Assembly (NCBI RefSeq): GCF_003333265.1
Contig: NZ_QOLB01000079.1
Location: 1 to 64,000 of the forward strand
Origin: Candidatus Halocynthiibacter alkanivorans
Lineage (GTDB): Bacteria; Pseudomonadota; Alphaproteobacteria; Rhodobacterales; Rhodobacteraceae
Direction of reading: 5' to 3'
DNA: 64,000 nt
How positions within the stretch are numbered: the stretch's first letter is position 1; the number at the start of each line of letters is the position of its first letter. Position numbers and translations under genes: made by a program. The notes under the pieces are model-generated. The model saw only the letters and a list, made by a program, of their open reading frames with translations, was not told the origin of the DNA and searched no databases. Shown piece after piece: positions 1 through 64,000 of the stretch.

Positions 1-893
1 CCGGCGCCCGGGGCCGGCTGCTTGGTGCGTCACCACAAATCAACATCGTGCGTGACATGCTGTGCAAAATCGCGCCGCTGCCGACCTCTGTCCTGTTCAC
101 CGGCGCCAGCGGCACCGGCAAAGAAATCGCCGCCCGCACCCTGCATTCCTTGTCAGACCGCGCCGATCAGCCGTTTGTGCCGATCAACTGCGCCGCGATC
201 TCGCCCGACCATATTGCCGAAGAACTGTTCGGCGTGGTCGAAGGGGGGGATCAGCGCAAAGACGGGCTGTTCCTGCACGCCGACGGTGGCACGCTGTTTC
301 TGGATGAGATCGCCCATCTGCCCGCCCAGGTGCAGGCCACACTGTTGCGGGTGCTGGAAGATCACCGCATCCGCCCTTCTGGTTCGGAACGTGAAATTCC
401 GCTGAACCTGCGCATCCTGTTTGCCACCAATGCTGATTTGCAGGCGCGGGTGGCCGAGGGCAGCTTCCGCGCCGACCTGTATCACCGCATCAACGTCATC
501 AATATCGAAATGCCCACGCTGGAAGACCGTGCCGAAGATGTGGTCGAACTGGCGGCGCTGTTTATGGGGCAGATTTCCCGCGGGCTTGGCCTGCCGGCGC
601 TGGAGCTGAATGACCGCATCCTGCTGAACTTGCGGCGCTACAGCTGGCCCGGGAACGTGCGCGAGTTGCGCAATCTCATTGAGCGTTCGGTTATTCTGGG
701 GGGCTTTCCGCCGGAATTTGCCGGCGCCGGTAAGGTGACCGGATCTGAGGCGGTTGAGTCACTGGAACTGGTGGAACAACGCCATATTCTGCATGTGCTG
801 GATGCGTGTAACGGCAACCGTGCAGAAGCCGCGCGCCGGCTCGGAGTATCGCGCAAAACCATCGACCGGAAATACGCCATCTGGGAATGTTAA
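1..893 (+). CDS. NtrC/DctD-family response regulator, C-terminal part, without GAFTGA loop
   Basis: The reading frame is open at the left edge, so only the AAA+ and DNA-binding parts are seen; a receiver domain is presumably upstream. The AAA+ core has Walker A GASGTGKE, Walker B TLFLDEI, an arginine-finger region (FRADLYHRINV) and the WPGNVRELRN motif. The C-terminus is a Fis-type helix-turn-helix (AARRLGVSRKTIDRK). Between ELFG and ADGGTLFLDEI, where family members carry the GAFTGA loop that contacts sigma-54, the protein reads VVEGGDQRKDGLFLH, about four residues shorter and with no GAFTGA. Rhodobacter capsulatus NtrC also lacks this loop and works with sigma-70 polymerase, so a sigma-54-independent role is inferred. 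It converges on the neighbouring histidine kinase and probably pairs with it. Confidence 0.88.
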   Translation, partial: GARGRLLGASPQINIVRDMLCKIAPLPTSVLFTGASGTGKEIAARTLHSLSDRADQPFVPINCAAISPDHIAEELFGVVEGGDQRKDGLFLHADGGTLFLDEIAHLPAQVQATLLRVLEDHRIRPSGSEREIPLNLRILFATNADLQARVAEGSFRADLYHRINVINIEMPTLEDRAEDVVELAALFMGQISRGLGLPALELNDRILLNLRRYSWPGNVRELRNLIERSVILGGFPPEFAGAGKVTGSEAVESLELVEQRHILHVLDACNGNRAEAARRLGVSRKTIDRKYAIWEC

Positions 894-981
894 AGCGTAT
901 CGCGTCAGAGACCGGTCAGCGCATCACTCTGGTTGGCGGGTCAGCGTTTGTAAAACAAGCGTGGTCGTCAGCCAAAGTGAG

Positions 982-3006
982 TCAATATGAACGCGAAATG
1001 CTCTGAACTGCCGCCTCGCTCACAACCGCTTCTGGTAACCAGACCGTAAACGCGGTGCCGGTTCCGGTGTTCATGCCAGCGCCTGTGCCCATACCAGTGC
1101 CATCGTCGCTGCCGCTGTCGACGGTAATGATACCGCCGGCGCGCTGCACCAGGGTCTGGCTGATCGACAGGCCCAGCCCGGTGCCTTCGCCCGGTTTGGT
1201 GGTGAAAAACGGATCAAACACATTTTCAGCAATGCCGGGGGCAAGCCCGCTGCCATTGTCTCTGACGGTGATCGCTACCCCGCTGCCGCCCTCATGCGGC
1301 CTTGAGATTATGCGCAGGGTCAGGGTGCCGTCCCCTTTCATCGCCTGCAGCGCGTTCATAATCAGATTGATCAGCACCTGTTGCAGCTCGCCCGGATCCA
1401 TCCGCACCTCTGGCGCGGCGCTGAAATCGCGGATCACCCTGGTGTCGCCCTGGCTGATACCAAAGCCAACCAGCACCAGACAATCTTCCAGCACAGCGCG
1501 GACGTCCACGCTCTCGTGCGCACCGCTGAATTCGCCGGGACGGGCGAACTGAAGCAGTTTGCCGACTATCGCGGTGATGCGCAGCACCTGTTGGTCAATC
1601 AGGGCGAATTCGGTGCGCACCTCTGCACCATTGGGGCCCAATAATTCGCGCATCACATCTACATTGCCCTGTATCACCGCCACCGGATTGTTTATTTCAT
1701 GTGCAACGCCTGCGGTTATTTCCCCAATGGACGCAAGTTTTTCCGACACCACCAATTGCTGAAACGTGCTCTCCAACTTTTTGTTGGCGGCGCGTAATTC
1801 CTCGGTGCGCTGCTCCACACGTTCGTTCAGCTCCTCCGCCCAGTCGCGCAAATCCCGGTCCCGATCGCGCACCTGATCCAGCAGCGTATCCAGGTGAAAC
1901 GCCACCTGGGCGATCTCATCCCGTGCGCCCACAGGCCCGATGCGCGCTTCCAGATCACCGGCCTCCACCAGGCTCATGGTTTTTGTCATCCGCTCCAGCG
2001 GCGAAAAAATGCCGCGCGCCATGCGCAGAAACAGCGGCACCGACAGGCCCACCACCACCATAAAGGCGGCGAATATCGACCAGTATGCCGATTGTTTTGC
2101 CGCCCGGTAAGGCGCTTCGAGAAAACCGACATACAACATGCCAACGCGTTTTCCAAAACTGTCTTCCAGCGGCAGATAGCCGGAAATATACCAGTCGTTG
2201 ACCACAAACGCGCGGTCAAGCCAAGTGCGCCCGTCGCCCAGAACCGTGCCGCGCACCGCTGCAGACACCCGGGTTCCCAACGCGCGCACGTCCTCAAACA
2301 GGCGCACATTGGTGCTGACCCGGACGTCTTCCAGAAACAGCGTTGCGGTGCCCTGGCGCGCGTCCCCGGTGTCACCCGCGCGGTAGACCAGGTCATTGAT
2401 CGTATCGATAAATCCCAGGTTGCGGTTCAGCAGCGTGCCGCCGACCAGCACGCCTTCAAAGCCGGTGACAGAAACCCGCGCCGCTGTGTGCACCACCATG
2501 CCCCGGTCTTCAGTGGTGCGGGTGGTGGGCACTGCCGCTTCAGTCTTGATCAGCGGAATGCGCGCCTGTTCTGCCATCGGTTCCGAGATCGCGCGCAGCC
2601 CGGACATCGGGAAAATATCGATCGCCGAGCGCGACCCGTCCTGAAGCGCGCTTTGCACCACCGGCCAGGGGTTTTCCGCCGCAGTCTCCCTGGGCAGATA
2701 GGTCAGGAAATCAAGACCAAGACGGGTGCGGTAGCTCTCCAGTAACCGAGCAAACGCCGGGCCCCGGCTGTGAAGTGCATCCGCGAAAGTCACCGAATTC
2801 GCCAGGCCCTGAACGTCGGTCTCACTGCTCTCCAGCAGCCGTTGCAGATATTGTTCCGCAATGCGCAGATCGCTGGCCACATTGGCGATCAGCAGCGCAT
2901 CATAGCGCGCGGTCCAGCGGTTTATCCCGACCGCGAGCATCAGCGGCAGCAGCACCACCAGCGGCAGCAGCGCCAGAATTAAAAGCCGCAGCCGGACGGA
3001 TTTCAC
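982..3006 (-). CDS. DctB-like membrane sensor histidine kinase
   Basis: 674 residues. A first membrane segment (about residues 7-28) precedes a large periplasmic Cache-like sensor region (about 30-310). A second membrane segment leads into a HAMP domain, a short coiled coil and a HisKA domain with GVAHEINNP (phospho-accepting His436). The HATPase domain has an N box (NLIMNALQAM), G1 (DNGSGLAP), F box (DPFFTTKP) and G2 (GEGTGLGLSIS). It probably phosphorylates the convergent NtrC-type regulator in response to an extracellular small molecule; the ligand is unknown. Odd feature: near the C-terminus, in the G3 area, there is a Gly/Thr/Met-rich tract (DGTGMGTGAGMNTGTGT) not usual for the family, coded by near-repetitive DNA around 1060-1110. 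Confidence 0.9.
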   Translation of the reverse strand: MKSVRLRLLILALLPLVVLLPLMLAVGINRWTARYDALLIANVASDLRIAEQYLQRLLESSETDVQGLANSVTFADALHSRGPAFARLLESYRTRLGLDFLTYLPRETAAENPWPVVQSALQDGSRSAIDIFPMSGLRAISEPMAEQARIPLIKTEAAVPTTRTTEDRGMVVHTAARVSVTGFEGVLVGGTLLNRNLGFIDTINDLVYRAGDTGDARQGTATLFLEDVRVSTNVRLFEDVRALGTRVSAAVRGTVLGDGRTWLDRAFVVNDWYISGYLPLEDSFGKRVGMLYVGFLEAPYRAAKQSAYWSIFAAFMVVVGLSVPLFLRMARGIFSPLERMTKTMSLVEAGDLEARIGPVGARDEIAQVAFHLDTLLDQVRDRDRDLRDWAEELNERVEQRTEELRAANKKLESTFQQLVVSEKLASIGEITAGVAHEINNPVAVIQGNVDVMRELLGPNGAEVRTEFALIDQQVLRITAIVGKLLQFARPGEFSGAHESVDVRAVLEDCLVLVGFGISQGDTRVIRDFSAAPEVRMDPGELQQVLINLIMNALQAMKGDGTLTLRIISRPHEGGSGVAITVRDNGSGLAPGIAENVFDPFFTTKPGEGTGLGLSISQTLVQRAGGIITVDSGSDDGTGMGTGAGMNTGTGTAFTVWLPEAVVSEAAVQSISRSY

Positions 3007-3244
3007 AACGCTGTTCCTTTCGGTCGGGGTTCCCGGTCATATGTGTTTTCCTTTAGAACACGCGGCCTTGCCCCAGGCAAATTTGTTTTGCCGGCGCCCG
3101 GCGACGCGCAGTACAGTAAACCCGGGAGAAGCTTCTGTTCTTCAACGCAAAACCGTATAGTCTGCACTGGGACAAGCGATGGGAGAGCTTGGCTGTGCGG
3201 CTTGGAGTCGGGCCAGACGCATCTCAGGACAGGAAGGCGCGACG

Positions 3245-4318
3245 ATGAACTATCTGACCCTGCAAAACCAGTGTTTTTCCGGCCTGTTTGAGGATGAGGC
3301 GGTGGCGCAGGAATTTGGCACTGCCGCCACGCTCGGACGTTTTCTGGCCTTTGAAATCGCCCTGACCCGTGCCCTCGCTGGGGCGGGCGTGGTGGATCAG
3401 CCCACCGCCGCCTCGGCTGTGGCTCAGATGCACACATTCCATCCGGATCTCGCGGCCATCGCCCGCGCGGTCCCGTTTGACGGGTTGCCGGTTCCAGAAT
3501 TCGCCCGCCAGCTCAAGGCCCATATCGGGGTGAAACTCGCCCATGCGGTTCACACCGGCGCCACCAGCCAGGATTTGATCGATACTGCGATGATACTGGC
3601 GATAAAAGAGCTGAACCTGCTGCTTGCGACACGGCTGAAGCAGGTGATCGCCACCCTGACAGAGCTGAGCGCGGCGCAGGGGGGCAATGCGCTGATGGCG
3701 CGTACCAGAATGCAGGCGGCACTGCCCATTACTGTGGCCGAACGCCTTCAGACCTGGCAGCTGCCACTTTCGAGCCACCTGGAGCGGCTGCAACAACTGC
3801 GCCCGCGGCTTGAGAAAATGCAATTTGGCGGTGCTGTCGGGGACCGTGCGCTGCCCACTGGTGCGGGTGAAACCGTCGCACGGCAGATGGCGCAGACTTT
3901 GGGCTTGCACCACGCAGACAAGGCCTGGCACAGCATGCGGGACGGGGTGGCGGACTATGCCAGCTGGCTGTCTCTGGTGACTGGCAGCCTCGGAAAAATG
4001 GGCCAGGATATCTGCCTGATGGCGCAGCAGGGCCTGGATGAGATCCGCCTCAGCGGCGCCGGCAGCAGCTCAGCAATGCCCCATAAACAAAACCCGGTGC
4101 AGGCGGAAATGCTGGTCAGTTTTGCCCGCTATAACGCAGTGCAACTCGGCGGGATGCACCAGGCGCTGGTGCATGAACAGGAACGCTCCGGTGCGGCCTG
4201 GACGCTGGAATGGATGATACTGCCAGCAATGGTGGCGGTGACTGTCAGGGCTTTGGCCAGTGCAGATAATCTGCTCAAAAACGTAGAGCAGATCGGGGCG
4301 CCATCCTCTGCTCCATGA
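3245..4318 (+). CDS. pcaB: 3-carboxy-cis,cis-muconate cycloisomerase
   Basis: Belongs to the fumarase/aspartase superfamily and cyclises 3-carboxy-cis,cis-muconate to 4-carboxymuconolactone after protocatechuate ring cleavage. The signature GSSSAMPHKQNPV is present, as is the HTGATSQD substrate-binding segment. The start is set at MNYLTLQN because a good ribosome site (AGGAAGG) lies just upstream; an in-frame start 66 bases earlier lacks one. At 357 residues it is a little shorter than many PcaB proteins (350-450). It is on the plus strand, convergent with the rest of the pca genes, so it is transcribed apart from pobA-pcaDCHG. Confidence 0.9.
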   Translation: MNYLTLQNQCFSGLFEDEAVAQEFGTAATLGRFLAFEIALTRALAGAGVVDQPTAASAVAQMHTFHPDLAAIARAVPFDGLPVPEFARQLKAHIGVKLAHAVHTGATSQDLIDTAMILAIKELNLLLATRLKQVIATLTELSAAQGGNALMARTRMQAALPITVAERLQTWQLPLSSHLERLQQLRPRLEKMQFGGAVGDRALPTGAGETVARQMAQTLGLHHADKAWHSMRDGVADYASWLSLVTGSLGKMGQDICLMAQQGLDEIRLSGAGSSSAMPHKQNPVQAEMLVSFARYNAVQLGGMHQALVHEQERSGAAWTLEWMILPAMVAVTVRALASADNLLKNVEQIGAPSSAP

Positions 4319-4358
4319 GAATTATCATGGATTTCTGACCTGACATCCGGATGAGGGG

Positions 4359-4396
4359 GCAGGGCCGCGCCGCGCTTACGCGCGGCGCGGCCCTGC
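4359..4396. terminator. Strong perfect hairpin between pcaB and the BKACE gene
   Basis: A perfect 17-bp inverted repeat with arms 4359-4375 and 4380-4396 and loop TTAC, almost entirely G and C. It lies 40 bases after the pcaB stop, between two converging transcription units, so a bidirectional terminator is likely. No T-run follows on either strand, so this is inferred from position and stem strength. Confidence 0.6.
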
Positions 4397-4568
4397 GGGT
4401 GGCTCACAAACGGTGCGGCCTGTTTTCATGTTCAATCCTCGCTCCGCTGCGGCTACTTCCCTGCGGCGTTCCCGCAGCGGCCCCCGAAGTAATCCGTGCA
4501 GCCGCACCTTCAGCCGTACTTTCAACTGTCCCCGCTTCAATGCGTGCACCAGCCCGGCGCATACCCGG

Positions 4569-4722
4569 TCAGCGCAGCGGTAGTTGCAGGAATTCGCGGG
4601 CCTGTTGCCAGCCTGCCACCGGTCACCCATATTTTTTGCGCACAGATAGTCCGCCAGCCGCCTCAGCGCCGCATTGCCAGGGACCAGCGTGTTGCGGCCC
4701 ACCGTATATTCTCTTCCGCGGG
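4569..4722 (-). pseudogene. Duplicated remnant of the 3' end of the adjacent BKACE gene
   Basis: Reading minus, this stretch repeats the last ~150 bases of the intact BKACE gene that begins at 4755. The segment encoding RNTLAPSNAAL in the intact gene appears here as RNTLVPGNAAL. After a frame change the terminal segment (WQQAREILQVPLR in the intact copy) can still be followed, and the stop codon is at the matching position. Nucleotide similarity is high (for example CTGTTGCCAGC-TGCCACC is shared) but indels break the frame. It looks like the tail of a former tandem gene copy, or of a close paralogue lost by recombination. No promoter or start is seen. Confidence 0.75.
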
Positions 4723-4754
4723 TACCTTGTCTATGACAGTCCCTGCCAGCCGCC

Positions 4755-5585
4755 TCAGCGCAGCGGTACTTGCAGGATCTCGCGCGCCTGTTGCCAGCTT
4801 GCCACCGGCCGCTCGTATTTGCTGCAGAGTTCCACCGCGCGGCTTACCAGCGCTGCGTTGCTCGGGGCGAGCGTATTGCGGTCCAGCCGGATATTGTCTT
4901 CCAGCCCGCAGCGGGTGTGGCCACCAGCGGCAATGGCCCAGTCATTTACGGTGATCTGATGGCGGCCGATGCCGGCGGCACACCACGCGGCTTCAGGTGC
5001 CAGCCGCTCAACGGTTTTAATATAATAATCAAACACATCCTTATCGACCGGCATGGCGTTTTTAACCCCCATCACAAACTGGACATACAGTTGGCCGGGG
5101 ATGCGCCCGTCGCGGTTCATCGCCACCGCCTGGTGGATATGGCTGAGATCAAAAGCCTCAATCTCGGGTTTCACCTGATACTGCCGCATTTCCCCGGCCA
5201 GCCAGTCCACCAGATCCGGCGCGTTCTGATACACCCGTGTCGGGAAATTGTTGGAGCCGACCGACAGCGACGCCATGTCCGGCGACAGGGGCAACATGCC
5301 GCCGCGTTCTTTGTCTGCACCCGAGCGCCCACCGGTGGAGAGCTGGATGATCATGCCGGGGCAATGTGTTTTCAGCCCTTCCATCAGGCGGGCGAATTTT
5401 TCCGGGTCACTGCTGGTGGTGCCGTCGTCATTGCGCACATGGCAATGGGCGATGCTGGCCCCGGCCTCAAAGGCTTCATGGGTGCTTTCCACCTGCTCGC
5501 TTACGGTGATTGGCACCGCCGGGTTGTCGGCTTTTGTCGGTACTGAGCCGGTGATCGCAACACAGATGATGCAGGGTTTTGTCAT
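4755..5585 (-). CDS. Beta-keto acid cleavage enzyme (BKACE, DUF849 / 3-keto-5-aminohexanoate cleavage family)
   Basis: 276 residues, the usual family length. BKACE enzymes are Zn-dependent TIM barrels that condense a beta-keto acid with acetyl-CoA, giving acetoacetate and a new acyl-CoA. The zinc-binding HCHVR motif is at about residue 47, and the conserved GLEDN segment with the metal-ligand glutamate is near residue 228 (TRCGLEDNIRL). The gene is the last in the minus-strand pob-pca series, 71 bases after pcaG. Because pcaI, pcaJ and pcaF are missing, beta-ketoadipate is the attractive substrate (giving succinyl-CoA and acetoacetate). That assignment is inferred from context; the family assignment is firm. 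Confidence 0.88.
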   Translation of the reverse strand: MTKPCIICVAITGSVPTKADNPAVPITVSEQVESTHEAFEAGASIAHCHVRNDDGTTSSDPEKFARLMEGLKTHCPGMIIQLSTGGRSGADKERGGMLPLSPDMASLSVGSNNFPTRVYQNAPDLVDWLAGEMRQYQVKPEIEAFDLSHIHQAVAMNRDGRIPGQLYVQFVMGVKNAMPVDKDVFDYYIKTVERLAPEAAWCAAGIGRHQITVNDWAIAAGGHTRCGLEDNIRLDRNTLAPSNAALVSRAVELCSKYERPVASWQQAREILQVPLR

Positions 5586-5656
5586 GGGGCAGCCTTTGCA
5601 ATATATATAGGGTTCAAAGCGGTGCGGGCGCGCCCGGAATGCCGCCTCTGCGCGGA

Positions 5657-6277
5657 TCAGATGTCGAAAAACACCGTTTCGCCATCGCCCTGTAGCCGGA
5701 TGTCAAAATGGTACACTACTGCGTCGCCGCGCAGCTCCCGCCGCGCGATCAACGTGTCGCGGCGCGCCGGTTGTTCGATCAGCGCCAGCACCGGGTCCGT
5801 GCGGTTGGCGGCGTCCTCATCGGAAAAATACAGCCGCGTGTTCAAGCCGATATTGATGCCGCGTGCCACCAGCCACAGGTTGATATGGGGCGCCATCACC
5901 GTGCCGGAGCGCCCGGCGACAGCACCAGGTTTCAAGGTGTCAAAACCAAACACTCCGCTATCAAAATCGGGGATGATCCGGCCCCAGCCGCGAAAACCCT
6001 CTTCTACCTCGCCGGCATGTTCCGGATGCGCATAGATGCCCGCTGCATTGGCCTGCCAGGCTTCGATCAGCACGTCTTTCACCGGGGTGTCTGTACCGTC
6101 AAACACATGGCCCTCAATCCGGATACGTTCGCCGCCCGCATGGGGGCCGGCGATGTCCCGGCCCAACTCCTGGCGGTATATGTCAAAACCCGCAGCCCCC
6201 GGCGCAAGGCCGATATGAACAAAGGGCCCAGCGGTTTGCGCGACGGTTTCTTTCAGGTAATCAAGCTCTTGTGCCAT
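5657..6277 (-). CDS. pcaG: Protocatechuate 3,4-dioxygenase, alpha subunit
   Basis: 206 residues, intradiol dioxygenase fold. Together with PcaH it forms the Fe(III) enzyme that opens protocatechuate to 3-carboxy-cis,cis-muconate. Typical segments are GERIRIEGHVFDGTDTPVKD, EAWQANAAGIYAHPEH and PHINLWLVARGINIGLNTRLYF. As expected for the alpha subunit, the HIH iron-ligand pair seen in PcaH is replaced (PHINLWL). It begins 3 bases after the pcaH stop with a GGAGGG ribosome site, so the two are co-translated. Confidence 0.94.
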   Translation of the reverse strand: MAQELDYLKETVAQTAGPFVHIGLAPGAAGFDIYRQELGRDIAGPHAGGERIRIEGHVFDGTDTPVKDVLIEAWQANAAGIYAHPEHAGEVEEGFRGWGRIIPDFDSGVFGFDTLKPGAVAGRSGTVMAPHINLWLVARGINIGLNTRLYFSDEDAANRTDPVLALIEQPARRDTLIARRELRGDAVVYHFDIRLQGDGETVFFDI

Positions 6278-6280
6278 GGA

Positions 6281-7006
6281 TCAATTGCCCTCCAGCCGGT
6301 TTTCAAACAGGGTCGAACGCCGTCCTCTCAGAACGATATCAAATTTGTAGGCGATGCTGTCCAGCGGGATACTTGCGTTAAGATCCAGCCGGGCAATCAG
6401 TTGTGCGATCGCGTCGGCATCAGGCACCGCGTTCACAATCGGACATTTGGCAATCAGCGGGTCGCCTTCAAAATAGAGCTGGGTCACCAGACGCTGGGCA
6501 AAAGCCGACCCAAAGACCGACACGTGAATATGCGCCGGACGCCAGCTGTTCACCTGGTTGCGCCACGGATAAGCCCCGGGTTTCACCGTGCGGAAGAAAT
6601 AATAACCGTTCTCATCGCTCAGCGTACGGCCGCAGCCGCCAAAATTCGGGTCCACCGGCGCCAGGTAGCTGTCTTTCTTGTGCCGGTAACGCCCGCCGGC
6701 ATTGGCCTGCCAGATCTCGATCAGCGCGCCCTTCACCGGGTTGCGGTTTTCATCCAGAACCCGGCCATGGACAATGATACGCTCACCGATCGGATCGCCG
6801 GTATGGGCGTAGTTTTTGATCAGATCATTGTCGATCGCATCGATGTCACCCTGGCCAAACACCGGGCCGGTGATTTCGCTGGCGGTGTTTTCAAGGCTTA
6901 GCAGCGGATAGTTCGGCGACCTGGTCACCGAGGTTTTATACGCCGGAGCCAACGCCGGCGGCTGAATGCTGCGGTCACGTTGGTAAAATTCGCCGGGTTT
7001 TGGCAT
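6281..7006 (-). CDS. pcaH: Protocatechuate 3,4-dioxygenase, beta subunit
   Basis: Iron-carrying subunit, 241 residues from the chosen start. Start MPKPGEFYQ is preceded by GAGGGAGA at good spacing; an upstream in-frame ATG (7027) lacks this. Family motifs: an N-terminal YPLLSLENT segment, GRVLDENRNPVKGALIEIWQ, and PWRNQVNSWRPAHIHVSVFG. The latter contains two histidine iron ligands (HIH); tyrosines in GRYRHKKD and GAYPWR are the likely remaining ligands. It sits between pcaC and pcaG, the order typical of alphaproteobacterial pcaDCHG operons. Confidence 0.95.
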   Translation of the reverse strand: MPKPGEFYQRDRSIQPPALAPAYKTSVTRSPNYPLLSLENTASEITGPVFGQGDIDAIDNDLIKNYAHTGDPIGERIIVHGRVLDENRNPVKGALIEIWQANAGGRYRHKKDSYLAPVDPNFGGCGRTLSDENGYYFFRTVKPGAYPWRNQVNSWRPAHIHVSVFGSAFAQRLVTQLYFEGDPLIAKCPIVNAVPDADAIAQLIARLDLNASIPLDSIAYKFDIVLRGRRSTLFENRLEGN

Positions 7007-7042
7007 GTCGACTGTCTCCCTCAGCATCCGGGCAGGTCCGGA

Positions 7043-7420
7043 TCAGCTCTGTTCCATCTCATCATAGGTCTGTTTCGCCAGTTTCAGCGCCTGATTTGCC
7101 CGTGGCACACCTGCATAGAGCGCCACGTGCTGAAACGCCTCCTGAATATCGCGTTTGCTGGCACCGGTGTTTTTGGTGGCCCGAATGTGCATCGGGATTT
7201 CCTCAAAATTCCCCAGTGCCGCCAGCAGCGCCAGTGTCAGCATTGAGCGTTCGCGCGGGCTGATGCCGTCGCTGGCCCAGACCGTGCCCCAGGCAGCCTC
7301 GGTGATCAACTGCTGGAACGGCGCGTCCAGATCAGACTTTTGCGCCTCCACCCGGTCCACATGCGCGTCCCCAAGCACGGAACGCCGGACCTCCATCCCT
7401 CTTTGATACCGTTCAGACAT
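7043..7420 (-). CDS. pcaC: 4-carboxymuconolactone decarboxylase
   Basis: 125 residues, AhpD-like/CMD fold. Decarboxylates 4-carboxymuconolactone to beta-ketoadipate enol-lactone. The typical core is present (SPRERSMLTLALLAALGNFEE, IPMHIRATKNTGASKRDIQE, QHVALYAGVPRANQAL). The start overlaps the 3' end of pcaD by 8 bases, so translation is coupled. Here it is a separate gene, not the PcaL-type fusion with PcaD found in some bacteria. Confidence 0.94.
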   Translation of the reverse strand: MSERYQRGMEVRRSVLGDAHVDRVEAQKSDLDAPFQQLITEAAWGTVWASDGISPRERSMLTLALLAALGNFEEIPMHIRATKNTGASKRDIQEAFQHVALYAGVPRANQALKLAKQTYDEMEQS

Positions 7421-8201
7421 GGGAGACCTCCTTTAAAAACCCGACTAACAACCTGGCATAATGATCCGGTGCTTCAACGCAGGGCAGGTGGCCTGCGCCT
7501 TCAATCATCTCAAATCTGGCGCCCGTTATCAGATCGATCGTCGCTTTGACCTGGTCCGGCGGGCTGGCCCCGTCTTCACTGCCGGCAATGCCCAGAACCG
7601 GCAGCGTCAGCGCGGCGGTGCTGGCGCTCAGCTCACAGCCTGCGATGGCCGCACAGGCCCCTGCATAACCCTCCGCTGGGGTGCGGATCAGCATGCTCTT
7701 CCAGGCATCCAGATCGGGAGACTTGCGGAACTCGCTGCCAAACCAGCGCAGCATAATCTGGTCGGCCATCGCCGCCATGCCATCGGCACGCACATCGTCG
7801 ATGCGCAGCTGCCACAGGGTGGGATCGCCCATCTTCACCGCGGTATTGGACAGCACCAAAGCCCGGATCAGATCGGGGCGCTGTGCGGCCAGTGCCTGGC
7901 CCACCATACCGCCAAGGGACAGCCCGACAAAGACGCAGCCAGAGACCTCCAGCATGTCCAGCAGTCCGGCACAATCCTGCACCAGATCATCCAGCGCATA
8001 GGGGGCAGGCGGGCAGGACGACAGCCCGTGGCCACGCATGTCAAACCGGATCAGGCGCAGATGCTGCGGCAGAAGCAAGACAATGTCATCCCACAGGCGC
8101 AGATCGGTGCCGAGCGAATTGGCAAAGACTACCGGCGCACCGTTTGGATCGCCGTCCTGACGCCAATGAAGGCTGGCATGTTTAAGCTTTGCAATCCGCA
8201 T
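7413..8201 (-). CDS. pcaD: 3-oxoadipate enol-lactonase
   Basis: 262 residues, alpha/beta-hydrolase that opens the enol-lactone to beta-ketoadipate. Nucleophile elbow GLSLGG (in VFVGLSLGGMVGQ), oxyanion region NSLGTDLRLWDD, and a C-terminal catalytic His in GAGHLPCVEAPDHY. Its ATG shares one base with the pobA stop (TGATG), so it is the second gene of the operon and translationally coupled. Confidence 0.93.
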   Translation of the reverse strand: MRIAKLKHASLHWRQDGDPNGAPVVFANSLGTDLRLWDDIVLLLPQHLRLIRFDMRGHGLSSCPPAPYALDDLVQDCAGLLDMLEVSGCVFVGLSLGGMVGQALAAQRPDLIRALVLSNTAVKMGDPTLWQLRIDDVRADGMAAMADQIMLRWFGSEFRKSPDLDAWKSMLIRTPAEGYAGACAAIAGCELSASTAALTLPVLGIAGSEDGASPPDQVKATIDLITGARFEMIEGAGHLPCVEAPDHYARLLVGFLKEVSHV

Positions 8202-9370
8202 CAGTAGGGCAACCCCACATAATTCTGCGCAAACACTTTCTGCGCGGTTTCATTCTCGCGCAGGAACTCAAGCTCCGCACGCTGCATCTTCAGATCAAAA
8301 GCGCTTTGTTCGGGGAACCGGTGCAGCATATTGGTCATCGACCAGCTGAACCGCTCGGCCTTCCAGACCCGCGCCAGTGCTTTTTCAGAATACCGCTCAA
8401 GCCCTTCGCTGTCATTGTCTTCAAACTGCTGTATCAGCCCGTGATACAGGTAATAAATGTCAGAGGCGGCGGTGTTGAGCCCCTTGGCCCCGGTTGGCGG
8501 CACGATATGGGCGGCATCTCCACAAAGGAACAGGCGCCCCCAGCGCATCGGCTCACAGACAAAAGAGCGCAGAGGTGCGATGGACTTTTCGATCGAGGCG
8601 CCGGTGATCAGCGCCTCGGCCGCCGCATCCGGAATGCGCCGCCGCAACTCGTCCCAGAACATCTGATCGCTCCAGTCCTGGGGGCTGTCCGACAGCAGGC
8701 ACTGGATGTAATAGCGGCTGAGATTTGCATTGCGCATCGAACACAGCGCAAAGCCGCGCTCCGAACTGGAATAAATCAGCTCCTCGTTCACTGGCGGCGT
8801 TTCTGACAACACCCCCAACCAGCCAAACGGATAGGTCTTTTCATATTCGCGCCGCACCGACAGCGGAATGGTCTGACGGCTGACGCCATGAAACCCGTCA
8901 CATCCGGCGATATAATCACAGTCAATGCGCTGTTCATTGCCTTCCAGCCGATAGGTCACCGACGGCCTGTCAGTGCCGGCGTCATGGATCACCACATCTT
9001 CGACATTAAAGACAATCTCAGCGCCCGCTGCTTCCCGCGCGTCATAAAGGTCGCGCGTCAGTTCGGTCTGGCCATAGACGGTGACGCTGGTGCCGGTGTG
9101 TTTCCTGAAGTTGACCTCGAACTGTTCATTGCCATAGGCGATCAACGTGCCGTCATGAGTGAAGCACTCACGATCCAGCCGCGTGGCAACACCGGCTTCG
9201 CGCATCAGATCGACAAAGCCGACCTCCAGAATGCCCGCCCGGATCCGCCCCAGCACATAGTCCCGGGTTTTACGCTCCAGCACGATCGTGTCGATCCCTT
9301 TGCGGTGCAGCAACTGCGCCAGCAAAAGCCCGGACGGACCGCCGCCGATAATGACCACTTGTGTTCTCAT
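8201..9370 (-). CDS. pobA: 4-hydroxybenzoate 3-monooxygenase
   Basis: 389 residues, near the family length of about 394. NADPH- and FAD-dependent hydroxylation of 4-hydroxybenzoate to protocatechuate. FAD-binding GGGPSGLLLAQLL is near the N-terminus, the GCDGFHGVSR motif is central, and the second FAD motif LCGDAAHIVPPTGAKGLN is characteristic of PobA. First gene of the minus-strand operon pobA-pcaD-pcaC-pcaH-pcaG-BKACE. Its promoter region is shared with the divergent pcaQ. Confidence 0.95.
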   Translation of the reverse strand: MRTQVVIIGGGPSGLLLAQLLHRKGIDTIVLERKTRDYVLGRIRAGILEVGFVDLMREAGVATRLDRECFTHDGTLIAYGNEQFEVNFRKHTGTSVTVYGQTELTRDLYDAREAAGAEIVFNVEDVVIHDAGTDRPSVTYRLEGNEQRIDCDYIAGCDGFHGVSRQTIPLSVRREYEKTYPFGWLGVLSETPPVNEELIYSSSERGFALCSMRNANLSRYYIQCLLSDSPQDWSDQMFWDELRRRIPDAAAEALITGASIEKSIAPLRSFVCEPMRWGRLFLCGDAAHIVPPTGAKGLNTAASDIYYLYHGLIQQFEDNDSEGLERYSEKALARVWKAERFSWSMTNMLHRFPEQSAFDLKMQRAELEFLRENETAQKVFAQNYVGLPY

Positions 9371-9413
9371 GCCAACTCCTTCTGCCCTCCAAAATGACCA
9401 GGTGTTTTAGGTA

Positions 9414-9423
9414 TGTAAAATGA
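9414..9423 (+). promoter_or_regulatory. TGTAAAATGA motif in the pobA-pcaQ intergenic region (copy 1)
   Basis: The decamer TGTAAAATGA occurs in the 91-base gap between pobA and pcaQ and again, inverted, downstream of pcaQ before the TRAP genes (10429-10438). Similar bases continue beyond the core (ATATCGTGCGG here, AAACGATACGG there). It is a candidate PcaQ site or other shared operator; no binding site consensus is proven. Confidence 0.35.
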
Positions 9424-9461
9424 GATATCGTGCGGAATAGTTTTCAGAATCGGAAAGTAAT

Positions 9462-10376
9462 ATGATCGACCGGCGCATTAAGTTCCGACATATTCAGTGT
9501 TTTGTCGAAATAAACCGGCAGAAAAGCATGAAAAAAGCCGCGGAAAATCTGTTTCTGACTCAGCCGGCGATCTCCAAAACCATGAAAGAGCTGGAGCAGA
9601 TAGTTGACGCGGTGCTGTTGACCCGTAGCCGGGCCGGGATCTCGCTGACCAAACAGGGTGAAGTGTTCCTGCATTTCGCTGAAATGTCAGTCGCCGCGCT
9701 TCAGCAGGGGCTGGACGGGGTCGAACAGATCGGCCGCAAGGGCAAAACCACGCTGGCGGTCGGCGCTCTGCCCAGCGTGGCGGCGCGGTTGATGCCGGCG
9801 GTGGCGCTGGAATTTGCCGCGCTGTCACCGGAAACCGTGCTGCAGATATCCGACGGGCCGCACGGGCATCTGGTTGAACGCCTGCGCCACGGCAGTCTCA
9901 ACCTTGTCATCGGGCGGGTGGGGGCGCCGGAGACGATGCAGGGCATCACCTTCACACAGCTCTATAATGAGCACGTGGAATTTGTGGTCCGCCCCGGTCA
10001 TCCCATACTGAAGGATCCGGTGCTGTCGCGTATATCCGACTGGCTGGTGATTTACCCGGCACAGGGCTCGGCGATCCGCCCGCTGGTGGAACGCTACCTG
10101 ATCGAGAACGGTGTCGGGGATCTGCCCAACCGGCTGGAAACGGTTTCTGGGGCCTTTGGTCGTGGATTTACCCGAAATTCGGACGCAATATGGATCATCT
10201 CCGCCGGGGTGGTCGCCAATGAAATCGCAGAGGGCCGCCTCACACGTCTGCCGTTTGATACCAGCATCACCAAAGGGCCGGTCGGCCTGATGACCCGGCC
10301 GGATACCACCCCGTCAAAAGAGGAGCAAATTTTCAACATCGCGGTCAAAAATGTGCTGAAATCGCTGCAACTCTGA
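9462..10376 (+). CDS. pcaQ: LysR-type regulator of the pca genes
   Basis: 304 residues. N-terminal winged helix-turn-helix (FVEINRQKSMKKAAENLFLTQPAISKTMKELEQ) and a C-terminal periplasmic-binding-protein-like effector domain. PcaQ proteins activate pcaDCHGB in response to the pathway intermediates beta-carboxymuconate or carboxymuconolactone. Identity rests on position (divergent from pobA-pcaDCHG) and on the N-terminal RIKFRHIQCFVEI pattern typical of PcaQ. GGAAAG lies at ribosome-site distance. It also flanks the TRAP operon, which it may regulate. Confidence 0.85.
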   Translation: MIDRRIKFRHIQCFVEINRQKSMKKAAENLFLTQPAISKTMKELEQIVDAVLLTRSRAGISLTKQGEVFLHFAEMSVAALQQGLDGVEQIGRKGKTTLAVGALPSVAARLMPAVALEFAALSPETVLQISDGPHGHLVERLRHGSLNLVIGRVGAPETMQGITFTQLYNEHVEFVVRPGHPILKDPVLSRISDWLVIYPAQGSAIRPLVERYLIENGVGDLPNRLETVSGAFGRGFTRNSDAIWIISAGVVANEIAEGRLTRLPFDTSITKGPVGLMTRPDTTPSKEEQIFNIAVKNVLKSLQL

Positions 10377-10428
10377 CCCCAAACCGGGCCTATACTTGCC
10401 GCTTTTCAGAACTAAGCCGTATCGTTTG

Positions 10429-10438
10429 TCATTTTACA
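10429..10438 (-). promoter_or_regulatory. TGTAAAATGA motif upstream of the TRAP operon (copy 2, inverted)
   Basis: Second copy of the decamer described at 9414-9423, on the opposite strand, about 150 bases before the TRAP binding-protein gene. The shared motif on both sides of pcaQ suggests one regulator for both operons. Ten exact bases alone are modest evidence. Confidence 0.35.
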
Positions 10439-10585
10439 ACATCGATTCGTTCAGTTTAATTTTGTTCCGGGAACCACATCTCTGCGCTGCCACGTCTGAT
10501 TAAAAAGGGCGCGGCGGTGCAACAGAAATAATTTGTCGACAGCCGGCGCAGCCGGAGGTCTTTCATCACCTAGTGGGAGGACTCT

Positions 10586-11632
10586 ATGACTATTTTAAAA
10601 TCACTCAGCACACTTGCGACCGGTCTGGTGCTCGGGCTTGTCTCAGTACAAGCCTCCTTTGCCCAGGCCGAGTTTGAATTCAAACTGCACCATTTTCTAA
10701 GCGCCAAAGCACCGGCACAGTCCAAAATGCTGGAACCCTGGGCCCGCGCAGTTGAAGCCAATTCGGGCGGTCGGGTGAGTATCGAAATCTACCCGTCGAT
10801 GACGCTGGGCGGACGCCCGCCCGAGCTGATCAACCAGGTGCGCGACGGGGTTGTCGATCTGGTCTGGACCGTAAACGGCTACACGCCGGGCCTGTTCCCG
10901 CGCACCGAAGTGTTTGAACTGCCCAATGTGTTCATCAACGACCCCAAAGCGGCCAACCTGGCGATGGCGGATCTGTTTGAGAGCGACCTGGCTGCGGATT
11001 ATAAAGGTGTCGAGGTGATGTTCCTGCATGTCCATGCGGGCAATGGCATCCATATGCGCGACACAGCGGTGCGCAGCCCGGCCGATCTTGCCGGGATGAA
11101 AATGCGCATCCCGACCCGGACCGGCGCCTGGGTGATCGAAGCGCTTGGCGCTTCACCGGCAGCGATGCCTGTGCCGGAACTGCCACCGGCGCTGCAAAAA
11201 GGCGTGATTGACGGTGCATTCATCCCCTGGGAAATCATTCCACCGCTGAAGATCCAGGAACAGACTGAGTATCAGATCGAAGGCGCTGGCAAACGGCGTT
11301 TTGGCACCACGGTGTTCCAGGTCTCGATGAACAGCGCCCGCTGGGGCGGCCTGCCGGAGGACATCCAAAAAGCGTTCCGCGACGCCTCTGGCCCCGAATG
11401 GCTGGCCGAGGTCGGCGACATCTGGCGTGCCTCTGACGAGTTTGGCATCAAAATGGCGCAGGAGTCCGGAAATACGCTGATCACGCTCAGCGACGCGGAA
11501 ACCGCGGTGTTTACTGAGACGCTGGAACCAGTGGTGGACCGCTGGATCGGCGAAGTCTCTTCAAAAGGCATCGATGGCGCCGCTCTGGTCGCCAAAGCCC
11601 GCGCCGCAATGGCCGCGCGTGCATCTGACTGA
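10586..11632 (+). CDS. TRAP transporter periplasmic solute-binding protein (DctP family)
   Basis: 348 residues with a classic signal peptide (about 1-26, cleavage near SFAQA). DctP-type features: an N-terminal LHHFLSAKAPAQ ligand-facing segment, a GGRPPELINQVRDGVVDLVW segment, and MKMRIPTRTGAWVIEALGASP with the arginine usually binding a carboxylate. GGGAGGA ribosome site. First gene of a three-gene operon; the TRAP membrane genes follow with a 1-base overlap and a 3-base gap. The substrate is probably a carboxylate. Proximity to pcaQ/pobA suggests an aromatic acid such as 4-hydroxybenzoate, but this is inference. Confidence 0.92.
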   Translation: MTILKSLSTLATGLVLGLVSVQASFAQAEFEFKLHHFLSAKAPAQSKMLEPWARAVEANSGGRVSIEIYPSMTLGGRPPELINQVRDGVVDLVWTVNGYTPGLFPRTEVFELPNVFINDPKAANLAMADLFESDLAADYKGVEVMFLHVHAGNGIHMRDTAVRSPADLAGMKMRIPTRTGAWVIEALGASPAAMPVPELPPALQKGVIDGAFIPWEIIPPLKIQEQTEYQIEGAGKRRFGTTVFQVSMNSARWGGLPEDIQKAFRDASGPEWLAEVGDIWRASDEFGIKMAQESGNTLITLSDAETAVFTETLEPVVDRWIGEVSSKGIDGAALVAKARAAMAARASD

Positions 11633-12141
11633 TGGCAGATGCTGACAACAAAAGCGGCACCGGACTTTCCGGTGTCGCGCGCCAACTGATTTTTGGCTGG
11701 GCCATGCTGGGCGGCTTTGTGCTGCTGGCGGTGGTCGCGATCAATATGGCCTCGGTGATCGGAGGTTTTTTTGGCAAACCTTTCCCGGGCGATTTTGAAC
11801 TGACCGAAGTCGGTGTCGCTGTCGCGGCGTTTTCGTTTCTGCCCTGGTGCCAGATCTCCGGCGGCAATGTGACCGCGGACATCTTTACTGCCGGTGCATC
11901 AAAGCGTGCGGTGGCGTTCTTCACCCTGCTGGGCTCGCTGGTGGCGTTGCTGTTCAGCGTGATCCTGATCTGGCGCATGTATGCCGGGATGCTGGACCAG
12001 AAAGAATACGGTTATACCACCGCTATTCTGCAGTTCCCCCACTGGATGGCCTTCGTGCCGATCCTGATTTCGCTGGCGCTGCTGGCGTTGGCCTCCGCGG
12101 TCACCCTGCGTGAGAACTTTAACTCAGTTGTCAAAGGTTAA
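11632..12141 (+). CDS. TRAP transporter small membrane subunit (DctQ family)
   Basis: 169 residues with four predicted membrane helices (around 20-42, 60-80, 100-122, 140-160), the standard DctQ layout, with the family's WCQISGGNVTADIFT-type loop. It begins in the stop codon of the binding-protein gene. It works with the large subunit in Na+-coupled uptake. Confidence 0.9.
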   Translation: MADADNKSGTGLSGVARQLIFGWAMLGGFVLLAVVAINMASVIGGFFGKPFPGDFELTEVGVAVAAFSFLPWCQISGGNVTADIFTAGASKRAVAFFTLLGSLVALLFSVILIWRMYAGMLDQKEYGYTTAILQFPHWMAFVPILISLALLALASAVTLRENFNSVVKG

Positions 12142-12144
12142 AGC

Positions 12145-13500
12145 ATGACGGACGCGATCTCTCTCGGGCTGGGAAGCCTGGTTGTTCTGGTGCTGCTGAT
12201 CGGCATCCGCATGCCCATTGCCTATGCGATGATTCTGGTCGGCGGTATCGGCACCATGATGCTGAGCGGGCCGGCGCTGGTGTTCAGCCAGCTGAAGACC
12301 CTGGCGTATGGTCAGTTCTCAATCTACGATCTCTCGGTGGTGCCGATGTTTGTGTTGATGGGGGCGATCGCCTCCAAGGCCGGGCTGAGCCAGGCGCTGT
12401 TCCGTGCCGCCAACGCCTGGTTGGGCTGGATGCGCGGCGGCACTGCGATGGCCGCGATTGCCGGCTGTGCGGGATTTGGGGCGGTCTGTGGGTCGTCGCT
12501 GGCGACCGCTTCGACCATGGGCAAGGTGGCGCTGCCGGAGTTGCGGCGTTATAAATATTCCGGCGCGCTGGCCACCGGTACCCTGGCTGCAGGCGGTGTG
12601 CTTGGCATCCTGATCCCGCCCTCTGTGGTGCTGATCATCTATGCCATCATCGTTGAGGCCAATATCGTCACCCTGTTTATGGCGGCGCTCATCCCCGGCT
12701 TGATGGCGGTGGTGCTGTTTATTCTGACCATCGCGATCTATGTGAAAATATGGCCCGAGGCCGGCCCCAAAGGCGGCGTGCCGGAGCGAGCGGAATTTAT
12801 CGCTGCGACGCTGGGGGCGGTGCCGGTTGTGGTGATCTTCGGACTGGTGATCGGCGGTATCTATACCGGGCTGTTCAACCCCACACCCGCAGCGGCGGTC
12901 GGGGTGTTCCTGGTGCTCGCTTTCGGGCTTCTGCAACGCAAGATTCGCTTTGGCGACCTGATCAGCGCATTGCAGGAAACCGCCTCTACAACCGGCATGA
13001 TCTATCTGATCTTGCTGGGGGCGGAACTGCTCAAGATTTTCATGTCACGCGTGGGCCTGCCACAAGAAGCTGCGTCCTGGATCGCTGGTTCCGGCCTCAG
13101 CCCGATGGTGATCATGGTGCTGTTGCTGGTGGCGCTGATCCTGCTGGGCTGCCTGATGGACAGCCTGTCGATGATCCTGCTGGTGATCCCGTTCTTCTGG
13201 CCGGTGCTGATCGAGGTGAACGGTGGCATCTACCAGGGCGCCGAAGGCTCGGGTTATGGCATGAGCACCGAGGACCTGAAGATCTGGTTTGGCATTCTGG
13301 CGCTGATTGTGGTCGAGCTGGGACTGATCACACCGCCGGTGGGGATGAATGTGTTTGTGATCTCCTCGCTGGCGCGGGACATCCCGATGATCGAAACCTT
13401 CAAAGGTGTGGTACCGTTTTTTCTCGCTGAAGTGCTGCGGGTGGTGGTGCTGGTCTCGTTCCCGGCAATCACTCTGTGGCTGCCTGGCGTGCTGAGCTGA
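12145..13500 (+). CDS. TRAP transporter large membrane subunit (DctM family)
   Basis: 451 residues, about 12-13 membrane helices throughout. Family hallmarks: an N-terminal IRMPIAYAM segment, AGCAGFGAVCGSSLATASTMG, AAGGVLGILIPPSVVLIIYAI, and near the end LGLITPPVGMNVFVI. It starts 3 bases after the small subunit. It forms the substrate channel across the inner membrane and completes the TRAP operon. Confidence 0.93.
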   Translation: MTDAISLGLGSLVVLVLLIGIRMPIAYAMILVGGIGTMMLSGPALVFSQLKTLAYGQFSIYDLSVVPMFVLMGAIASKAGLSQALFRAANAWLGWMRGGTAMAAIAGCAGFGAVCGSSLATASTMGKVALPELRRYKYSGALATGTLAAGGVLGILIPPSVVLIIYAIIVEANIVTLFMAALIPGLMAVVLFILTIAIYVKIWPEAGPKGGVPERAEFIAATLGAVPVVVIFGLVIGGIYTGLFNPTPAAAVGVFLVLAFGLLQRKIRFGDLISALQETASTTGMIYLILLGAELLKIFMSRVGLPQEAASWIAGSGLSPMVIMVLLLVALILLGCLMDSLSMILLVIPFFWPVLIEVNGGIYQGAEGSGYGMSTEDLKIWFGILALIVVELGLITPPVGMNVFVISSLARDIPMIETFKGVVPFFLAEVLRVVVLVSFPAITLWLPGVLS

Positions 13501-13989
13501 CACCCGCTGCGCCGGCTCCCTCCATGGCGGCATTGCGCCGCCAGAGCGGTCCGGGGCGACGCCGGGGACGATGTGATGCAAGGTATCACCGCCCCGGTCT
13601 GCGGCCGGGCGGAACGCTGCGAGGGCGCGGGTGGGCCTGGCTGGCCCGGCGTGGCGGGCCAGCCAGGCTTCCCCGCGCCTGGCGGCACCATGGGCTTTTC
13701 TGTCTGTGTGCCTGCGGCGGGGGCCGGAATCCTCAAGGAAATCAGCGCTGCATCCCGACGCTGGTTCGGAGCTGCGAGCAGAGCTTCCCTTGACTGGACC
13801 CCCTGTTAAGTGCAGGACTCAAACAGACGAGATCGTTTTGTCTGAACCGGATGACGTCCGAAGCCGTGACATACGCTTCAGCTTGATTGCACTAATATTC
13901 GCGCTCAAACCGATCTGATTGCTGCGATACCCGCCCTGTATCTGCGGGCCGGGACCTGATTATGCCGAAACCGCTTAAAAGGAATTCGC
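13501..13989. other. Intergenic region without a supported gene
   Basis: About 490 bases between the TRAP operon and the type I secretion genes. Short open frames here show no recognisable protein character. It holds the strong hairpin listed separately and, near its right end, an AAGGAA ribosome site for the next gene. Confidence 0.5.
13635..13668 (+). terminator. Perfect 14-bp hairpin after the TRAP operon
   Basis: Arms 13635-13648 and 13655-13668 are exact inverted repeats with loop GCGTGG, about 135 bases after the dctM stop. CTTCCCC follows, not a T-run, so it may be a GC-type terminator or an mRNA-stabilising hairpin. Confidence 0.5.
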
Positions 13990-15699
13990 ATGGGCAGTGA
14001 CTTAGGCAAGGCCTTCCGCCGGCATATCCCGACGCTGACCGCGATCACGGTGTTCAGCATATTTATCAATCTGCTGATGCTCACCGGCCCGTTGTTCATG
14101 CTGCAGGTCTATGACCGGGTGCTGAGCAGCCGGTCTGAAGCGACATTGCTGGCGCTGTTTGCGCTGGTGGCCGGCCTGTTTGCCGCCATGGGGGTGCTGG
14201 ATTATGTGCGCGGACGCGTCGGCGCCCGCATTGGTGCTGGTTTGCAGAGTGACCTTGATGCGCGGGTGTTTCAGGCCGGGGTGCGCGCGCCGGCCAAATT
14301 GGCGCCGCAGGCGGCCACCGCGCTGTCCGATCTGGACGCGATCCAGCGGTTCTTTTCGGCGCCGGTGTCTTTTGCCATCTTTGACATCCCCTGGACGCCG
14401 ATCTTTTTTGCCGCCATTTTCCTGTTTCACCCACTGCTCGGCTGGCTCGCGGTCGCAGGCGGGCTGGTGCTGGTGCTGATCACGCTGTGCAACCAGATCC
14501 TGACCCGGAAATCGGCTGGCAAGATGCACCGGGATGCCAATACCAGCACCCGGCTCGCCGAGCAGATCCGCACCCAGCCGGAAACGGTTATCGGGCTTGG
14601 CATGATCGGCGCTGCCATCCGCCGCTGGCAGGGGGCGCGCGGCTCAGCGCTGAGCTCATCCCTTACTTTTCACGACCGTTCCGGCGGCTTTACCAGTTTC
14701 AGCAAGATGCTGCGCATGCTGGTACAGTCGGCAATCCTGGCGCTTGGCGCCTGGCTGGTGCTGCAAAACGAGTTGTCGGCCGGGGCGATGATCGCCGGAT
14801 CTGTCCTGCTGGGACGCGCGTTGGCGCCGGTGGAACAACTGATCCAGGGCTGGGGTATGGTGCTGCGGGCGCGTCAGGGCTGGAACAGTCTCGGCACGCT
14901 GCTGACGGCGGTGCCTGAAAGCGAGCCGGTGACGCCTCTGCCCGATCCACAGGCAAAACTGGTGGTAAAGGGCGTCACGGTGATGATGCCCGGCACCAGT
15001 AAACCGATGCTGAACCAGGTGTCCTTTGCGATTGGCCCGGGTCAGGCACTGGGGGTGATTGGCATCAGCGCTTCAGGAAAATCAACACTGGCCAGGGTGC
15101 TGACGGGCTATCTGAAGCCCAATATGGGCGAAGTTCGGCTGGACGGGGCGACGCTGGCACAATACGGGCCGGACGGGCTGGCGCAACATATCGGCTATCT
15201 GCCCCAGGATGTGGTGCTGTTTGACGGCACCGTGGCCGAAAATATCATGCGATTGCAGCCGGAGTCTGATCCGGCGCTGGCGGTGCGCGCCGCCCAGGCC
15301 GCCGCCGCCCATGACGTGATCCTGCAGTTGAAAGACGGCTACGATACGCGGCTGGGATTTGGCGGTGTAACCTTGTCGGGCGGCCAGCGGCAACGGGTGG
15401 GGCTGGCGCGGGCACTGTTTGGCGATCCGGCGATTGTCATTCTGGATGAAGCAAGCTCAAACCTTGACGCTGAGGGAACCCAGGCCCTGAACCAGACTGT
15501 GGCGGCGCTGAAGGCGGCGGGCAAAGCGGTGATCACCATCGCCCATCGCCCCACGGCAATCGCCGAATGTGACCTTGTGCTGGTGCTGGCAAACGGCGCG
15601 GTACAAGCCTTTGGCCCGCGGGATGAAGTTCTGCGTAAAGCTCTGAAAAATCATAGTGAAATCGTGGCGCTACAGAAAGAAAGCCAGCATGCAACCTGA
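13990..15699 (+). CDS. Type I secretion system ABC transporter (PrtD family)
   Basis: 569 residues: a six-helix membrane domain (about 1-310) starting with the PrtD-type FINLLMLTGPLFMLQVYDRVLSS region, then an ATPase domain with Walker A GISASGKST, signature LSGGQRQRVGLARAL, Walker B AIVILDEASSNLD and H-loop TIAHRP. No N-terminal peptidase domain, so it is not a bacteriocin-type exporter. The downstream HlyD gene overlaps its end. It should export an unprocessed RTX-like or similar protein, but no such substrate gene is in the window. Confidence 0.92.
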   Translation: MGSDLGKAFRRHIPTLTAITVFSIFINLLMLTGPLFMLQVYDRVLSSRSEATLLALFALVAGLFAAMGVLDYVRGRVGARIGAGLQSDLDARVFQAGVRAPAKLAPQAATALSDLDAIQRFFSAPVSFAIFDIPWTPIFFAAIFLFHPLLGWLAVAGGLVLVLITLCNQILTRKSAGKMHRDANTSTRLAEQIRTQPETVIGLGMIGAAIRRWQGARGSALSSSLTFHDRSGGFTSFSKMLRMLVQSAILALGAWLVLQNELSAGAMIAGSVLLGRALAPVEQLIQGWGMVLRARQGWNSLGTLLTAVPESEPVTPLPDPQAKLVVKGVTVMMPGTSKPMLNQVSFAIGPGQALGVIGISASGKSTLARVLTGYLKPNMGEVRLDGATLAQYGPDGLAQHIGYLPQDVVLFDGTVAENIMRLQPESDPALAVRAAQAAAAHDVILQLKDGYDTRLGFGGVTLSGGQRQRVGLARALFGDPAIVILDEASSNLDAEGTQALNQTVAALKAAGKAVITIAHRPTAIAECDLVLVLANGAVQAFGPRDEVLRKALKNHSEIVALQKESQHAT

Positions 15700-16981
15700 C
15701 AGAAAATCTCGCGGCCATATGTGGGTCGGCTTCTGCACCATCGCGCTGTTGCTGGGCGGGTTTGGGGTCTGGGGCACCCAGGTGCAAATTGCCGGCGCAG
15801 TGATCACTTCGGGGCAGATCATGGTCGAGATGCGCCAGCAAGTGGTGCAGCACCCGGATGGCGGTGTGGTGGGCAAAATACTGGTGCAGAACGGCGACAG
15901 TGTGGCCGCCGGAGATGTTTTACTCTCTCTGGACGGTTTTCTGCTGACCTCCGAAAGTGACGTGCTTCAGCAGCAGCTGGATGAACATTCGGCGCGGGCG
16001 GCGCGCCTCAAAGGGGAACGCGACGGGGTTGAGATCCGCTTTGATGCCGGGCTGCTGGAGCGGGCGGAAAGCCAACCGGTGGTTCAGGAGATCCTCGATG
16101 GGCAGCGCCGGCTCGCGTTCGCCCGGCGTGCCACATTAAATTCGGCGCTGGAAGCGCTGAACGAACGCAAACAGCAGATCAGTGACGAGATTGGAGGGCA
16201 GCAGGCCCAGCTGCGCGCGCTGGAGCTGGAGGTGGAAATTCTCGGCGAAGAGTTGAAGAATATGGAGGTTCTGCTTGCAAAAGGCCTGGCCGAGGCCTCG
16301 CGGGTGCTGAGCCTGCGGCGCGAGGATGCCCGCCTCCTGGGGCGGCGCGGCGATCTGCTCTCCACCGTGGCGCGCAACCAGGGCCGCATTTCCGAGATCG
16401 GCATTGAGCAGATCCGTCTGCGCGATGCCCGGCGCGAAGAAGCCATCACCCAGCTGCGCGATCTGCTCACCAGCCAGGCCGGGCTGCGCGAGCGCCAGCT
16501 GGCGATCTGGGAACAGTTGTCGCGCCTGGAAATCCGCGCCCCGGTGGCCGGTGTCATTCACGGCATGCAGGTCTTTGCGGTCAATTCCGTGGTGCAACCG
16601 GGGCAGACCATCCTCAACGTGGTGCCACAAAATACCGATCTGATCCTGTCGACCCGGGTGGCGGCGATCAACATTGACTCGGTTTATATAGGCCAGGTGG
16701 CCTCGATCCGCTTTCCGGCCCTCGACAGCCGCACTACACCGGAGCTGATTGGCCGGGTCGCCAGCGTATCGCCGGATGTTCTGATCGATCAGGTAACGGG
16801 CCAGAGTTACTACAGCGCCGATCTGACGCTGGACCCGGGGCAGCTGGAACGTCTCGGGGGGCAGGTGCTGATCCCGGGCATGCCGGTTGAGGCCTTTATC
16901 AAAACCTCTGACCGCACACCGCTCAGCTACCTGCTGAAACCGCTGACCAATTATTTTGCCCGGGCATTCCGTGAAGAGTGA
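15689..16981 (+). CDS. HlyD-family membrane fusion protein of type I secretion
   Basis: 430 residues from MQPDRKSRG. An upstream in-frame ATG at 15656 would lie further inside the ABC gene; the chosen start overlaps it by 11 bases. One membrane helix (about 13-33), a biotinyl-lipoyl-like half motif (HPDGGVVGKILVQNGDSVAAGDVLLSLD), a long coiled coil (about 90-280), then the second lipoyl half and beta-barrel (RAPVAGVIHGMQVFAVNSVVQPGQTILNVVP). Links the inner-membrane ABC protein to a TolC-like outer-membrane channel encoded elsewhere. Confidence 0.92.
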   Translation: MQPDRKSRGHMWVGFCTIALLLGGFGVWGTQVQIAGAVITSGQIMVEMRQQVVQHPDGGVVGKILVQNGDSVAAGDVLLSLDGFLLTSESDVLQQQLDEHSARAARLKGERDGVEIRFDAGLLERAESQPVVQEILDGQRRLAFARRATLNSALEALNERKQQISDEIGGQQAQLRALELEVEILGEELKNMEVLLAKGLAEASRVLSLRREDARLLGRRGDLLSTVARNQGRISEIGIEQIRLRDARREEAITQLRDLLTSQAGLRERQLAIWEQLSRLEIRAPVAGVIHGMQVFAVNSVVQPGQTILNVVPQNTDLILSTRVAAINIDSVYIGQVASIRFPALDSRTTPELIGRVASVSPDVLIDQVTGQSYYSADLTLDPGQLERLGGQVLIPGMPVEAFIKTSDRTPLSYLLKPLTNYFARAFREE

Positions 16982-17214
16982 GGCGGCGGGGCCGGCCGTG
17001 CGCGCGCCCCGGCGCTTTGATCCGCGCCGCGGGGCGGGGGGCGGCACAATGCCGCACTGCAGTGTTTCCGATGGGAAACTTTGGCGGCAACAACAGGATT
17101 TTGTTTGCGCAAACGCCCCGGCTTTGCTGGATTTTATTATGGTACTCGCGGAGAATGGGTAAAGGATGCCCAAGCACGGTGGGTGATTCCACACCCGCCA
17201 TTCAGGAGGAATTT

Positions 17215-18645
17215 ATGTCTGCATATTCGGAACCAAGCTTCAGAGAATCCGTCGACCTGATGTTCAATCGAGCGGTGTCGCTGATGGACCTCGCGCCCGG
17301 GCTTGAAGAAAAGATCCGCGTTTGCAACGCCACGTATACCGTACGCTTCGGCGTGCGCCTGCGTGGCCAGATCCATACCTTCACCGGCTACCGCTCGGTG
17401 CATTCCGAACACATGGAACCGGTGAAAGGCGGCATCCGCTATTCGCCGGAAGTGAACCAGAATGAAGTAGAAGCGCTGGCGGCGCTGATGACCTATAAAT
17501 GCGCGCTGGTGGAAGCGCCGTTTGGCGGTTCCAAAGGCGGGCTCTGCATTGACCCGCGCGCCTGGGACGAACACGAGCTGGAACTGATCACCCGCCGTTT
17601 CGCCTATGAGCTGATAAAACGTGATCTGATTAACCCAAGCCAGAACGTGCCGGCCCCTGACATGGGCACCGGGGAGCGGGAAATGGCGTGGATCGCCGAC
17701 CAATATGCCCGCATGAATACCACCGACATTAATTCACGCGCCTGTGTCACCGGCAAACCGCTGAATGCGGGCGGCATTGCCGGACGGGTCGAGGCCACCG
17801 GACGTGGCGTGCAATACGCGCTGCAGGAGTTTTTCCGCGATGCTGACGGGGTGAAAAAATCCGGTCTTAAAGGCACACTTGATGGCAAACGGGTGATTGT
17901 CCAGGGGCTTGGTAATGTGGGGTACCACGCTGCCAAATTTCTCAGCGAGGAAGATGGTTGCAAAATCATCGGCATTATCGAACGTGATGGTGCCCTGGTG
18001 GATGAATCCGGTCTTGATGTTGAGGCGGTAAAAGCCTGGATTGCCGAAAATGGCGGTGTGGCCGGATATCCGGATGCGGAGCACACGATTTCGGGCAATG
18101 CTGTGCTGGAGAACGAATGCGACATTCTGATCCCGGCGGCGCTGGAAGGCGTGATCCACATGGGCAACGCCGCAGACATTCAGGCACCGCTGATTATCGA
18201 AGCTGCCAACGGTCCGGTGACGGCCGGGGCAGATGAGATACTGCGCAAAAAGGGCGCTGTCATCATTCCGGACATGTACGCCAATGCCGGCGGTGTGACC
18301 GTGTCCTATTTTGAGTGGGTCAAAAACCTGTCGCACATCCGCTTTGGCCGTATGCAGCGCCGTCAGGAAGAGGCGCGTCACCAGCTTGTGGTGGATGAGC
18401 TGGAAAACCTGTCGCAGGCGGTTGGCAATACCTGGACGCTGTCGCCGGATTTCAAACAGCGTTATCTGCGCGGCGCGGATGAGTTGGAACTGGTGCGCTC
18501 GGGTCTCGATGACACTATGCGTACCGCCTATCAGTCGATGAAAGAAGTCTGGCATTCGCGCAATGATGTCAGCGATCTGCGCACTGCGGCCTATCTGGTG
18601 TCGATCGGCAAAGTCGCCGCCAGCTACCGCGCCAAGGGGCTCTGA
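17215..18645 (+). CDS. Glu/Leu/Phe/Val dehydrogenase, probably glutamate dehydrogenase
   Basis: 476 residues. The start MSAYSEPSF is preceded by a strong AGGAGGA site; longer in-frame extensions have none. N-terminal dimerisation/substrate domain with GGIRYSPEVNQNEVEALAALMTYK and the glycine-rich ALVEAPFGGSKGG containing the catalytic lysines, PAPDMGTGEREM, then a Rossmann fold (VIVQGLGNVGYHAAKFL). It interconverts glutamate and 2-oxoglutarate; NAD preference is likely for this subgroup but not provable here. It stands alone and ends with a clear hairpin terminator. Confidence 0.88.
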   Translation: MSAYSEPSFRESVDLMFNRAVSLMDLAPGLEEKIRVCNATYTVRFGVRLRGQIHTFTGYRSVHSEHMEPVKGGIRYSPEVNQNEVEALAALMTYKCALVEAPFGGSKGGLCIDPRAWDEHELELITRRFAYELIKRDLINPSQNVPAPDMGTGEREMAWIADQYARMNTTDINSRACVTGKPLNAGGIAGRVEATGRGVQYALQEFFRDADGVKKSGLKGTLDGKRVIVQGLGNVGYHAAKFLSEEDGCKIIGIIERDGALVDESGLDVEAVKAWIAENGGVAGYPDAEHTISGNAVLENECDILIPAALEGVIHMGNAADIQAPLIIEAANGPVTAGADEILRKKGAVIIPDMYANAGGVTVSYFEWVKNLSHIRFGRMQRRQEEARHQLVVDELENLSQAVGNTWTLSPDFKQRYLRGADELELVRSGLDDTMRTAYQSMKEVWHSRNDVSDLRTAAYLVSIGKVAASYRAKGL

Positions 18646-18697
18646 CCCCGGCAATTTATACGCTGGTCCTCTGGGGTCCGGTAATGCGATATCATAT

Positions 18698-18719
18698 GGC
18701 GGCGCTTTCGGGCGCCGCC
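18698..18719 (+). terminator. Rho-independent-like terminator after glutamate dehydrogenase
   Basis: Stem GGCGGCGC (18698-18705) and GCGCCGCC (18712-18719) with a 6-base loop, followed by GCTTGTGTTT. It lies 50 bases after the dehydrogenase stop. Confidence 0.65.
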
Positions 18720-18833
18720 GCTTGTGTTTAAGCTGGTTTGAAAATCGTCTGGCACGTCATTCTGGGCTGCCGTTCTGGCTTCCTGTGCTGAAATCTGGCG
18801 TTCTGAATTGTTGGCCCGGCAGCGCCGAGCCGC

Positions 18834-18882
18834 GCCTGACCTTCCCCCCGGGAAGGCGCTTTACGCCTCCCCAAGGTCAGGC
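18834..18882 (-). terminator. Nested hairpin near the 3' end of the dehalogenase gene
   Basis: Outer stem GCCTGACCTT / AAGGTCAGGC (18834-18843, 18873-18882) with an inner AGGCG-CTTTA-CGCCT hairpin. It is placed between two converging genes, about 70 bases beyond the dehalogenase stop, so it may end that transcript. No T-run is seen. Confidence 0.4.
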
Positions 18883-18948
18883 ACTGCCCTGTTTCCAACC
18901 GTTTTTCGGGCTCAAGGGGGCCAGAATAATTTGCAGCCTGACACTTCC

Positions 18949-21900
18949 CTACAGATCAACCTCAACCACGCCACCGGGCGCGGCGGCACGTGACTGGCAC
19001 AGGATCACCGCATCAGCGCGCTGCGCGTTGGACAGCACGAAATCCCGGTGCTCAACCTCGCCCGAGACCAGCCCGCATTTGCAGACACCACAAATGCCGT
19101 CGTCACATTTCACATCCACATGCACCCCGGCCTCCGCCAGCACATCGGTGATACTTCTGTCCGCCGGCACAAGGAGTTCTCGCCCGGAGCGCGCCAACCT
19201 CAAAGTAAAGTCATGGTTTTCATACTCGGGCATCTCCGGCACCGAGAAATATTCCAGGTGCCGACCCTCTTCGGGATAGCCCTGACGTTCCGCGGCCTGG
19301 ATCACCGCCTCCATATAGCGCTCAGGCCCGCAGGTGTAGACGTGAAAGCCAGGCTGCCATCCGGCGAGCAGCTGATCCAAATCAGCCCGGCTGCCGCTCT
19401 CAGATACATGGATGCGCACTTTATCCGCCCAGGGCTGCGCCAGCAGCATGTCGCGAAAGCCCGCATCCTCTTCGCGGGTCACCGAATAATGCAGCTCAAA
19501 ATTGCCGCCCTTCGCGTGCAGCTCATGGGCAAAGGCCACCATCGGCGTCACCCCGATGCCGCCGCCCATCAACAGGGATTTGCCCGCCGGCTGCACCAGT
19601 GGAAAATGGTTGATCGGTTTTGAAATGAACACCTTGCGGCCCTCACTAAAAATTCGGTGCAGCAGGGCGGATCCGCCACGCCCGTCAGGCTCAATCAGCA
19701 CCGCGATCTCATAGCGGCTGCGGTCTGCAGGGTCGCCACACATGGAATATTGCCGCAGAAACTCCGGTGCCACCACGATATCCAGATGCGCGCCTGCCTG
19801 CCAGGCGGGCAGATCGCCCCCGTCCAATGCTTCCATCACATAACGGCTGATGCCGCTGGTCAGCGCGTCCGCTTTTCTGATCTTCACCCGCAGCACCGGC
19901 GAGTCCTCCTCGGCGTGGTACTCATGCGCCAGCCCGTCCGTATCGCCACGCGCCAGCCGACTCCGGTATTCCTCTGCGGTGATCATCTGCTGCCAGGCCT
20001 CAATGCCGGCTTCCCGGTCAATCGGGGACGGGTAGGGCCAGGGCGCCGGTGCCAGTGAGGCCGGATACACCGCCAGGGTCTGGTCCTCAGGCTTCACCAC
20101 CAGGTCTTTCTGCAGCGGCCTGCGGTTTACCAGGTTGGGTGTCGGGCGATAGGCACCGTCCTCGGCCAGCTCAATATCCCACCACCATTTTTTCACGTCA
20201 TTGGGTTCACCGTGGCCGGCGATGTCATCGAGCTTTGCCAACAAGGGCGCCGCCGAAGGCACATTCATCGCCGCCCAACGGAACGGGCGCTCGGAAAACA
20301 GCCCCTCCAGGTTCCAGGGACAGGTTTTCATACAACGCCCGCACATCGCCCCCCCGGCGGTGGAAATCCGGTAGCTGGCGCATTTCTGGCTGTCCGACTT
20401 CCAGATTTCATAGCCGTTGAACATCTTTTTCGGCCCGGCAGTGATGGCGCCCGCCGGACACTCGCGTGCACATTTGTTGCAGCTCTCGCAGAACCGCTGC
20501 AGCCCGAAATCAATTGGCTGGTCATGGGCCAGCGGCATGTCTGTGGTGACCACTCCGGATTTTAGCCGCGGCCCCAGGAACGGGTTCAGGATCACTTCCC
20601 CGATTCGCGATACTTCCCCCAGCCCGGCCAGCAGCAGCAGCGGCGGCTGCACCACATCACCGTCCATCACCGTATGGGCTTTGGCGCTGTAGCCCAGCGC
20701 ACGGATTTGCGCCGCAATCACCCCGCCCAGCAATGAGAACCGCAGATAGGCCCGCATCGATTGTGCCACCGCAATCCAGTCGTCGCCGGACGAGCCCTCG
20801 GTGGTTTCAAAACCCTGGTCGATGATCATCGATATGGCCTGGTCATGGGGCGGATCAATCGCGGTGCCGGTGGCGTCATGGGAATACCAGGCCCAGTCGG
20901 GGCAACGCGAAATCCCCACCGCGTCAACGCCGAGGAAATAGCTTGCCGCTTTGACATTGGCGGCATTGCGATCCGCATCTGTCTGAGGCGGCGCCTTGTC
21001 GTCAGGCGCGCCGCCCTGCAGTAGTACAAAGGCCCCCAGCGCACGTCTCTGCGCCATCGACGGTGCTGCCTTGCGCACATAATGACCGCCGCGCGCCGCA
21101 TCCTGCAGTGGTTTGCCCAGGTCGCCGAACTGGATGCGGGCAAACATATCGCCGCGTTTTGGCAGCCGCGGAATGCGGGTCTCGTCCAGATAGGTCGTAG
21201 GTTTTTCCACCCGTTTCAGCGTCTCAAACGGATGCGCCCCGTCCACGTAGTTGCGTTTTGCGTAGGGGTCCTGGTTCAGCGCCGACTTGGCCGACTCTTT
21301 GCCCAGCCACCAGGACGGCCCTTTTGTTTTAAACCAGCTTTGTTCCGCCATCGGTGCCAACGGCAGATCCGGGGCGATCTCAAAATCGGTGGTCACCGCT
21401 GCTATGCCGAAGCGCTTGCCGATCCAGGGCGCCACCAGCACGCCGTCTTCCAGCGTGACCAGACCCGCGGCCACTGCCAGCCGGTTCAGATCCACGTCCG
21501 AGGTGGTGGCGCTGTGGGCACGCGCGTTACAGCCCAGCACCCGCAGGTAATTGGCGATCACCGTGGCGGTTTCGGTGGCGCGCAGACAGGCCCGGTGGTC
21601 CTGAGCATTTTCGATCCACTCGTTGCCGGGCTCTGAGCTGTCGGGGTCGCGATGGTGCTCATAGAGGAACACTACAGCGTGGCCGTGGCCGTCAATACTA
21701 CTGGCGGGGGCTTCCATCGACTCTTTCAGATCGGCCATAATGAGATCAATCCCAGCGGCCAGAGTCTGGGTCTGCCGCTCGCGCAGATCCTGCGCCAGAC
21801 GGTCAATGTCCGGATTGCGCATTGGCTCAGACAGCATCAGATCCGGGCTCATTCGGCAGGTGCCCACCATTGAAGCGTCGGAAAAATAGCCGAACGCTTT

Positions 21901-22167
21901 CAGATGCTGGCTGCGTTCTTTCGGGTCTTGGGGCGTCTCGGACGGAACCTTTGCCACCAGACCGTCGCGGATCGCGTCCATCATGGCCTGATAATCGCGC
22001 ATCGCGTTCACCAGCGAGTGCGGCGAAGAGAGTTGCTCAAAGCTTAATTCAACCGAAGCGGGAATCCCGGAGAAATTCGCAACAGACAAATTTCTTTTCA
22101 AACGTTCAGAGGGGTAGAGACCAAGATGAACCGGGCGGGATTTACCCGAAAACAGATGCGTATTCAT
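18949..22167 (-). CDS. Self-sufficient cytosolic reductive dehalogenase fused to a flavin/[2Fe-2S] reductase
   Basis: 1072 residues. The first ~700 resemble the respiration-independent RdhA family (Nitratireductor NpRdhA, Comamonas BhbA): two related cobalamin-binding-fold repeats (YLRVLGCNARAHS near 205; QIRALGYSAKAHT near 500), then two [4Fe-4S] sets, CESCNKCARECP (Cys560-570) and Cys596 with CGRCMKTCP (Cys609-616). The last ~330 form an NAD(P)H-ferredoxin-reductase module (flavin motif RQYSM, nucleotide site GGGIGVTPM) ending in a plant-type [2Fe-2S] domain (CDDGICGVC from Cys1021). No Tat signal and no rdhB anchor gene, so a soluble enzyme removing halogen from aromatics with NAD(P)H electrons is inferred. 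AAGAGGA ribosome site. Substrate unknown; brominated or chlorinated 4-hydroxybenzoates or phenols fit the nearby pobA/pca genes. Confidence 0.9.
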   Translation of the reverse strand: MNTHLFSGKSRPVHLGLYPSERLKRNLSVANFSGIPASVELSFEQLSSPHSLVNAMRDYQAMMDAIRDGLVAKVPSETPQDPKERSQHLKAFGYFSDASMVGTCRMSPDLMLSEPMRNPDIDRLAQDLRERQTQTLAAGIDLIMADLKESMEAPASSIDGHGHAVVFLYEHHRDPDSSEPGNEWIENAQDHRACLRATETATVIANYLRVLGCNARAHSATTSDVDLNRLAVAAGLVTLEDGVLVAPWIGKRFGIAAVTTDFEIAPDLPLAPMAEQSWFKTKGPSWWLGKESAKSALNQDPYAKRNYVDGAHPFETLKRVEKPTTYLDETRIPRLPKRGDMFARIQFGDLGKPLQDAARGGHYVRKAAPSMAQRRALGAFVLLQGGAPDDKAPPQTDADRNAANVKAASYFLGVDAVGISRCPDWAWYSHDATGTAIDPPHDQAISMIIDQGFETTEGSSGDDWIAVAQSMRAYLRFSLLGGVIAAQIRALGYSAKAHTVMDGDVVQPPLLLLAGLGEVSRIGEVILNPFLGPRLKSGVVTTDMPLAHDQPIDFGLQRFCESCNKCARECPAGAITAGPKKMFNGYEIWKSDSQKCASYRISTAGGAMCGRCMKTCPWNLEGLFSERPFRWAAMNVPSAAPLLAKLDDIAGHGEPNDVKKWWWDIELAEDGAYRPTPNLVNRRPLQKDLVVKPEDQTLAVYPASLAPAPWPYPSPIDREAGIEAWQQMITAEEYRSRLARGDTDGLAHEYHAEEDSPVLRVKIRKADALTSGISRYVMEALDGGDLPAWQAGAHLDIVVAPEFLRQYSMCGDPADRSRYEIAVLIEPDGRGGSALLHRIFSEGRKVFISKPINHFPLVQPAGKSLLMGGGIGVTPMVAFAHELHAKGGNFELHYSVTREEDAGFRDMLLAQPWADKVRIHVSESGSRADLDQLLAGWQPGFHVYTCGPERYMEAVIQAAERQGYPEEGRHLEYFSVPEMPEYENHDFTLRLARSGRELLVPADRSITDVLAEAGVHVDVKCDDGICGVCKCGLVSGEVEHRDFVLSNAQRADAVILCQSRAAAPGGVVEVDL

Positions 22168-22226
22168 TTGGTCCTCTTAGAATTTTGGGTTTAGTCTCTG
22201 ATGTTTAGCATAAGTTTTACGACTGG

Positions 22227-22247
22227 TTAACAATCATAATTTGTTAA
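22227..22247. promoter_or_regulatory. Operator-like palindrome upstream of the dehalogenase
   Basis: TTAACAA, 7 bases, TTGTTAA: an exact inverted repeat in an AT-rich patch 60-80 bases before the dehalogenase start, in the divergent gap to the chemoreceptor gene. On the minus strand its right half overlaps a possible -35 (TTGTTA) with TATGCT further down. Size and form fit a dimeric MarR/TetR-like repressor; no such gene is adjacent. Confidence 0.45.
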
Positions 22248-22460
22248 TTTTGAAAAGTTTGGCCCTGTACGCCTGGCGGCAACGGGGCTGTTTTTCCTGG
22301 TATTATGCGAGGAAGGCGGCGCCGTTTAAACGAATCTTCACGCCTGGTCGTCCATCTTGCCCAGAACGGGTTTGAAACAGCACCAGGTGCTTTGCATTCC
22401 CAAACCAACTGTCAGGGCCTGTCCTGGCGTGCTTTCCAGGGCCTTGCGGCAAGGAGATGA

Positions 22461-25400
22461 ATGATGAAAGCGTATACCCGAATAAAGCTGTCAGTGAAAT
22501 TGCCGGCGATCATGATCCTGATGGCGGCGATAGCTGTCGGGTTAACGGCGCTCATTTCATATAAAAATGCCAGTAAGTCATTGCTCGCAGAAGCCGAGGT
22601 CCGGCTTGAGACCGTCGCCTCTGCGCGCCAGTCTCAGTTAGACAGCTGGATCAACGCAACCGCCTCAGACATCAAAGCCCAGGCCAACAGCCCGACGGTG
22701 GCATCGGCTTTGCGCGGCTTTGGCGAAGGCTGGAGCAATATCTCCGGCGATCAGCAATCCTATCTTCAGGACTGGTATATTACGCGAAATCCGAATGAAG
22801 CAACGGAGCGCGAATTGCTGGTAATGGTGGATGACGGCTCCGCTTATTCACAGATCCACAAACTGTATCATCCTTATTTTGCTGAACAGCTGGCCGCCAA
22901 GGGATTTTATGACATCTTCCTGTTCGATACGGACGGCAACATGGTGTATTCGGTGAAAAAGGAAACGGATTTCGCCACCAACTTCCTCAACGGCGAATGG
23001 AAAGACAGCGGCCTTGGCATGGTTGTGCGCCAGGCTCTTGCGGCCACCGAGCAGGAAATGTTTTTTGACGAATTCCGCTCTTATGGGCCCAGCGCAGGCG
23101 AAGCCGCCTCGTTTGCAGCCGTACCGGTACTGGACCGCCGTGGCAAAGTAAAAGGCGTGCTGGCCTACCAGATGCCCACCAATGAGCTGGACCAAATTTT
23201 GGTGCGCCCGCAAGGTCTTGGACGCGCTGGCGAAGCTTTCCTTGTTGGGCCAGATTATTTGCTGCGCAGCGACCTGCGTCTTGGTGAAGGTCATGAGGCA
23301 CTGAAAATCAGGGTTGAAGATGAAGCGGTCAGTCAGGGACTTGCCGGCAATTCCGGGGTCGCAACAGTGAATTCAGCAATTCATGCCGAGTCCATTCAGG
23401 ACCTGACCGCCTATTCCAGCGTCTCCTTTTTCGGCACAACCTTTGCGCTGATCGTTTCGGTTCCCATTGTGGAAATCCTCGAGCCGGCAGCCGAGCTTGG
23501 TAAGACTATGATGTGGCAGGGCGCGCTGATCCTTTTTGGAGTTGGTCTTGTTGCCTTCTTCGTCGCCCGTGCAACATCAAAACCTCTGACTGCAGTAGAA
23601 GGTGCGATGCGGCTTGTTTCAAACGGCGACTATTCCGGTGAAGTCCCCGGGGCAGGCCGCGGCGATGAAATCGGCGGCATTGCCAACGCGCTGGATGATT
23701 TCCGTACCGCGCTTGCCGACGCCGAACAGGCCACTCGTGACGGGTTGTTCAAAGGCTCAGCTTTTGAAGGCTCATCTGCAGCATTGATGATGGTCAACCA
23801 GGAGTTTGATATCATCTATACCAACCTCGCGGTCCAAAAGCTGATGAAAGAGTATGAGGGAACGTTCAAAGATGTTCTGTCACAGTTCAGCGCTGACGCG
23901 TTGATTGGCACCAACATTGATGTGTTCGACCAGGAGCAGGGCAAACTCCGCACGCTTCTGGGCGACAGCGCGCGCATGCCATTTGATACCGATATGAGAG
24001 TGGGCAATGTGCACTTCTCGCTGTCGATCAACTCTGTGCTGAATGCAGAAGGCACCCAGGTTGGTTGTGTCATGGAATGGAAAGATGTGACGCAGGAGCG
24101 CAAAAATACCGCGATCATTCAGTCAATTGACGCCAACCAGGCCAAGGCGGAATTCTCCCTTGATGGCGCTTTGACTTCGGTGAATACAAACTTTTGCGAC
24201 ATGCTTGGCGCCAGCGCTGAAGAGCTGTTGGGACGCCATCACGACACCCTGTTTAATTTCGACCCGGCTCAGGCCGACAACAATGGAAGCGTCTGGGACC
24301 GTGTGATGGCCGGCGAAGCGATCTACGGCCGTTTCAAACTGGTCAACAATGGCAGTGAAACTATTCTTGACGGGGCCTTCAGCCCGGTCAACGACCACCA
24401 GGGCAACCCGTTTGCTGTCATCCTGATGGGCAACGACATCACCGCCTCGCAAACGGCGCTGGCCGAAGCCGAAGCAGAACGCCTGGAAATGCAGAACGCC
24501 CAGGCTATGGTTGTGGATCTGCTGCGTGTCGGTCTTGGCAAACTGGCCGATGGCGTGTTGACCGGTTCCATCAATGAGGCCTTTGCGCCGGAATATGAAA
24601 ACCTGCGTATCGACTTCAACCGGGCCTCCGGCAAGCTGCTTGAAGCGATGCAGTCGGTGGTGGAAAATGCCGATATGATCCGCGGTGAAGCCGCCGAGAT
24701 TTCCAATGCGGCGGACGATCTGTCCAAGCGCACGGAAAAACAGGCGGCGACGCTGGAAGAAACCGCTGCTGCGCTGGACGAGCTGACCTCCTCGGTGCGC
24801 TCTGCGGCCGAAGGTGCCAGCCAGGCCAGCACTATGGTGGAAGACGCCAAGGCCAATGCGGAAGAAAGCGGCATGGTGGTGCAGGAAGCGGTCAGCGCCA
24901 TGAGCGAGATCGAAAAATCTTCCGATCAGATTTCCAAGATCACCTCGGTGATCGACGATATCGCCTTCCAGACCAACCTGCTGGCGCTGAATGCGGGTGT
25001 CGAAGCCGCAAGGGCCGGCGAAGCTGGCCGTGGGTTTGCGGTGGTAGCCTCGGAAGTGCGGGCTCTGGCCCAGCGCTCCTCCGACGCGGCCCGCGAAATC
25101 AACGAGCTGATTTCGAAATCCGGCGGTCACGTGAAACGCGGTGTGGAACTGGTGGGCAACACCGGCCAGGCGCTGCGGGGCATCGTGTCATCGGTGTCGG
25201 AAATTGCCACCCATGTGACCGAAATTGCGGTTTCGGCCAAAGAACAGTCGGTAGGACTGGCGGAAATCAACGCCTCGGTGAACCAGCTGGATCAGGTGAC
25301 CCAGCAAAATGCGGCCATGTTTGAAGAGACCACCGCCGCCAGCCACTCCCTGACCCGGGAAGCAGAGACACTGAACTCGACGATGGCCAAGTTTGACATC

Positions 25401-25544
25401 GGCTCCGGTGCCACGCAGCAGCCGGTTGCGGCTCCGGTGCCGTTGCGCCAACCCGTCGCCACTGCGGCAGCGCCCGCCAAAGTTGTCAACGCGCCAGCCG
25501 CGCCGGCCCCCAACAATGATGCCGGGAGCTGGGAAGACTTTTAA
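22461..25544 (+). CDS. Methyl-accepting chemotaxis protein with Cache, HAMP and PAS domains
   Basis: 1027 residues. First membrane helix about 13-33, a large periplasmic Cache sensor, a second helix about 350-370, HAMP ([26 protein letters not shown]), two PAS-like segments (about 430-680), and an MCP signalling domain with the hairpin tip [21 protein letters not shown] near 835. The C-terminus is an Ala/Pro-rich linker ending in SWEDF, a match to the xWxxF docking pentapeptide that tethers CheR/CheB. AAGGAGATGA precedes the start. It is followed by cheB and cheD, so an adaptation module travels with the receptor. Divergent from the dehalogenase gene; the ligand is unknown. Confidence 0.93.
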
Positions 25545-25550
25545 AATCCT

Positions 25551-25579
25551 GGCCGGCGCACCGGGGTGGTGCGCCGGCC
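25551..25579 (+). terminator. Strong hairpin between the chemoreceptor gene and cheB
   Basis: Perfect 12-bp stem (25551-25562 with 25568-25579) and GGGGT loop, starting 6 bases after the chemoreceptor stop and 30 bases before the cheB GTG. TCAATGTTACTTTTTAAG follows. It could terminate most transcripts or protect the receptor mRNA, so that less CheB/CheD than receptor is made. Confidence 0.55.
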
Positions 25580-25609
25580 TCAATGTTACTTTTTAAGGAG
25601 GGATTTTCT

Positions 25610-26656
25610 GTGACGCGAAAAGCCCGGGTACTTATTGTAGACGATTCCCCCACCATGCGGCGCCTTTTGCGGGCGTCTCTGCTGACTGATCCGCGTATTG
25701 AGGTCGTCGGAGAAGCAGAAGATGCAGCGCAGGCACGGGATGCGGTGAATAAATATTCTCCCGATGTGATGACATTGGATGTCGAAATGCCCAATATGAG
25801 CGGGCTGGAATTTTTGCGCCGGCTGATGGCGCACCGGCCGATGCCGGTGGTGATGGTCTCCACGCTGACCAGCCAGGGCAGTGCGGCCGCGGTCGAAGCA
25901 CTGGCGCTCGGCGCCATCGAATGTGTTGAAAAACCGCGCTTCGGCAATGCCAGGGACACCATGGCGCGGCTCGCGGAAATCGTTCACATGGCGGCCAGCG
26001 CTCGGGTGCGTGAACCGGTGCCACGCCGGGTTATCGAGGCGCAGAATAACGTTACGCCCTTCGCCGGCTCGGAAAAAATTGTCATGATCGGCGGTTCTAC
26101 CGGTGCGGTGGAGGCGCTGGAAGTCCTGCTGCGCAGTTTTCCCGCCAACTGCCCGCCAACACTGATCACGCAGCATATGCCGGCGGCATTTCTGTCCAGT
26201 TTTGCTGCCCGGCTCGATCCGCTGGTGGCACCCAACGTGCGCCTGGCCAGCGAAGGCGAGGAAATCCGTCCGGGCAATGTTTATATCGCGCCGGGCGGAG
26301 ACTATCACCTCAACCTGGATACCAAAGGTCCGCTCCGCACCCGGCTGGTCGCCGGGCCGGCGCAATCGGGGCACCGTCCTTCGGTGGATTCGATGTTTCT
26401 CTCTGCGGTGCCCGTCGCCAATCGTGTGGTCTCCGCAATTCTGACCGGGATGGGGCGTGACGGCGCTGCCGGCATGCTGGCGCTGAAAGACGGCGGTGCG
26501 CGGACCATCGGTCAGAGCGAAGACAGCTGTGTGGTGTTTGGCATGCCCCGTGTCGCCGGGGAAATGGGCGGCGTGGAAACCTGGGCCGATCTTCAGGACA
26601 TTGGTAAAACTATCCTGACCCAGTGCACACGGCGCAAGAAAGTGAGAACAAAATGA
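25610..26656 (+). CDS. cheB: Chemotaxis response regulator protein-glutamate methylesterase
   Basis: 348 residues from a GTG start chosen because AAGGAGGGA lies 6 bases upstream; an earlier ATG (25583) lies across the hairpin and lacks a site. Receiver domain (VLIVDDSPTMRR, phospho-acceptor Asp in LTLDVEMPNMSG) and C-terminal methylesterase with the catalytic triad segments GGSTGAVEAL (Ser), ITQHMPAAF (His) and ILTGMGRDGAAGM (Asp). It removes methyl groups from, and deamidates, receptors. Its stop overlaps the cheD start (ATGA). Confidence 0.94.
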   Translation: MTRKARVLIVDDSPTMRRLLRASLLTDPRIEVVGEAEDAAQARDAVNKYSPDVMTLDVEMPNMSGLEFLRRLMAHRPMPVVMVSTLTSQGSAAAVEALALGAIECVEKPRFGNARDTMARLAEIVHMAASARVREPVPRRVIEAQNNVTPFAGSEKIVMIGGSTGAVEALEVLLRSFPANCPPTLITQHMPAAFLSSFAARLDPLVAPNVRLASEGEEIRPGNVYIAPGGDYHLNLDTKGPLRTRLVAGPAQSGHRPSVDSMFLSAVPVANRVVSAILTGMGRDGAAGMLALKDGGARTIGQSEDSCVVFGMPRVAGEMGGVETWADLQDIGKTILTQCTRRKKVRTK

Positions 26657-27198
26657 ATGGGCTGACGGCCAGACAGAAACTTTCCGGCTCATGTTACATT
26701 GCCCAGGGCGAACACGCGCTTGGCAACCGAAGCGAAGATGTTATTTCCACCATTCTGGGGTCCTGTGTCGCCACCTGTCTCTGGGATCCGGTGGCTGGGA
26801 TCGGCGGCATGAATCACATCCTGCTGCCGGATTCTGGCGGTAATTCCGTCGCTGCCAGCAGCTACGGCGCCAATGCGATGGAATTGCTGATCAACGCGAT
26901 GATCAGTGCCGGGGCGGTGAAAAAACGTTTCCGCGCTAAGATCTTTGGCGGCGCGACCATGTATGCGGGCCTGTCTGATGCGGGAAAAAAGAACGGCGAC
27001 TTCGTGCTGGATTACCTGGCCCGTGAATTGATCCCGCTGGATGGGAAAAGCATTGGTGGCACCCAGGCGCGCCGGGTTGAATTCTGGCCTGCAGACGGGC
27101 GGGCACGTCAAAAACTGGTCGAAGATCAAAGTGTGGCCGATGAAAAACCAACTCGCGTCGTAACGCCACCGCAGGGCAGTGATCTGGAGCTGTTCTGA
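26653..27198 (+). CDS. cheD: Chemoreceptor glutamine deamidase
   Basis: 181 residues from the ATG that overlaps the cheB stop by 4 bases. CheD deamidates receptor glutamines and modulates adaptation. Family motif STILGSCVATCLWDP contains the catalytic Cys, followed by GIGGMNHILLPDSGG with the catalytic His; AKIFGGATMY is also typical. No cheA, cheW, cheR or cheY is in the window, so this is an auxiliary set that must use a chemotaxis core elsewhere. Confidence 0.93.
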   Translation: MNGLTARQKLSGSCYIAQGEHALGNRSEDVISTILGSCVATCLWDPVAGIGGMNHILLPDSGGNSVAASSYGANAMELLINAMISAGAVKKRFRAKIFGGATMYAGLSDAGKKNGDFVLDYLARELIPLDGKSIGGTQARRVEFWPADGRARQKLVEDQSVADEKPTRVVTPPQGSDLELF

Positions 27199-27398
27199 CA
27201 GACCACATCGATGCGGAAAATTTCAAACGGGTTCCGTTTAACGGTCTCGGCTCAAAGGACTGCGTCATGCGCTTTCCCGGAGGGTGAATGCCACAACACC
27301 TGGCGGCCGGACCACCGGATCACCTGCGGCAGTGAAACACGCGAGACTCCTGGCGCACCTGACGGCCAGGGGCGCCTTAGACAGCGAAACCGGGTGGC

Positions 27399-27839
27399 TT
27401 ATTCTGTCAGCGCCGCGTCTTTTTGCGTTATGGCTGCCTGAAAATCTTTTTGGGCCTGGGGCCAGCTGCCTTTGATAAAATCGAGCGTGGCGCGGATTTG
27501 TGCGCTGCTCAATACGTCGCCGAAAGCTGGCATGTCACTTTGGTAACCACCGCCAACAACGGCATTGAGACCCAGTTTTGTCACCGAAAACAAATAACTA
27601 TCGGAATGAGACCAGCTGTGACCGGTTTCATCATGTGGCGGTGCGGGCATCAGCCCGGAGGGCAACCGGCGCCGCCAGCCTGCCTGGCCCTCAAGGTTTT
27701 TGCCGTGGCAGACGGCGCAATTTTCCGCGTAGAGCAATTTGCCATCGGGCAAGCCGTCCTGGTCACCACCCGCCAAGGCTGGCACTGATGTGATGCTTTG
27801 TAATCCGGCAAATATTAGCGCAATCAGTTTGTGAGACAT
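27399..27839 (-). CDS. Class I c-type cytochrome, secreted
   Basis: 146 residues from MSHKLIALIF, chosen for a GGAGGAGGA site; an in-frame ATG at 27860 is upstream of that site. Signal peptide about 1-23 (SVPALAGG). One haem-binding motif CAVCH near residue 42 and a probable Met ligand in SDMPAFGDVLS, the layout of a small periplasmic mono-haem electron carrier. It follows the DUF411 and BNR genes on the same strand with a 135-base gap. Cytochromes of this type often accompany copper or metal resistance genes. Confidence 0.85.
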   Translation of the reverse strand: MSHKLIALIFAGLQSITSVPALAGGDQDGLPDGKLLYAENCAVCHGKNLEGQAGWRRRLPSGLMPAPPHDETGHSWSHSDSYLFSVTKLGLNAVVGGGYQSDMPAFGDVLSSAQIRATLDFIKGSWPQAQKDFQAAITQKDAALTE

Positions 27840-27974
27840 TTTGTCCTCCTCCGGGCCCAAAGCCCAACAGGGTTTGCAACCTGCTTTGATCCAGCGGGCG
27901 GAAGGGGGACAGCCCCCTCCCTCATAACCCTGCCGGGTCGCATTCAGTGGCCTTGGTTGTGACCGTCTGCTTCC

Positions 27975-28454
27975 CTATTCGTTCGAATAGACGCTGATAC
28001 CCTCATCTCCAAAACCGTAGATTTTGAGCGTTCCGCTCTTCACCGCCGCCATGCCCGGCGCGTTTGGCGGCATACCGGGAAGGGTGATGCCTTTGATGTC
28101 AGGCCGTTCTTCCAGCAAGCGGTCCACAATCTCAGCCGGCACCAGGCCACTGACCAGATAGCCGTCGACCACCGCAAGATGGCAACCAATTCCGCGCGCG
28201 GGCACCCCCGCGTCGACAGAGCGCTGATCAAAGTTCCGGTCGTCTTTTACGGTGACACTATAGCCGTTTTTTTCCATATATTCTGCGTAGCTGTCGCAAC
28301 AACCACATCCGGGCGCGCGGTAAATGGTCATCTCCTGACCGGGGTCGGCACGCGCTGTGGAGGCCTGTACCGCCGCATCGGAGAATGTCGTGGCGGCGAC
28401 AATCGCCAGCGCTGATGTGACGATGGAAAGAGCGGCTATCACTTTGATGTTCAT
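27975..28454 (-). CDS. DUF411 metal-binding protein, periplasmic
   Basis: 159 residues. N-terminal signal or anchor helix (about 5-25), then the DUF411 core YRAPGCGCCDSYAEYMEKNGY with the CGCC cluster, ARGIGCHLAVVDGYLVSGLVP, and ITLPGMPPNAPGM. DUF411 proteins occur in copper-handling operons and are proposed to bind metal; the detailed role is unsettled. The start overlaps the stop of the upstream BNR gene (ATGA). Confidence 0.85.
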   Translation of the reverse strand: MNIKVIAALSIVTSALAIVAATTFSDAAVQASTARADPGQEMTIYRAPGCGCCDSYAEYMEKNGYSVTVKDDRNFDQRSVDAGVPARGIGCHLAVVDGYLVSGLVPAEIVDRLLEERPDIKGITLPGMPPNAPGMAAVKSGTLKIYGFGDEGISVYSNE

Positions 28455-29407
28455 GTTGTTCTCCAGAAATTATGAGAGGTGGCGGACCAGGTGAGCCCGC
28501 TGTCACGGCTGAGAAGGATTGTGTCATCGTTCACCGCAATGACGTGGTCCGGGTTGGCCGGGTGCACCGCAAGATGTGCCATCGGCATCTCTGCGATCTG
28601 CGCCCAGTTCACCCCGGCGTCGGTGGATTTCCAGAGGTCGCTGGACAGAGCGGCGTAGATCACATCGGGCGCAGCGATTGCCAGCGCCAGGCTGGAAACT
28701 GGCGCGCCTGCCGGCAGGGGCTTGTCCGGCGCCGGCTCAACTCCGGCGACCAGCGCATCCATCGCATCGCCGGATTGCACCGCCTGCCAGCGGCAGAAAC
28801 AATCGGGCACCCGGGTCAGCCCGGTGTCTGTGCCGGCGTAAAGCCAGATCCCCCCCATGCCGGTCGGGCTGTTGACCGAAACGAGCGACAGGATATCCTG
28901 CTCTGACCCATTTTCATACGGACGGTCCATCACGAATTCCCAGGTCTCGCCGCCGTCCTGGCTGCGCCAGAGCCCGTCGCCACGCAGCGCAACATAGAGC
29001 GTATCGGGATCATGGGCTGCAATGGTGAGGGCATCTGCCGGCCCCTGCGGCAGACCCGTGTCGCTCTGAGACCAGCTGAGGCCGCCATCGTCAGTGCGGA
29101 TCAGCCCGCCGCTGGCCAGGGTCGCATATATCCGGCCAGGCCGCTCCGGGTGGCTGGCAAGCGCGCTCACCTGACCGGGCGATGTCAGCGCCGCGCGTTG
29201 CCAGTTCGCGCCACCATCGGCACTGCGCCACATATCACTGGCAACAAGCAGTAAATCGTCGCCGTCAAAGGCAAGGCCGCGGACAAGCGAGGCGTCTGCC
29301 AGTGGCGTAGCCTGTGCCATGGCCGGCAGAGGCGACAGAGCAATCAGCGCCGCGCCGCCGGACAACAACCTGCGCCGGCATATCCCTGTCGGGAGTGTTT
29401 TTGTCAT
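28451..29407 (-). CDS. BNR/YCF48-like beta-propeller protein, exported
   Basis: 318 residues from MTKTLPTG, with AGGATGA at ribosome-site distance; another ATG lies 9 bases upstream. The N-terminus CRRRLLSGGAALIALSPLPA looks like a Tat-type signal. Four or five BNR-type repeats (SADGGANW, TDDGGLSW, SQDGGETW, STDAGVNW, SRDSGLTW) predict a beta-propeller related to photosystem assembly factor YCF48 and sialidase-like proteins. Such propellers are recurrent neighbours of DUF411 in metal-resistance islands; their function is unknown. It is co-translated with DUF411. Confidence 0.8.
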   Translation of the reverse strand: MTKTLPTGICRRRLLSGGAALIALSPLPAMAQATPLADASLVRGLAFDGDDLLLVASDMWRSADGGANWQRAALTSPGQVSALASHPERPGRIYATLASGGLIRTDDGGLSWSQSDTGLPQGPADALTIAAHDPDTLYVALRGDGLWRSQDGGETWEFVMDRPYENGSEQDILSLVSVNSPTGMGGIWLYAGTDTGLTRVPDCFCRWQAVQSGDAMDALVAGVEPAPDKPLPAGAPVSSLALAIAAPDVIYAALSSDLWKSTDAGVNWAQIAEMPMAHLAVHPANPDHVIAVNDDTILLSRDSGLTWSATSHNFWRTT

Positions 29408-29509
29408 ATAAATCATCCTGTTGTAGGCATTTTAACCTCAGGCGCTGAGCTGCAGATGCAGACCGCCCGGGCGCCACCAGGGTCTTTCCCCGCAATGGGG
29501 GACCCGCTC

Positions 29510-29851
29510 TTACAGAATGACTTTTCGGGGGGGCGAGGGATCCAGGCCAGGATTGGTTCCGGTCGCGGCCCGTTCACCGCTGCTCAGATGCACTTGCCGC
29601 GGTATAGCGGCGGTGGCGCTTGCGGTGTCGCACTGCACCAGGCTCATCGGAGAGCTGTAGACCTGATCACAGATGCCGCGGGTCTCTTCGCCGGATACGC
29701 AGCCGCTGCAGGAGTCATTTTCCGCCCCGGTAATGACATCGCTGTCTGACATCATAATTTCCATATTTGTCGCAGCGAACCCGTGCACGGTTGATGCCGT
29801 CGCAAACGCGAGCGAAATCACAATACAGATCAGGCGAACAAACCGGGACAT
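29510..29851 (-). CDS. Small exported cysteine-containing protein, unknown function
   Basis: 113 residues with a hydrophobic N-terminal signal (about 1-27, FAATN). The mature part has four or five cysteines (CSGC near 48-51, then GICD and VQCD) that could bind metal. It is upstream of, and co-directional with, the BNR/DUF411/cytochrome genes and may belong to the same module. The ribosome site is weak and no family was recognised, so coding status is likely but not certain. Confidence 0.55.
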   Translation of the reverse strand: MSRFVRLICIVISLAFATASTVHGFAATNMEIMMSDSDVITGAENDSCSGCVSGEETRGICDQVYSSPMSLVQCDTASATAAIPRQVHLSSGERAATGTNPGLDPSPPRKVIL

Positions 29852-29953
29852 TCGGGCAGTGTATATATTTGTTCGGGACGCACCATCGGAAACATTGTCA
29901 CAGGCAGCAGGATCGCCAGCTTGAGTGGTTGAGAACAGATGCGAAAGTCTCCT

Positions 29954-30337
29954 TTAGGGTTGCGTCACCCGGCAAGTCCCGTAGCCAATGTTTCCCCGGC
30001 CGTTGTTTTCAACAAAGAACATGTTTGCAAACAACTGAATATCGAACTGGCTGTTAAAAACATAATATTTTTTCACGCCGATATTGCTATCCTGGGCAAT
30101 GTAGTCGGCTTGGTAGTCATCGCATGTGACACGTCCTTCAATCGGGGTGAATGAGCAACGGGAGAGCGTGGCTCTGTCTCCGCTGTCGACAATTTTGACC
30201 GCGAATTGGCCGCTTTGTAACTGTGACGCGGAATAAGCGCCTTTTTCCCATACTTTGGAGGAAACAGGACAGAAGTACGTGACTGATAGTGCCACTGTGG
30301 GCCAGAACAGAAAACCAGCGAAAATCAATCTGAACAT
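29954..30337 (-). CDS. Hypothetical exported protein
   Basis: 127 residues with a signal peptide (MFRLIFAGFLFWPTVALS) and four cysteines spaced as two possible disulfides. GAGGT lies at ribosome-site distance. The gene is visibly richer in A+T than its neighbours, which may point to recent acquisition. No family was recognised and no function is proposed. Confidence 0.6.
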   Translation of the reverse strand: MFRLIFAGFLFWPTVALSVTYFCPVSSKVWEKGAYSASQLQSGQFAVKIVDSGDRATLSRCSFTPIEGRVTCDDYQADYIAQDSNIGVKKYYVFNSQFDIQLFANMFFVENNGRGNIGYGTCRVTQP

Positions 30338-30457
30338 AAGAAGTTACCTCAAATATCACATTAATTCTGTGACCGGGGGGCTGGTTTCCGTGTGATCACA
30401 AGCCTTGCAACTTGTAATTCTCTGATCATTCCTGTTTCAACCTGCGCTCTGCCCCGT

Positions 30458-31288
30458 TCAGCCCAGCTCCAGCGTCGCTACAGAGCGGATCTGAGAGCCG
30501 GGCGCCGGAGGCTGACCCTTGTACATGCGGACGGTCTGAAACGACACTGTCATGCCAAATTCGCGGCAACAACGGGTCAGTTGTATCATGTCGGCGGGCA
30601 CATCCACCACCACCGGGCCCGCGCCGGCCAGCTCTGCGACGCCGTGCAGCAGCACCTTCGCGTCCGCGAGCGAGCCCGCCACCAGCGGCCCGACTTTGAA
30701 GCCGTTCTGACATTCGCGAACCGTGGCGAACCCGGCGCATTTGCCGGCAGAGACCAGAACCAGCGTCTTTCTTGTCGCCGTGTCGCAAAGCCATTCAGCC
30801 AGAAAGTGCGCTTTGCTGTACCCGTTGGCCGCCGCCTCAAGCCGGGTCAGTTCCAGGATGTCGCCTGGCGCAACCCGGCGCAGATCCGGATGCGCTGCTC
30901 CGGGGATCCGCCCTTCAAACCGCAGCGTTGCGCCGGTGTGTACAAAGCCCGAGCGGCGGTAATTGTCCTGCTGGTCGCTGACCCCGTCGAGCCCGATGGT
31001 GCGCGGACCGGCGTGCTGCATTGCGTATTGCCAGAGCGCGAACCCAATGCCCTGACCGCGAAATTTCGGCCGGCAGATATACAATCCCAGAAAGGCGAAT
31101 TGATCCGAGTGGTTTATCACCGAAATGGCAGCCACCAGGTTGCCGTCGATCCGGGCGGCAAAAAATCCTTCAGGGTCGCTTTGATAAAACGCGCTGGCGT
31201 CGTCCAGACCCGGGTTCCAGCCTCCGCGCTCCGCCCACTCCATGACTTCGCTCAGCTCTTCCCGGCGCAGCCGTCCTGGTTTCATCAT
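30458..31288 (-). CDS. GNAT-family acetyltransferase with extra C-terminal acetyltransferase-like domain
   Basis: 276 residues. N-terminal GNAT fold with the acetyl-CoA loop RPKFRGQGIGFALW and a preceding beta-strand (FAARIDGNLVAAIS). The C-terminal half (from about 140) resembles the second half-domain found in YitH-like GNAT proteins (TLVLVSAGKCAGFATVRECQNGFKVGPLVA). The start ATGATG is preceded by GAGGAG. Substrate unknown. Single gene, divergent from the IclR regulator. Confidence 0.82.
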   Translation of the reverse strand: MMKPGRLRREELSEVMEWAERGGWNPGLDDASAFYQSDPEGFFAARIDGNLVAAISVINHSDQFAFLGLYICRPKFRGQGIGFALWQYAMQHAGPRTIGLDGVSDQQDNYRRSGFVHTGATLRFEGRIPGAAHPDLRRVAPGDILELTRLEAAANGYSKAHFLAEWLCDTATRKTLVLVSAGKCAGFATVRECQNGFKVGPLVAGSLADAKVLLHGVAELAGAGPVVVDVPADMIQLTRCCREFGMTVSFQTVRMYKGQPPAPGSQIRSVATLELG

Positions 31289-31594
31289 ATCCGGCTCCTC
31301 TGCGTCGGCTTCAGAATGTGGTGTATCCGATCCCGCATATGCTTGAACAAGCAGCCCAGTGCGCTGCCCCGGTAAGCCCTATTAATTCGCAAAAGTACCC
31401 GGTCTTCGCAACACCCTGTCGTCGCCGGGTGATTTCAAAACACAGCAAAATTGAACTTGCAGGGCCGGAACGCCTTGAAAAACCTCCCTTTGACGGCTGT
31501 GAGTTTCACAATGTTGAAGTAACAGCGCCATCGTGAAAATAGTTTGCCAGAATTCTGAATTTGCCACAATCCTGTCTGAGGAGGAGAGCTGAAA
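31289..31594. other. Divergent promoter region, no gene seen
   Basis: 306 bases between the acetyltransferase (minus) and the IclR-type regulator (plus). No convincing coding frame. A GAGGAGAG ribosome site for the regulator lies at its right edge. Confidence 0.5.
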
Positions 31595-32446
31595 GTGAAG
31601 AAAGAAAGTCTCGATATTCCGGATGTGAGCGCCGCCAATGGCGCGGGGCAGACCGCTGGGCTGCGCGTGAACCATGCTGGGGCGCGGCACATTCAATCCG
31701 TTGGCCGCGCGCTCGACATTCTGGAGGCGCTGGCGATCGAACGCGACGGGCTGACTTTGTCGGAACTGGCCGGACGTGTCGCACTCAATCCTTCGACCTG
31801 TCATCATCTCATCGCGACGCTCGTATCGCGCGGATATCTGGTGCATCTTGGCCGCAGCCGCGGCTATGCCCTGGCGCAAAAATTACATGAACTCGTCCGG
31901 TTGGCGGATCAGGAGGCGGATCCCGCTGAACTGCTGAAGCACGATCTGCGCAAGCTTGGCGAGCGGCTTGGTCATGGGGTGCAATTGGCGGTTCTGAGCG
32001 AAACTTCCCTGCTGACAAAACTCAGATATCCGGGGCCAGACCAGAGCCTCAACGAGCCCGATGAAATTACTAAAATGACCGCACTGCACGCGACGGCCAC
32101 CGGCAAGGCGATCCTCGCCTGGATCCCGGACACCGAACTTGTGCGCATCATTTCGAGCAACGGTCTGAATGCTTACACCGACAACACTATCACCAGCCTG
32201 TCTGGCCTGGTCGAAGAGTTGAGGCTGGTGCGCCGGCGCGGCTACGCCATCGACAACGAGGAAATGAAAGACGGGCTGATCTGCATGGGGGTCGCGCTGC
32301 GCGAGGTCGGCGGGGCGGTGATCGCGTCATTTTCGGTCACGTTTCCGGCGGAGCTGGCCACAGAGGAATACAGGTCGAACTTGTCCAGGTCTCTGATCAC
32401 AGCATCGCACGACTTCTCGAACACACTGCTGAAACACAGCCATTGA
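31595..32446 (+). CDS. IclR-family transcriptional regulator
   Basis: 283 residues from a GTG start (GAGGAGAG eight bases upstream). N-terminal winged helix (RALDILEALAIERDGLTLSELAGRVALNPSTCHHLIATLVSRGYL) and C-terminal IclR effector-binding domain (TALHATATGKAILAW, RRRGYAIDNEEMKDGLICMGVAL). About 25 residues of N-terminal extension precede the helix-turn-helix. It is transcribed toward the catabolic cluster that begins 112 bases later and is its probable regulator. Confidence 0.9.
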   Translation: MKKESLDIPDVSAANGAGQTAGLRVNHAGARHIQSVGRALDILEALAIERDGLTLSELAGRVALNPSTCHHLIATLVSRGYLVHLGRSRGYALAQKLHELVRLADQEADPAELLKHDLRKLGERLGHGVQLAVLSETSLLTKLRYPGPDQSLNEPDEITKMTALHATATGKAILAWIPDTELVRIISSNGLNAYTDNTITSLSGLVEELRLVRRRGYAIDNEEMKDGLICMGVALREVGGAVIASFSVTFPAELATEEYRSNLSRSLITASHDFSNTLLKHSH

Positions 32447-32558
32447 TCACACCGCTATTGCTAAGAACTCCACCGTAGAAAAAACTGCCGCCAGGAAATC
32501 TACTGCGAAGAAAGCCATTGATAAAACTACATTATTTAAATGAATTGGAGGTGAACAG

Positions 32559-33722
32559 ATGACACTGCCCGACACTGTAACAGTAAGCGCGGACTATCCG
32601 GTCCCAGGCAAAATGAAAGCCTGGGTTCTTGGGGATCCCGGCGAGATTACCCTGTCTGAAAAGCCGGTGCCCGCGCCGGGCAGGGCCGAAGTTCTCGTCC
32701 GTATCGACGCGGTGGCGATCTGTGCCACGGATCTCGAAATCATTCACCACGGTCCGCCCGCGCAAATCCAGGGTGGCGATCCGTTCAACAAGAATTTCAC
32801 CCCGGGCCACGAATATATGGGGACCGTTGTCGCGCTGGGGCAGGGAGTTGATGAATACGAAATCGGCGAACGGGTGACGGTTGAGATCCATGCCGGCTGC
32901 GGCCAGTGCAAGCGGTGTCGTCAGGGCATGTACACCTCCTGCCACAATTACGGCAAAAACTATGGTGATGTGGACAAGGGGCACCGGGCCAACGGCTTCA
33001 CCACCGACGGCGGATTTGCCGAATACGCGGTGAACAACATCAATACGCTGGTGCATGTGGACGACAATATGTCGGACGAAGAAGCCACCTTGGTGGTGAC
33101 CGCAGGGACCGCGATGTATGGGCTGACGGAACTTGGCGGTCTGGTCGCCGGGGAAAGCGTTGTGGTCACCGGCCCCGGCCCGATTGGGCTGATGGGGGTA
33201 GCTGTCGCCAAGGCGCTGGGGGCGCAACCGGTTATTTTGACCGGGACCCGCGACAACCGCCTGGAGATCGGCAAACAACTTGGTGCCGATCATGTCATCA
33301 ATGTGCGCCGCGAGGATGCGGTTGAAAAAGTGCGCGAGTTGAACGGCGGCAAGGGCGTCGATTACGTCCTGGAATGTGCAGGCGCACCCAATGGGGTGAA
33401 CGAGGCCGCGCTGATGGTAAACCGTGGCGGCAAAATCTGTCTTGCGGCCTTTCCCGGCAACAGTCCGGAGGTGGATGTGGCCTATCTGGTCCGCAACAAT
33501 ATCTACCTCTACGGCATCCGTGGCGAAGGCCGGGCGGCGACACACAGAGCCGAGGCCTTCATGCGTCAAAAGCGCTTCGATGCCACGCTGATCCACACCC
33601 ACACCTTTGACATGGGCGACCTGCAAGAGGCGCTTCGCTATGCCAGGGACCGGGTCGGAGACGCGATTAAAGTGGTGGTGAAGAACAAACACGCCGAGGC
33701 GCGGCGGGTCGCGGCGGAATAG
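32559..33722 (+). CDS. Zinc-dependent medium-chain alcohol/polyol dehydrogenase
   Basis: 387 residues, MDR superfamily. Catalytic zinc ligands in AICATDLEIIHHG (Cys) and PGHEYMGTV (His-Glu); structural zinc cysteines in HAGCGQCKRCRQGMYTSC. Nucleotide site GPGPIGLMGVAVAKALGA. Strong GGAGGTGA start. First enzyme gene of the 32.5-45.9 kb cluster, followed after 22 bases by the molybdenum hydroxylase genes, so it may oxidise an alcohol group of the imported substrate. Sorbitol/threonine-dehydrogenase-like; the exact substrate is unknown. Confidence 0.88.
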   Translation: MTLPDTVTVSADYPVPGKMKAWVLGDPGEITLSEKPVPAPGRAEVLVRIDAVAICATDLEIIHHGPPAQIQGGDPFNKNFTPGHEYMGTVVALGQGVDEYEIGERVTVEIHAGCGQCKRCRQGMYTSCHNYGKNYGDVDKGHRANGFTTDGGFAEYAVNNINTLVHVDDNMSDEEATLVVTAGTAMYGLTELGGLVAGESVVVTGPGPIGLMGVAVAKALGAQPVILTGTRDNRLEIGKQLGADHVINVRREDAVEKVRELNGGKGVDYVLECAGAPNGVNEAALMVNRGGKICLAAFPGNSPEVDVAYLVRNNIYLYGIRGEGRAATHRAEAFMRQKRFDATLIHTHTFDMGDLQEALRYARDRVGDAIKVVVKNKHAEARRVAAE

Positions 33723-33744
33723 TCCGTACCAGGGGAGACGCACC

Positions 33745-34665
33745 ATGCTGACCTGCGATAACTATCACTTGCCGATCACGCTGCAAGACGCCCTGGTCCT
33801 CTGGGCCGCTGCACCGGAGGGCAGCCGGCTGGTGGCGGGTGCTACCGATCTGCTGCCCTGGGCGCGTGAGGGCAGGGCAGGGGAGGTGCATATTCCGGCC
33901 CTTGTCGATCTCTCACGCGTTGCGGAATTGCACGGATATACCACGGCCAAAGGCAGGGTCCGTCTCGGGGCGAATACGGTCTGGCAGGCGTTCCTGACGG
34001 ACAGCGCACTGCGCCGTCTGCTTCCCTGCATGCCGCATTGCTCGAGCTGGTTCGCGGATGACCAGATCCGGGAACAGGCCACGCTGGCGGGCAATCTGGC
34101 CAATGCCTCGCCGGTGGCAGACGGCACGCCGCCGGTGGCGGCGCTGAACGGTGTGCTTGAACTGGCGCATCTGGAAGGGGACACAATTGTCGCCCGCACA
34201 GTTGCGGTCAGCGACTTCGTGCTTGGTCCCGGGCGCACCGTGCTGGAACCCGGCGAAATCATCACCGCCGTGACCCTCGATTCCGCCAGCGGCTATGGCG
34301 GCTCGTTCCAGAAGGTCGGGCAACGCCGCTCGCTGGTCATTTCGGTGGCCTGCTGTGCCGCACTAGTAAAGACCGACAATACCGGATGCGTATTTGAGGA
34401 TGTCAGGCTCTCGCTTGGCGGGGTTGGTCCGCGCCCGATCCGGCTGAACAGGCTTGAAAGCGCGCTGCGCGGAGAACGTATCAGCCACGGGTTGATCGAC
34501 AGAGCCGCCCATATGGCCGCCGCGGAAGTCGCCTCCCGCAGCCGCCAGCAATATCGCCGCAGCGTGGTCGTCAGTTTTGTCGGGGCAGCGATCCGCGACG
34601 CGCTGGCCGACCAATCCGATGTGGTGGTGAATTTTCAGGATACGGAGGAGACGGCAAGTGTCTGA
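33745..34665 (+). CDS. Molybdenum hydroxylase FAD-binding medium subunit (CoxM-like)
   Basis: 306 residues of the xanthine dehydrogenase / CO dehydrogenase FAD-subunit family. FAD-binding segments LVAGATDLLPWA (residues ~31-42) and the TLAGNLANASPVADGTPPVAAL loop are present, plus a C-terminal CO-dehydrogenase-flavoprotein domain. Passes electrons from the [2Fe-2S] centres to FAD. GGGAGA start site; its 3' end overlaps the next subunit by 8 bases. Confidence 0.9.
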   Translation: MLTCDNYHLPITLQDALVLWAAAPEGSRLVAGATDLLPWAREGRAGEVHIPALVDLSRVAELHGYTTAKGRVRLGANTVWQAFLTDSALRRLLPCMPHCSSWFADDQIREQATLAGNLANASPVADGTPPVAALNGVLELAHLEGDTIVARTVAVSDFVLGPGRTVLEPGEIITAVTLDSASGYGGSFQKVGQRRSLVISVACCAALVKTDNTGCVFEDVRLSLGGVGPRPIRLNRLESALRGERISHGLIDRAAHMAAAEVASRSRQQYRRSVVVSFVGAAIRDALADQSDVVVNFQDTEETASV

Positions 34666-36544
34666 ACTGTGGGTCGAACTCGAGATCAACAATCGCAAAA
34701 TTGCCCGGAAAACGCAGGCGCACAAACGTCTGCTGGACTTTCTGCGTGACGATCTGCACCTGACCGGTAGCAAAGAAGGCTGTGGTGCGGGCGAATGCGG
34801 CACCTGTTCGGTTTTTGTCGACGGCAGGTTGGTGAAATCCTGCCTGATGCCGGTGGCCAAAGCCTCTGGTTGCAAAGTCGAAACCATCGAGGGCCTGGCC
34901 GCGCCGGGACAGTTGACCACGATACAGCAGGCCTTTCACAAGACCGGGGCAAGTCAGTGCGGTTATTGCATCCCGGGCATGGTGATGGCGGCGACCTCGG
35001 CTTTGCGTCAAAACCCCCAGGCCGGGATTGAGGAAATCAAAGAGCGGCTTGGCGGCAACATCTGCCGCTGCACCGGCTATACCAAGATTTTTGAGGCGGT
35101 CGAGTTGGCCCGGGCGGTGATTGCCGGTGATCAGTCAGAAGACGTTCTTGCTGAGGAGCCGGTGGGCAAGTCCTACATCGGGCACAATCAGCGCCGCATC
35201 GATGCGCCGGCCAGACTTTCCGGGCGTCTGAAATACGCCGCCGACATCAGGATGACCGACATGTTGCAGATGCAGGTGCTGCGATCGCCCCACGCCCACG
35301 CCAGGATCGTATCAATCGACACCAGCGAGGCAGAAGCGATGGCGGGGGTCGCTGGTGTGATCACCTCAGAGGACGTGCCGGGCACCGACGGTTTTGGTGT
35401 TTTTGTGCACGATCAGCCGGTTATGGCCCGCGGCAAGGTCCGCCATGTCGGCGAAGCGGTCGCGGCGGTCGCAGCCGAAGATCTGATCACGGCACGCCAG
35501 GCGCTGGCCAAAATCAACGTCGTCTATGAAGAATTGCCCGGCGTCTTTGATCCTGAGGAGGCGATGCAACCCGGCGCCGTTGTCCTGCATGACTACGCGG
35601 CAGACAACATCGTCAAACATATCCCACTGCGCAAAGGCGATGTCGCGGCTGGTTTTGCCGAGGCCGACATCATTCTTGAAGAAAACTTCAGCACCCAGCA
35701 GGTCGAACACGCCTATCTGGAACCAGAAGCCGGTATTGCCTATGTCGATGCAGATGATGTTGTGGTGGTGATTTCCCCGTCGCAAAACATCACCCACCAC
35801 CGCCAGATGCTGTCGCGTATCCTCGACAGGCCGATCAACAAAGTGCGTTGCATCATGAGCCCGGTTGGCGGTGGCTTTGGTGGCAAAGAAGACATGCTTT
35901 ATCAGGGCATGCTGGCGCTCGCGGCGATGAAAACCCACCGGCCGGTGCAACTTGTGTTCACCCGCGAAGAAAGCATTGTCGCCTCGGCCAAACGCCACCC
36001 GTCCCGCGTGCGCTACAAGATGGGGTTAAAACGAAACGGGCAGATCTTGGCGATCCGCTTTTCGATGATTTCTGATGGCGGCGCCTATGGCATGTCAAGC
36101 GAAGGCGTGATGCGCAAGGCGGCAATCCTGTCCTGCGGTCCCTATGAGGTGGCAAATCTCTGCGTCGATACCACTGCCGTTTATACCAACAACACCCCCT
36201 CTGGCGCGTTCCGGACCTTTGGTGGCATGCAGGCGCAGTTTGCGACTGAGAGCATGATGGACATCGCCGCTGAAGCGCTTGAGATTGACCCGTTTGAAAT
36301 TCGCCGCGTCAATATGATGCTGCCCGGATCAAAGACCCATACTCAACAAGAACTCAACAGCGCTTCGCTGGACCGGGTTCTGGAGGCGGCCGAGGCCGCG
36401 TCGCGCTGGGAAACGGGAGCCCCGCATATGCGCGGTGCGACCCGGAGCGATCTTGGCGGTGCGGACACCCGCGCGCCCTGCACCCTGGGTGCCCGCTTTG
36501 CCGGTGGCCGGCCCGGAGCAGACGGCAAAGAGAGGGTGTGGTGA
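34658..36544 (+). CDS. Molybdenum hydroxylase: [2Fe-2S] subunit fused to N-terminal part of the molybdopterin subunit
   Basis: 628 residues from a GTG start (GGAGGAG upstream). Residues 1-160 are a CoxS-type small subunit: GCGAGECGTCSVFVDGR with a later Cys (plant-type cluster) and QCGYCIPGM with NICRCTGYTKI (second cluster). From about 165 the a/b hammerhead and first molybdopterin-binding domain follow, with PVGGGFGGKED. The protein ends after about 40 Gly/Ala/Arg-rich residues of linker character, and the rest of the large subunit is the next gene. The join is TGATG, so translation is coupled. The two-piece large subunit resembles nicotinate dehydrogenase NdhL/NdhM. A disabling frameshift is possible but less likely, since both halves keep conserved motifs. 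Confidence 0.85.
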   Translation: MSELWVELEINNRKIARKTQAHKRLLDFLRDDLHLTGSKEGCGAGECGTCSVFVDGRLVKSCLMPVAKASGCKVETIEGLAAPGQLTTIQQAFHKTGASQCGYCIPGMVMAATSALRQNPQAGIEEIKERLGGNICRCTGYTKIFEAVELARAVIAGDQSEDVLAEEPVGKSYIGHNQRRIDAPARLSGRLKYAADIRMTDMLQMQVLRSPHAHARIVSIDTSEAEAMAGVAGVITSEDVPGTDGFGVFVHDQPVMARGKVRHVGEAVAAVAAEDLITARQALAKINVVYEELPGVFDPEEAMQPGAVVLHDYAADNIVKHIPLRKGDVAAGFAEADIILEENFSTQQVEHAYLEPEAGIAYVDADDVVVVISPSQNITHHRQMLSRILDRPINKVRCIMSPVGGGFGGKEDMLYQGMLALAAMKTHRPVQLVFTREESIVASAKRHPSRVRYKMGLKRNGQILAIRFSMISDGGAYGMSSEGVMRKAAILSCGPYEVANLCVDTTAVYTNNTPSGAFRTFGGMQAQFATESMMDIAAEALEIDPFEIRRVNMMLPGSKTHTQQELNSASLDRVLEAAEAASRWETGAPHMRGATRSDLGGADTRAPCTLGARFAGGRPGADGKERVW

Positions 36545-37611
36545 TGGAACGTAAACTGCGCGGCCGGGGCGTCGCTGCAAGCTGGTATGGCATTGCCAGG
36601 ACCGCCACGATTGACCGCGCCGGAGCCTGGGCCGAACTGGACGACGGCGGCACCGCCAAGATTGTCACCGGAGTCACCGAAATCGGTGAAGGCATTCTGA
36701 CGCTGCTGGCCCAGGTGGCGGCTGACGCGCTTGGCATCAAACCGTCTGACGTGACGATTGGCGACAATGACACCGCCCGCTCGCCCGAAGCCGCGCATGC
36801 CGGCGCCACCCGGCAGACCTATATGATCGGCAATGCGGTGACCCTGGCTTGCCGCGAAGCAAAAATGGCGCTGTTTGAACAGATCGCGACCCACTGGTCG
36901 GTCGATATCGACTGCCTGCTCGCCTTTGATGGTGAACTTCAGGCCAGAGGCCACAATCTGCGCATGACGATGGAGGAGGCGGTCGCGACCTGCAAGGCGC
37001 ACGGCGTGGTGCCCGTTGGCTCCGCCTCCTTCACCGCCCATGGCACCGGGCTTGACCCGGTCGACGGTTCTGGCAGCCCGTGGCAGGCCTATGTGTTTGG
37101 CGCACAGGTGGCCGAGGTCGAGGTCGATACGTATACCGGCGAAGTCCAGGTTCTGGGCATCTGGGCGGTGCATGACGTTGGTCGCGCCATCAATCCGCGC
37201 GGCGTTGAAGGTCAGATCGAAGGCGGCGTTGTTCAGGGGCTGGGGCAGGCGCTGATGGAGGAGTATCAGACCGTAGACGGCCACCCCGTAACGCCAGGTT
37301 TCGCCAAATATATCCTGCCGACCGCGCTGGATATACCGCAGATCAACTGCACGATTATTGAGGACCCGGACCCGCTCAGCCCGCTGGGCGCCAAAGGCAT
37401 CGGTGAGCCGGCGCTGGTGCCGACCGCGCCGGCAATTATGAACGCAATCTATGATGCCATCGGTGTACGTATGACGTCTCTTCCGGCCACGCCGGAGAAA
37501 ATTCTTCAGGCATTGCAGGACAAAACGCCCGGGCGCGGCCGCGATGTCAGGACCGCGCGGGACGAGGGGGCACAATCACAGGAACTGGCACAGAGGAGGG
37601 GCGCGCTGTGA
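36544..37611 (+). CDS. Molybdenum hydroxylase: C-terminal part of the molybdopterin subunit
   Basis: 355 residues from the ATG sharing a base with the preceding stop; GTG codons 3 and 6 bases upstream are alternatives. It corresponds to the second molybdopterin-binding domain: RGRGVAASWYGIA, VTEIGEGILTLLAQVAADAL, and near the end GAKGIGEPALVPTAPAI, which holds the glutamate that acts as catalytic base in the family. It must assemble with the preceding gene product to form an active site. The substrate may be an aldehyde or N-heterocycle; with the alcohol dehydrogenase next door, an aldehyde is reasonable. Confidence 0.82.
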   Translation: MERKLRGRGVAASWYGIARTATIDRAGAWAELDDGGTAKIVTGVTEIGEGILTLLAQVAADALGIKPSDVTIGDNDTARSPEAAHAGATRQTYMIGNAVTLACREAKMALFEQIATHWSVDIDCLLAFDGELQARGHNLRMTMEEAVATCKAHGVVPVGSASFTAHGTGLDPVDGSGSPWQAYVFGAQVAEVEVDTYTGEVQVLGIWAVHDVGRAINPRGVEGQIEGGVVQGLGQALMEEYQTVDGHPVTPGFAKYILPTALDIPQINCTIIEDPDPLSPLGAKGIGEPALVPTAPAIMNAIYDAIGVRMTSLPATPEKILQALQDKTPGRGRDVRTARDEGAQSQELAQRRGAL

Positions 37612-37678
37612 GAGGAATATGGGGGATTGCCTGAGCGGGCAGTCATCTCAGTTTGAAAATAAACCAAGGGAGGAAGAC

Positions 37679-38644
37679 ATGAATATTTCAAGAAAATTCT
37701 GCGGTCTGTTGACCGCGGCAGTCACTGCATCGACGCTGGTATTCAGCAGCGCAGAAAGTGCGGAATTCCCCGATAAACCCATTGAAATGACAGTTCTTTT
37801 TGGCGGTACCGCCAATACGATCGCCCAATTGTTATCTGAGCTGATGTCGGCCGAGCTGGGCCAGCCCGTCGTGCCTGTAGCCCGCAAAGGTGGTGGCGGT
37901 GCGGTCGGCTATTCCTATGTGGTTGGCACCGCCCCGAACGGCTATAATATCGTCTGGAATTCAAATTCCATCAGCACGTCCCGCCGCACCGGGCGGATCC
38001 CGTTCGACTATACGGCCTTTACCCCGATTGCGCGGGTCTCTACGGAAATACCAGCGCTCGCAGTCAATCCCTCCACCGGGTGGGAAAGCCTGTCCGACCT
38101 GCAGGCGGCGGTCAAAGCTTCAGACCGCAAGCTGAAAGTCGGCATTTCCGGCAAAGGTTCTTTCACACATCTGACCTCAGCCGCGCTGTTTGACGCGATG
38201 GGGATCGGCGACAAAATCAACTTTATTTCCTACGGCGACGGCAAAGCGCCGGTGGAACTGCTGGCGGGGCGCATTGATGCCGCGATCCAGTGGCCGGGAC
38301 AGTTTGTGTCCTATTCGCAGGCCGGTGATCTGACCGTTCTGGCTGTCACAGCCGATACACGTGCCGAGATTTTGCCCGAGGTGCCCACCGCAATGGAGCA
38401 GGGCGTGGACGTGAACATTTCCATGTGGCGCGGCCTTGCAGCCCCTGCCGGGACGCCCCCTGAAATTGTCGCAGCATTGCAGGACGCGGCCCGTCGTGCC
38501 GTCGAAAGCGATCAGTTTACTGAGGCCGCAGGAAATATTGGCTTTGCCAAAGCGTATCTTGGGGCAGAGGAGTTTGGCAATGTCATCGCCAGCGACGACG
38601 TCTTTTACGGCGCGCTGCTGAGCAAGCTCGGCCTGGCCAAATAA
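37679..38644 (+). CDS. Tripartite tricarboxylate transporter substrate-binding protein (TctC family)
   Basis: 321 residues with a signal peptide (about 1-27, SSAESAEFPDKPI). The start is set by AGGGAGGAA a few bases upstream. TctC/Bug hallmarks: FPDKPIEMTVLFGGTANTIAQLL, then GGGGAVGYSYVVGTAPNGYNI, and ALAVNPSTGWESLSDLQAAVK. Captures a carboxylate in the periplasm for the TctAB channel encoded next. Confidence 0.92.
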   Translation: MNISRKFCGLLTAAVTASTLVFSSAESAEFPDKPIEMTVLFGGTANTIAQLLSELMSAELGQPVVPVARKGGGGAVGYSYVVGTAPNGYNIVWNSNSISTSRRTGRIPFDYTAFTPIARVSTEIPALAVNPSTGWESLSDLQAAVKASDRKLKVGISGKGSFTHLTSAALFDAMGIGDKINFISYGDGKAPVELLAGRIDAAIQWPGQFVSYSQAGDLTVLAVTADTRAEILPEVPTAMEQGVDVNISMWRGLAAPAGTPPEIVAALQDAARRAVESDQFTEAAGNIGFAKAYLGAEEFGNVIASDDVFYGALLSKLGLAK

Positions 38645-38670
38645 GTACGACCCGCAAGGAGGTACTTCAG

Positions 38671-39162
38671 ATGACCAACCGGAACCACAATGCCGTGCTC
38701 GGATTGCTGCTGCTGACCCTGTCCGGCATCTGGACCTGGTTGGTCATGAGCACCATTCCCGCCGGGTTTGGAGAGGGTGATATCGGCCCGCGGGCCTTTC
38801 CGCTCATCTTCGGGCTGTTTTTGGCCGCGCTCGCGGCATTGCTGCTCGCGCAGAGCCTGCGCCACCGTTCGGATCAACGCACCAGAACCGCGCCGGACGA
38901 TCCGGCGGGAAGCCCCATCCTCTGGCTCCCGGCAGCGCTGCTCCTGATCGAGATATCCGCCTATGGTTTCCTGCTCGAAAAACTTGGTTTTGTGCTCGCC
39001 ACGCCGCTTGTCGTGCTGGCGGTGATGGGGCTCAACCTTCGCATTCGGGCGCCGAAATTGCTGTTGGGCATGTCCATTGGCACCACGCTGATCTGCTGGA
39101 TCATTTTTGAAAAAGCCCTGGGCATCTATCTTGCCCATGGCTCCTGGATCAATCTCGGGTGA
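38671..39162 (+). CDS. Tripartite tricarboxylate transporter small membrane subunit (TctB family)
   Basis: 163 residues with four predicted membrane helices (about 8-28, 42-62, 85-105 and 120-150) and a polar loop between the second and third, as in TctB. AAGGAGG ribosome site. Partner of TctA; the gene runs directly into the large-subunit gene. Confidence 0.88.
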   Translation: MTNRNHNAVLGLLLLTLSGIWTWLVMSTIPAGFGEGDIGPRAFPLIFGLFLAALAALLLAQSLRHRSDQRTRTAPDDPAGSPILWLPAALLLIEISAYGFLLEKLGFVLATPLVVLAVMGLNLRIRAPKLLLGMSIGTTLICWIIFEKALGIYLAHGSWINLG

Positions 39163-39164
39163 GC

Positions 39165-40682
39165 ATGATGGACAGTTTTCTCAACGCGCTTGCACTGGCT
39201 TTGACACCGATGTCCATCGCCGCTGTCGGCTTTGGCACTTTGCTTGGCCTGGTGTTTGGCGCCATCCCGGGGCTGACTTTCACCGTGGCGCTGGCTCTGG
39301 CTTTGCCGGTCTCCTTCAGCCTCGAAACGGTGCCGGCCATCGGGTTGCTGCTTGGCACCTATATCGGCGGCATGACCGGCGGCTCTGTCTCGGCCATCCT
39401 GCTGGGCATACCGGGCACACCATCGGCCGCGGCAACCGTACTTGACGGCCATCCAATGACAAAAAAGGGGCTGGCCTCCCTCGCTTTGGGCACTGCGGTC
39501 ATCGTATCGGTGTTTGGCGGTATATTCAGCCTGATCGTGATGGTCGTCTCTGTTGATCTGGTCTCACGTGTGGCCATCGGCTTCGGGCCTGCCGAAATAT
39601 TTGCGCTGGTCCTGTTTGGCTTTTCCACCATTTGCGGCCTCTGTGGGAAATCGCTGCTCAAAGGGCTGATCAGCGGCGTGCTTGGCCTGATGATCATGAC
39701 TATCGGGCTGGACGCCATCGAAGGCGTGCCGCGGCTGACCTTCGGCAGCGTCAACATGCTTCAGGGCGTCAACCTGCTGGTCGCAATGATTGGCCTGTTT
39801 GCCGTGCCTTTCATCATAGAGGCCTTCAGTGAAAAGCCTCACAACCGCAATGCCCCCCGGCCCATTGCCAATGTGCGGGCGAAACTGCCCTCATTCGACC
39901 TGTTGTTCCGGAACCTCTGGTTGATGATCCGCTGTTCGGTGATTGGCACCGGGATCGGCGCTATTCCTGGCACCGGCGGTGCCATCGCCGCCTTTCTGGC
40001 CTACGATCATGCCAAGCGGTTCTCAAAGACGCCTGAGCAGTTTGGCAAAGGCAACATCGAAGGGGTGATCGCCCCGGAAACCGCCAACAACGCGGTGACC
40101 GGCGGTACGCTTATTCCGCTGCTGTCGCTGGGCATTCCGGGCGATCCTGCAACCGCGATCGTGCTGGCGGGGCTGATGATCCACGGCATCGTGCCGGGCC
40201 CGGCGCTGTTCATGAACAATGCTTCAGAAGTCTATGGAATGTATGTCGCGGTGGTGCTTGCCTATCTCTGGGTTCTGGCTCTGCAGCTTCTGGGCATCCG
40301 TGTGTTCATACATGTGCTGAAGGTGCCGCGCGAACTGCTTGCTGTTGTCGTCCTCGTGCTCTGTGCCATCGGTGCTTACTCGATCCGCAACAGCGCCTTT
40401 GACATCTATTCCATGGCGCTCATCGGAGTGGCAGCCTACGTGCTCGTCGCCATTCGTGTCCCCATCACGCCGATCATTCTTGGCATGGTTCTCGGGCCGA
40501 CACTGGAGAATGAATTCCGTACCGCGATGATGTTGTCCGAAGGCAAAATGGACATTTTTTATACCTCCCCGACCGCGCTCGGTTTCATCGGCCTCGCGGC
40601 ACTCGTCATTATCTTGCAGGGCATCAGTGAGCTGAAGTTAAAACGCAAAAACGGCAGAAAGGTCCAGGTGTCCGATGCTTGA
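39165..40682 (+). CDS. Tripartite tricarboxylate transporter large membrane subunit (TctA family)
   Basis: About 505 residues, 10-12 membrane helices. Family motifs: the first GLVFGAIPGLTFTVALALALP, then GMTGGSVSAILLGIPGTPSAAATVLDG, and the second repeat GIGAIPGTGGAIAAFLAYDHAKR with GGTLIPLLSLGIPGDPATAIVLAGL. Start ATG 39165 is chosen; GTG 39159 (overlapping tctB) and ATG 39168 are alternatives. Overlaps the following TPP-enzyme gene by 8 bases. Confidence 0.92.
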   Translation: MMDSFLNALALALTPMSIAAVGFGTLLGLVFGAIPGLTFTVALALALPVSFSLETVPAIGLLLGTYIGGMTGGSVSAILLGIPGTPSAAATVLDGHPMTKKGLASLALGTAVIVSVFGGIFSLIVMVVSVDLVSRVAIGFGPAEIFALVLFGFSTICGLCGKSLLKGLISGVLGLMIMTIGLDAIEGVPRLTFGSVNMLQGVNLLVAMIGLFAVPFIIEAFSEKPHNRNAPRPIANVRAKLPSFDLLFRNLWLMIRCSVIGTGIGAIPGTGGAIAAFLAYDHAKRFSKTPEQFGKGNIEGVIAPETANNAVTGGTLIPLLSLGIPGDPATAIVLAGLMIHGIVPGPALFMNNASEVYGMYVAVVLAYLWVLALQLLGIRVFIHVLKVPRELLAVVVLVLCAIGAYSIRNSAFDIYSMALIGVAAYVLVAIRVPITPIILGMVLGPTLENEFRTAMMLSEGKMDIFYTSPTALGFIGLAALVIILQGISELKLKRKNGRKVQVSDA

Positions 40683-42759
40683 TAAAGCCCGGGAAAACGA
40701 ACAGAGCAAAGCTGAAATCCGCGCGCGGGCCAGCACCCTGGCCAAAGCGATGCCCAATCTGGAGGCCTGGACGCCAGCCGGGGCGCCGCCCAACGAAAGT
40801 CTGGTAGCGGCCCTGGCGGATGACGCCAATGACGGCATCCTTGAGCTGACCTTGTCCGAAGCGCTGGTGATCGGGCTGCTGAAACAGGGGGTGAGGCAAT
40901 ATTACGCGATCTTCGGCCATGGTTCGACCGATCTGGGCGAGGTTCTGAGACTGTATCATGAGGCGGGGGTGCTGCGGGTCATCAACTGCCGCAATGAGGT
41001 GGAAATGGCCCATGCCGCGACGGCGCATGCCTGGGTTTACGGTGAAACGCCTGCCGTGGTGACTTCGATCGGCCCCGGCGGGCTTCAGGCCATGGCCGGC
41101 TCGCTTGCCGCCGCCTCCAATGGCGTCGGTGTCTATCATATCTACGGCGATGAAACGACCTGCGGCGAAGGTTACAACATGCAGCAGGTGCCCAAACCGG
41201 AACAGGGGCTTTTCGGCCGGATCGCAGCGTTGATGGGGCAGTCCTATACGCTGCACACACCCGGGGCGCTGCGTGAATGCCTGCGCCGGGGCACGTCCTG
41301 TGTGCATCACCCCTATAAGGCGGGGCCCTTTTACGTGCTGTTGCCCATCAACACCCAGCCCGAGAGGACCCGCGTTAATATCGCGACACTTCCGGCGCGC
41401 AGCGCATTGCCGCCGCTGGCACCCACCGCGGCTGCGGGCTTTGCCGAGGCGGTGACGTTTCTGCGCAAATACCAAAAGATCGTGATCAAGGCCGGTGGTG
41501 GCACCCGGGCCCATCACCAGGCTCTGCGCCGCTTTGCCCAGCGTATCGAGGCGCCCGTGGTGCTGTCGCCGGGCGCCTCCGGGGTGCTGCAGGACGGTGA
41601 TGTGCAGAATATGCATGTGGGCGGCTCCAAAGGCTCGATCAGCGGCAATTACGCCATGCACCACGCGGAGGCCGCCATTATTATCGGCAGCCGCGGCGTC
41701 TGTCAGGCGGATTGCTCCGGTGTGGGCTATGCAAATGCGCAGGCGGTTCTCAATATCAACGGCGATTTTGATGATCTGTCCCATTACGCCAATACCATTG
41801 CCTTGCCGGGCGACATCACTGCGGTGCTTGACGGGCTGCTGAGCGCGCTGGGCACCGACACAGAGGCTGACACAGGAGCGCGCACAGGAGCTGTCACAAG
41901 TGCCGGTACAGGGGATGACACGGGCGCGGATACAGCCACCGCCACCAACAGCGACCCCGACACGGGCGCGGATGCAGCCACCGACCCTGACCGCAACATC
42001 GCCACAGGGGCCGGGCTGCGCGCGGGCTGGCTGCGCGACTGCATGGCGCAAAAGAACGCATGGACCGCGTTCAAAGCCGCGCGCACCGGCGCCCCCCCAA
42101 TGTACGACGACGCCTGGCAGCGCCCGGTTCTGACCCAGCCCGCCGCGATCCATACGGTGGCCCGTTTTGCCAACCAGGTGGGGGCGATCAAATTCTTTGA
42201 CGCCGGAGACGTTCAGGCCAACGGGTTTCAGATTGTTGAGGATGACGCTCCGGGGCAGACCTATACCGAGACCGGGGCCTCCTATATGGGCTTTGCCGCC
42301 TCGGCGCTACTGGGCGCTGCCGGGGTTGAAAATCCGAAATACGCCATTGCCTTCACCGGTGACGGCTCTTTTATGATGAACCCGCAAATCCTGATTGATG
42401 CCGTCGAACACGGGGTCAGGGGCATGATTGTCCTGTTTGACAACCGGCGCATGGCCGCGATCAGCGGCTTGCAACAGGCGCAGTACGGCCAGGATTTCAA
42501 AACCAGCGATTCCGTCGGGGTCGATTATGTCGCCATGGCCGCGTCTGTCACCGGCGTGAAATCTTTGCACGCGGGTTTTACGCAACAGACGCTTGACGCC
42601 GCGCTCCGGGACGCCTTCGCCCACGACGGGCTCTCGCTCTTGCATGTCCCGGTTTACGCGGGGCAGGCGTCCATCGCCGGCATGGGGGCCTGGGGGTCCT
42701 GGAATGTCGGCAACTGGGTCGATGAGGTGCAAGCGGCTTATCTCGCCACAAAAATCTGA
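40675..42759 (+). CDS. Thiamine diphosphate-dependent enzyme, IolD/acetolactate-synthase-like, with repetitive insert
   Basis: 694 residues. N-terminal Pyr domain with FGHGSTDLGEVL and the cofactor-activating Glu in NCRNEVEMAHAATAHA; middle domain; C-terminal PP domain with the ThDP/Mg motif TGDGSFMMN...DNRR. The IFGHG segment and length are closer to IolD (trihydroxycyclohexanedione hydrolase) than to IlvB. Between the middle and PP domains (about residues 397-445) there is a Thr/Ala/Asp/Gly-rich low-complexity insert coded by repeated DNA. Neighbours are a transporter and an aldehyde dehydrogenase, so it may cleave or decarboxylate a keto acid or cyclic diketone to give an aldehyde. Reaction not proven. 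Confidence 0.85.
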   Translation: MLDKARENEQSKAEIRARASTLAKAMPNLEAWTPAGAPPNESLVAALADDANDGILELTLSEALVIGLLKQGVRQYYAIFGHGSTDLGEVLRLYHEAGVLRVINCRNEVEMAHAATAHAWVYGETPAVVTSIGPGGLQAMAGSLAAASNGVGVYHIYGDETTCGEGYNMQQVPKPEQGLFGRIAALMGQSYTLHTPGALRECLRRGTSCVHHPYKAGPFYVLLPINTQPERTRVNIATLPARSALPPLAPTAAAGFAEAVTFLRKYQKIVIKAGGGTRAHHQALRRFAQRIEAPVVLSPGASGVLQDGDVQNMHVGGSKGSISGNYAMHHAEAAIIIGSRGVCQADCSGVGYANAQAVLNINGDFDDLSHYANTIALPGDITAVLDGLLSALGTDTEADTGARTGAVTSAGTGDDTGADTATATNSDPDTGADAATDPDRNIATGAGLRAGWLRDCMAQKNAWTAFKAARTGAPPMYDDAWQRPVLTQPAAIHTVARFANQVGAIKFFDAGDVQANGFQIVEDDAPGQTYTETGASYMGFAASALLGAAGVENPKYAIAFTGDGSFMMNPQILIDAVEHGVRGMIVLFDNRRMAAISGLQQAQYGQDFKTSDSVGVDYVAMAASVTGVKSLHAGFTQQTLDAALRDAFAHDGLSLLHVPVYAGQASIAGMGAWGSWNVGNWVDEVQAAYLATKI
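41917..41983 (+). repeat. Direct repeat inside the TPP-enzyme gene
   Basis: A 25-base unit beginning GACACGGGCGCGGAT occurs at 41917-41941 and 41959-41983 with one mismatch. Shorter related units (CACAGG, GCGGAT) lie around it from about 41868. This encodes the low-complexity insert. Frame is kept, suggesting slippage or duplication tolerated by the protein. Confidence 0.7.
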
Positions 42760-42769
42760 GGAAATGCCA

Positions 42770-44221
42770 ATGTATGACGATCTGAATCTTTATATCGACG
42801 GCGCATGGCGGTCCGCCTCCGACAGAGGCACCAGGGCGGTCTCCGATCCGGCGACAGAGGAGCCCCTGGGCACGATTGCCATGGCGACCGAGACGGATAT
42901 CGACGCGGCGCTGGGCGCAGCAGAAAGGGGCTTTAAGATCTGGCGCCGGACCGGCACCTGGGAGCGGGCTGCAAAGATCCGCCGTGTCGCCGACCTGCTG
43001 CGCGCACGCACGGACGAGATCGCCACGCTGATGTCGCTTGAAACCGGCAAACCGCTGGCCGATGCAAAGGGGGAAACCGGCGCCGCGGCGGATCAGTTTG
43101 AATGGTATTCCGAAGAGGCCAAACGTATTTACGGCCAGATTATCGGCGCAAGGACCGCCGACAGCCGCATGTCTGTGCTGCTGCAGCCGGTGGGTGTCGT
43201 GGCGGCGTTTTCGGCGTGGAACTTTCCCGCCCTGCTGCCGGCCCGTAAAATCGCCGCAGCGCTGGGCGCAGGCTGTTCGGTCATCATCAAACCGGCGGGC
43301 GAGACACCGGCCTCCTGCGCGGCGTTGATCCAGGCTTGCCACGATGCCGGCATCCCCGATGGCGTGGTGAATATGCTCACCGGCAACTCCAGCCTGATCG
43401 CCGAGCGGCTGATCCGTTCGCCGGTCGTGCGCAAAGTGACGGTCACCGGCTCTGTTCCGGTTGGGAAACGTATCCTGGCGCTGGCTGCCGAGGGGGTGAA
43501 AAAAGTTTCCATGGAACTTGGTGGCCACGGGCCGGTGCTGGTGTTTGACGATTTTGACGCCAGTCAGGCGGCCGAACTCTGTGCCCGGACCAAATTTCGC
43601 AACTGTGGTCAGGTTTGCATCTCGCCAACCCGGTTTTATGTGCATGACAGCAAATACGAGGAATTCGCGGCGCGCTTTGCAGAGATCGCGCGTTCTCTCA
43701 AGGTCGGGCACGGGCTGGAGAAGGGGGTTGAAGTCGGCCCGATGGCGAACCAGCGCGGGTTGGAAACCGTCCGGGCGATGACCGGGGACGCTTTGAACCG
43801 TGGAGCGGAACTGCTGGCCGGGGGCAATACCCCGCCCGGGCTGGACAAGGGATTCTTCCTGGAGCCCACGGTCCTGGGACGGGTGCCCGATGAGGCTCTG
43901 GTGATGAATGAGGAACCCTTCGGCCCGATTGCCCCGATCACCAGTTTCAGCACTTACGACGAGGTGATCGCGCGCGCCAACGCGCTGCCGTTCGGGCTGG
44001 CAGGCTATGTGTTTTCCAACAATCTGTCCGTCGCAACCCGCGCTTATGAGGACCTTGAAGTTGGCATGGTCGGCGTCAATGAAATGCTTCTGGCCACCGC
44101 CGAGGCGCCCTTTGGCGGCGTCAAAGAAAGTGGCATGGGCCGGGAAGGCGGTGCCTTTGGCATCCAGGATTATCTCGTTCCGAAATATGTGAAAATCAGG
44201 CTGTCGGAGACACAGGTATGA
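42770..44221 (+). CDS. NAD(P)-dependent aldehyde dehydrogenase
   Basis: 483 residues, ALDH superfamily, related to succinate- or ketoglutarate-semialdehyde dehydrogenases. Start MYDDLNLYIDG at ATG 42770, 7 bases after GAGGA; ATG 42764 is too close to that site. Catalytic Glu in SMELGGHGPVLV and catalytic Cys in NCGQVCISPTRF; cofactor-binding FSAWNFPALLPARKIAAAL. Its stop overlaps the dehydratase start (ATGA). Probably oxidises the aldehyde made by the upstream TPP enzyme or by the dehydrogenases of the cluster. Confidence 0.92.
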   Translation: MYDDLNLYIDGAWRSASDRGTRAVSDPATEEPLGTIAMATETDIDAALGAAERGFKIWRRTGTWERAAKIRRVADLLRARTDEIATLMSLETGKPLADAKGETGAAADQFEWYSEEAKRIYGQIIGARTADSRMSVLLQPVGVVAAFSAWNFPALLPARKIAAALGAGCSVIIKPAGETPASCAALIQACHDAGIPDGVVNMLTGNSSLIAERLIRSPVVRKVTVTGSVPVGKRILALAAEGVKKVSMELGGHGPVLVFDDFDASQAAELCARTKFRNCGQVCISPTRFYVHDSKYEEFAARFAEIARSLKVGHGLEKGVEVGPMANQRGLETVRAMTGDALNRGAELLAGGNTPPGLDKGFFLEPTVLGRVPDEALVMNEEPFGPIAPITSFSTYDEVIARANALPFGLAGYVFSNNLSVATRAYEDLEVGMVGVNEMLLATAEAPFGGVKESGMGREGGAFGIQDYLVPKYVKIRLSETQV

Positions 44222-45945
44222 ACGAAGAAAAGGAACGCGGTCTGTCGCGCGGGCTGACCAATTACGGCGACCGGGATTTTTCGGTCTACCTGCGCAATTC
44301 CTTTGCCTCCTCCATGGGCTATTCGCGCGAGGTTCTGAAAAAACCGATTGTCGGCATTGCCAACAGCTTTTCCGGATTTAACAACTGTCACCGCCATTTC
44401 CCCGAACTGCTGGAGGCGGTCAAACGTGGCGTATTGCTGGGCGGCGGGCTGCCGATAGAATTTCCCACCATCTCGTTGGGCGAAGTTTTCCTGAACCCGA
44501 CCAGCCTGAAATTCCGCAACCTGATGTCGATGGACACCGAAGAGATGATCCGGGCGCAGCCGATGGATGCGGTGGTGCTGATGGGCGGTTGCGACAAAAC
44601 AGTTCCGGCACAGCTGATGGGGGCGGCATCAGCCGATCTGCCGGCGGTGCAACTGGTCGCCGGCCCGATGATGACATCGCGCTATGGCGAAGAACGGCTG
44701 GGCGCCTGTACCGACTGCCGCCGGTACTGGGGCAAGTATCGCGCCGGCGAGGTCAGCACGGCGCAGATCAACGACATCGAAGGGCGGCTGGCCACCACGG
44801 CGGGCACCTGTGCGGTGATGGGCACCGCGTCGACCATGGCCTGCATTGCCGAAACGCTGGGCATGTCGCTGCCCGGAACCGCTGCAATTCCGGCGGTGCA
44901 TGCCGATCGTCTGCGCGCGGCCGAGGCTTCGGGCCGGGCGGCAGCGCGCATGGTTGAACAGCCGATCCTCCCCAGCCAGGTGATCACCGAAAAATCCGTT
45001 GAAAATGCGATGCGTATGGTATTGGCGCTGGGCGGCTCCACCAATGCCATCGTGCATCTGACGGCGGTGGCGGGGCGGCTTGGCATCAAAGTGTCGCTGG
45101 AGCGGATGAACGAGCTCTCTGCCACCACGCCGGTGCTGGTCAATCTTAAACCGGTTGGCAGCCATTACATGGAAGATTTCTTTTTTGCCGGCGGCGTCGG
45201 GGCTGTATTGCGCGAATTAAAACCTCTGCTGCATCACGACACGCTGACTGTGGCGGGCGAAACCCTGGGCGACCGGCTGGAGCGCGATCCCGGTTATGTG
45301 GATCACCGGGTGATTGCCACCGCTGAGGCGCCGCTGGAGCCCCAGGGCGGGCTGGTCGCGCTTTTTGGCAACCTCGCGCCGCGCGGGGCTATTCTCAAAC
45401 GCTCGGCCGCCGACAAGGACCTGTTTGAGAAAACCGGCCGTGCCGTGGTCTTTACCTCGCTTGAAGATCTGGCCAGCCGCATTGATGATCCGGATCTGGA
45501 CATCGAGCGCGACGATATCATGGTGCTGCAAAACGCCGGGCCCAAAAGCGCTTCCGGCATGCCGGAGGCCGGCTATCTGCCGATCCCCAAAAAGCTCAGC
45601 GCCCAGGGTGTTAAGGATATGATCCGCATCTCGGACGCGCGCATGTCCGGCACCGCCTTTGGCACCATTGTGCTGCATGTCACGCCCGAGGCCTCCATCG
45701 GTGGCCCTCTGGCGCTGGTGCGCAACGGCGACCAGATCAGGCTGTCGGTGGCAAACCGGTCCATCGAACTGCTGGTGGATGAGGCTGAACTGGCGCGGCG
45801 GCGCGGGGAGTGGTGCTGTGATAACGTGCCGCCCGAGCAGCGCCGCGGTTATGACCGGCTCTATGCCACAGAGGTACTGCAGGCGGACGAGGGCTGCGAC
45901 TTTGCGTTTTTGAAGCCAGTGGAACTTGATGCCAATCCGACCTGA
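44218..45945 (+). CDS. IlvD/Edd-family dehydratase, sugar-acid type
   Basis: 575 residues. [Fe-S] dehydratase family that includes dihydroxy-acid, phosphogluconate, and arabinonate/xylonate dehydratases. Conserved cysteines in GGCDKT and LGACTDCRRYW; further motifs TAGTCAVMGTASTMAC and SDARMSGTAFGTIVLH. The NSFSGFNNCHRHFPEL N-terminus and the lack of branched-chain biosynthesis neighbours favour the pentonate/hexonate dehydratase branch. Last gene of the cluster; it removes water from an aldonic acid to give a 2-keto-3-deoxy acid. Confidence 0.88.
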   Translation: MNEEKERGLSRGLTNYGDRDFSVYLRNSFASSMGYSREVLKKPIVGIANSFSGFNNCHRHFPELLEAVKRGVLLGGGLPIEFPTISLGEVFLNPTSLKFRNLMSMDTEEMIRAQPMDAVVLMGGCDKTVPAQLMGAASADLPAVQLVAGPMMTSRYGEERLGACTDCRRYWGKYRAGEVSTAQINDIEGRLATTAGTCAVMGTASTMACIAETLGMSLPGTAAIPAVHADRLRAAEASGRAAARMVEQPILPSQVITEKSVENAMRMVLALGGSTNAIVHLTAVAGRLGIKVSLERMNELSATTPVLVNLKPVGSHYMEDFFFAGGVGAVLRELKPLLHHDTLTVAGETLGDRLERDPGYVDHRVIATAEAPLEPQGGLVALFGNLAPRGAILKRSAADKDLFEKTGRAVVFTSLEDLASRIDDPDLDIERDDIMVLQNAGPKSASGMPEAGYLPIPKKLSAQGVKDMIRISDARMSGTAFGTIVLHVTPEASIGGPLALVRNGDQIRLSVANRSIELLVDEAELARRRGEWCCDNVPPEQRRGYDRLYATEVLQADEGCDFAFLKPVELDANPT

Positions 45946-46240
45946 ATGGCTGGAAAATGACCCGGGCCGGGAAACACCGGGAGCAGACAGGATGGAGACA
46001 GTTGCCGCCGCCCGCCGCTCCCTGCCATTTGAGTTTGCTGCGGCGGGCCGTATTTTGAGGCACAACGTGGGGTGCCGGCAGAGCAGCGATCAAACGCGGG
46101 CGGTCCTTGCGTTGCTGACGCTGGCACCATTCGGATCTCTGCGGTTCTGCAAAAAGCAGCGGGGGCGGTTGAAGGTCATAAGGGGGGGACAACTAAGGTT
46201 GGCACATTCCGCGCCAGCTTTTTATGTCTGACTCTGGTCG
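45946..46240. other. Non-coding stretch after the catabolic cluster
   Basis: About 300 bases with only short, unconvincing frames. No terminator with a T-run and no repeat was recognised. It marks the change from the tightly packed cluster to a decayed region. Confidence 0.4.
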
Positions 46241-46678
46241 TCAGGCTGCCTTTGTACGTTCAATCAAGCAGGAGGCATTGCCGGCCAGCAATGCGCCAAG
46301 CTCGGCTCCAAGCTGCGTGCGCATGATCGGGGAAATGAGTTTACCCAGCACACCCATCTTCATTTCGAAGATGGCAGAATTGTCATCCCTATGCCCACCC
46401 ACACCGCAGACAACCGTGAGGCGAGGCCGCTGACTTTGACCAGAGGTGTGCCAACCGGGATTGCCTCGTCTGATGCCCAGGGTGGAACGTCGCCGTCTTC
46501 CTCTTTCAAAATCCAGTTTGCTAACGCTGATCAATTCAGTCTCGGCACGCGCAATTGCGCCAAACAACGCAAAGTTAGTTAGAAGAACAAAGAAGAGTGG
46601 TGTGGCGAGCTTGGACACCCGAATACTCTTACTTGAAATGTGTATCTCAATATTTTCATAAATCCACCACTGTAGCAA
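46241..46678 (-). CDS. Doubtful small exported protein, possibly a decayed SRPBCC-type gene
   Basis: Open frame of 145 residues. An internal GTG (46618) begins a signal-like stretch (VSKLATPLFFVLLTNFALFGAIARA). The last 45 residues (FEMKMGVLGKLISPIMRTQL onward) resemble the C-terminal helix of polyketide-cyclase/SRPBCC proteins, while the Arg-rich middle looks out of frame. It may be a real hypothetical gene or a frameshifted remnant. No clear ribosome site. Confidence 0.3.
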   Translation of the reverse strand: MLQWWIYENIEIHISSKSIRVSKLATPLFFVLLTNFALFGAIARAETELISVSKLDFERGRRRRSTLGIRRGNPGWHTSGQSQRPRLTVVCGVGGHRDDNSAIFEMKMGVLGKLISPIMRTQLGAELGALLAGNASCLIERTKAA

Positions 46679-46724
46679 GTTCGTTAGCTCCAGTGGTTTT
46701 GGTAACGAGGCGTCTGTCTGCTAT

Positions 46725-46770
46725 GTCCGCTCAGCCGGCGTTCAAGCGGAGCACAGCGAAGGTCCGCTCT
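46725..46770 (+). repeat. 46-base dispersed repeat, copy A
   Basis: A stretch beginning GTCCGCTCAGCCGGCGTTCA matches 62785-62830 over 46 bases with a handful of differences, same orientation and no gaps. Both copies lie in non-coding, IS-littered DNA. Confidence 0.55.
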
Positions 46771-47029
46771 GCTGCAAATGCAGGATATGTATACTGAATA
46801 CCCGGCCGTTAGTTTTGCACGAAATTCTGCTGGAAGCCGGGGCTGCCGCCTACCTTGTATGCCTGGTCGGACTGGATCACCAAATCACGCATCCGGGCAA
46901 TAAACTCGTTTCCTTTCTCACTATTACCGGCGGTTTTCCATGTATTGGGTGAAAAAGCCGGCGTTCGCTTCGCGCCGGGAGATACCCATGTCCCGCAGGT
47001 AGTGATCTTCTGTAGCTCGCAGCTTCCGG

Positions 47030-48458
47030 GTTTGGCTGTAGGCATAATCAAGGCGCTGGTGGATTCGGGTGATCGTACTGCCGCATTGGCAAAAATGACC
47101 GAGTTCGCCGCCCTTTTGGACGCCGAGCTTGGGGTGGCTCCCACCGCAGGCATGCTTGAACGGAACGAAAAATTGATATCAGGGGAAACCGGCGCTGTGC
47201 GCTCCCAACCTGTTGCGAAAGCGCCGGCGTCGGCCCCGGGGAAATTGTTCAGGGGGCGAGCCGCCGTGGCAGTACTTCCGTATCGCTGCATGAGCGACAC
47301 CAAAAGCGATGTGTAATTCGCTGATGGAGTTACCGAAGATGTGGTTAACGGGCTCGCTGTGTGGCGCTGGTTCCCGGTAATTGGACGTTACACCAGCGGG
47401 CAGTCAGGAAACACAATCGCAACTGTGCAATCGGTTTCACGGAAATCCGGGGCCCGCCACGTTATCAGTGGTTCAGTGCGGCGCTCTGGTTCGCGCTACC
47501 GGGTTACACCGAACTGAGCGATGCAGGAACCGGCCAACAGCTTTGGTCGCAACAGTTTGATGGGCGCGCAGACGACATATTCGAAATTCAGGACCGGATC
47601 AGCGATGAAATCGCCCGTCGTGTCGAACCCGAAATCCGCCGTGCCGAGAGGAAACGGCTGTATAGAAAGAAACCTTCAGAACTGACAGTCTGGGAAATGT
47701 TGCATAAAGCCCGGGTGATAAAATTCAAAAACGGCCACGCTTATGGCTCTGCCGAAGACAATGTCACCGCGATGGCAATGTTTCGCGACGCTCTGGCGCG
47801 AGATCCAAATTCCAGCGATGCGGTCAGCGGGATTGCGACCTGCCACTGGCACAATACCATCAATAGCTGGTCAAATGATCCAATGAAATCCGGCGAGGCC
47901 GCCATGCGCCGCGCCAAAGAGGCGGTGGACCTGGATGACACCAATTATTCCGCTTTGGGCACCGTTTCGATCATTCAGACTCTCGGCCAACACGATATCG
48001 CCGCCGCTGAAGCCACGGCACGCAACTCGATTGACATGAACCCCTCTGATATTTTGGTTCGCCACTATCTGGTTTGCAGTCTTGAGTTCGGCGGCAAATT
48101 TGATGAGGCGGTTGAGCAGTGCAACTACATGATGGCACTTGACCCCTGCGCCCCCTCATTATCCGTATTGTGTGGTGATCTGTCGACCTGTCTGTTGTTG
48201 GGGGGCAACGCCAAAGACGCTGTCGACTATTCACGCAAATCTATGGCAGCCGACCCAGGCTATTTACGCGGCCGCCAGCGTTTGATCGCAGCCCTCGTGG
48301 CCGCTGGTGAAATGAAAGAGGCAGAATTTGAATACGCGATATTGCGCAAAGCCATGCCTGCTTTCAATCTGGACTATGTGAAACGGACCTACCCGTTCGT
48401 ACACGAAAAATACTTGCAAGCTTACTCAAAGTATTTTGCCGCAGTCGGTGTACAGTAG
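47030..48458 (+). pseudogene. Broken SARP-type regulator with TolB-N-like and TPR domains
   Basis: The pieces follow the order of a large bacterial regulator: the end of a transcriptional-activator domain (AALAKMTEFAALLDAELGVAP), a segment AAVAVLPYRCMSDTKSD, then FADGVTEDVVNGLAVWRWFPVIGR, SGSVRRSGSRYRVT, ELSDAGTGQQLWSQQFDG, and a TPR-like C-terminal half intact to the stop at 48456. It is disabled by a TAA at 47314-47316, exactly where relatives have Tyr before FADG, and by a missing base near 47508-47510 that moves the frame. The 5' end (DNA-binding domain) is missing or unrecognisable. The long open frame from 47361 may still be translated but lacks the regulator part. Confidence 0.75.
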
Positions 48459-48694
48459 GTCTTACACAGGGGCTGCAGCTGGCGGCGCTGATGTGAACTC
48501 CTTCGGGATTTGAATTCGCTCATTTCTCAATGGCAATCCGCATTCAGTGAGTAATAGGGCAGATTTAACATTAAAACCCATTTCCTCCTCACGGCCTGCA
48601 TCCGGGTAGCAAGCTTTGCTGAATTTGGGGCGAAGGGCGATGCTTTCCGCCACGCCGCCGAAATTTAACCGTCGTCTTGAAGGCACTCCCGGAC

Positions 48695-48800
48695 GGGATG
48701 CAGACGTACGCTTACTGTCAATCACGAGCGCCAGATATGATAAGCCCTCATAAGTCTTGATATAAGTAATGTCTTCGCCCTGTTTCTTTGCTTCAGGAAA
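48695..48800 (-). pseudogene. IS3-family transposase OrfB fragment
   Basis: Reading minus gives EDITYIKTYEGLSYLALVIDS, matching the first catalytic-Asp segment (TDITYI...YLAVVID) of IS3-type integrases. Similarity ends abruptly on both sides, and no terminal repeats were found. A short truncated remnant. Confidence 0.65.
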
Positions 48801-48879
48801 CGCTTGAGATACTTTGGGAATGTCGACTACATATGCTAATCTTTAACGTGTATCAGGCAATTTCAAACGGCGGTATCCC

Positions 48880-50133
48880 ATGCAAATGTTCCCAATAGTA
48901 CTTGGTGCTGCAATCTTCTTTACCTCTGCCATCCATTCCGCCGAACCCACCAATATCCAGCTCGGGCCTCGCCCGTTCTACCTCATCGACAAGATGCCTG
49001 ACGGCCAGCTCAAAACCAAACTCCAATCCTGCGCTAACGGACCGTTCTCCCGCACCAACTTCTCCATCGGCCACCGCGGCGCACCGCTGCAATTCCCCGA
49101 ACATACACGCGAATCCTATCAGGCAGCAGCCCGCATGGGTGCCGGTATCATCGAATGCGACGTCACTTTTACCGCCGATCTGGCGCTGGTCTGCCGCCAC
49201 TCGCAGGGCGATCTGGCGACCAGCACTAACATCCTTGCCACACCGCTTGCCGCCACCTGCATCAAGCCGTTCACGCCAGCCACCTTCAACGCCGACGGCA
49301 GCATCGATGAACCGGCCAGCGCCACCTGCCGTACCAGTGAACTCACCCTTGCGGAATTCCTCTCACTGAAAGGCAAAATGGACGCAGGTAACCGCGCAGC
49401 CACCACGCCCCAGGCTTTCATGAACGGCACCGCCTCCTGGCGCACCGACCTCTACGCCACTGGCGGCACTCTGATGACCCACGCGCAAAGCATCGCACTC
49501 CTGCAAAGCCTCGGTGTCGAATTCACCCCCGAATTGAAGGCACCGGCCGTCGACATGCCGTTCACCTCGCCGGTCACCGGCGAGGTTTTCACGCAAACCG
49601 ACTTTGCCCAAAAAATGATCAGTGAATACGAAGCAGCGGGCATCCCTGCACAAGACGTCCGCCCGCAATCCTTTAGCCCCGACGACGTGCTCTACTGGCT
49701 CAGGAACGCACCCGAATTCGGCGAAAACGCCATTCTGCTCGACGGCCGCAAGTTTGACGCCAGCGACCCATCCGACAATCAAACCCCCACACTGCAACAG
49801 ATCGCCGATATGGGCATCACCACCATTGCCCCACCGCAATGGGTGCTGCTGAAAGAAGACGACGGCCAGATCATCCCCTCGGACTACGCTCGGGCCGCAC
49901 AGGTTGCCAACCTCGACATTATCACCTGGACCCTCGAACGCTCCGGCCGCCTTCGCGAAGACGTTCTGGATGGCCGTAGCAAATACTACTACCAGTCAAC
50001 GCTTGGCGCACTAACCGCAGACGGCGATATTTACACCACCCTTGATGTGCTGACCCAGCAGGTGGGTATCAAGGGCATATTCTCCGACTGGCCTGCCACG
50101 GTAACCTACTACGCCAACTGTATGAAACTCTGA
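48880..50133 (+). CDS. Glycerophosphodiester phosphodiesterase, exported
   Basis: 417 residues with an N-terminal signal (about 1-20, TSAIHSAEP). GDPD catalytic motif [19 protein letters not shown] followed by [21 protein letters not shown]; later ELKAP and [11 protein letters not shown]. Periplasmic hydrolysis of glycerophosphodiesters to glycerol-3-phosphate is expected. Longer than minimal GDPDs (about 250) because of loop insertions, as in other periplasmic forms. It sits as an apparently intact gene between IS remnants, and its C-rich codon choice differs a little from neighbours, hinting at transfer. Confidence 0.88.
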
Positions 50134-50375
50134 ACACATGCAACAATCTGTCAAAGTCGAGAACGGCCTTGAACCGTCTTTCACTCCAATGCCTTCTGGT
50201 GACCAGTCACGGTCCAAAGCGGACCCGCTGATTAGTGGTCGTGGGCGAAACTGCCGTCGATGTTTGACGCTACCCTCCGTCCTTTTGCGCTCATGAAGCG
50301 GACATTCAAAAAAGGAGGTTTGGTCCTGCAATTCTTCCTATTTTGAATAGTGAATAGTGAATAGTCCCTGGTAAA
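50134..50375. other. Non-coding stretch with a short tandem repeat
   Basis: No gene recognised. At about 50343-50364 a 7-base unit (GAATAGT) is repeated three times in tandem, next to the IS3 remnant. Confidence 0.5.
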
Positions 50376-50555
50376 CTAGACGCCTTGGGAGATGCCTTCT
50401 CGGCGACACAGCTCAGCTATGCTGTCTTCGCTGCGCAAGCCATCCAGGACGATCCTGATCGTCTCTTGAGATGAATAATGTTTGCGCGTTGCACGTTTGA
50501 TATCTTTGACGATCTTCTCGCCACGGCTTTTGCGTGTTCCAGTTGTCTGTCTCAT
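50376..50555 (-). pseudogene. IS3-family OrfA fragment, truncated
   Basis: Reads MRQTTGTRKSRGEKIVKDIK and SSQETIRIVLDGLRSEDSIA, then AELCRREGIS, the start of an IS3-type OrfA helix-turn-helix protein, and breaks off at a stop soon after. Ordinary OrfA proteins are about 90-120 residues; only 59 remain. No OrfB follows. Confidence 0.75.
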
Positions 50556-50639
50556 CTTCCACTCCTCAGGGGTTACGATGAGCCAAGAACACTCTCTTAT
50601 CAAATACGGCTATTTGAACCCATAAGCGCTGACGTCAGA

Positions 50640-51032
50640 CACCACAGCGTCATTCAGGCGTTGATCAAACAGTCACGCAAGTTGCCGAAAGAGCTGTATC
50701 GCTCACTGACCTGGGAGCGCGGATCGGAGATGGCAGCGCACAATAGCTTTACCTCGGCGACGGATATCGATGTCTTCCCGTGCGAACCTCACAGCCCCCT
50801 CCCAGCAGATTGCTAAAGCAATCGCCTGCCGGGCAATGCATGGCAACGGCGCGCAAACGAAAACACCAATCGCCTGTTGCGACAGTAATTCTCAAAAGGC
50901 ACGGATTTGTCGATACATAGTCAAGCAAAGCTAAGCGCGGTTGCCAGACAGCTCAACGAACGACCTCGAAAGACGCTGGGATACGAAACTCCCGCTGAGC
51001 GTTTCAATACATGTGTTGCGTCGATCCGTTGA
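50640..51032 (+). pseudogene. IS30-family transposase C-terminal remnant
   Basis: In one frame: ALIKQSRKLPKELYRSLTWE, ATDIDVFPCEPHSP, then a foreign 42-base insert, WQRRANENTNRLLRQ, a TAA at 50886-50888 where relatives have Tyr, [15 protein letters not shown] and [18 protein letters not shown] to the stop at 51030-51032. These are the conserved C-terminal parts of the IS30 DDE domain. The N-terminal half is missing. Confidence 0.8.
50799..50840. repeat. 42-base palindrome-bearing insert in the IS30 remnant
   Basis: Separates the codons for SP and W in an otherwise contiguous IS30 motif, keeping the frame but adding a TAA. Contains an exact inverted repeat GATTGCT-AA-AGCAATC (50808-50823). 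Size and structure resemble a small repetitive extragenic palindrome; no second copy was found in the window. Confidence 0.5.
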
Positions 51033-51194
51033 GACCGCTCCGCTGACCTCGCAGCGTATGGCGGCTTCTCTAATTGGGTGATTGGGTCAAGCTCGTTTTC
51101 CTTCTTTCTTCCAGGTCATTGTCGCTCATCCGGGTCGCGCTTCTCTCCGCAGTCTGGTTGATGCTCTGATGGCACCGCTGCACGCATATGCCGG

Positions 51195-51328
51195 ATCGGC
51201 AGTGAGCCTGCGATATCGCCGACCTCACAAGGCAGCTCCCGCTCAAACATCGCCGCTCCCTTGCCATCCAGAATGCAAAGCCCACAGGATCGCAGCGAAA
51301 CATCTGGCCCAACAAAGTATTCCATCAT
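51195..51328 (-). pseudogene. IS110-family transposase N-terminal fragment
   Basis: Reads MMEYFVGPDVSLRSCGLCIL then DGKGAAMFERELPCEVGDIA, the N-terminal RuvC-like (DEDD) segment of IS110 transposases with its first Asp. Similarity is lost after about 45 residues. Confidence 0.75.
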
Positions 51329-51519
51329 CTGTCTCCCTTGTTCACGGCTATCCTGTGATCCTGCCGGGAGCTCGACCTCAGAACAGAGGCAGCCCAGTTA
51401 CGCATGTTCGCCGAACTGGGGCGAAACGGCTGTTTCACCTCTGGAAACCCTGCCCAAAATGGCCACGCCATCAGGCAGGGATTATTACAGCGTCTTGATG
51501 GTGAAGGTGGTCTCGTGCT

Positions 51520-52926
51520 TCAGGAGAAAACAACCTGAATGTCGGTAAACTCGTGCAGCCCTTCCTGGCCAAATTCGACCCCCAGGCCAGAACTTTTCGC
51601 ACCGGCGAACGGGGCATTTGGTTGAATAGCTCCGTGCTTGTTGATCCAGACCGATCCGCATTCCAACCGGCTGGCGACCTCGCGGGCTTTTACAACGTCT
51701 GAAGACCAGACAGAACCGCCCAGGCCGTTGTCGCTGTCATTGGCAAGCACGATGGCGTCCTCCAGATCAGCATATTTGATCACCGGCAGCGCCGGGCCGA
51801 ACTGCTCTTGGGAGACCAGGTCATCGTCATTGGAAAGGCCACTGATGATCGTCGGAGGAAAAAACAACCCGATCCCTGGTTCACCGCCCAGCAGTACGTT
51901 TCCTTTGACTTTGGCAGCCGCGACAAAACCGGCGAACTTGTCGAACTGCATCTGGTTCTGGATCGGGCCAAGCGCGCTGTCGTCATTCATCCCGTCGCCA
52001 ACCGGGATATTGCGGGCGTACGCCACCAGCGCTTCGCACACCGCGTCATGGACGTCTTCATGCACATACAGCCGTTTCAACGCAGCGCAGGTCTGACCGT
52101 TGTTGATAAAAGCCCCCCAGAACAGCCCTTCGGCAATCGCAGCCGGGTCGACATCCGGCAGTACAATACCGGCGTCATTGCCGCCCATTTCAAGCGTCAG
52201 GCGTTTCATCGTTTCCGAGGCGGAGCGCATCACTTTTTGCCCGGTGGCACAGGAGCCGGTGAAGACGATTTTGCGGATATCCGGATGCGCCGCCATCATC
52301 GCGCCGAGATTTTCGCCGTCGTCGTCAGAGGTGAGCACATTGATGACGCCGGCAGGCAGCACGCGGTCGATCAGTTCAATCAGTTTTAAGGTCGAAAGAG
52401 GTGTGTTGGGCGAAGGTTTGATCACCACCGTGTTGCCGGTGCGCAGGGCAGGCAGGATGTGCCAGATCGCGATCATGACCGGGAAATTCCACGGCGTGAT
52501 CGAGCCGACGACCCCAAGCGGTTTGCGGCAAAGCTCGACCCGGCCCTCATCGGTGTCCTGCAGCACCTCGGTTTTGAGGCTCAGGCCCGCAGTATATCCG
52601 GCCCATGCCGCAGCCCCTCCCATTTCCCAGCGCGAGCCAAGACCGTTCAGTGGCTTGCCCTGCTCAAGAGTGATCATATGAGCAAGTTCTTCGGACGCCC
52701 CGGAGATAACCGCTGTGACCTTTTCGCAGGCGGCCTGCAGTTCGGCATCAGATTTTGCTGACCAGGATATGAACGCTTCAGCAGCGGCGGCGACGGCAAG
52801 ATCAAGTTCGGCCTTACCCGCCTGCGGAGCTCTGCCGACGAGTTCGCCGTTTGAGGGGTTTTTCACATCAAAATAGCGGTTGGTTGTGACAGGCTGGCTG
52901 CCAATTGTCAGGTGGTAGTCGGTCAT
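51520..52926 (-). CDS. NAD-dependent aldehyde dehydrogenase
   Basis: 468 residues from MTDYHLTIG, with AGGA eight bases upstream; ATG 52944 lacks a site. ALDH superfamily: GVVGSITPWNFPVMIAIWHI, KPSPNTPLSTLKL, catalytic Glu in TLEMGGNDAGIVL and catalytic Cys in NNGQTCAALKRLYV. Last gene of a four-gene minus-strand group with a GlxA-type regulator, an isonitrile-hydratase-like protein and a SnoaL-like protein. The substrate aldehyde is unknown. Confidence 0.9.
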   Translation of the reverse strand: MTDYHLTIGSQPVTTNRYFDVKNPSNGELVGRAPQAGKAELDLAVAAAAEAFISWSAKSDAELQAACEKVTAVISGASEELAHMITLEQGKPLNGLGSRWEMGGAAAWAGYTAGLSLKTEVLQDTDEGRVELCRKPLGVVGSITPWNFPVMIAIWHILPALRTGNTVVIKPSPNTPLSTLKLIELIDRVLPAGVINVLTSDDDGENLGAMMAAHPDIRKIVFTGSCATGQKVMRSASETMKRLTLEMGGNDAGIVLPDVDPAAIAEGLFWGAFINNGQTCAALKRLYVHEDVHDAVCEALVAYARNIPVGDGMNDDSALGPIQNQMQFDKFAGFVAAAKVKGNVLLGGEPGIGLFFPPTIISGLSNDDDLVSQEQFGPALPVIKYADLEDAIVLANDSDNGLGGSVWSSDVVKAREVASRLECGSVWINKHGAIQPNAPFAGAKSSGLGVEFGQEGLHEFTDIQVVFS

Positions 52927-53022
52927 TTTTATGTCCTGCGGCAAAGGGGGATCGGCCCGCGCCCAATGATTTGTACCGGGCGCGGCTAAAATGTGTCTGG
53001 ATTTTCTGGAAAATCAGCCCTG

Positions 53023-53403
53023 CTATTGCGGCTCGGAGCTGGTGACAATGTCCTGCGAGATCAACCAGGTATCGTTTTGGAGCTGCCAGAGCACCTGGTA
53101 ATGGCCCTTATCAACCTGCGTGCCACCGTCGACATGGAGCGAATAGGCGCCCAGTTCCACGGCATAATCGCCAAAATCTTTGACGGACTGGCTGGCAAGT
53201 CTGAGTTCTTTCAGACCGGCATCGATCATGGCGCCGAAAGTCCCGCTAACCGCGTCCTGGCCCTCTGCCACCGGGGCATGGGGCAGCATGAATTTGCCGT
53301 CGATGGTATACATTTCGCCCAGTGTTTTTAGATCCTGGGTTTTGAATGCGACCATCATGTCGGCATTGCGGGCTTCGATTGCGGATTTAATCGTGACAGA
53401 CAT
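53023..53403 (-). CDS. SnoaL-like / DUF4440-type small protein
   Basis: 126 residues from MSVTIKSAIE. Its ATG shares a base with the upstream DJ-1 gene stop (TGATG), which fixes the start. NTF2-like cone fold is suggested by MYTIDGKFMLPHAPVAEGQDAVSGTF and YQVLWQLQNDTWLISQDIV. Such proteins act as small enzymes or binding proteins; the role here is unknown, but tight coupling suggests a shared pathway with the neighbouring DJ-1 protein and aldehyde dehydrogenase. Confidence 0.75.
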   Translation of the reverse strand: MSVTIKSAIEARNADMMVAFKTQDLKTLGEMYTIDGKFMLPHAPVAEGQDAVSGTFGAMIDAGLKELRLASQSVKDFGDYAVELGAYSLHVDGGTQVDKGHYQVLWQLQNDTWLISQDIVTSSEPQ

Positions 53404-54083
53404 CACGCCACCTTCTTTGAATTTGCGTGTGCCCACAGGTCTGCCGCCAGTTCCGCGACTTTGCCGCGAACCGCCTGAACCGCAAACTCCGGGGCGGTTT
53501 CTGGCCCGCCCGAGTTAAAGGGCGGCGCAGGGCGGTATTCGAACAACAACTGCATCACATGGGCCGTGGGCTCATTGATGACTTCTGCAATCACGGTAAG
53601 CGCAAAATCAAGCCCGGCAGTGATGCCGCCGCCGGTGATACGATTGCGGTCGATGCAGACACGTTCATCGACCAGCTCGATGCCGGAATAACATTTGAGC
53701 ACTTCGCGATACGCCCAATGTGTTGCCGCGCGGTGGCCATGCAGCAGCCCGGCCTCAGCCAGGATAAGAGCACCGGTGCAGACCGACGTGACATATTCCG
53801 CCTTTTCGCCAGCGGCCCGGATGAAATCGACAACTTCGGTGTCCTGCATCTGTGCCAGAGTGTTGCCGCCGCCGGGCACCACCAGCACGTCAATATCCGG
53901 GCAGTCTTCAAACCCGTAATTCGGAACTAAAAGCGCGCCGGCATCAGACATCAGTGGCTCGGATGTTTTGGCAAATGTGAAGGTTTCAAACTCTTCCACC
54001 ATCGCGAAGAACTGCAGCGGCGCGTAAGCGTCCATCATCGTCATATGCGGAAACAGGTAGATCCCGACCTTTTTCTTTTTCAT
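53403..54083 (-). CDS. DJ-1/PfpI-family protein, isonitrile hydratase-like
   Basis: 226 residues. The nucleophile Cys102 lies in SVCTGALILAEAGLL, followed by Thr103, and Asp18 is near the N-terminus (MTMMDAYAPLQFF). These match, one residue shifted, the Asp17/Cys101/Thr102 set described for Pseudomonas isonitrile hydratase (InhA, about 228 residues), which converts isonitriles to N-substituted formamides. Other DJ-1 members (glyoxalase-like or chaperone) cannot be excluded. It lies 29 bases downstream of a GlxA-type regulator and overlaps the SnoaL-like gene. Confidence 0.82.
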   Translation of the reverse strand: MKKKKVGIYLFPHMTMMDAYAPLQFFAMVEEFETFTFAKTSEPLMSDAGALLVPNYGFEDCPDIDVLVVPGGGNTLAQMQDTEVVDFIRAAGEKAEYVTSVCTGALILAEAGLLHGHRAATHWAYREVLKCYSGIELVDERVCIDRNRITGGGITAGLDFALTVIAEVINEPTAHVMQLLFEYRPAPPFNSGGPETAPEFAVQAVRGKVAELAADLWAHANSKKVA

Positions 54084-54112
54084 TTAATTTTCCTTCGTTG
54101 ATAGTGTTGAAT

Positions 54113-55123
54113 CTATTGACGAAAGCGGAACCGCTCCCGGTAATCCTGGGGGTTCACTTTCAAGTTTCGCAGGAACGAGCGGCGCATTCTGTCGGCGCTG
54201 ACAAAGCCGGTCTGTGCGGCGATGACTTCGATCGCGGTCGGGGTCGTTTCAAGGTAGCTTTTGGCGGCCTGCAGGCGGATGCTCTCAACAAATTTCGACG
54301 GCGTGACGCCCACTTCGCTGACAAATTTCCGGGCAAAATTACGGTCGCTCATGCCGCATTTGCCCGCAAGTTTTTCGACGGACAGGTCGGTGTTCAGATT
54401 GTCTTGCAGCCATGGCAGCAAGTCGGCGATCGGCCCCTGTGCCTGGGTGCTCGGAGGCAAAAGCGAACTGAATTGCGACTGCCCCCCGGGGCGCTTCAGG
54501 AACATCACCCAGTTTTGCGCAACAGCGAGCGCTGTTTGCGGGCCGAGGTCATCCTCAATCAGGCCAAGCGCAAGGTCCATACCCGCCGCGATCCCCGCCG
54601 AAGAGAAAAATTTGCCGTCCTTGACGTAGATTTTGTCCACTTCGACCTGGACAGCGGGGTATTGCTCCTGGAATTGTTTGGCCCATCGCCAATGGGTGGT
54701 GGCGCGGCGGCCAGACAACAGCCCGGTTTCCGCCAGTAGAAACGCTCCGGTGCAAACGCTGGCCACACGACGGGCCCTGATCGCAGTCTTTGCAATCCAG
54801 TCGATCAGTTGTGCATCGGCAACCGCCAGATCGATGCTCTCGCCACCGGCAATCATCAGGGTGTCGATTTCGCGGTTCTCAAAAGCTTCAAACGGCTTGG
54901 TTGCGATGGAAATCCCCGCGGGTGTGGTGCTGATCAGCTCGCCTTTGCGGGACGCGATCTCAACAGAATAGTCGGGAATATCCGACTGGCTTGCTACAAT
55001 TGACCCCGACAATACATCAAGCGGGCCTACGATATCGAGGGAACTGGCGCCATCAAAAGCGACCATGATAACAAGCTTTGGGCGCTTGTGGGTTGGGGGG
55101 GATATGTCGTCTGGGCGCATCAT
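54113..55123 (-). CDS. GlxA-family transcriptional regulator (DJ-1-like domain plus AraC helix-turn-helix)
   Basis: 336 residues from MMRPDDISPP (an in-frame ATG 36 bases upstream is less likely). N-terminal DJ-1/PfpI-like domain (MVAFDGASSLDIVGPLDVLS, then ASVCTGAFLLAETGLLSGRRAT) and C-terminal double helix-turn-helix of AraC type (VEKLAGKCGMSDRNFARKF, VIAAQTGFVSADRMRRSFLR). First gene of the operon it probably controls. Confidence 0.88.
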   Translation of the reverse strand: MMRPDDISPPTHKRPKLVIMVAFDGASSLDIVGPLDVLSGSIVASQSDIPDYSVEIASRKGELISTTPAGISIATKPFEAFENREIDTLMIAGGESIDLAVADAQLIDWIAKTAIRARRVASVCTGAFLLAETGLLSGRRATTHWRWAKQFQEQYPAVQVEVDKIYVKDGKFFSSAGIAAGMDLALGLIEDDLGPQTALAVAQNWVMFLKRPGGQSQFSSLLPPSTQAQGPIADLLPWLQDNLNTDLSVEKLAGKCGMSDRNFARKFVSEVGVTPSKFVESIRLQAAKSYLETTPTAIEVIAAQTGFVSADRMRRSFLRNLKVNPQDYRERFRFRQ

Positions 55124-55159
55124 AAGACCTATTGTTTGGCAAAAGCATCGTGTCGGCAA

Positions 55160-55493
55160 TGACGTCTATCCGTCTTTTACTGCCAAAAAGCCACATGTGC
55201 TTACGTCAGACACTTTGCCTCGTATCGGGTGGGGCACTTTTGATTGCTGATGCCGGGTCGCTTTTGAACGCTCATGGACAGGCCAAAAGTGACAACCGCG
55301 CAAAAATTACAAGGTTCAGCGGCAGTGTGCCCGCCCGCCAGGCCGGCGCCGCAGGCAGCAGCAGCGCCACCCGCAGCGCACACCTGAGGAAAATGAACGC
55401 TGGTGCCACGAGCTCAAAACTGGCCAATACCAGCGCGCCCGGGCCCCAATCCCACCACAGACCCGCGGTTCACTTACAGGCAGAAGTTTCCCT
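55160..55493. other. Intergenic region upstream of the GlxA-type operon
   Basis: No gene supported. Two separated half-sites TTTGGCA (55135-55141, just inside the longer start option) and TGCCAAA (55181-55187) form an inverted pair upstream of the regulator and could be an AraC-type operator. Confidence 0.35.
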
Positions 55494-56402
55494 TCACACC
55501 CGCCAGCGCGCAGCCGGTGCAATGGTTTTGAGAGCCGATTTCAGCAATTTGAACACACGTTCCGCAAATCTGCGTTCCAGATGCAAACCAAGCGCGGCGA
55601 GAATGTTTCGTTCAATACCTGGCCCGACAATCAGCCGCGCCTGGATTTCGCCATTCTCATATTCATTGGCAAAATTGCTGAAGGCCTGGATTGCAACACC
55701 TTCGCCTTCCATCGCAAAGGCCGTCATCGCCACCTTGTTTCCCAGTTGTCGGATGATTTTCGGTTGCAGGTCTTCCGCTGCAAACGCGCTTTCAATCATC
55801 CTTGCGTAGGGCGGATTAGAATACATCAACAGTGGCAGCCCGGCGCAGTCCTTAAGGGTGATATGATCAGATTGATCCCCAAGGTGCTTGCGGTGACCGG
55901 TCATATAAAGCGGCTCTGTGAACAGCCGCCTGTGTTCGGGAAACGGGCTGGTCGAATTGTCGTAAAATACGGCAACATCACAGTCTTTCGCGGCCATGGC
56001 TTTGCTGGCGTCATGCGCCTGGCGTTCTGAAATTTCCAGCGTTACTTCGGGCAGTTGCTCATGAAACACGCGGAAAATCGCCGGCACCAGCAGCCGGCCG
56101 GTATGTCGCGGTATGCAGATGCTGAGCCGGGTGGGGATGGCGCCATCCAATTCCTGGATATCTGCCTGGGTGCGTTCGAAATCCGCAATCACGTTTTCGG
56201 CGAAACTCAGAAAGCGCTGACCACTGGGCGTTGGTTCGACACCGCGCCCGGTTCTTTTCAGCAAAGTTGTTCTCAGACGGCTCTCCAGCCCCCTGATTGT
56301 CCGGCTGACATTTGGCTGTGCCAGATCCAAAGCGTTGGCCGCAAGTGACATGCTGCCCGCGTCGACCACATTTATAAACAGTTCCAGTTCAGACAGTTTC
56401 AT
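55494..56402 (-). CDS. LysR-family transcriptional regulator
   Basis: 302 residues from MKLSELELFINV, the classic LysR start; longer frames upstream are not LysR-like. Winged helix FINVVDAGSMSLAANALDLAQPNVSRTIRGLE and an effector domain from about residue 90. Divergent from the prpD/prpB pair with a 148-base gap, so it probably regulates these genes and itself. Confidence 0.9.
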   Translation of the reverse strand: MKLSELELFINVVDAGSMSLAANALDLAQPNVSRTIRGLESRLRTTLLKRTGRGVEPTPSGQRFLSFAENVIADFERTQADIQELDGAIPTRLSICIPRHTGRLLVPAIFRVFHEQLPEVTLEISERQAHDASKAMAAKDCDVAVFYDNSTSPFPEHRRLFTEPLYMTGHRKHLGDQSDHITLKDCAGLPLLMYSNPPYARMIESAFAAEDLQPKIIRQLGNKVAMTAFAMEGEGVAIQAFSNFANEYENGEIQARLIVGPGIERNILAALGLHLERRFAERVFKLLKSALKTIAPAARWRV

Positions 56403-56421
56403 CGCGTCCTCATGTCGTAAA

Positions 56422-56437
56422 TGATATAGCTGATATA
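56422..56437. promoter_or_regulatory. TGATATA direct repeat in the LysR-prpD promoter region
   Basis: TGATATA occurs at 56422-56428 and 56431-56437; the same bases also give ATATA-GCTGA-TATAT dyad symmetry. It lies 20 bases before the LysR start, a usual place for an autoregulatory LysR site. Confidence 0.35.
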
Positions 56438-56550
56438 TACCGGCTGCTCTACGATCTGCAAGCCCGGCGCGATAGAGTGGCTGCAAAGGACAATCAGGCG
56501 TGAACAGAGACGCGCCCCGTTTGTCAAAATGCGTACGAAGGGCCTGCACC

Positions 56551-58068
56551 ATGAAAAAACACATCGTAAAAGTACATCCCGAAGCGGATCGCCTGCCACG
56601 TGAAGAACAGCTGGCGTGGAAAATCGCGTCTGTTGCAGCCGATGACACCCCGGTTGATGACGATGTCAAAGATATGGTGATCAACCGGATTATCGATAAC
56701 GCATCGGTTGCGATGGCTTCGGTCAACCGTGGCCCGGTCGTGACCGCGCGCGCCCAGGCTGCGGCACATCCCAAAGAGAATGGCGCCACCGTGTTTGGCC
56801 TGCCTTGCTCGGAAACCTTCAGCCCCGAATGGGCCGCCTGGGCCAACGGTGTTGCTGTGCGCGAACTTGATTACCACGACACTTATCTGGCCGCCGACTA
56901 TTCCCATCCTGGCGACAATATCCCCCCCATTCTCGCGGTTGCACAACAGACCGGTGCCACCGGTGCGGAGCTGATCAAAGCGATCGCCACCGGTTATGAA
57001 ATCCAGGTCAACCTGGTGCGCGGCATCTGTCTGCACGAGCACCGGATTGACCACGTCGCCCACCTTGGGCCATCGGCGGCGGCGGGTCTTGGCACCCTGC
57101 TGAACCTGCCTGTCGAAGTCATTTACCAGGCCGTAAACCATGCCTTGCATGTGACTACAGCCACCCGCCAGTCACGCAAGGGTGAGATTTCGTCCTGGAA
57201 AGCCTTTGCCCCCGCCCATGCAGGCAAACTGGCGATCGAAGCCGTTGACCGGGCGATGCGCGGGGAGGGGGCTCCAACCCCGATCTACGAAGGCGAAGAT
57301 TCCGTCATCGCCCGCATGCTGTCGGGCAAAAATGCCTGTTATGATGTGATGCTGCCGGAGCAGGGCGAAGCCAAACGCGCGATCCTCGAAACCTATACCA
57401 AGGAACATTCTGCAGAATACCAGAGCCAGGCGCTGATTGATCTGGCCTCCAAAACCGGCCCCAAAATTCTGCAACGCACTGGGGGCGACTGGTCCAAAGT
57501 CAAATCCATTCTGCTGCGTACCAGCCACCACACACACAATGTGATTGGCACTGGCGCCAACGACCCGCAGAAACTCGACCCCAAAGCCAGCCGCGAAACG
57601 CTTGATCATTCGATCATGTATATTCTTGCCGTCGCGCTGCAGGACGGGCGCTGGCATCACGTCGCCTCCTATGCGCCTGAGCGGGCTGCCCGCAAAGACA
57701 CCGTAGAGCTGTGGCACAAGATCACCACTGAAGAGGCACCGGAGTGGACCGAGCGTTATCATTCGGCGGACCCGGCGGTAAAAGCCTTCGGTGGCGAAGT
57801 GATCGTGACCTTTGAAGACGGCTCGCAGCTGTCCGAAGAGATCGCCCTGGCGGATGCGCATCCACTGGGCGCGCGCCCCTTTGGCCGCGAGCAATACATC
57901 AACAAGTTTCGCGCTATCGCGGAAGGCAATGTCTCGCGCGCAGAACAGGACCGTTTCCTCGCCGCCGTGCTGAACCTTGAAAACCTCACCGCTGGCCAGC
58001 TTTCTGAGCTGAATATCGAAGCCACAGGGACCGAATTGGTCATCAACCCAAGCAAAGGAATTTTCTGA
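56551..58068 (+). CDS. prpD: 2-methylcitrate dehydratase, MmgE/PrpD family
   Basis: 505 residues from MKKHIVKVH, close to the usual PrpD length (about 480-505); AAGGG lies upstream. Family segments: [49 protein letters not shown], and [26 protein letters not shown]. Dehydrates 2-methylcitrate to cis-2-methylaconitate. Its TGA shares a base with the prpB ATG. No methylcitrate synthase gene (prpC) is adjacent, which leaves open whether the pair acts in propionate use or on a related tricarboxylate. Confidence 0.88.
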
Positions 58069-58961
58069 TGTTATTTTCCAAGCTGAATGGCCCGGAAAAA
58101 CGCGCCAAGTTGCGTGACCTTCTGAAGCAAAAAACAATCATCAGAGCACCAGGGGCGTTTTCGCCTCTGGTCGCTATGGAGATTGAGCGTACGGGTTTTG
58201 AGGCGGTCTATGTTTCCGGCGCGGTTTTGTCAGCCGATCTGGGCCTGCCCGACATCGGGCTGACCACGCTGACGGAAGTCGCTGACCGGGCCGAACAGAT
58301 TGCCCGCGTCACCGATCTGCCGACCATCGTGGATTGCGACACAGGATTTGGCGAGCCGATGAGCGTCGCGCGAACGGTGCGCATGATGGAGGATCGCGGC
58401 ATTGCAGGGTTTCACCTGGAAGATCAGGTCAACCCCAAGCGCTGCGGTCATCTGGACGGCAAGACGGTGGTTTCCACGGAGGATATGGTGCGTCGTATCA
58501 AAGCCGCAGCAGATGCCCGCCGCGACCCCAATATGGTGATCATCGCCCGCTCTGACGCGCGCATGATTGAGGGGTTGGACGCCATGATCGCGCGCGCCAA
58601 CGCCTATGCAGAGGCCGGTGCCGATATGATCTTCACCGAAGCGCTGCTGACCGCAGAAGACTGGCGCAAAGCCTCGGCTGAGATCGCCGCGCCGCTGCTG
58701 GCCAATATGACTGAATTCGGCAAATCCGATCTGTTGTCCGCCGGCGAATTGCAGGACCTGGGTGCCAGCATGGTGATCTACCCGGTCACGTCGTTGCGCA
58801 TCGCGATGAAAGCGGTCAGCGATGCCCTCGGTGATATCGAAGCAAGTGGCACCCAACGCGAGATCATTGGCAAGATGCAGACCCGGCAGGAACTTTACGA
58901 CCTGCTTCAGTACGAGCGCTACAATACGTTTGACCAGGGCCTGTTCAATTTCAAGCTCTGA
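58068..58961 (+). CDS. prpB: Methylisocitrate lyase
   Basis: 297 residues, ICL/PEPM superfamily. The active-site motif KRCGH is present (QVNPKRCGHLDGK), plus metal-binding IVDCDTGFGEP and SDARMIEGLD. Cleaves 2-methylisocitrate to pyruvate and succinate. Translationally coupled to prpD. Confidence 0.92.
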   Translation: MLFSKLNGPEKRAKLRDLLKQKTIIRAPGAFSPLVAMEIERTGFEAVYVSGAVLSADLGLPDIGLTTLTEVADRAEQIARVTDLPTIVDCDTGFGEPMSVARTVRMMEDRGIAGFHLEDQVNPKRCGHLDGKTVVSTEDMVRRIKAAADARRDPNMVIIARSDARMIEGLDAMIARANAYAEAGADMIFTEALLTAEDWRKASAEIAAPLLANMTEFGKSDLLSAGELQDLGASMVIYPVTSLRIAMKAVSDALGDIEASGTQREIIGKMQTRQELYDLLQYERYNTFDQGLFNFKL

Positions 58962-59621
58962 GCGGCTCGCCGCAGGCCTCCCGTCCGGCGGTGGCGGCAG
59001 CACAACCTTGAAACAGCCCTGATCATAGTAACGCGGCCCCGGCACTCCGGGTCCACAGCCTTCAGACGCTGCGAGATCGGTCATTCGCCATTGGCTCCCG
59101 GACCAATGGCGCGCCATGGCTCTTTCGACACGCCCCGGTGGCAATTGATGGTGTGTGGATCGGAGCGGGTCCGGGGGCGCGGCATACATAACGCTCAGAA
59201 ACCTTCATCTGGCAGCGTACAGGATCAATGCCGTCACTTGATTGCAATTGTTGACGCAGTATTTAGGCCTGTCAAATCTGTCTTTGGCAGGTTGCACCGC
59301 GCTGGTGTACGCCAGATTGAACACGCGCTGAATATGTCCGGCTCAGGGGCTGTTCACATAAGGGACGACGCGGGTAATTCGGCAAGCTCTCAAGGCGCAC
59401 AAAACGCGCCGGTTAAACCAGGGCTGACACAGACCAGGATACGAACTGTCCTGTGCGCCATCCCACGATCCGCTGATTGATAAGTCGTTGGCTCTGATAC
59501 CGTTCAAGAAATTTCCAGCAGTGTAACTTTGACGTATGTCGCACCAGAACATCCGGAAATATCCTTCGCGTTGCCCATCTGTTCAGCTGGTCCTGCAAAA
59601 TTGGCCAAATGTCCGGGTTTC
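58962..59621. other. 660-base stretch without a supported gene
   Basis: Between prpB and the convergent EF-G-like gene. Open frames on both strands lack recognisable domains or ribosome sites. It may contain old degraded coding DNA, but nothing could be assigned. Confidence 0.45.
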
Positions 59622-61616
59622 TTATCCCCGCGCAACATCCCTGGCGGAAACATGTTGCAGATGGTCAAACTCTGACACATGTGTTCCGACCCCAAGGCTG
59701 ACAGACCGCAATTCGGTCACGATATCCGCCATTTCAACAAGCGGGATCAGGGCCTGAACCTCGTCCCAACCCGACCAGCCCGGTTTGGCGTCAAAACCCA
59801 AAAGTTGACCCCGGCGGCCTGATACGATGCGTTGCACCTTATGGGTGAACTCCGAAGGCACCGAGAAGCTGACCTTGTGAATGGGCTCAAGAAGAATGGG
59901 TTTGCATTGCGGTATTGCTTCGCTCATCGCTTTGATCGCTGCCCGCTGAAACGCCATATCGGAGCTGTCCACATGGTGATGCCCACCGTCCACCAATGTC
60001 ACCGCCACATCGACAATCGGGTGGCCGTTGAGGCCTTTCTGAAGATATTCCCGAACGCCTTTTTCCACCGCTGGTATGTATTGTCTGGGAACGACGCCGC
60101 CGACAATCCGGTCCTCGAAAGAAAACCCTTCCCCACGCTTCAGCGGACTGATTTCAATTTCCACATCGGCAAACTCTCCATGCCCACCCGACTGCTTCTT
60201 GTGGCGCGCTTTCTGGGTTAAGCCCTTGGTGATGGTTTCCCTGAAAGGCACAACGGGCGTGGTTTGGGTCAGCTTCAGGGCGGAATCCGCTTCGAGATGT
60301 TTCAGGGCAATCTGCAACTGAATCGCCCCCTGACCGGACAACAAAAGCTCTCCGGTGTCCGGATTGTGTTCGACAGAGATCGAAGGGTCGGATTCAGTCA
60401 ATCGTGTCAGTGCTGCAGACAGGCGCACCTCATCTGCATGGTGTTCTGTGTGAAGGGCCAGGGAAAACATCGGCGCAAATGGTGCCGGCCAGTCAGCGTT
60501 GGCCTCACCGGTTTCCGTCAGCAGGTCCCCCGTCCGGATGGAACTCAACCTGCCCAGCGTAATGACCTGGCCCGGACCCGCCTTGCCGATCAGTTCCGAT
60601 TTAGGTCCAAGGTGCTGGCGGACACTGGTCACCCGGGTGCCGTTCAGGTTGTCGCCATCGCTGATTTCTCCGGCCCAGACCCGCGTAAAAGAGAGTTTCC
60701 CTGCTTTGCCTGCATAGGCGGTGCTGAACACCTGCGCCACGTTGCCAGATACCGGCAAGCCCAGTCGGGCGGCGGATTCGGCGGCGCTGGGTGTGTCGTG
60801 GCGCAGCGCCTTCATCAGTCGGATGATGCCGTTCTCATTCTCGGCAGAGCCAAAAAGCACCGGAACGATCAGGCCTTCCTGCTGGTCGCGCACCAGATTT
60901 TCATAGATCTCACTGGTCGATGGCACGACATCCTCGAGCAACTCCATCATCAGGTCGTCATCGAAGTCGGCCAATGTTTCCAACAACGCATTGCGGGCTT
61001 CGCCCTCGGTCGCAGCAAGCTCACTGGGCAGAGTGATCAATGCGGATCGTTTGTGCGGCTCCCAGCGCCACGCCCGCTCACTGACCAGATCGACCATCCC
61101 GGTCAGATGGCCATCTGAATCCCGTATCGGGATTTCGCGCAGCAACAGGGGGCGGGATGATATGGTTTGCAACGCTTCAAATGTGGCTCGGACCGAAGCC
61201 TCTTCCTGATCCATCTTGTTAATGTAGATGAGGTGCGGAATGGAGCGGTCGTCAAGGAAACGCAGTAGCGAAGACAACGTCACAGCGCGTTCCGGCCGGG
61301 GATCGCAGACCACCACGACGATATCGGCCACCATCATCGCGCATTGCGCGTCGTAGATCAGTTCGACCGAACCGGGGCAATCAATTACGGTCCAGGGATC
61401 GCCCAGATATTCGAATGAGGCGACGTTCAGCTCGGTAGAAATGCTACGCGCCCTTGCCTCAGACGAGGCATCGCCGACGGTCGTTCCATCTTTGACGGTA
61501 CCACGTCGTGGAATTGCCCCTGCGGCGAACAGGATATCTTCAAGCAAGGTTGTCTTTCCGCTGGAATAAGGCCCCACAAGGGCCGCCAGTCTGGCACCGG
61601 GAGTTTGCTCTGCCAT
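59622..61616 (-). CDS. EF-G-like translational GTPase paralogue
   Basis: 664 residues from MAEQTPGARLA, which follows GGAGGA; longer frames upstream lack a site. Domain order is as in EF-G: a G domain, then domains II, III, IV (HKKQSGGHGEFADVEIEISP) and V (EPIHKVSFSVPSEFTHKVQRIVSGRRGQLLGFD). The G domain departs from true EF-G: G1 is GPYSSGKTT instead of the AHxDxGKT form, and G3 is DCPGS instead of DTPGH, so the usual catalytic His is absent; G4 NKMD is normal. Probably a FusA2-like auxiliary factor, not the housekeeping EF-G. It stands alone. Confidence 0.85.
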   Translation of the reverse strand: MAEQTPGARLAALVGPYSSGKTTLLEDILFAAGAIPRRGTVKDGTTVGDASSEARARSISTELNVASFEYLGDPWTVIDCPGSVELIYDAQCAMMVADIVVVVCDPRPERAVTLSSLLRFLDDRSIPHLIYINKMDQEEASVRATFEALQTISSRPLLLREIPIRDSDGHLTGMVDLVSERAWRWEPHKRSALITLPSELAATEGEARNALLETLADFDDDLMMELLEDVVPSTSEIYENLVRDQQEGLIVPVLFGSAENENGIIRLMKALRHDTPSAAESAARLGLPVSGNVAQVFSTAYAGKAGKLSFTRVWAGEISDGDNLNGTRVTSVRQHLGPKSELIGKAGPGQVITLGRLSSIRTGDLLTETGEANADWPAPFAPMFSLALHTEHHADEVRLSAALTRLTESDPSISVEHNPDTGELLLSGQGAIQLQIALKHLEADSALKLTQTTPVVPFRETITKGLTQKARHKKQSGGHGEFADVEIEISPLKRGEGFSFEDRIVGGVVPRQYIPAVEKGVREYLQKGLNGHPIVDVAVTLVDGGHHHVDSSDMAFQRAAIKAMSEAIPQCKPILLEPIHKVSFSVPSEFTHKVQRIVSGRRGQLLGFDAKPGWSGWDEVQALIPLVEMADIVTELRSVSLGVGTHVSEFDHLQHVSARDVARG

Positions 61617-62248
61617 GATCGTCCTCCGTTCTGCCGATGCGCACTTTGCGAAAAACCAGACACGCAGACCTTCACAAACCGTGTGGCCTGGCTGGGTTGC
61701 CTCCACTCAGAGGTAAGGCTCGTTCTCGATCTGAGTCAATTTAATCATTCACGGTCAGGGCGCCGTCCGGCACATAATAAGATACCAACTTGAGTAGTAT
61801 AGAAAGCGTATCTGGCGTTGCGATAACGGTCACAGAGTTCACATAGCACTGAGGCGAGCCGATCTCGTTGGGTGAAGGTCCACAGGTGCTCGTCTCTTAA
61901 ACCAGACCGTGCTACCGGCTTTCAGTCACGTCCATTTTACGCTCAAACGGTGCCAATATCCAGTTTGATCAACTTGTATGATCGCGGTGGGTCGCGAATT
62001 GCTCAGGAAAGTTACATCCGGCCCATTTGTATGTGCGGGTACTGTTCACAAATGTTTTTTCGCATGTTCTCGGACCTAGCACATCTGTTTCCGGCCTGTT
62101 GATCGACATGCGGGTCGTGGCCTCATTGGGGGTACGCCCGCACCGTGGTCTCATCAGTTGCAAGGTCAATTATGACCAAAAAGTCCGTCAGACTTTGTGG
62201 GTGTAGTATTTCCGTTCCATGCTTTTGTCTTTTGCGATCGCCTTTGGA
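61617..62248. other. Non-coding stretch between the EF-G-like gene and IS110 remnant
   Basis: About 630 bases. The left edge holds the promoter and GGAGGA site of the EF-G-like gene. Nothing else was recognised. Confidence 0.4.
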
Positions 62249-62600
62249 TCACGGGGGGGAAACGCCCGTCACGACCTCGTCTCCGGGTGCACCGAACGTG
62301 GTGCCGTGGTGCAGGACGCTCCACGCAGACCGGGCGAGTTTGTTCGCAAGTGCGACCGCCAGCTTGTTGCGATGCATTTGGAGCTCCGCCCGGTTCCGCC
62401 ATTCGCCAAAGCTGAAGTCTGGCCAGTGATGAGGTTGCATCAGGGTCACTTTGGCCGCCTGAACAAACAGCATTCGCAGATATCGGCCGCCGCGTCTGGT
62501 AATCCGCCGGGCACCGTTCGTCTGCCCGATCTCTATTGCCTTGGCACAAGTCCAACCCATGTCGCGAAGCCACAACCACGGCTAAATGGGTCTACGCCGA
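62249..62600 (-). pseudogene. IS110-family transposase C-terminal remnant
   Basis: Reads, across at least one frame change and a stop, GFATWVGLVPRQ, then RRITRRGGRYLRMLFVQAAK, FSFGEWRNRAELQMHRNKLA and ALANKLARSAWSVL, the conserved C-terminal Transposase_20 segment of IS110. The N-terminal half is absent. It differs from the N-terminal fragment near 51.2 kb in position, so whether both came from one element is unknown. Confidence 0.8.
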
Positions 62601-62784
62601 AGAGAGGCTGCAAGTGCGCCGCAGGGGCGGCAGAAAGCGTGTCTTGACCGCCCGGGAGCCTGGATGCTGCGCGATGTGTGAATGGCAGATTTGAAGAAGT
62701 TGCACTGCTGCATCAAAGTGCAATGTGAAGCGCGGGAAAAGGGCCGGGAGCACCCGTCGGACTGATCCGGGAAAAGTCTTGAAC

Positions 62785-62830
62785 GTCCGCTCAGCAGGCG
62801 TTCAATCGATGCGCAGCGAAGTTCCGCTCA
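62785..62830 (+). repeat. 46-base dispersed repeat, copy B
   Basis: Same-orientation, gap-free partner of 46725-46770 (about 85% identical). It lies between the IS110 remnant and the membrane-protein gene. It is followed nearby by a short tandem run of CTTGCGGA units (about 62878-62902). Confidence 0.55.
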
Positions 62831-62902
62831 GATCCCAAACCGGACATTGTTGATCGCCCTCACTGCAACCAAATTGACTTGCGGACTTGCGGACTTGCGG
62901 AC

Positions 62903-63454
62903 TTACGCCTCGTAGCGGCGCAAGACCCGGAAAAAGAACATCAGCATTATCATAAGGACGAATAATCCGATGATGTCACCCACGAGATAAGCAAGGTAAT
63001 CTTGCGGACCGCTACCGAGAACGAAATTCGTAAGCAGTGAACTCAGGATGGAAATCGCAATACCCGCCGCCATGATACAAGGCCAACACGGCATTTGACC
63101 TGAACGTGGTGAAAGATTCCATTTCACGAGTTTGAAGGCGTGGAAAGTGGCTGCTGGTACGATGACAGCGATCAGGATTGCGATCAGGCGGCTTGGAGTA
63201 AACACCCCCAGTCCAGCCACGCTGAAAAACGCAAGGAACACACCAGGACCCAATGCAACCACAGAGCGCCACCCCAACAGCCAGGCGGCGAGCACCCGGA
63301 CGCCATGCGGCAGGAAGAGCAGGCTGGCGTGGCTTGAAAATTCTGGAAAATATCTGTCCTGAAGCGGAATCAGAAGTTCAAATGTCATATAGAAAGTGGC
63401 GAGATACGCGAACGATACCACCGCTGTTTCTTTGGCCCAGGCCTGTAATCTCAT
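62903..63454 (-). CDS. Integral membrane protein, MASE1-like
   Basis: 183 residues from MRLQAWAKET (AGGAGAGAG upstream). Five or six predicted membrane helices. The segment FPEFSSHASLLFLPHGVRVLAAWLLGWRSVVALGPG resembles the N-terminal part of MASE1 sensor domains, but no output domain (kinase or GGDEF) is attached, so the protein is a bare membrane module. It follows a small winged-helix protein gene by 28 bases on the same strand, suggesting a sensor/regulator pair. Function unknown. Confidence 0.65.
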   Translation of the reverse strand: MRLQAWAKETAVVSFAYLATFYMTFELLIPLQDRYFPEFSSHASLLFLPHGVRVLAAWLLGWRSVVALGPGVFLAFFSVAGLGVFTPSRLIAILIAVIVPAATFHAFKLVKWNLSPRSGQMPCWPCIMAAGIAISILSSLLTNFVLGSGPQDYLAYLVGDIIGLFVLMIMLMFFFRVLRRYEA

Positions 63455-63482
63455 CGCTGCTCTCTCCTGGCCGAACACACCA

Positions 63483-63773
63483 CTAGTCCAGCGGCTTCAC
63501 AATGTACTGGCCTCGTCCTGACGCCTGGTTCTGAAAGAGATACCCTTTGCAAACCAAGGATTTGAGAGCTCGGAAAAATGTGGGCCGAGACACGTTAACA
63601 ACGAGTGTGTGGTCTAGCAAGTTGGTGGTCTGTACACCACTGCGGGCCTCTGAAAGCTCGGTCGCTGCGTAGTAGATGTCCCGCTCCACTGCAGACAGGT
63701 CCTGAAGCCCCATGGAACGCTCCATTTCCAGCATCAGTTTTCGCAGTTCCGCCAATTTAGAAATCTCAGACAT
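63483..63773 (-). CDS. Small winged-helix-like protein, unknown function
   Basis: 96 residues. The pattern VNVSRPTFFRALKSLVCKGYLFQNQASGRGQYIVKPLD reads as recognition helix plus wing of a winged helix. The N-terminal part (LAELRKLMLEMERSMGLQDLSAVERDIYYAA) could form a dimerisation helix. No named family was recognised. It is placed upstream of the MASE1-like membrane gene in a likely operon. Confidence 0.65.
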   Translation of the reverse strand: MSEISKLAELRKLMLEMERSMGLQDLSAVERDIYYAATELSEARSGVQTTNLLDHTLVVNVSRPTFFRALKSLVCKGYLFQNQASGRGQYIVKPLD

Positions 63774-63858
63774 ACATCCAGGTCCAGTACACCGTTTGCT
63801 TGGTGCCTATTTCATCACGACTAAAAGTTATTGCAACAGAAATTATTAAAGTCTCACA

Positions 63859-63886
63859 TTGACACTTCAATAAAGCGCGCTAGTCT
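63859..63886 (+). promoter_or_regulatory. Sigma-70-type promoter at the right edge
   Basis: TTGACA at 63859-63864, 16-base spacer, TAGTCT at 63881-63886, in an AT-rich patch divergent from the winged-helix gene. The -35 is perfect, the -10 fair. Confidence 0.5.
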
Positions 63887-63892
63887 CAGATG

Positions 63893-63996
63893 TAGTCCGG
63901 TGGCCGTCGACGAGCGTGAGTGTGGGTATGACCGGTTGCAGCCGAAAAGTAATTCTATCTGGCGCGGTGCCTTCGGGTGCCGCGTCGTTTTGTTTT
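63893..63996 (+). ncRNA. Candidate small RNA of about 100 nucleotides
   Basis: Runs from the predicted start of the promoter above to the T-rich end of the terminator at 63963-63984. No start codon with ribosome site or plausible small protein is seen inside. Inner CCGGT/ACCGG (63897-63901, 63931-63935) could pair. No known RNA family was recognised. The alternative is a leader with an attenuator for a gene beyond the window. Confidence 0.4.
63963..63996 (+). terminator. Rho-independent terminator with UUCG tetraloop
   Basis: Nine-base-pair stem CGCGGTGCC / GGTGCCGCG (two G-U pairs) closed by TTCG, then TCGTTTTGTTTT. The best-formed classical terminator in the window. Confidence 0.75.
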
Positions 63997-64000
63997 CGTC

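Follow-up and report, generated by a model that had tools for sequence, protein, structure and literature searches.

The rdhA gene and its product

The window analysed here, a 64,000-nucleotide stretch of DNA from Candidatus Halocynthiibacter alkanivorans, contains the gene rdhA at positions 18949..22167 of the minus strand, flanked by one chemoreceptor gene and one glutamate-dehydrogenase-type gene. It is an ORF of 1072 aa with an ATG start, assigned on the basis of TIGR02486, PDB phmmer and Foldseek. The product scored 199.7 bits against the NCBIfam family TIGR02486 (reductive dehalogenase; cut-off 160.35, E 9.9e-59), in two stretches, and phmmer comparisons with the PDB matched it to NpRdhA (4ras) over residues 4-109 and 160-740 (E 1.1e-159) and to phthalate dioxygenase reductase (2pia) over residues 756-1064 (E 9.5e-59). 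Likewise, Foldseek comparisons with an AlphaFold2 model placed NpRdhA chains at ranks 1-14, with a TMt of 0.80 for rank 1, and 2pia at rank 17; the mean pLDDT of the model is moderate (69.2), and it was used for the fold and not for active-site geometry.

The RdhA part (aa 1-740; 19948..22167, minus strand, as are all features of the gene) is delimited by the NpRdhA match and the two TIGR02486 stretches, and comprises vestigial N-terminal and catalytic cobalamin-binding repeats. A MAFFT alignment revealed an insert at about aa 114-155 (21703..21828), which is present in the four phthalate-dioxygenase-reductase (PDOR) fusions compared with the window protein and absent from the two truncated proteins compared; an insert particular to PDOR fusions is also reported in PMC10463259. 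Two [4Fe-4S] motifs, with Cys 560/563/566/570 (20458..20490) and Cys 596/609/612/616 (20320..20382, also containing R600), match the cysteines of NpRdhA and were kept in 140/140 rows of an alignment of 135 different sequences, window included. The same 140 rows keep S470, Y474, K536 and R600, which correspond to S422, Y426, K488 and R552 of NpRdhA. The PDOR module (aa 756-1064; 18976..19902), recognized by the 2pia and Fer2 matches, consists of flavin and NAD(P)H domains followed by a [2Fe-2S] domain, and Cys 1021/1026/1029/1057 were kept in all 136 aligned rows reaching these positions.

Reading by eye, we saw no twin-arginine motif at the N-terminus (MNTHLFSGKSRPVHLG...), unlike the Tat signal expected of a respiratory reductive dehalogenase of the PceA type. 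A CobN cobaltochelatase is encoded in the same genome (1594 bits, cut-off 822). Together, these comparisons establish the predicted fold, domains, catalytic residues, cysteines and family placement of the product, and we assign it with high confidence to the predicted activity class of reductive dehalogenases. The preliminary description of this DNA had proposed a 1072-residue enzyme of this type, with cobalamin repeats, two four-iron motifs, a flavin/NAD reductase module, a terminal [2Fe-2S] domain and no Tat signal, and this enzyme type is supported by the family, fold, residues and tree obtained here.

Distribution and gene neighbourhood

Orthologues of rdhA were found in 112/295 genus-level genomes of the window's family, that is, in more than one third of the sampled genera, and 109 of them are essentially full length. 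Ruegeria sp. TM1040, a tractable marine relative, also carries one. This frequency makes a testable case for routine aerobic removal of natural bromine and iodine from phenols in the family. The orthologues mostly have neighbours that are not common to one another. Indeed, the window neighbours of rdhA were found again at only 0 to 6 of 80 other loci, the most recurrent being the DctM cluster (seven loci, window counted), and the genes directly flanking rdhA in 106 relatives vary widely, so that we reject an operon or conserved cluster around rdhA. Only a MarR gene is strongly recurrent, lying upstream in 13 of these relatives, and DUF3572 lies downstream in 7/106; next to the window's own rdhA we saw no such MarR gene. 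There were no matches to riboswitches or other known RNAs in Rfam across the window at gathering thresholds, and a promoter and terminator scan near rdhA gave results similar to those from shuffled sequences (1 versus a mean of 1.5, and 5 versus a mean of 3.7).

A TRAP system had also been put forward as a possible importer of the substrate. DctM-like genes occur within the fetched stretch at 6/80 named rdhA loci and in 8/113 rdhA stretches from 111 genomes, the latter with 34-48% identity. Near pobA we found DctM at 2, DctP at 3 and DctQ at none of 20 loci, hand-picked near the top of the listing from 199 pobA genomes. TRAP genes are not fixed neighbours of rdhA or pobA, and the proposed importer role is unsupported. 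At the same 20 loci, the LysR gene at 9462-10376 accompanies pobA in eight cases with 51-71% identity, plus one remote match.

Association of rdhA with pobA

The window contains pobA, for 4-hydroxybenzoate 3-monooxygenase (8201..9370, minus strand; TIGR02360, 685.2 bits, cut-off 538.7), as well as pcaG (5657-6277; Pfam) and pcaH (6281-7027; Pfam and TIGR02422, 363.8 bits, cut-off 296.4), both on the minus strand, for protocatechuate 3,4-dioxygenase. Family assignments thus support part of the pathway previously described near rdhA, but not PcaB, PcaD and PcaC, whose candidates are, respectively, a Lyase_1 protein, an alpha/beta hydrolase and a 125-aa ORF. pobA lies 9.6 kb from rdhA, with unrelated genes between them and no shared operon.

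We evaluated the proximity of both genes in 88 genomes carrying them, one per genus and with the window set aside, judging placement on the same contig by eye from listings. Three genomes have them within 1 kb of each other, where chance would give no more than 0.146 (Poisson 4.6e-4). Widening the distance to 20 kb brings the count to five, against no more than 1.015 by chance (P 0.0039), and leaves 83/88 genomes unlinked; within 100 kb, the association was not above chance (6 versus 4.67). As controls, we asked for hmgA and paaA in 80 genomes each: hmgA was within 20 kb of rdhA in 0/74 genomes with a match (nearest, 85.8 kb) and paaA in 2/60. The paaA result weakens the 20-kb signal, and a direct test of pobA against the controls fell short of significance (one-sided Fisher; 1 kb, 0.061; 20 kb, 0.089). 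Among 80 named rdhA loci, only one had pobA in flanks of up to 10 kb.

Uncorrected for kinship or genome size, pobA was more frequent in genomes with rdhA (89/112) than in those without it (109/182); four of the 89 matches are below the curated cut-off of the family, three of them being contig-edge fragments by position, and no pobA was seen in 23/112 rdhA genomes. Related plasmids carry comparable arrangements: on pOM-1 of Nitratireductor, rdhA is 1.9 kb from a gene for a class III extradiol dioxygenase and 3.4 kb from pobA, and in Comamonas pBHB the gene bhbA is one gene away from ligA and its partner. Adjacency in a few genomes and on these plasmids lends mild support to the earlier proposal that the dehalogenated product feeds 4-hydroxybenzoate catabolism, which is plausible although weakly supported, whereas rdhA stands alone and most relatives are unlinked. 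We therefore hold only tentatively, at slightly less than an even chance, that 4-hydroxybenzoate would be the main physiological route. Genomes in which the two genes are adjacent, few as they are, offer a natural means of testing this route.

Predicted activity and relationship to characterized enzymes

Our best explanation, in which we place good confidence as a whole, is that rdhA encodes a soluble, self-sufficient reductive dehalogenase for brominated or iodinated phenols, which is probably oxygen-tolerant. We infer the electron path, halogen preference and oxygen tolerance from characterized relatives. Hydride from NAD(P)H would reduce the flavin of the PDOR module, and single electrons would then reach base-off cobalamin by way of the [2Fe-2S] cluster and both [4Fe-4S] clusters. 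The cobalt would take the bromine (or iodine) ortho to the phenolic hydroxyl, with release of halide, and Y474, aided by K536 and R600, would protonate the ring carbon. Likely substrates would be 4-hydroxyaryl compounds bearing bromine or iodine, for example brominated 4-hydroxybenzoate, whose products might enter ordinary aromatic catabolism, here possibly through PobA and then PcaHG. Besides the scattered neighbourhoods and the rare linkage to pobA described above, the following count against this explanation: the pocket differs from those of BhbA and NpRdhA at the positions of NpRdhA A419 and N452, and PF13486 is unmatched. The latter, named as the dehalogenase domain in PMC13101508, was absent among the 15 Pfam matches of the product at E <=1; we take it as a library label that does not define the RdhA-PDOR fusion type.

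The same enzyme could have another role, debrominating or deiodinating other marine phenols (bromophenols, or bromotyrosine-derived 3-bromo-4-hydroxyphenylacetate), either as detoxification or to supply pathways besides 4-hydroxybenzoate. We consider this a serious possibility, falling just short of probable. According to PMC10463259, JtRdhA handles 3-bromo-4-hydroxyphenylacetate at the same rate as 3,5-dibromo-4-hydroxybenzoate, and 2-iodophenol and 2,4,6-triiodophenol at 66-72%; the mostly unshared neighbours of rdhA, the genomes showing no pobA and the halogen-pocket residues found in the marine branch (V467, V500, versus S, A in BhbA) point the same way. Nevertheless, the adjacency of rdhA to pobA in a few genomes, the higher frequency of pobA alongside rdhA and the distance of hmgA, which acts downstream of homogentisate, argue against it. 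Combining these elements, we advance tentatively, as somewhat doubtful, a broader reading: an operon-free, single-gene debrominase/deiodinase with its own V467/V500 pocket, distinct from that of the BhbA branch, would be common in marine Rhodobacteraceae-type genera and would have come to lie beside pobA more than once. If true, aerobic removal of natural organobromines would be a plug-in used widely in surface ocean waters to extend the catabolism of 4-hydroxybenzoate.

Chlorinated aromatics, also suggested initially as substrates, are disfavoured and we consider their dechlorination improbable, because the chlorinated compounds tested with JtRdhA, of the same architecture, were inhibitors without turnover (PMC10463259), even if the truncated relative NpRdhA dehalogenates 3,5-dichloro- and 3-chloro-4-hydroxybenzoate (PMC7565698). 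Far less probable still is that the product, instead of being a dehalogenase, resembles epoxyqueuosine reductase or some other cobalamin/Fe-S protein, a grouping that the preliminary description had regarded as incompatible with its own assignment. QueG, like the reductive dehalogenases, is a class III cobalamin enzyme (PMC10463259), the product does have a weak match to TIGR00276 (epoxyqueuosine reductase), and the lack of PF13486 fits as well; however, that match, at 25.1 bits, is far below the cut-off of 200, the dehalogenase family cut-off is exceeded, the catalytic residues are those of NpRdhA and the PDOR fusion is as in BhbA and JtRdhA. Most likely, this one-protein vitamin-B12 enzyme would strip natural phenols of their bromine or iodine even when oxygen is present.

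By its published description (PMC10463259), JtRdhA from Jhaorihella thermophila (WP_104007082) resembles the window protein in its marine host, fused PDOR, duplicated cobalamin domain, two [4Fe-4S] clusters, insert relative to NpRdhA, lack of a Tat signal and equivalents of Y426/K488/R552. It is an NADPH-driven debrominase/deiodinase of brominated and iodinated phenols whose tight coupling also holds in air, and engineered E. coli W carrying it grows on 3-bromo-4-hydroxyphenylacetate; the enzyme was produced as an MBP fusion. The literature already includes, in JtRdhA, a marine example of a self-sufficient dehalogenase. BhbA from Comamonas sp. 7D-2 is also a full-length RdhA-PDOR fusion, with 50.0% identity throughout and identical catalytic residues, but its gene resides on a conjugative plasmid (pBHB) and its pocket has S/S/A instead of A/V/V at window positions 358/467/500. 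NpRdhA from Nitratireductor pacificus (PDB 4ras, 6zxu, 6zxx, 6zy0, 6zy1) shares 45% identity across the 402 residues that align within positions 263 to 669 of the window protein; unlike the window protein, it has no PDOR module, and contains K307, A419 and N452 in place of A358, V467 and V500. Ros_A3X954 from Roseobacter sp. MED193, a reductive dehalogenase of the Roseobacter group, likewise lacks a Tat signal; it debrominates 2,6-dibromophenol and is reported as highly oxygen-sensitive (PMC13101508). Its [4Fe-4S] motifs are at residues 283-345, and it would therefore probably be a shorter protein that lacks the duplication. Since JtRdhA, BhbA and NpRdhA have already revealed this biochemistry, the window protein adds one new member to an enzyme type that is known and widespread among marine bacteria.

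Identity and fold of the rdhA product

The rdhA ORF (18949-22167, minus strand; 1072 codons, ATG start) encodes a confirmed member, on strong evidence, of the self-sufficient catabolic reductive dehalogenases. Its product scored 199.7 bits against the NCBIfam reductive dehalogenase model TIGR02486 (cut-off 160.35). By sequence, the best solved relative was NpRdhA from Nitratireductor pacificus (4ras, E 1.1e-159; rdhA residues 4-109 and 160-740), and that of the C-terminal third was phthalate dioxygenase reductase (PDOR; 2pia), which matched residues 756-1064 at E 9.5e-59. An AlphaFold2 model built from 39 sequences, window included (mean pLDDT 69.2), retrieved NpRdhA chains in the first 14 places of a Foldseek search, with 2pia in 17th. 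Together, these results bear out the one-protein dehalogenase with a reductase module proposed in the preliminary description. The alternative named there beforehand, a QueG-like protein, is very unlikely, with 25.1 bits against TIGR00276 (cut-off 200). A Pfam search (E up to 1) matched the Fer4 and Fer2 domains and returned no match to the dehalogenase domain PF13486. An insert at about residues 114-155 is absent from the two truncated relatives compared.

Distribution and genomic context of rdhA

A sample of 295 genomes from the window's family, one per genus code, yielded an rdhA match (E up to 1e-140) in 113; setting aside one of truncated type (G033) leaves 112, including the window's own genome. 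The match was essentially full-length in 109 of these, the exceptions being two partial matches (G122 and G125) and one in two pieces with a stop (G292). We also retrieved 380 rdhA-encoding stretches from GTDB species genomes, the best 80 of which show 67-71% identity over the best segment; a passage on Chen et al. in PMC13101508 describes putative bhbA homologues as widely distributed in the Roseobacter clade. Eight plasmid records cover 80% or more of the protein: five are 68-69% identical, and the others come from Aminobacter (58%), Nitratireductor OM-1 (50.2%) and Comamonas pBHB (BhbA, 50.0%). A FastTree tree, proposed earlier as a check, was computed from 140 rows with three truncated proteins as the root; one of these, L097, has a long branch. 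BhbA and the OM-1 protein are the first to diverge, and a single unresolved fork then gives rise to Aminobacter, four rows grouped together and a large group of 130. The window protein falls inside this large group, where its exact place is weakly supported (87-89).

In the window, rdhA sits between a divergent chemoreceptor gene (22461-26656 including CheB, plus strand) and a convergent glutamate-dehydrogenase-type gene (16978, plus strand). This neighbourhood, chemoreceptor included, is not conserved, its genes reappearing in 0 to 6 of 80 other loci. The chemoreceptor itself is large (1027 aa, with dCache, HAMP, PAS and MCP signalling domains), and is followed by CheB. Immediately upstream of rdhA, 13 of 106 relatives have a MarR_2 match and, apart from overlapping MarR-type models, no family exceeds five; the commonest downstream family is DUF3572 (7/106). 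A MarR gene also adjoins rdhA on the Aminobacter and Jannaschia plasmids, with TRAP genes beyond it on the former.

Elsewhere in the window, a sugar-acid-like catabolic cluster (31595-45945, plus strand) encodes an IclR regulator, a zinc alcohol dehydrogenase, a molybdenum hydroxylase, a TctCBA transporter, a TPP enzyme, an aldehyde dehydrogenase and an IlvD/EDD dehydratase. The hydroxylase (33745-37611, plus strand) has an odd subunit layout: the FAD subunit is followed by a 628 aa ORF fusing the [2Fe-2S] domains to the first molybdopterin domain, which is overlapped by a separate ORF for the second. Matches (E up to 1e-100) occur in 7 of 41 genomes, window included; since the six others lie in open frames of 926-1226 codons (G004 with an internal stop; the nearest, G014, at 69% identity in 985 codons), this split may be peculiar to the window, or it may reflect a frameshift. 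In an EF-G-like protein (59622-61706, minus strand), the GTP-binding match spans residues 41-305 against a 188-position model, which suggests an insertion.

A plausible link to 4-hydroxybenzoate catabolism

The preliminary description had the dehalogenated product feeding PobA and the Pca enzymes as 4-hydroxybenzoate. Of the 295 genomes, 199 encode PobA (TIGR02360, E up to 1e-100) and 181 encode PcaH (TIGR02422, E up to 1e-60); pobA occurs in 89/112 rdhA genomes versus 109/182 others (Fisher 5e-4, uncorrected for kinship and genome size; G033 omitted). In 88 genomes with both genes, window set aside, the two lay within 1 kb in three cases (90, 247 and 365 bp, the 90-bp pair on the same strand) against a chance upper bound of 0.146 (P 4.6e-4), and within 20 kb in five against 1.015 (P 0.0039); there was no excess at 100 kb (6 versus 4.67). 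The tree includes four of the five genomes with linkage; these are scattered over it, and the linkages therefore appear to be independent. Control genes lay within 20 kb of rdhA in 0/74 (hmgA) and 2/60 (paaA) genomes. A one-sided comparison of pobA with the pooled controls gives p 0.061 at 1 kb and 0.089 at 20 kb, neither of them significant. Among the 80 named loci, in which Ruegeria is heavily represented, one has pobA and another pcaHG in the rdhA flanks. The megaplasmid of Ruegeria TM1040 has a gene annotated pcaD upstream of rdhA, ca. 9.5 kb away. Downstream of rdhA, pOM-1 carries an extradiol dioxygenase gene (1.9 kb) and pobA (3.4 kb), and in pBHB ligA and its partner lie one gene upstream of bhbA. 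An open-access literature search found, in the portions of text it covered, no report of rdhA-pobA adjacency across genera. In all, the evidence modestly supports a functional connection that is rarely visible as physical linkage, and the 4-hydroxybenzoate route is plausible. Separately, pobA- and LigA/LigB-like genes (L138, 537-8638) are located 14-17 kb from rdhA in genome G192, a set resembling that of the OM-1 plasmid; on the opposite side of rdhA there is a MarR-like gene (L246).

In other genomes, pobA is regularly accompanied by a counterpart of the LysR gene at 9462-10376 (8 of 20 pobA loci, 51-71% identity). The TRAP genes (10586-13500) are not such partners (DctM 2/20, DctP 3/20, DctQ 0/20), and consequently the TRAP system, earlier proposed as a possible substrate importer, cannot be claimed as such for rdhA or pobA.

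Active site and comparison with characterised enzymes

Residue equivalences were read from the sequence alignment to 4ras (PDB protein search). NpRdhA F291, S422, M423, Y426, K488 and R552 are kept as F342, S470, M471, Y474, K536 and R600, as are the eight cluster cysteines, whereas K307, A419 and N452 are replaced by A358, V467 and V500. PMC7565698 assigns these NpRdhA residues to substrate hydroxyl contact, proton donation and the second-halogen pocket. In an alignment of 140 rows that includes the window protein and comprises 135 different sequences, catalytic S470, Y474, K536 and R600 are invariant, and valine occupies position 467 in 115 and position 500 in 134. BhbA and the OM-1 protein differ in having S and A at these two positions, and the three truncated proteins in having G and N.

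A MarR-like gene lies near rdhA in 17 relatives (L187, L191, L205, L210, L212, L217, L223, L225, L227, L229, L232-L236, L238 and L239), 12 of which fall in one tree group of 16. Cysteine replaces valine at second-halogen pocket position 467 in 10 of these 17 versus 5 of 92 others, an association that shared descent may explain.

The host genome contains cobN, consistent with cobalamin synthesis by the host. JtRdhA from Jhaorihella thermophila, as described in PMC10463259, uses NADPH, is tightly coupled even in air and lets E. coli W grow on 3-bromo-4-hydroxyphenylacetate. It turned over brominated and iodinated compounds and none of the chlorinated or fluorinated ones reported there as tested, so that chlorinated substrates, also proposed earlier, find no support. 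The window protein has the domain order of JtRdhA, whose insert the same source calls specific to such PDOR fusions, and likewise has an insert; by this analogy, it would perform the same chemistry as JtRdhA, probably with a preference for bromine.
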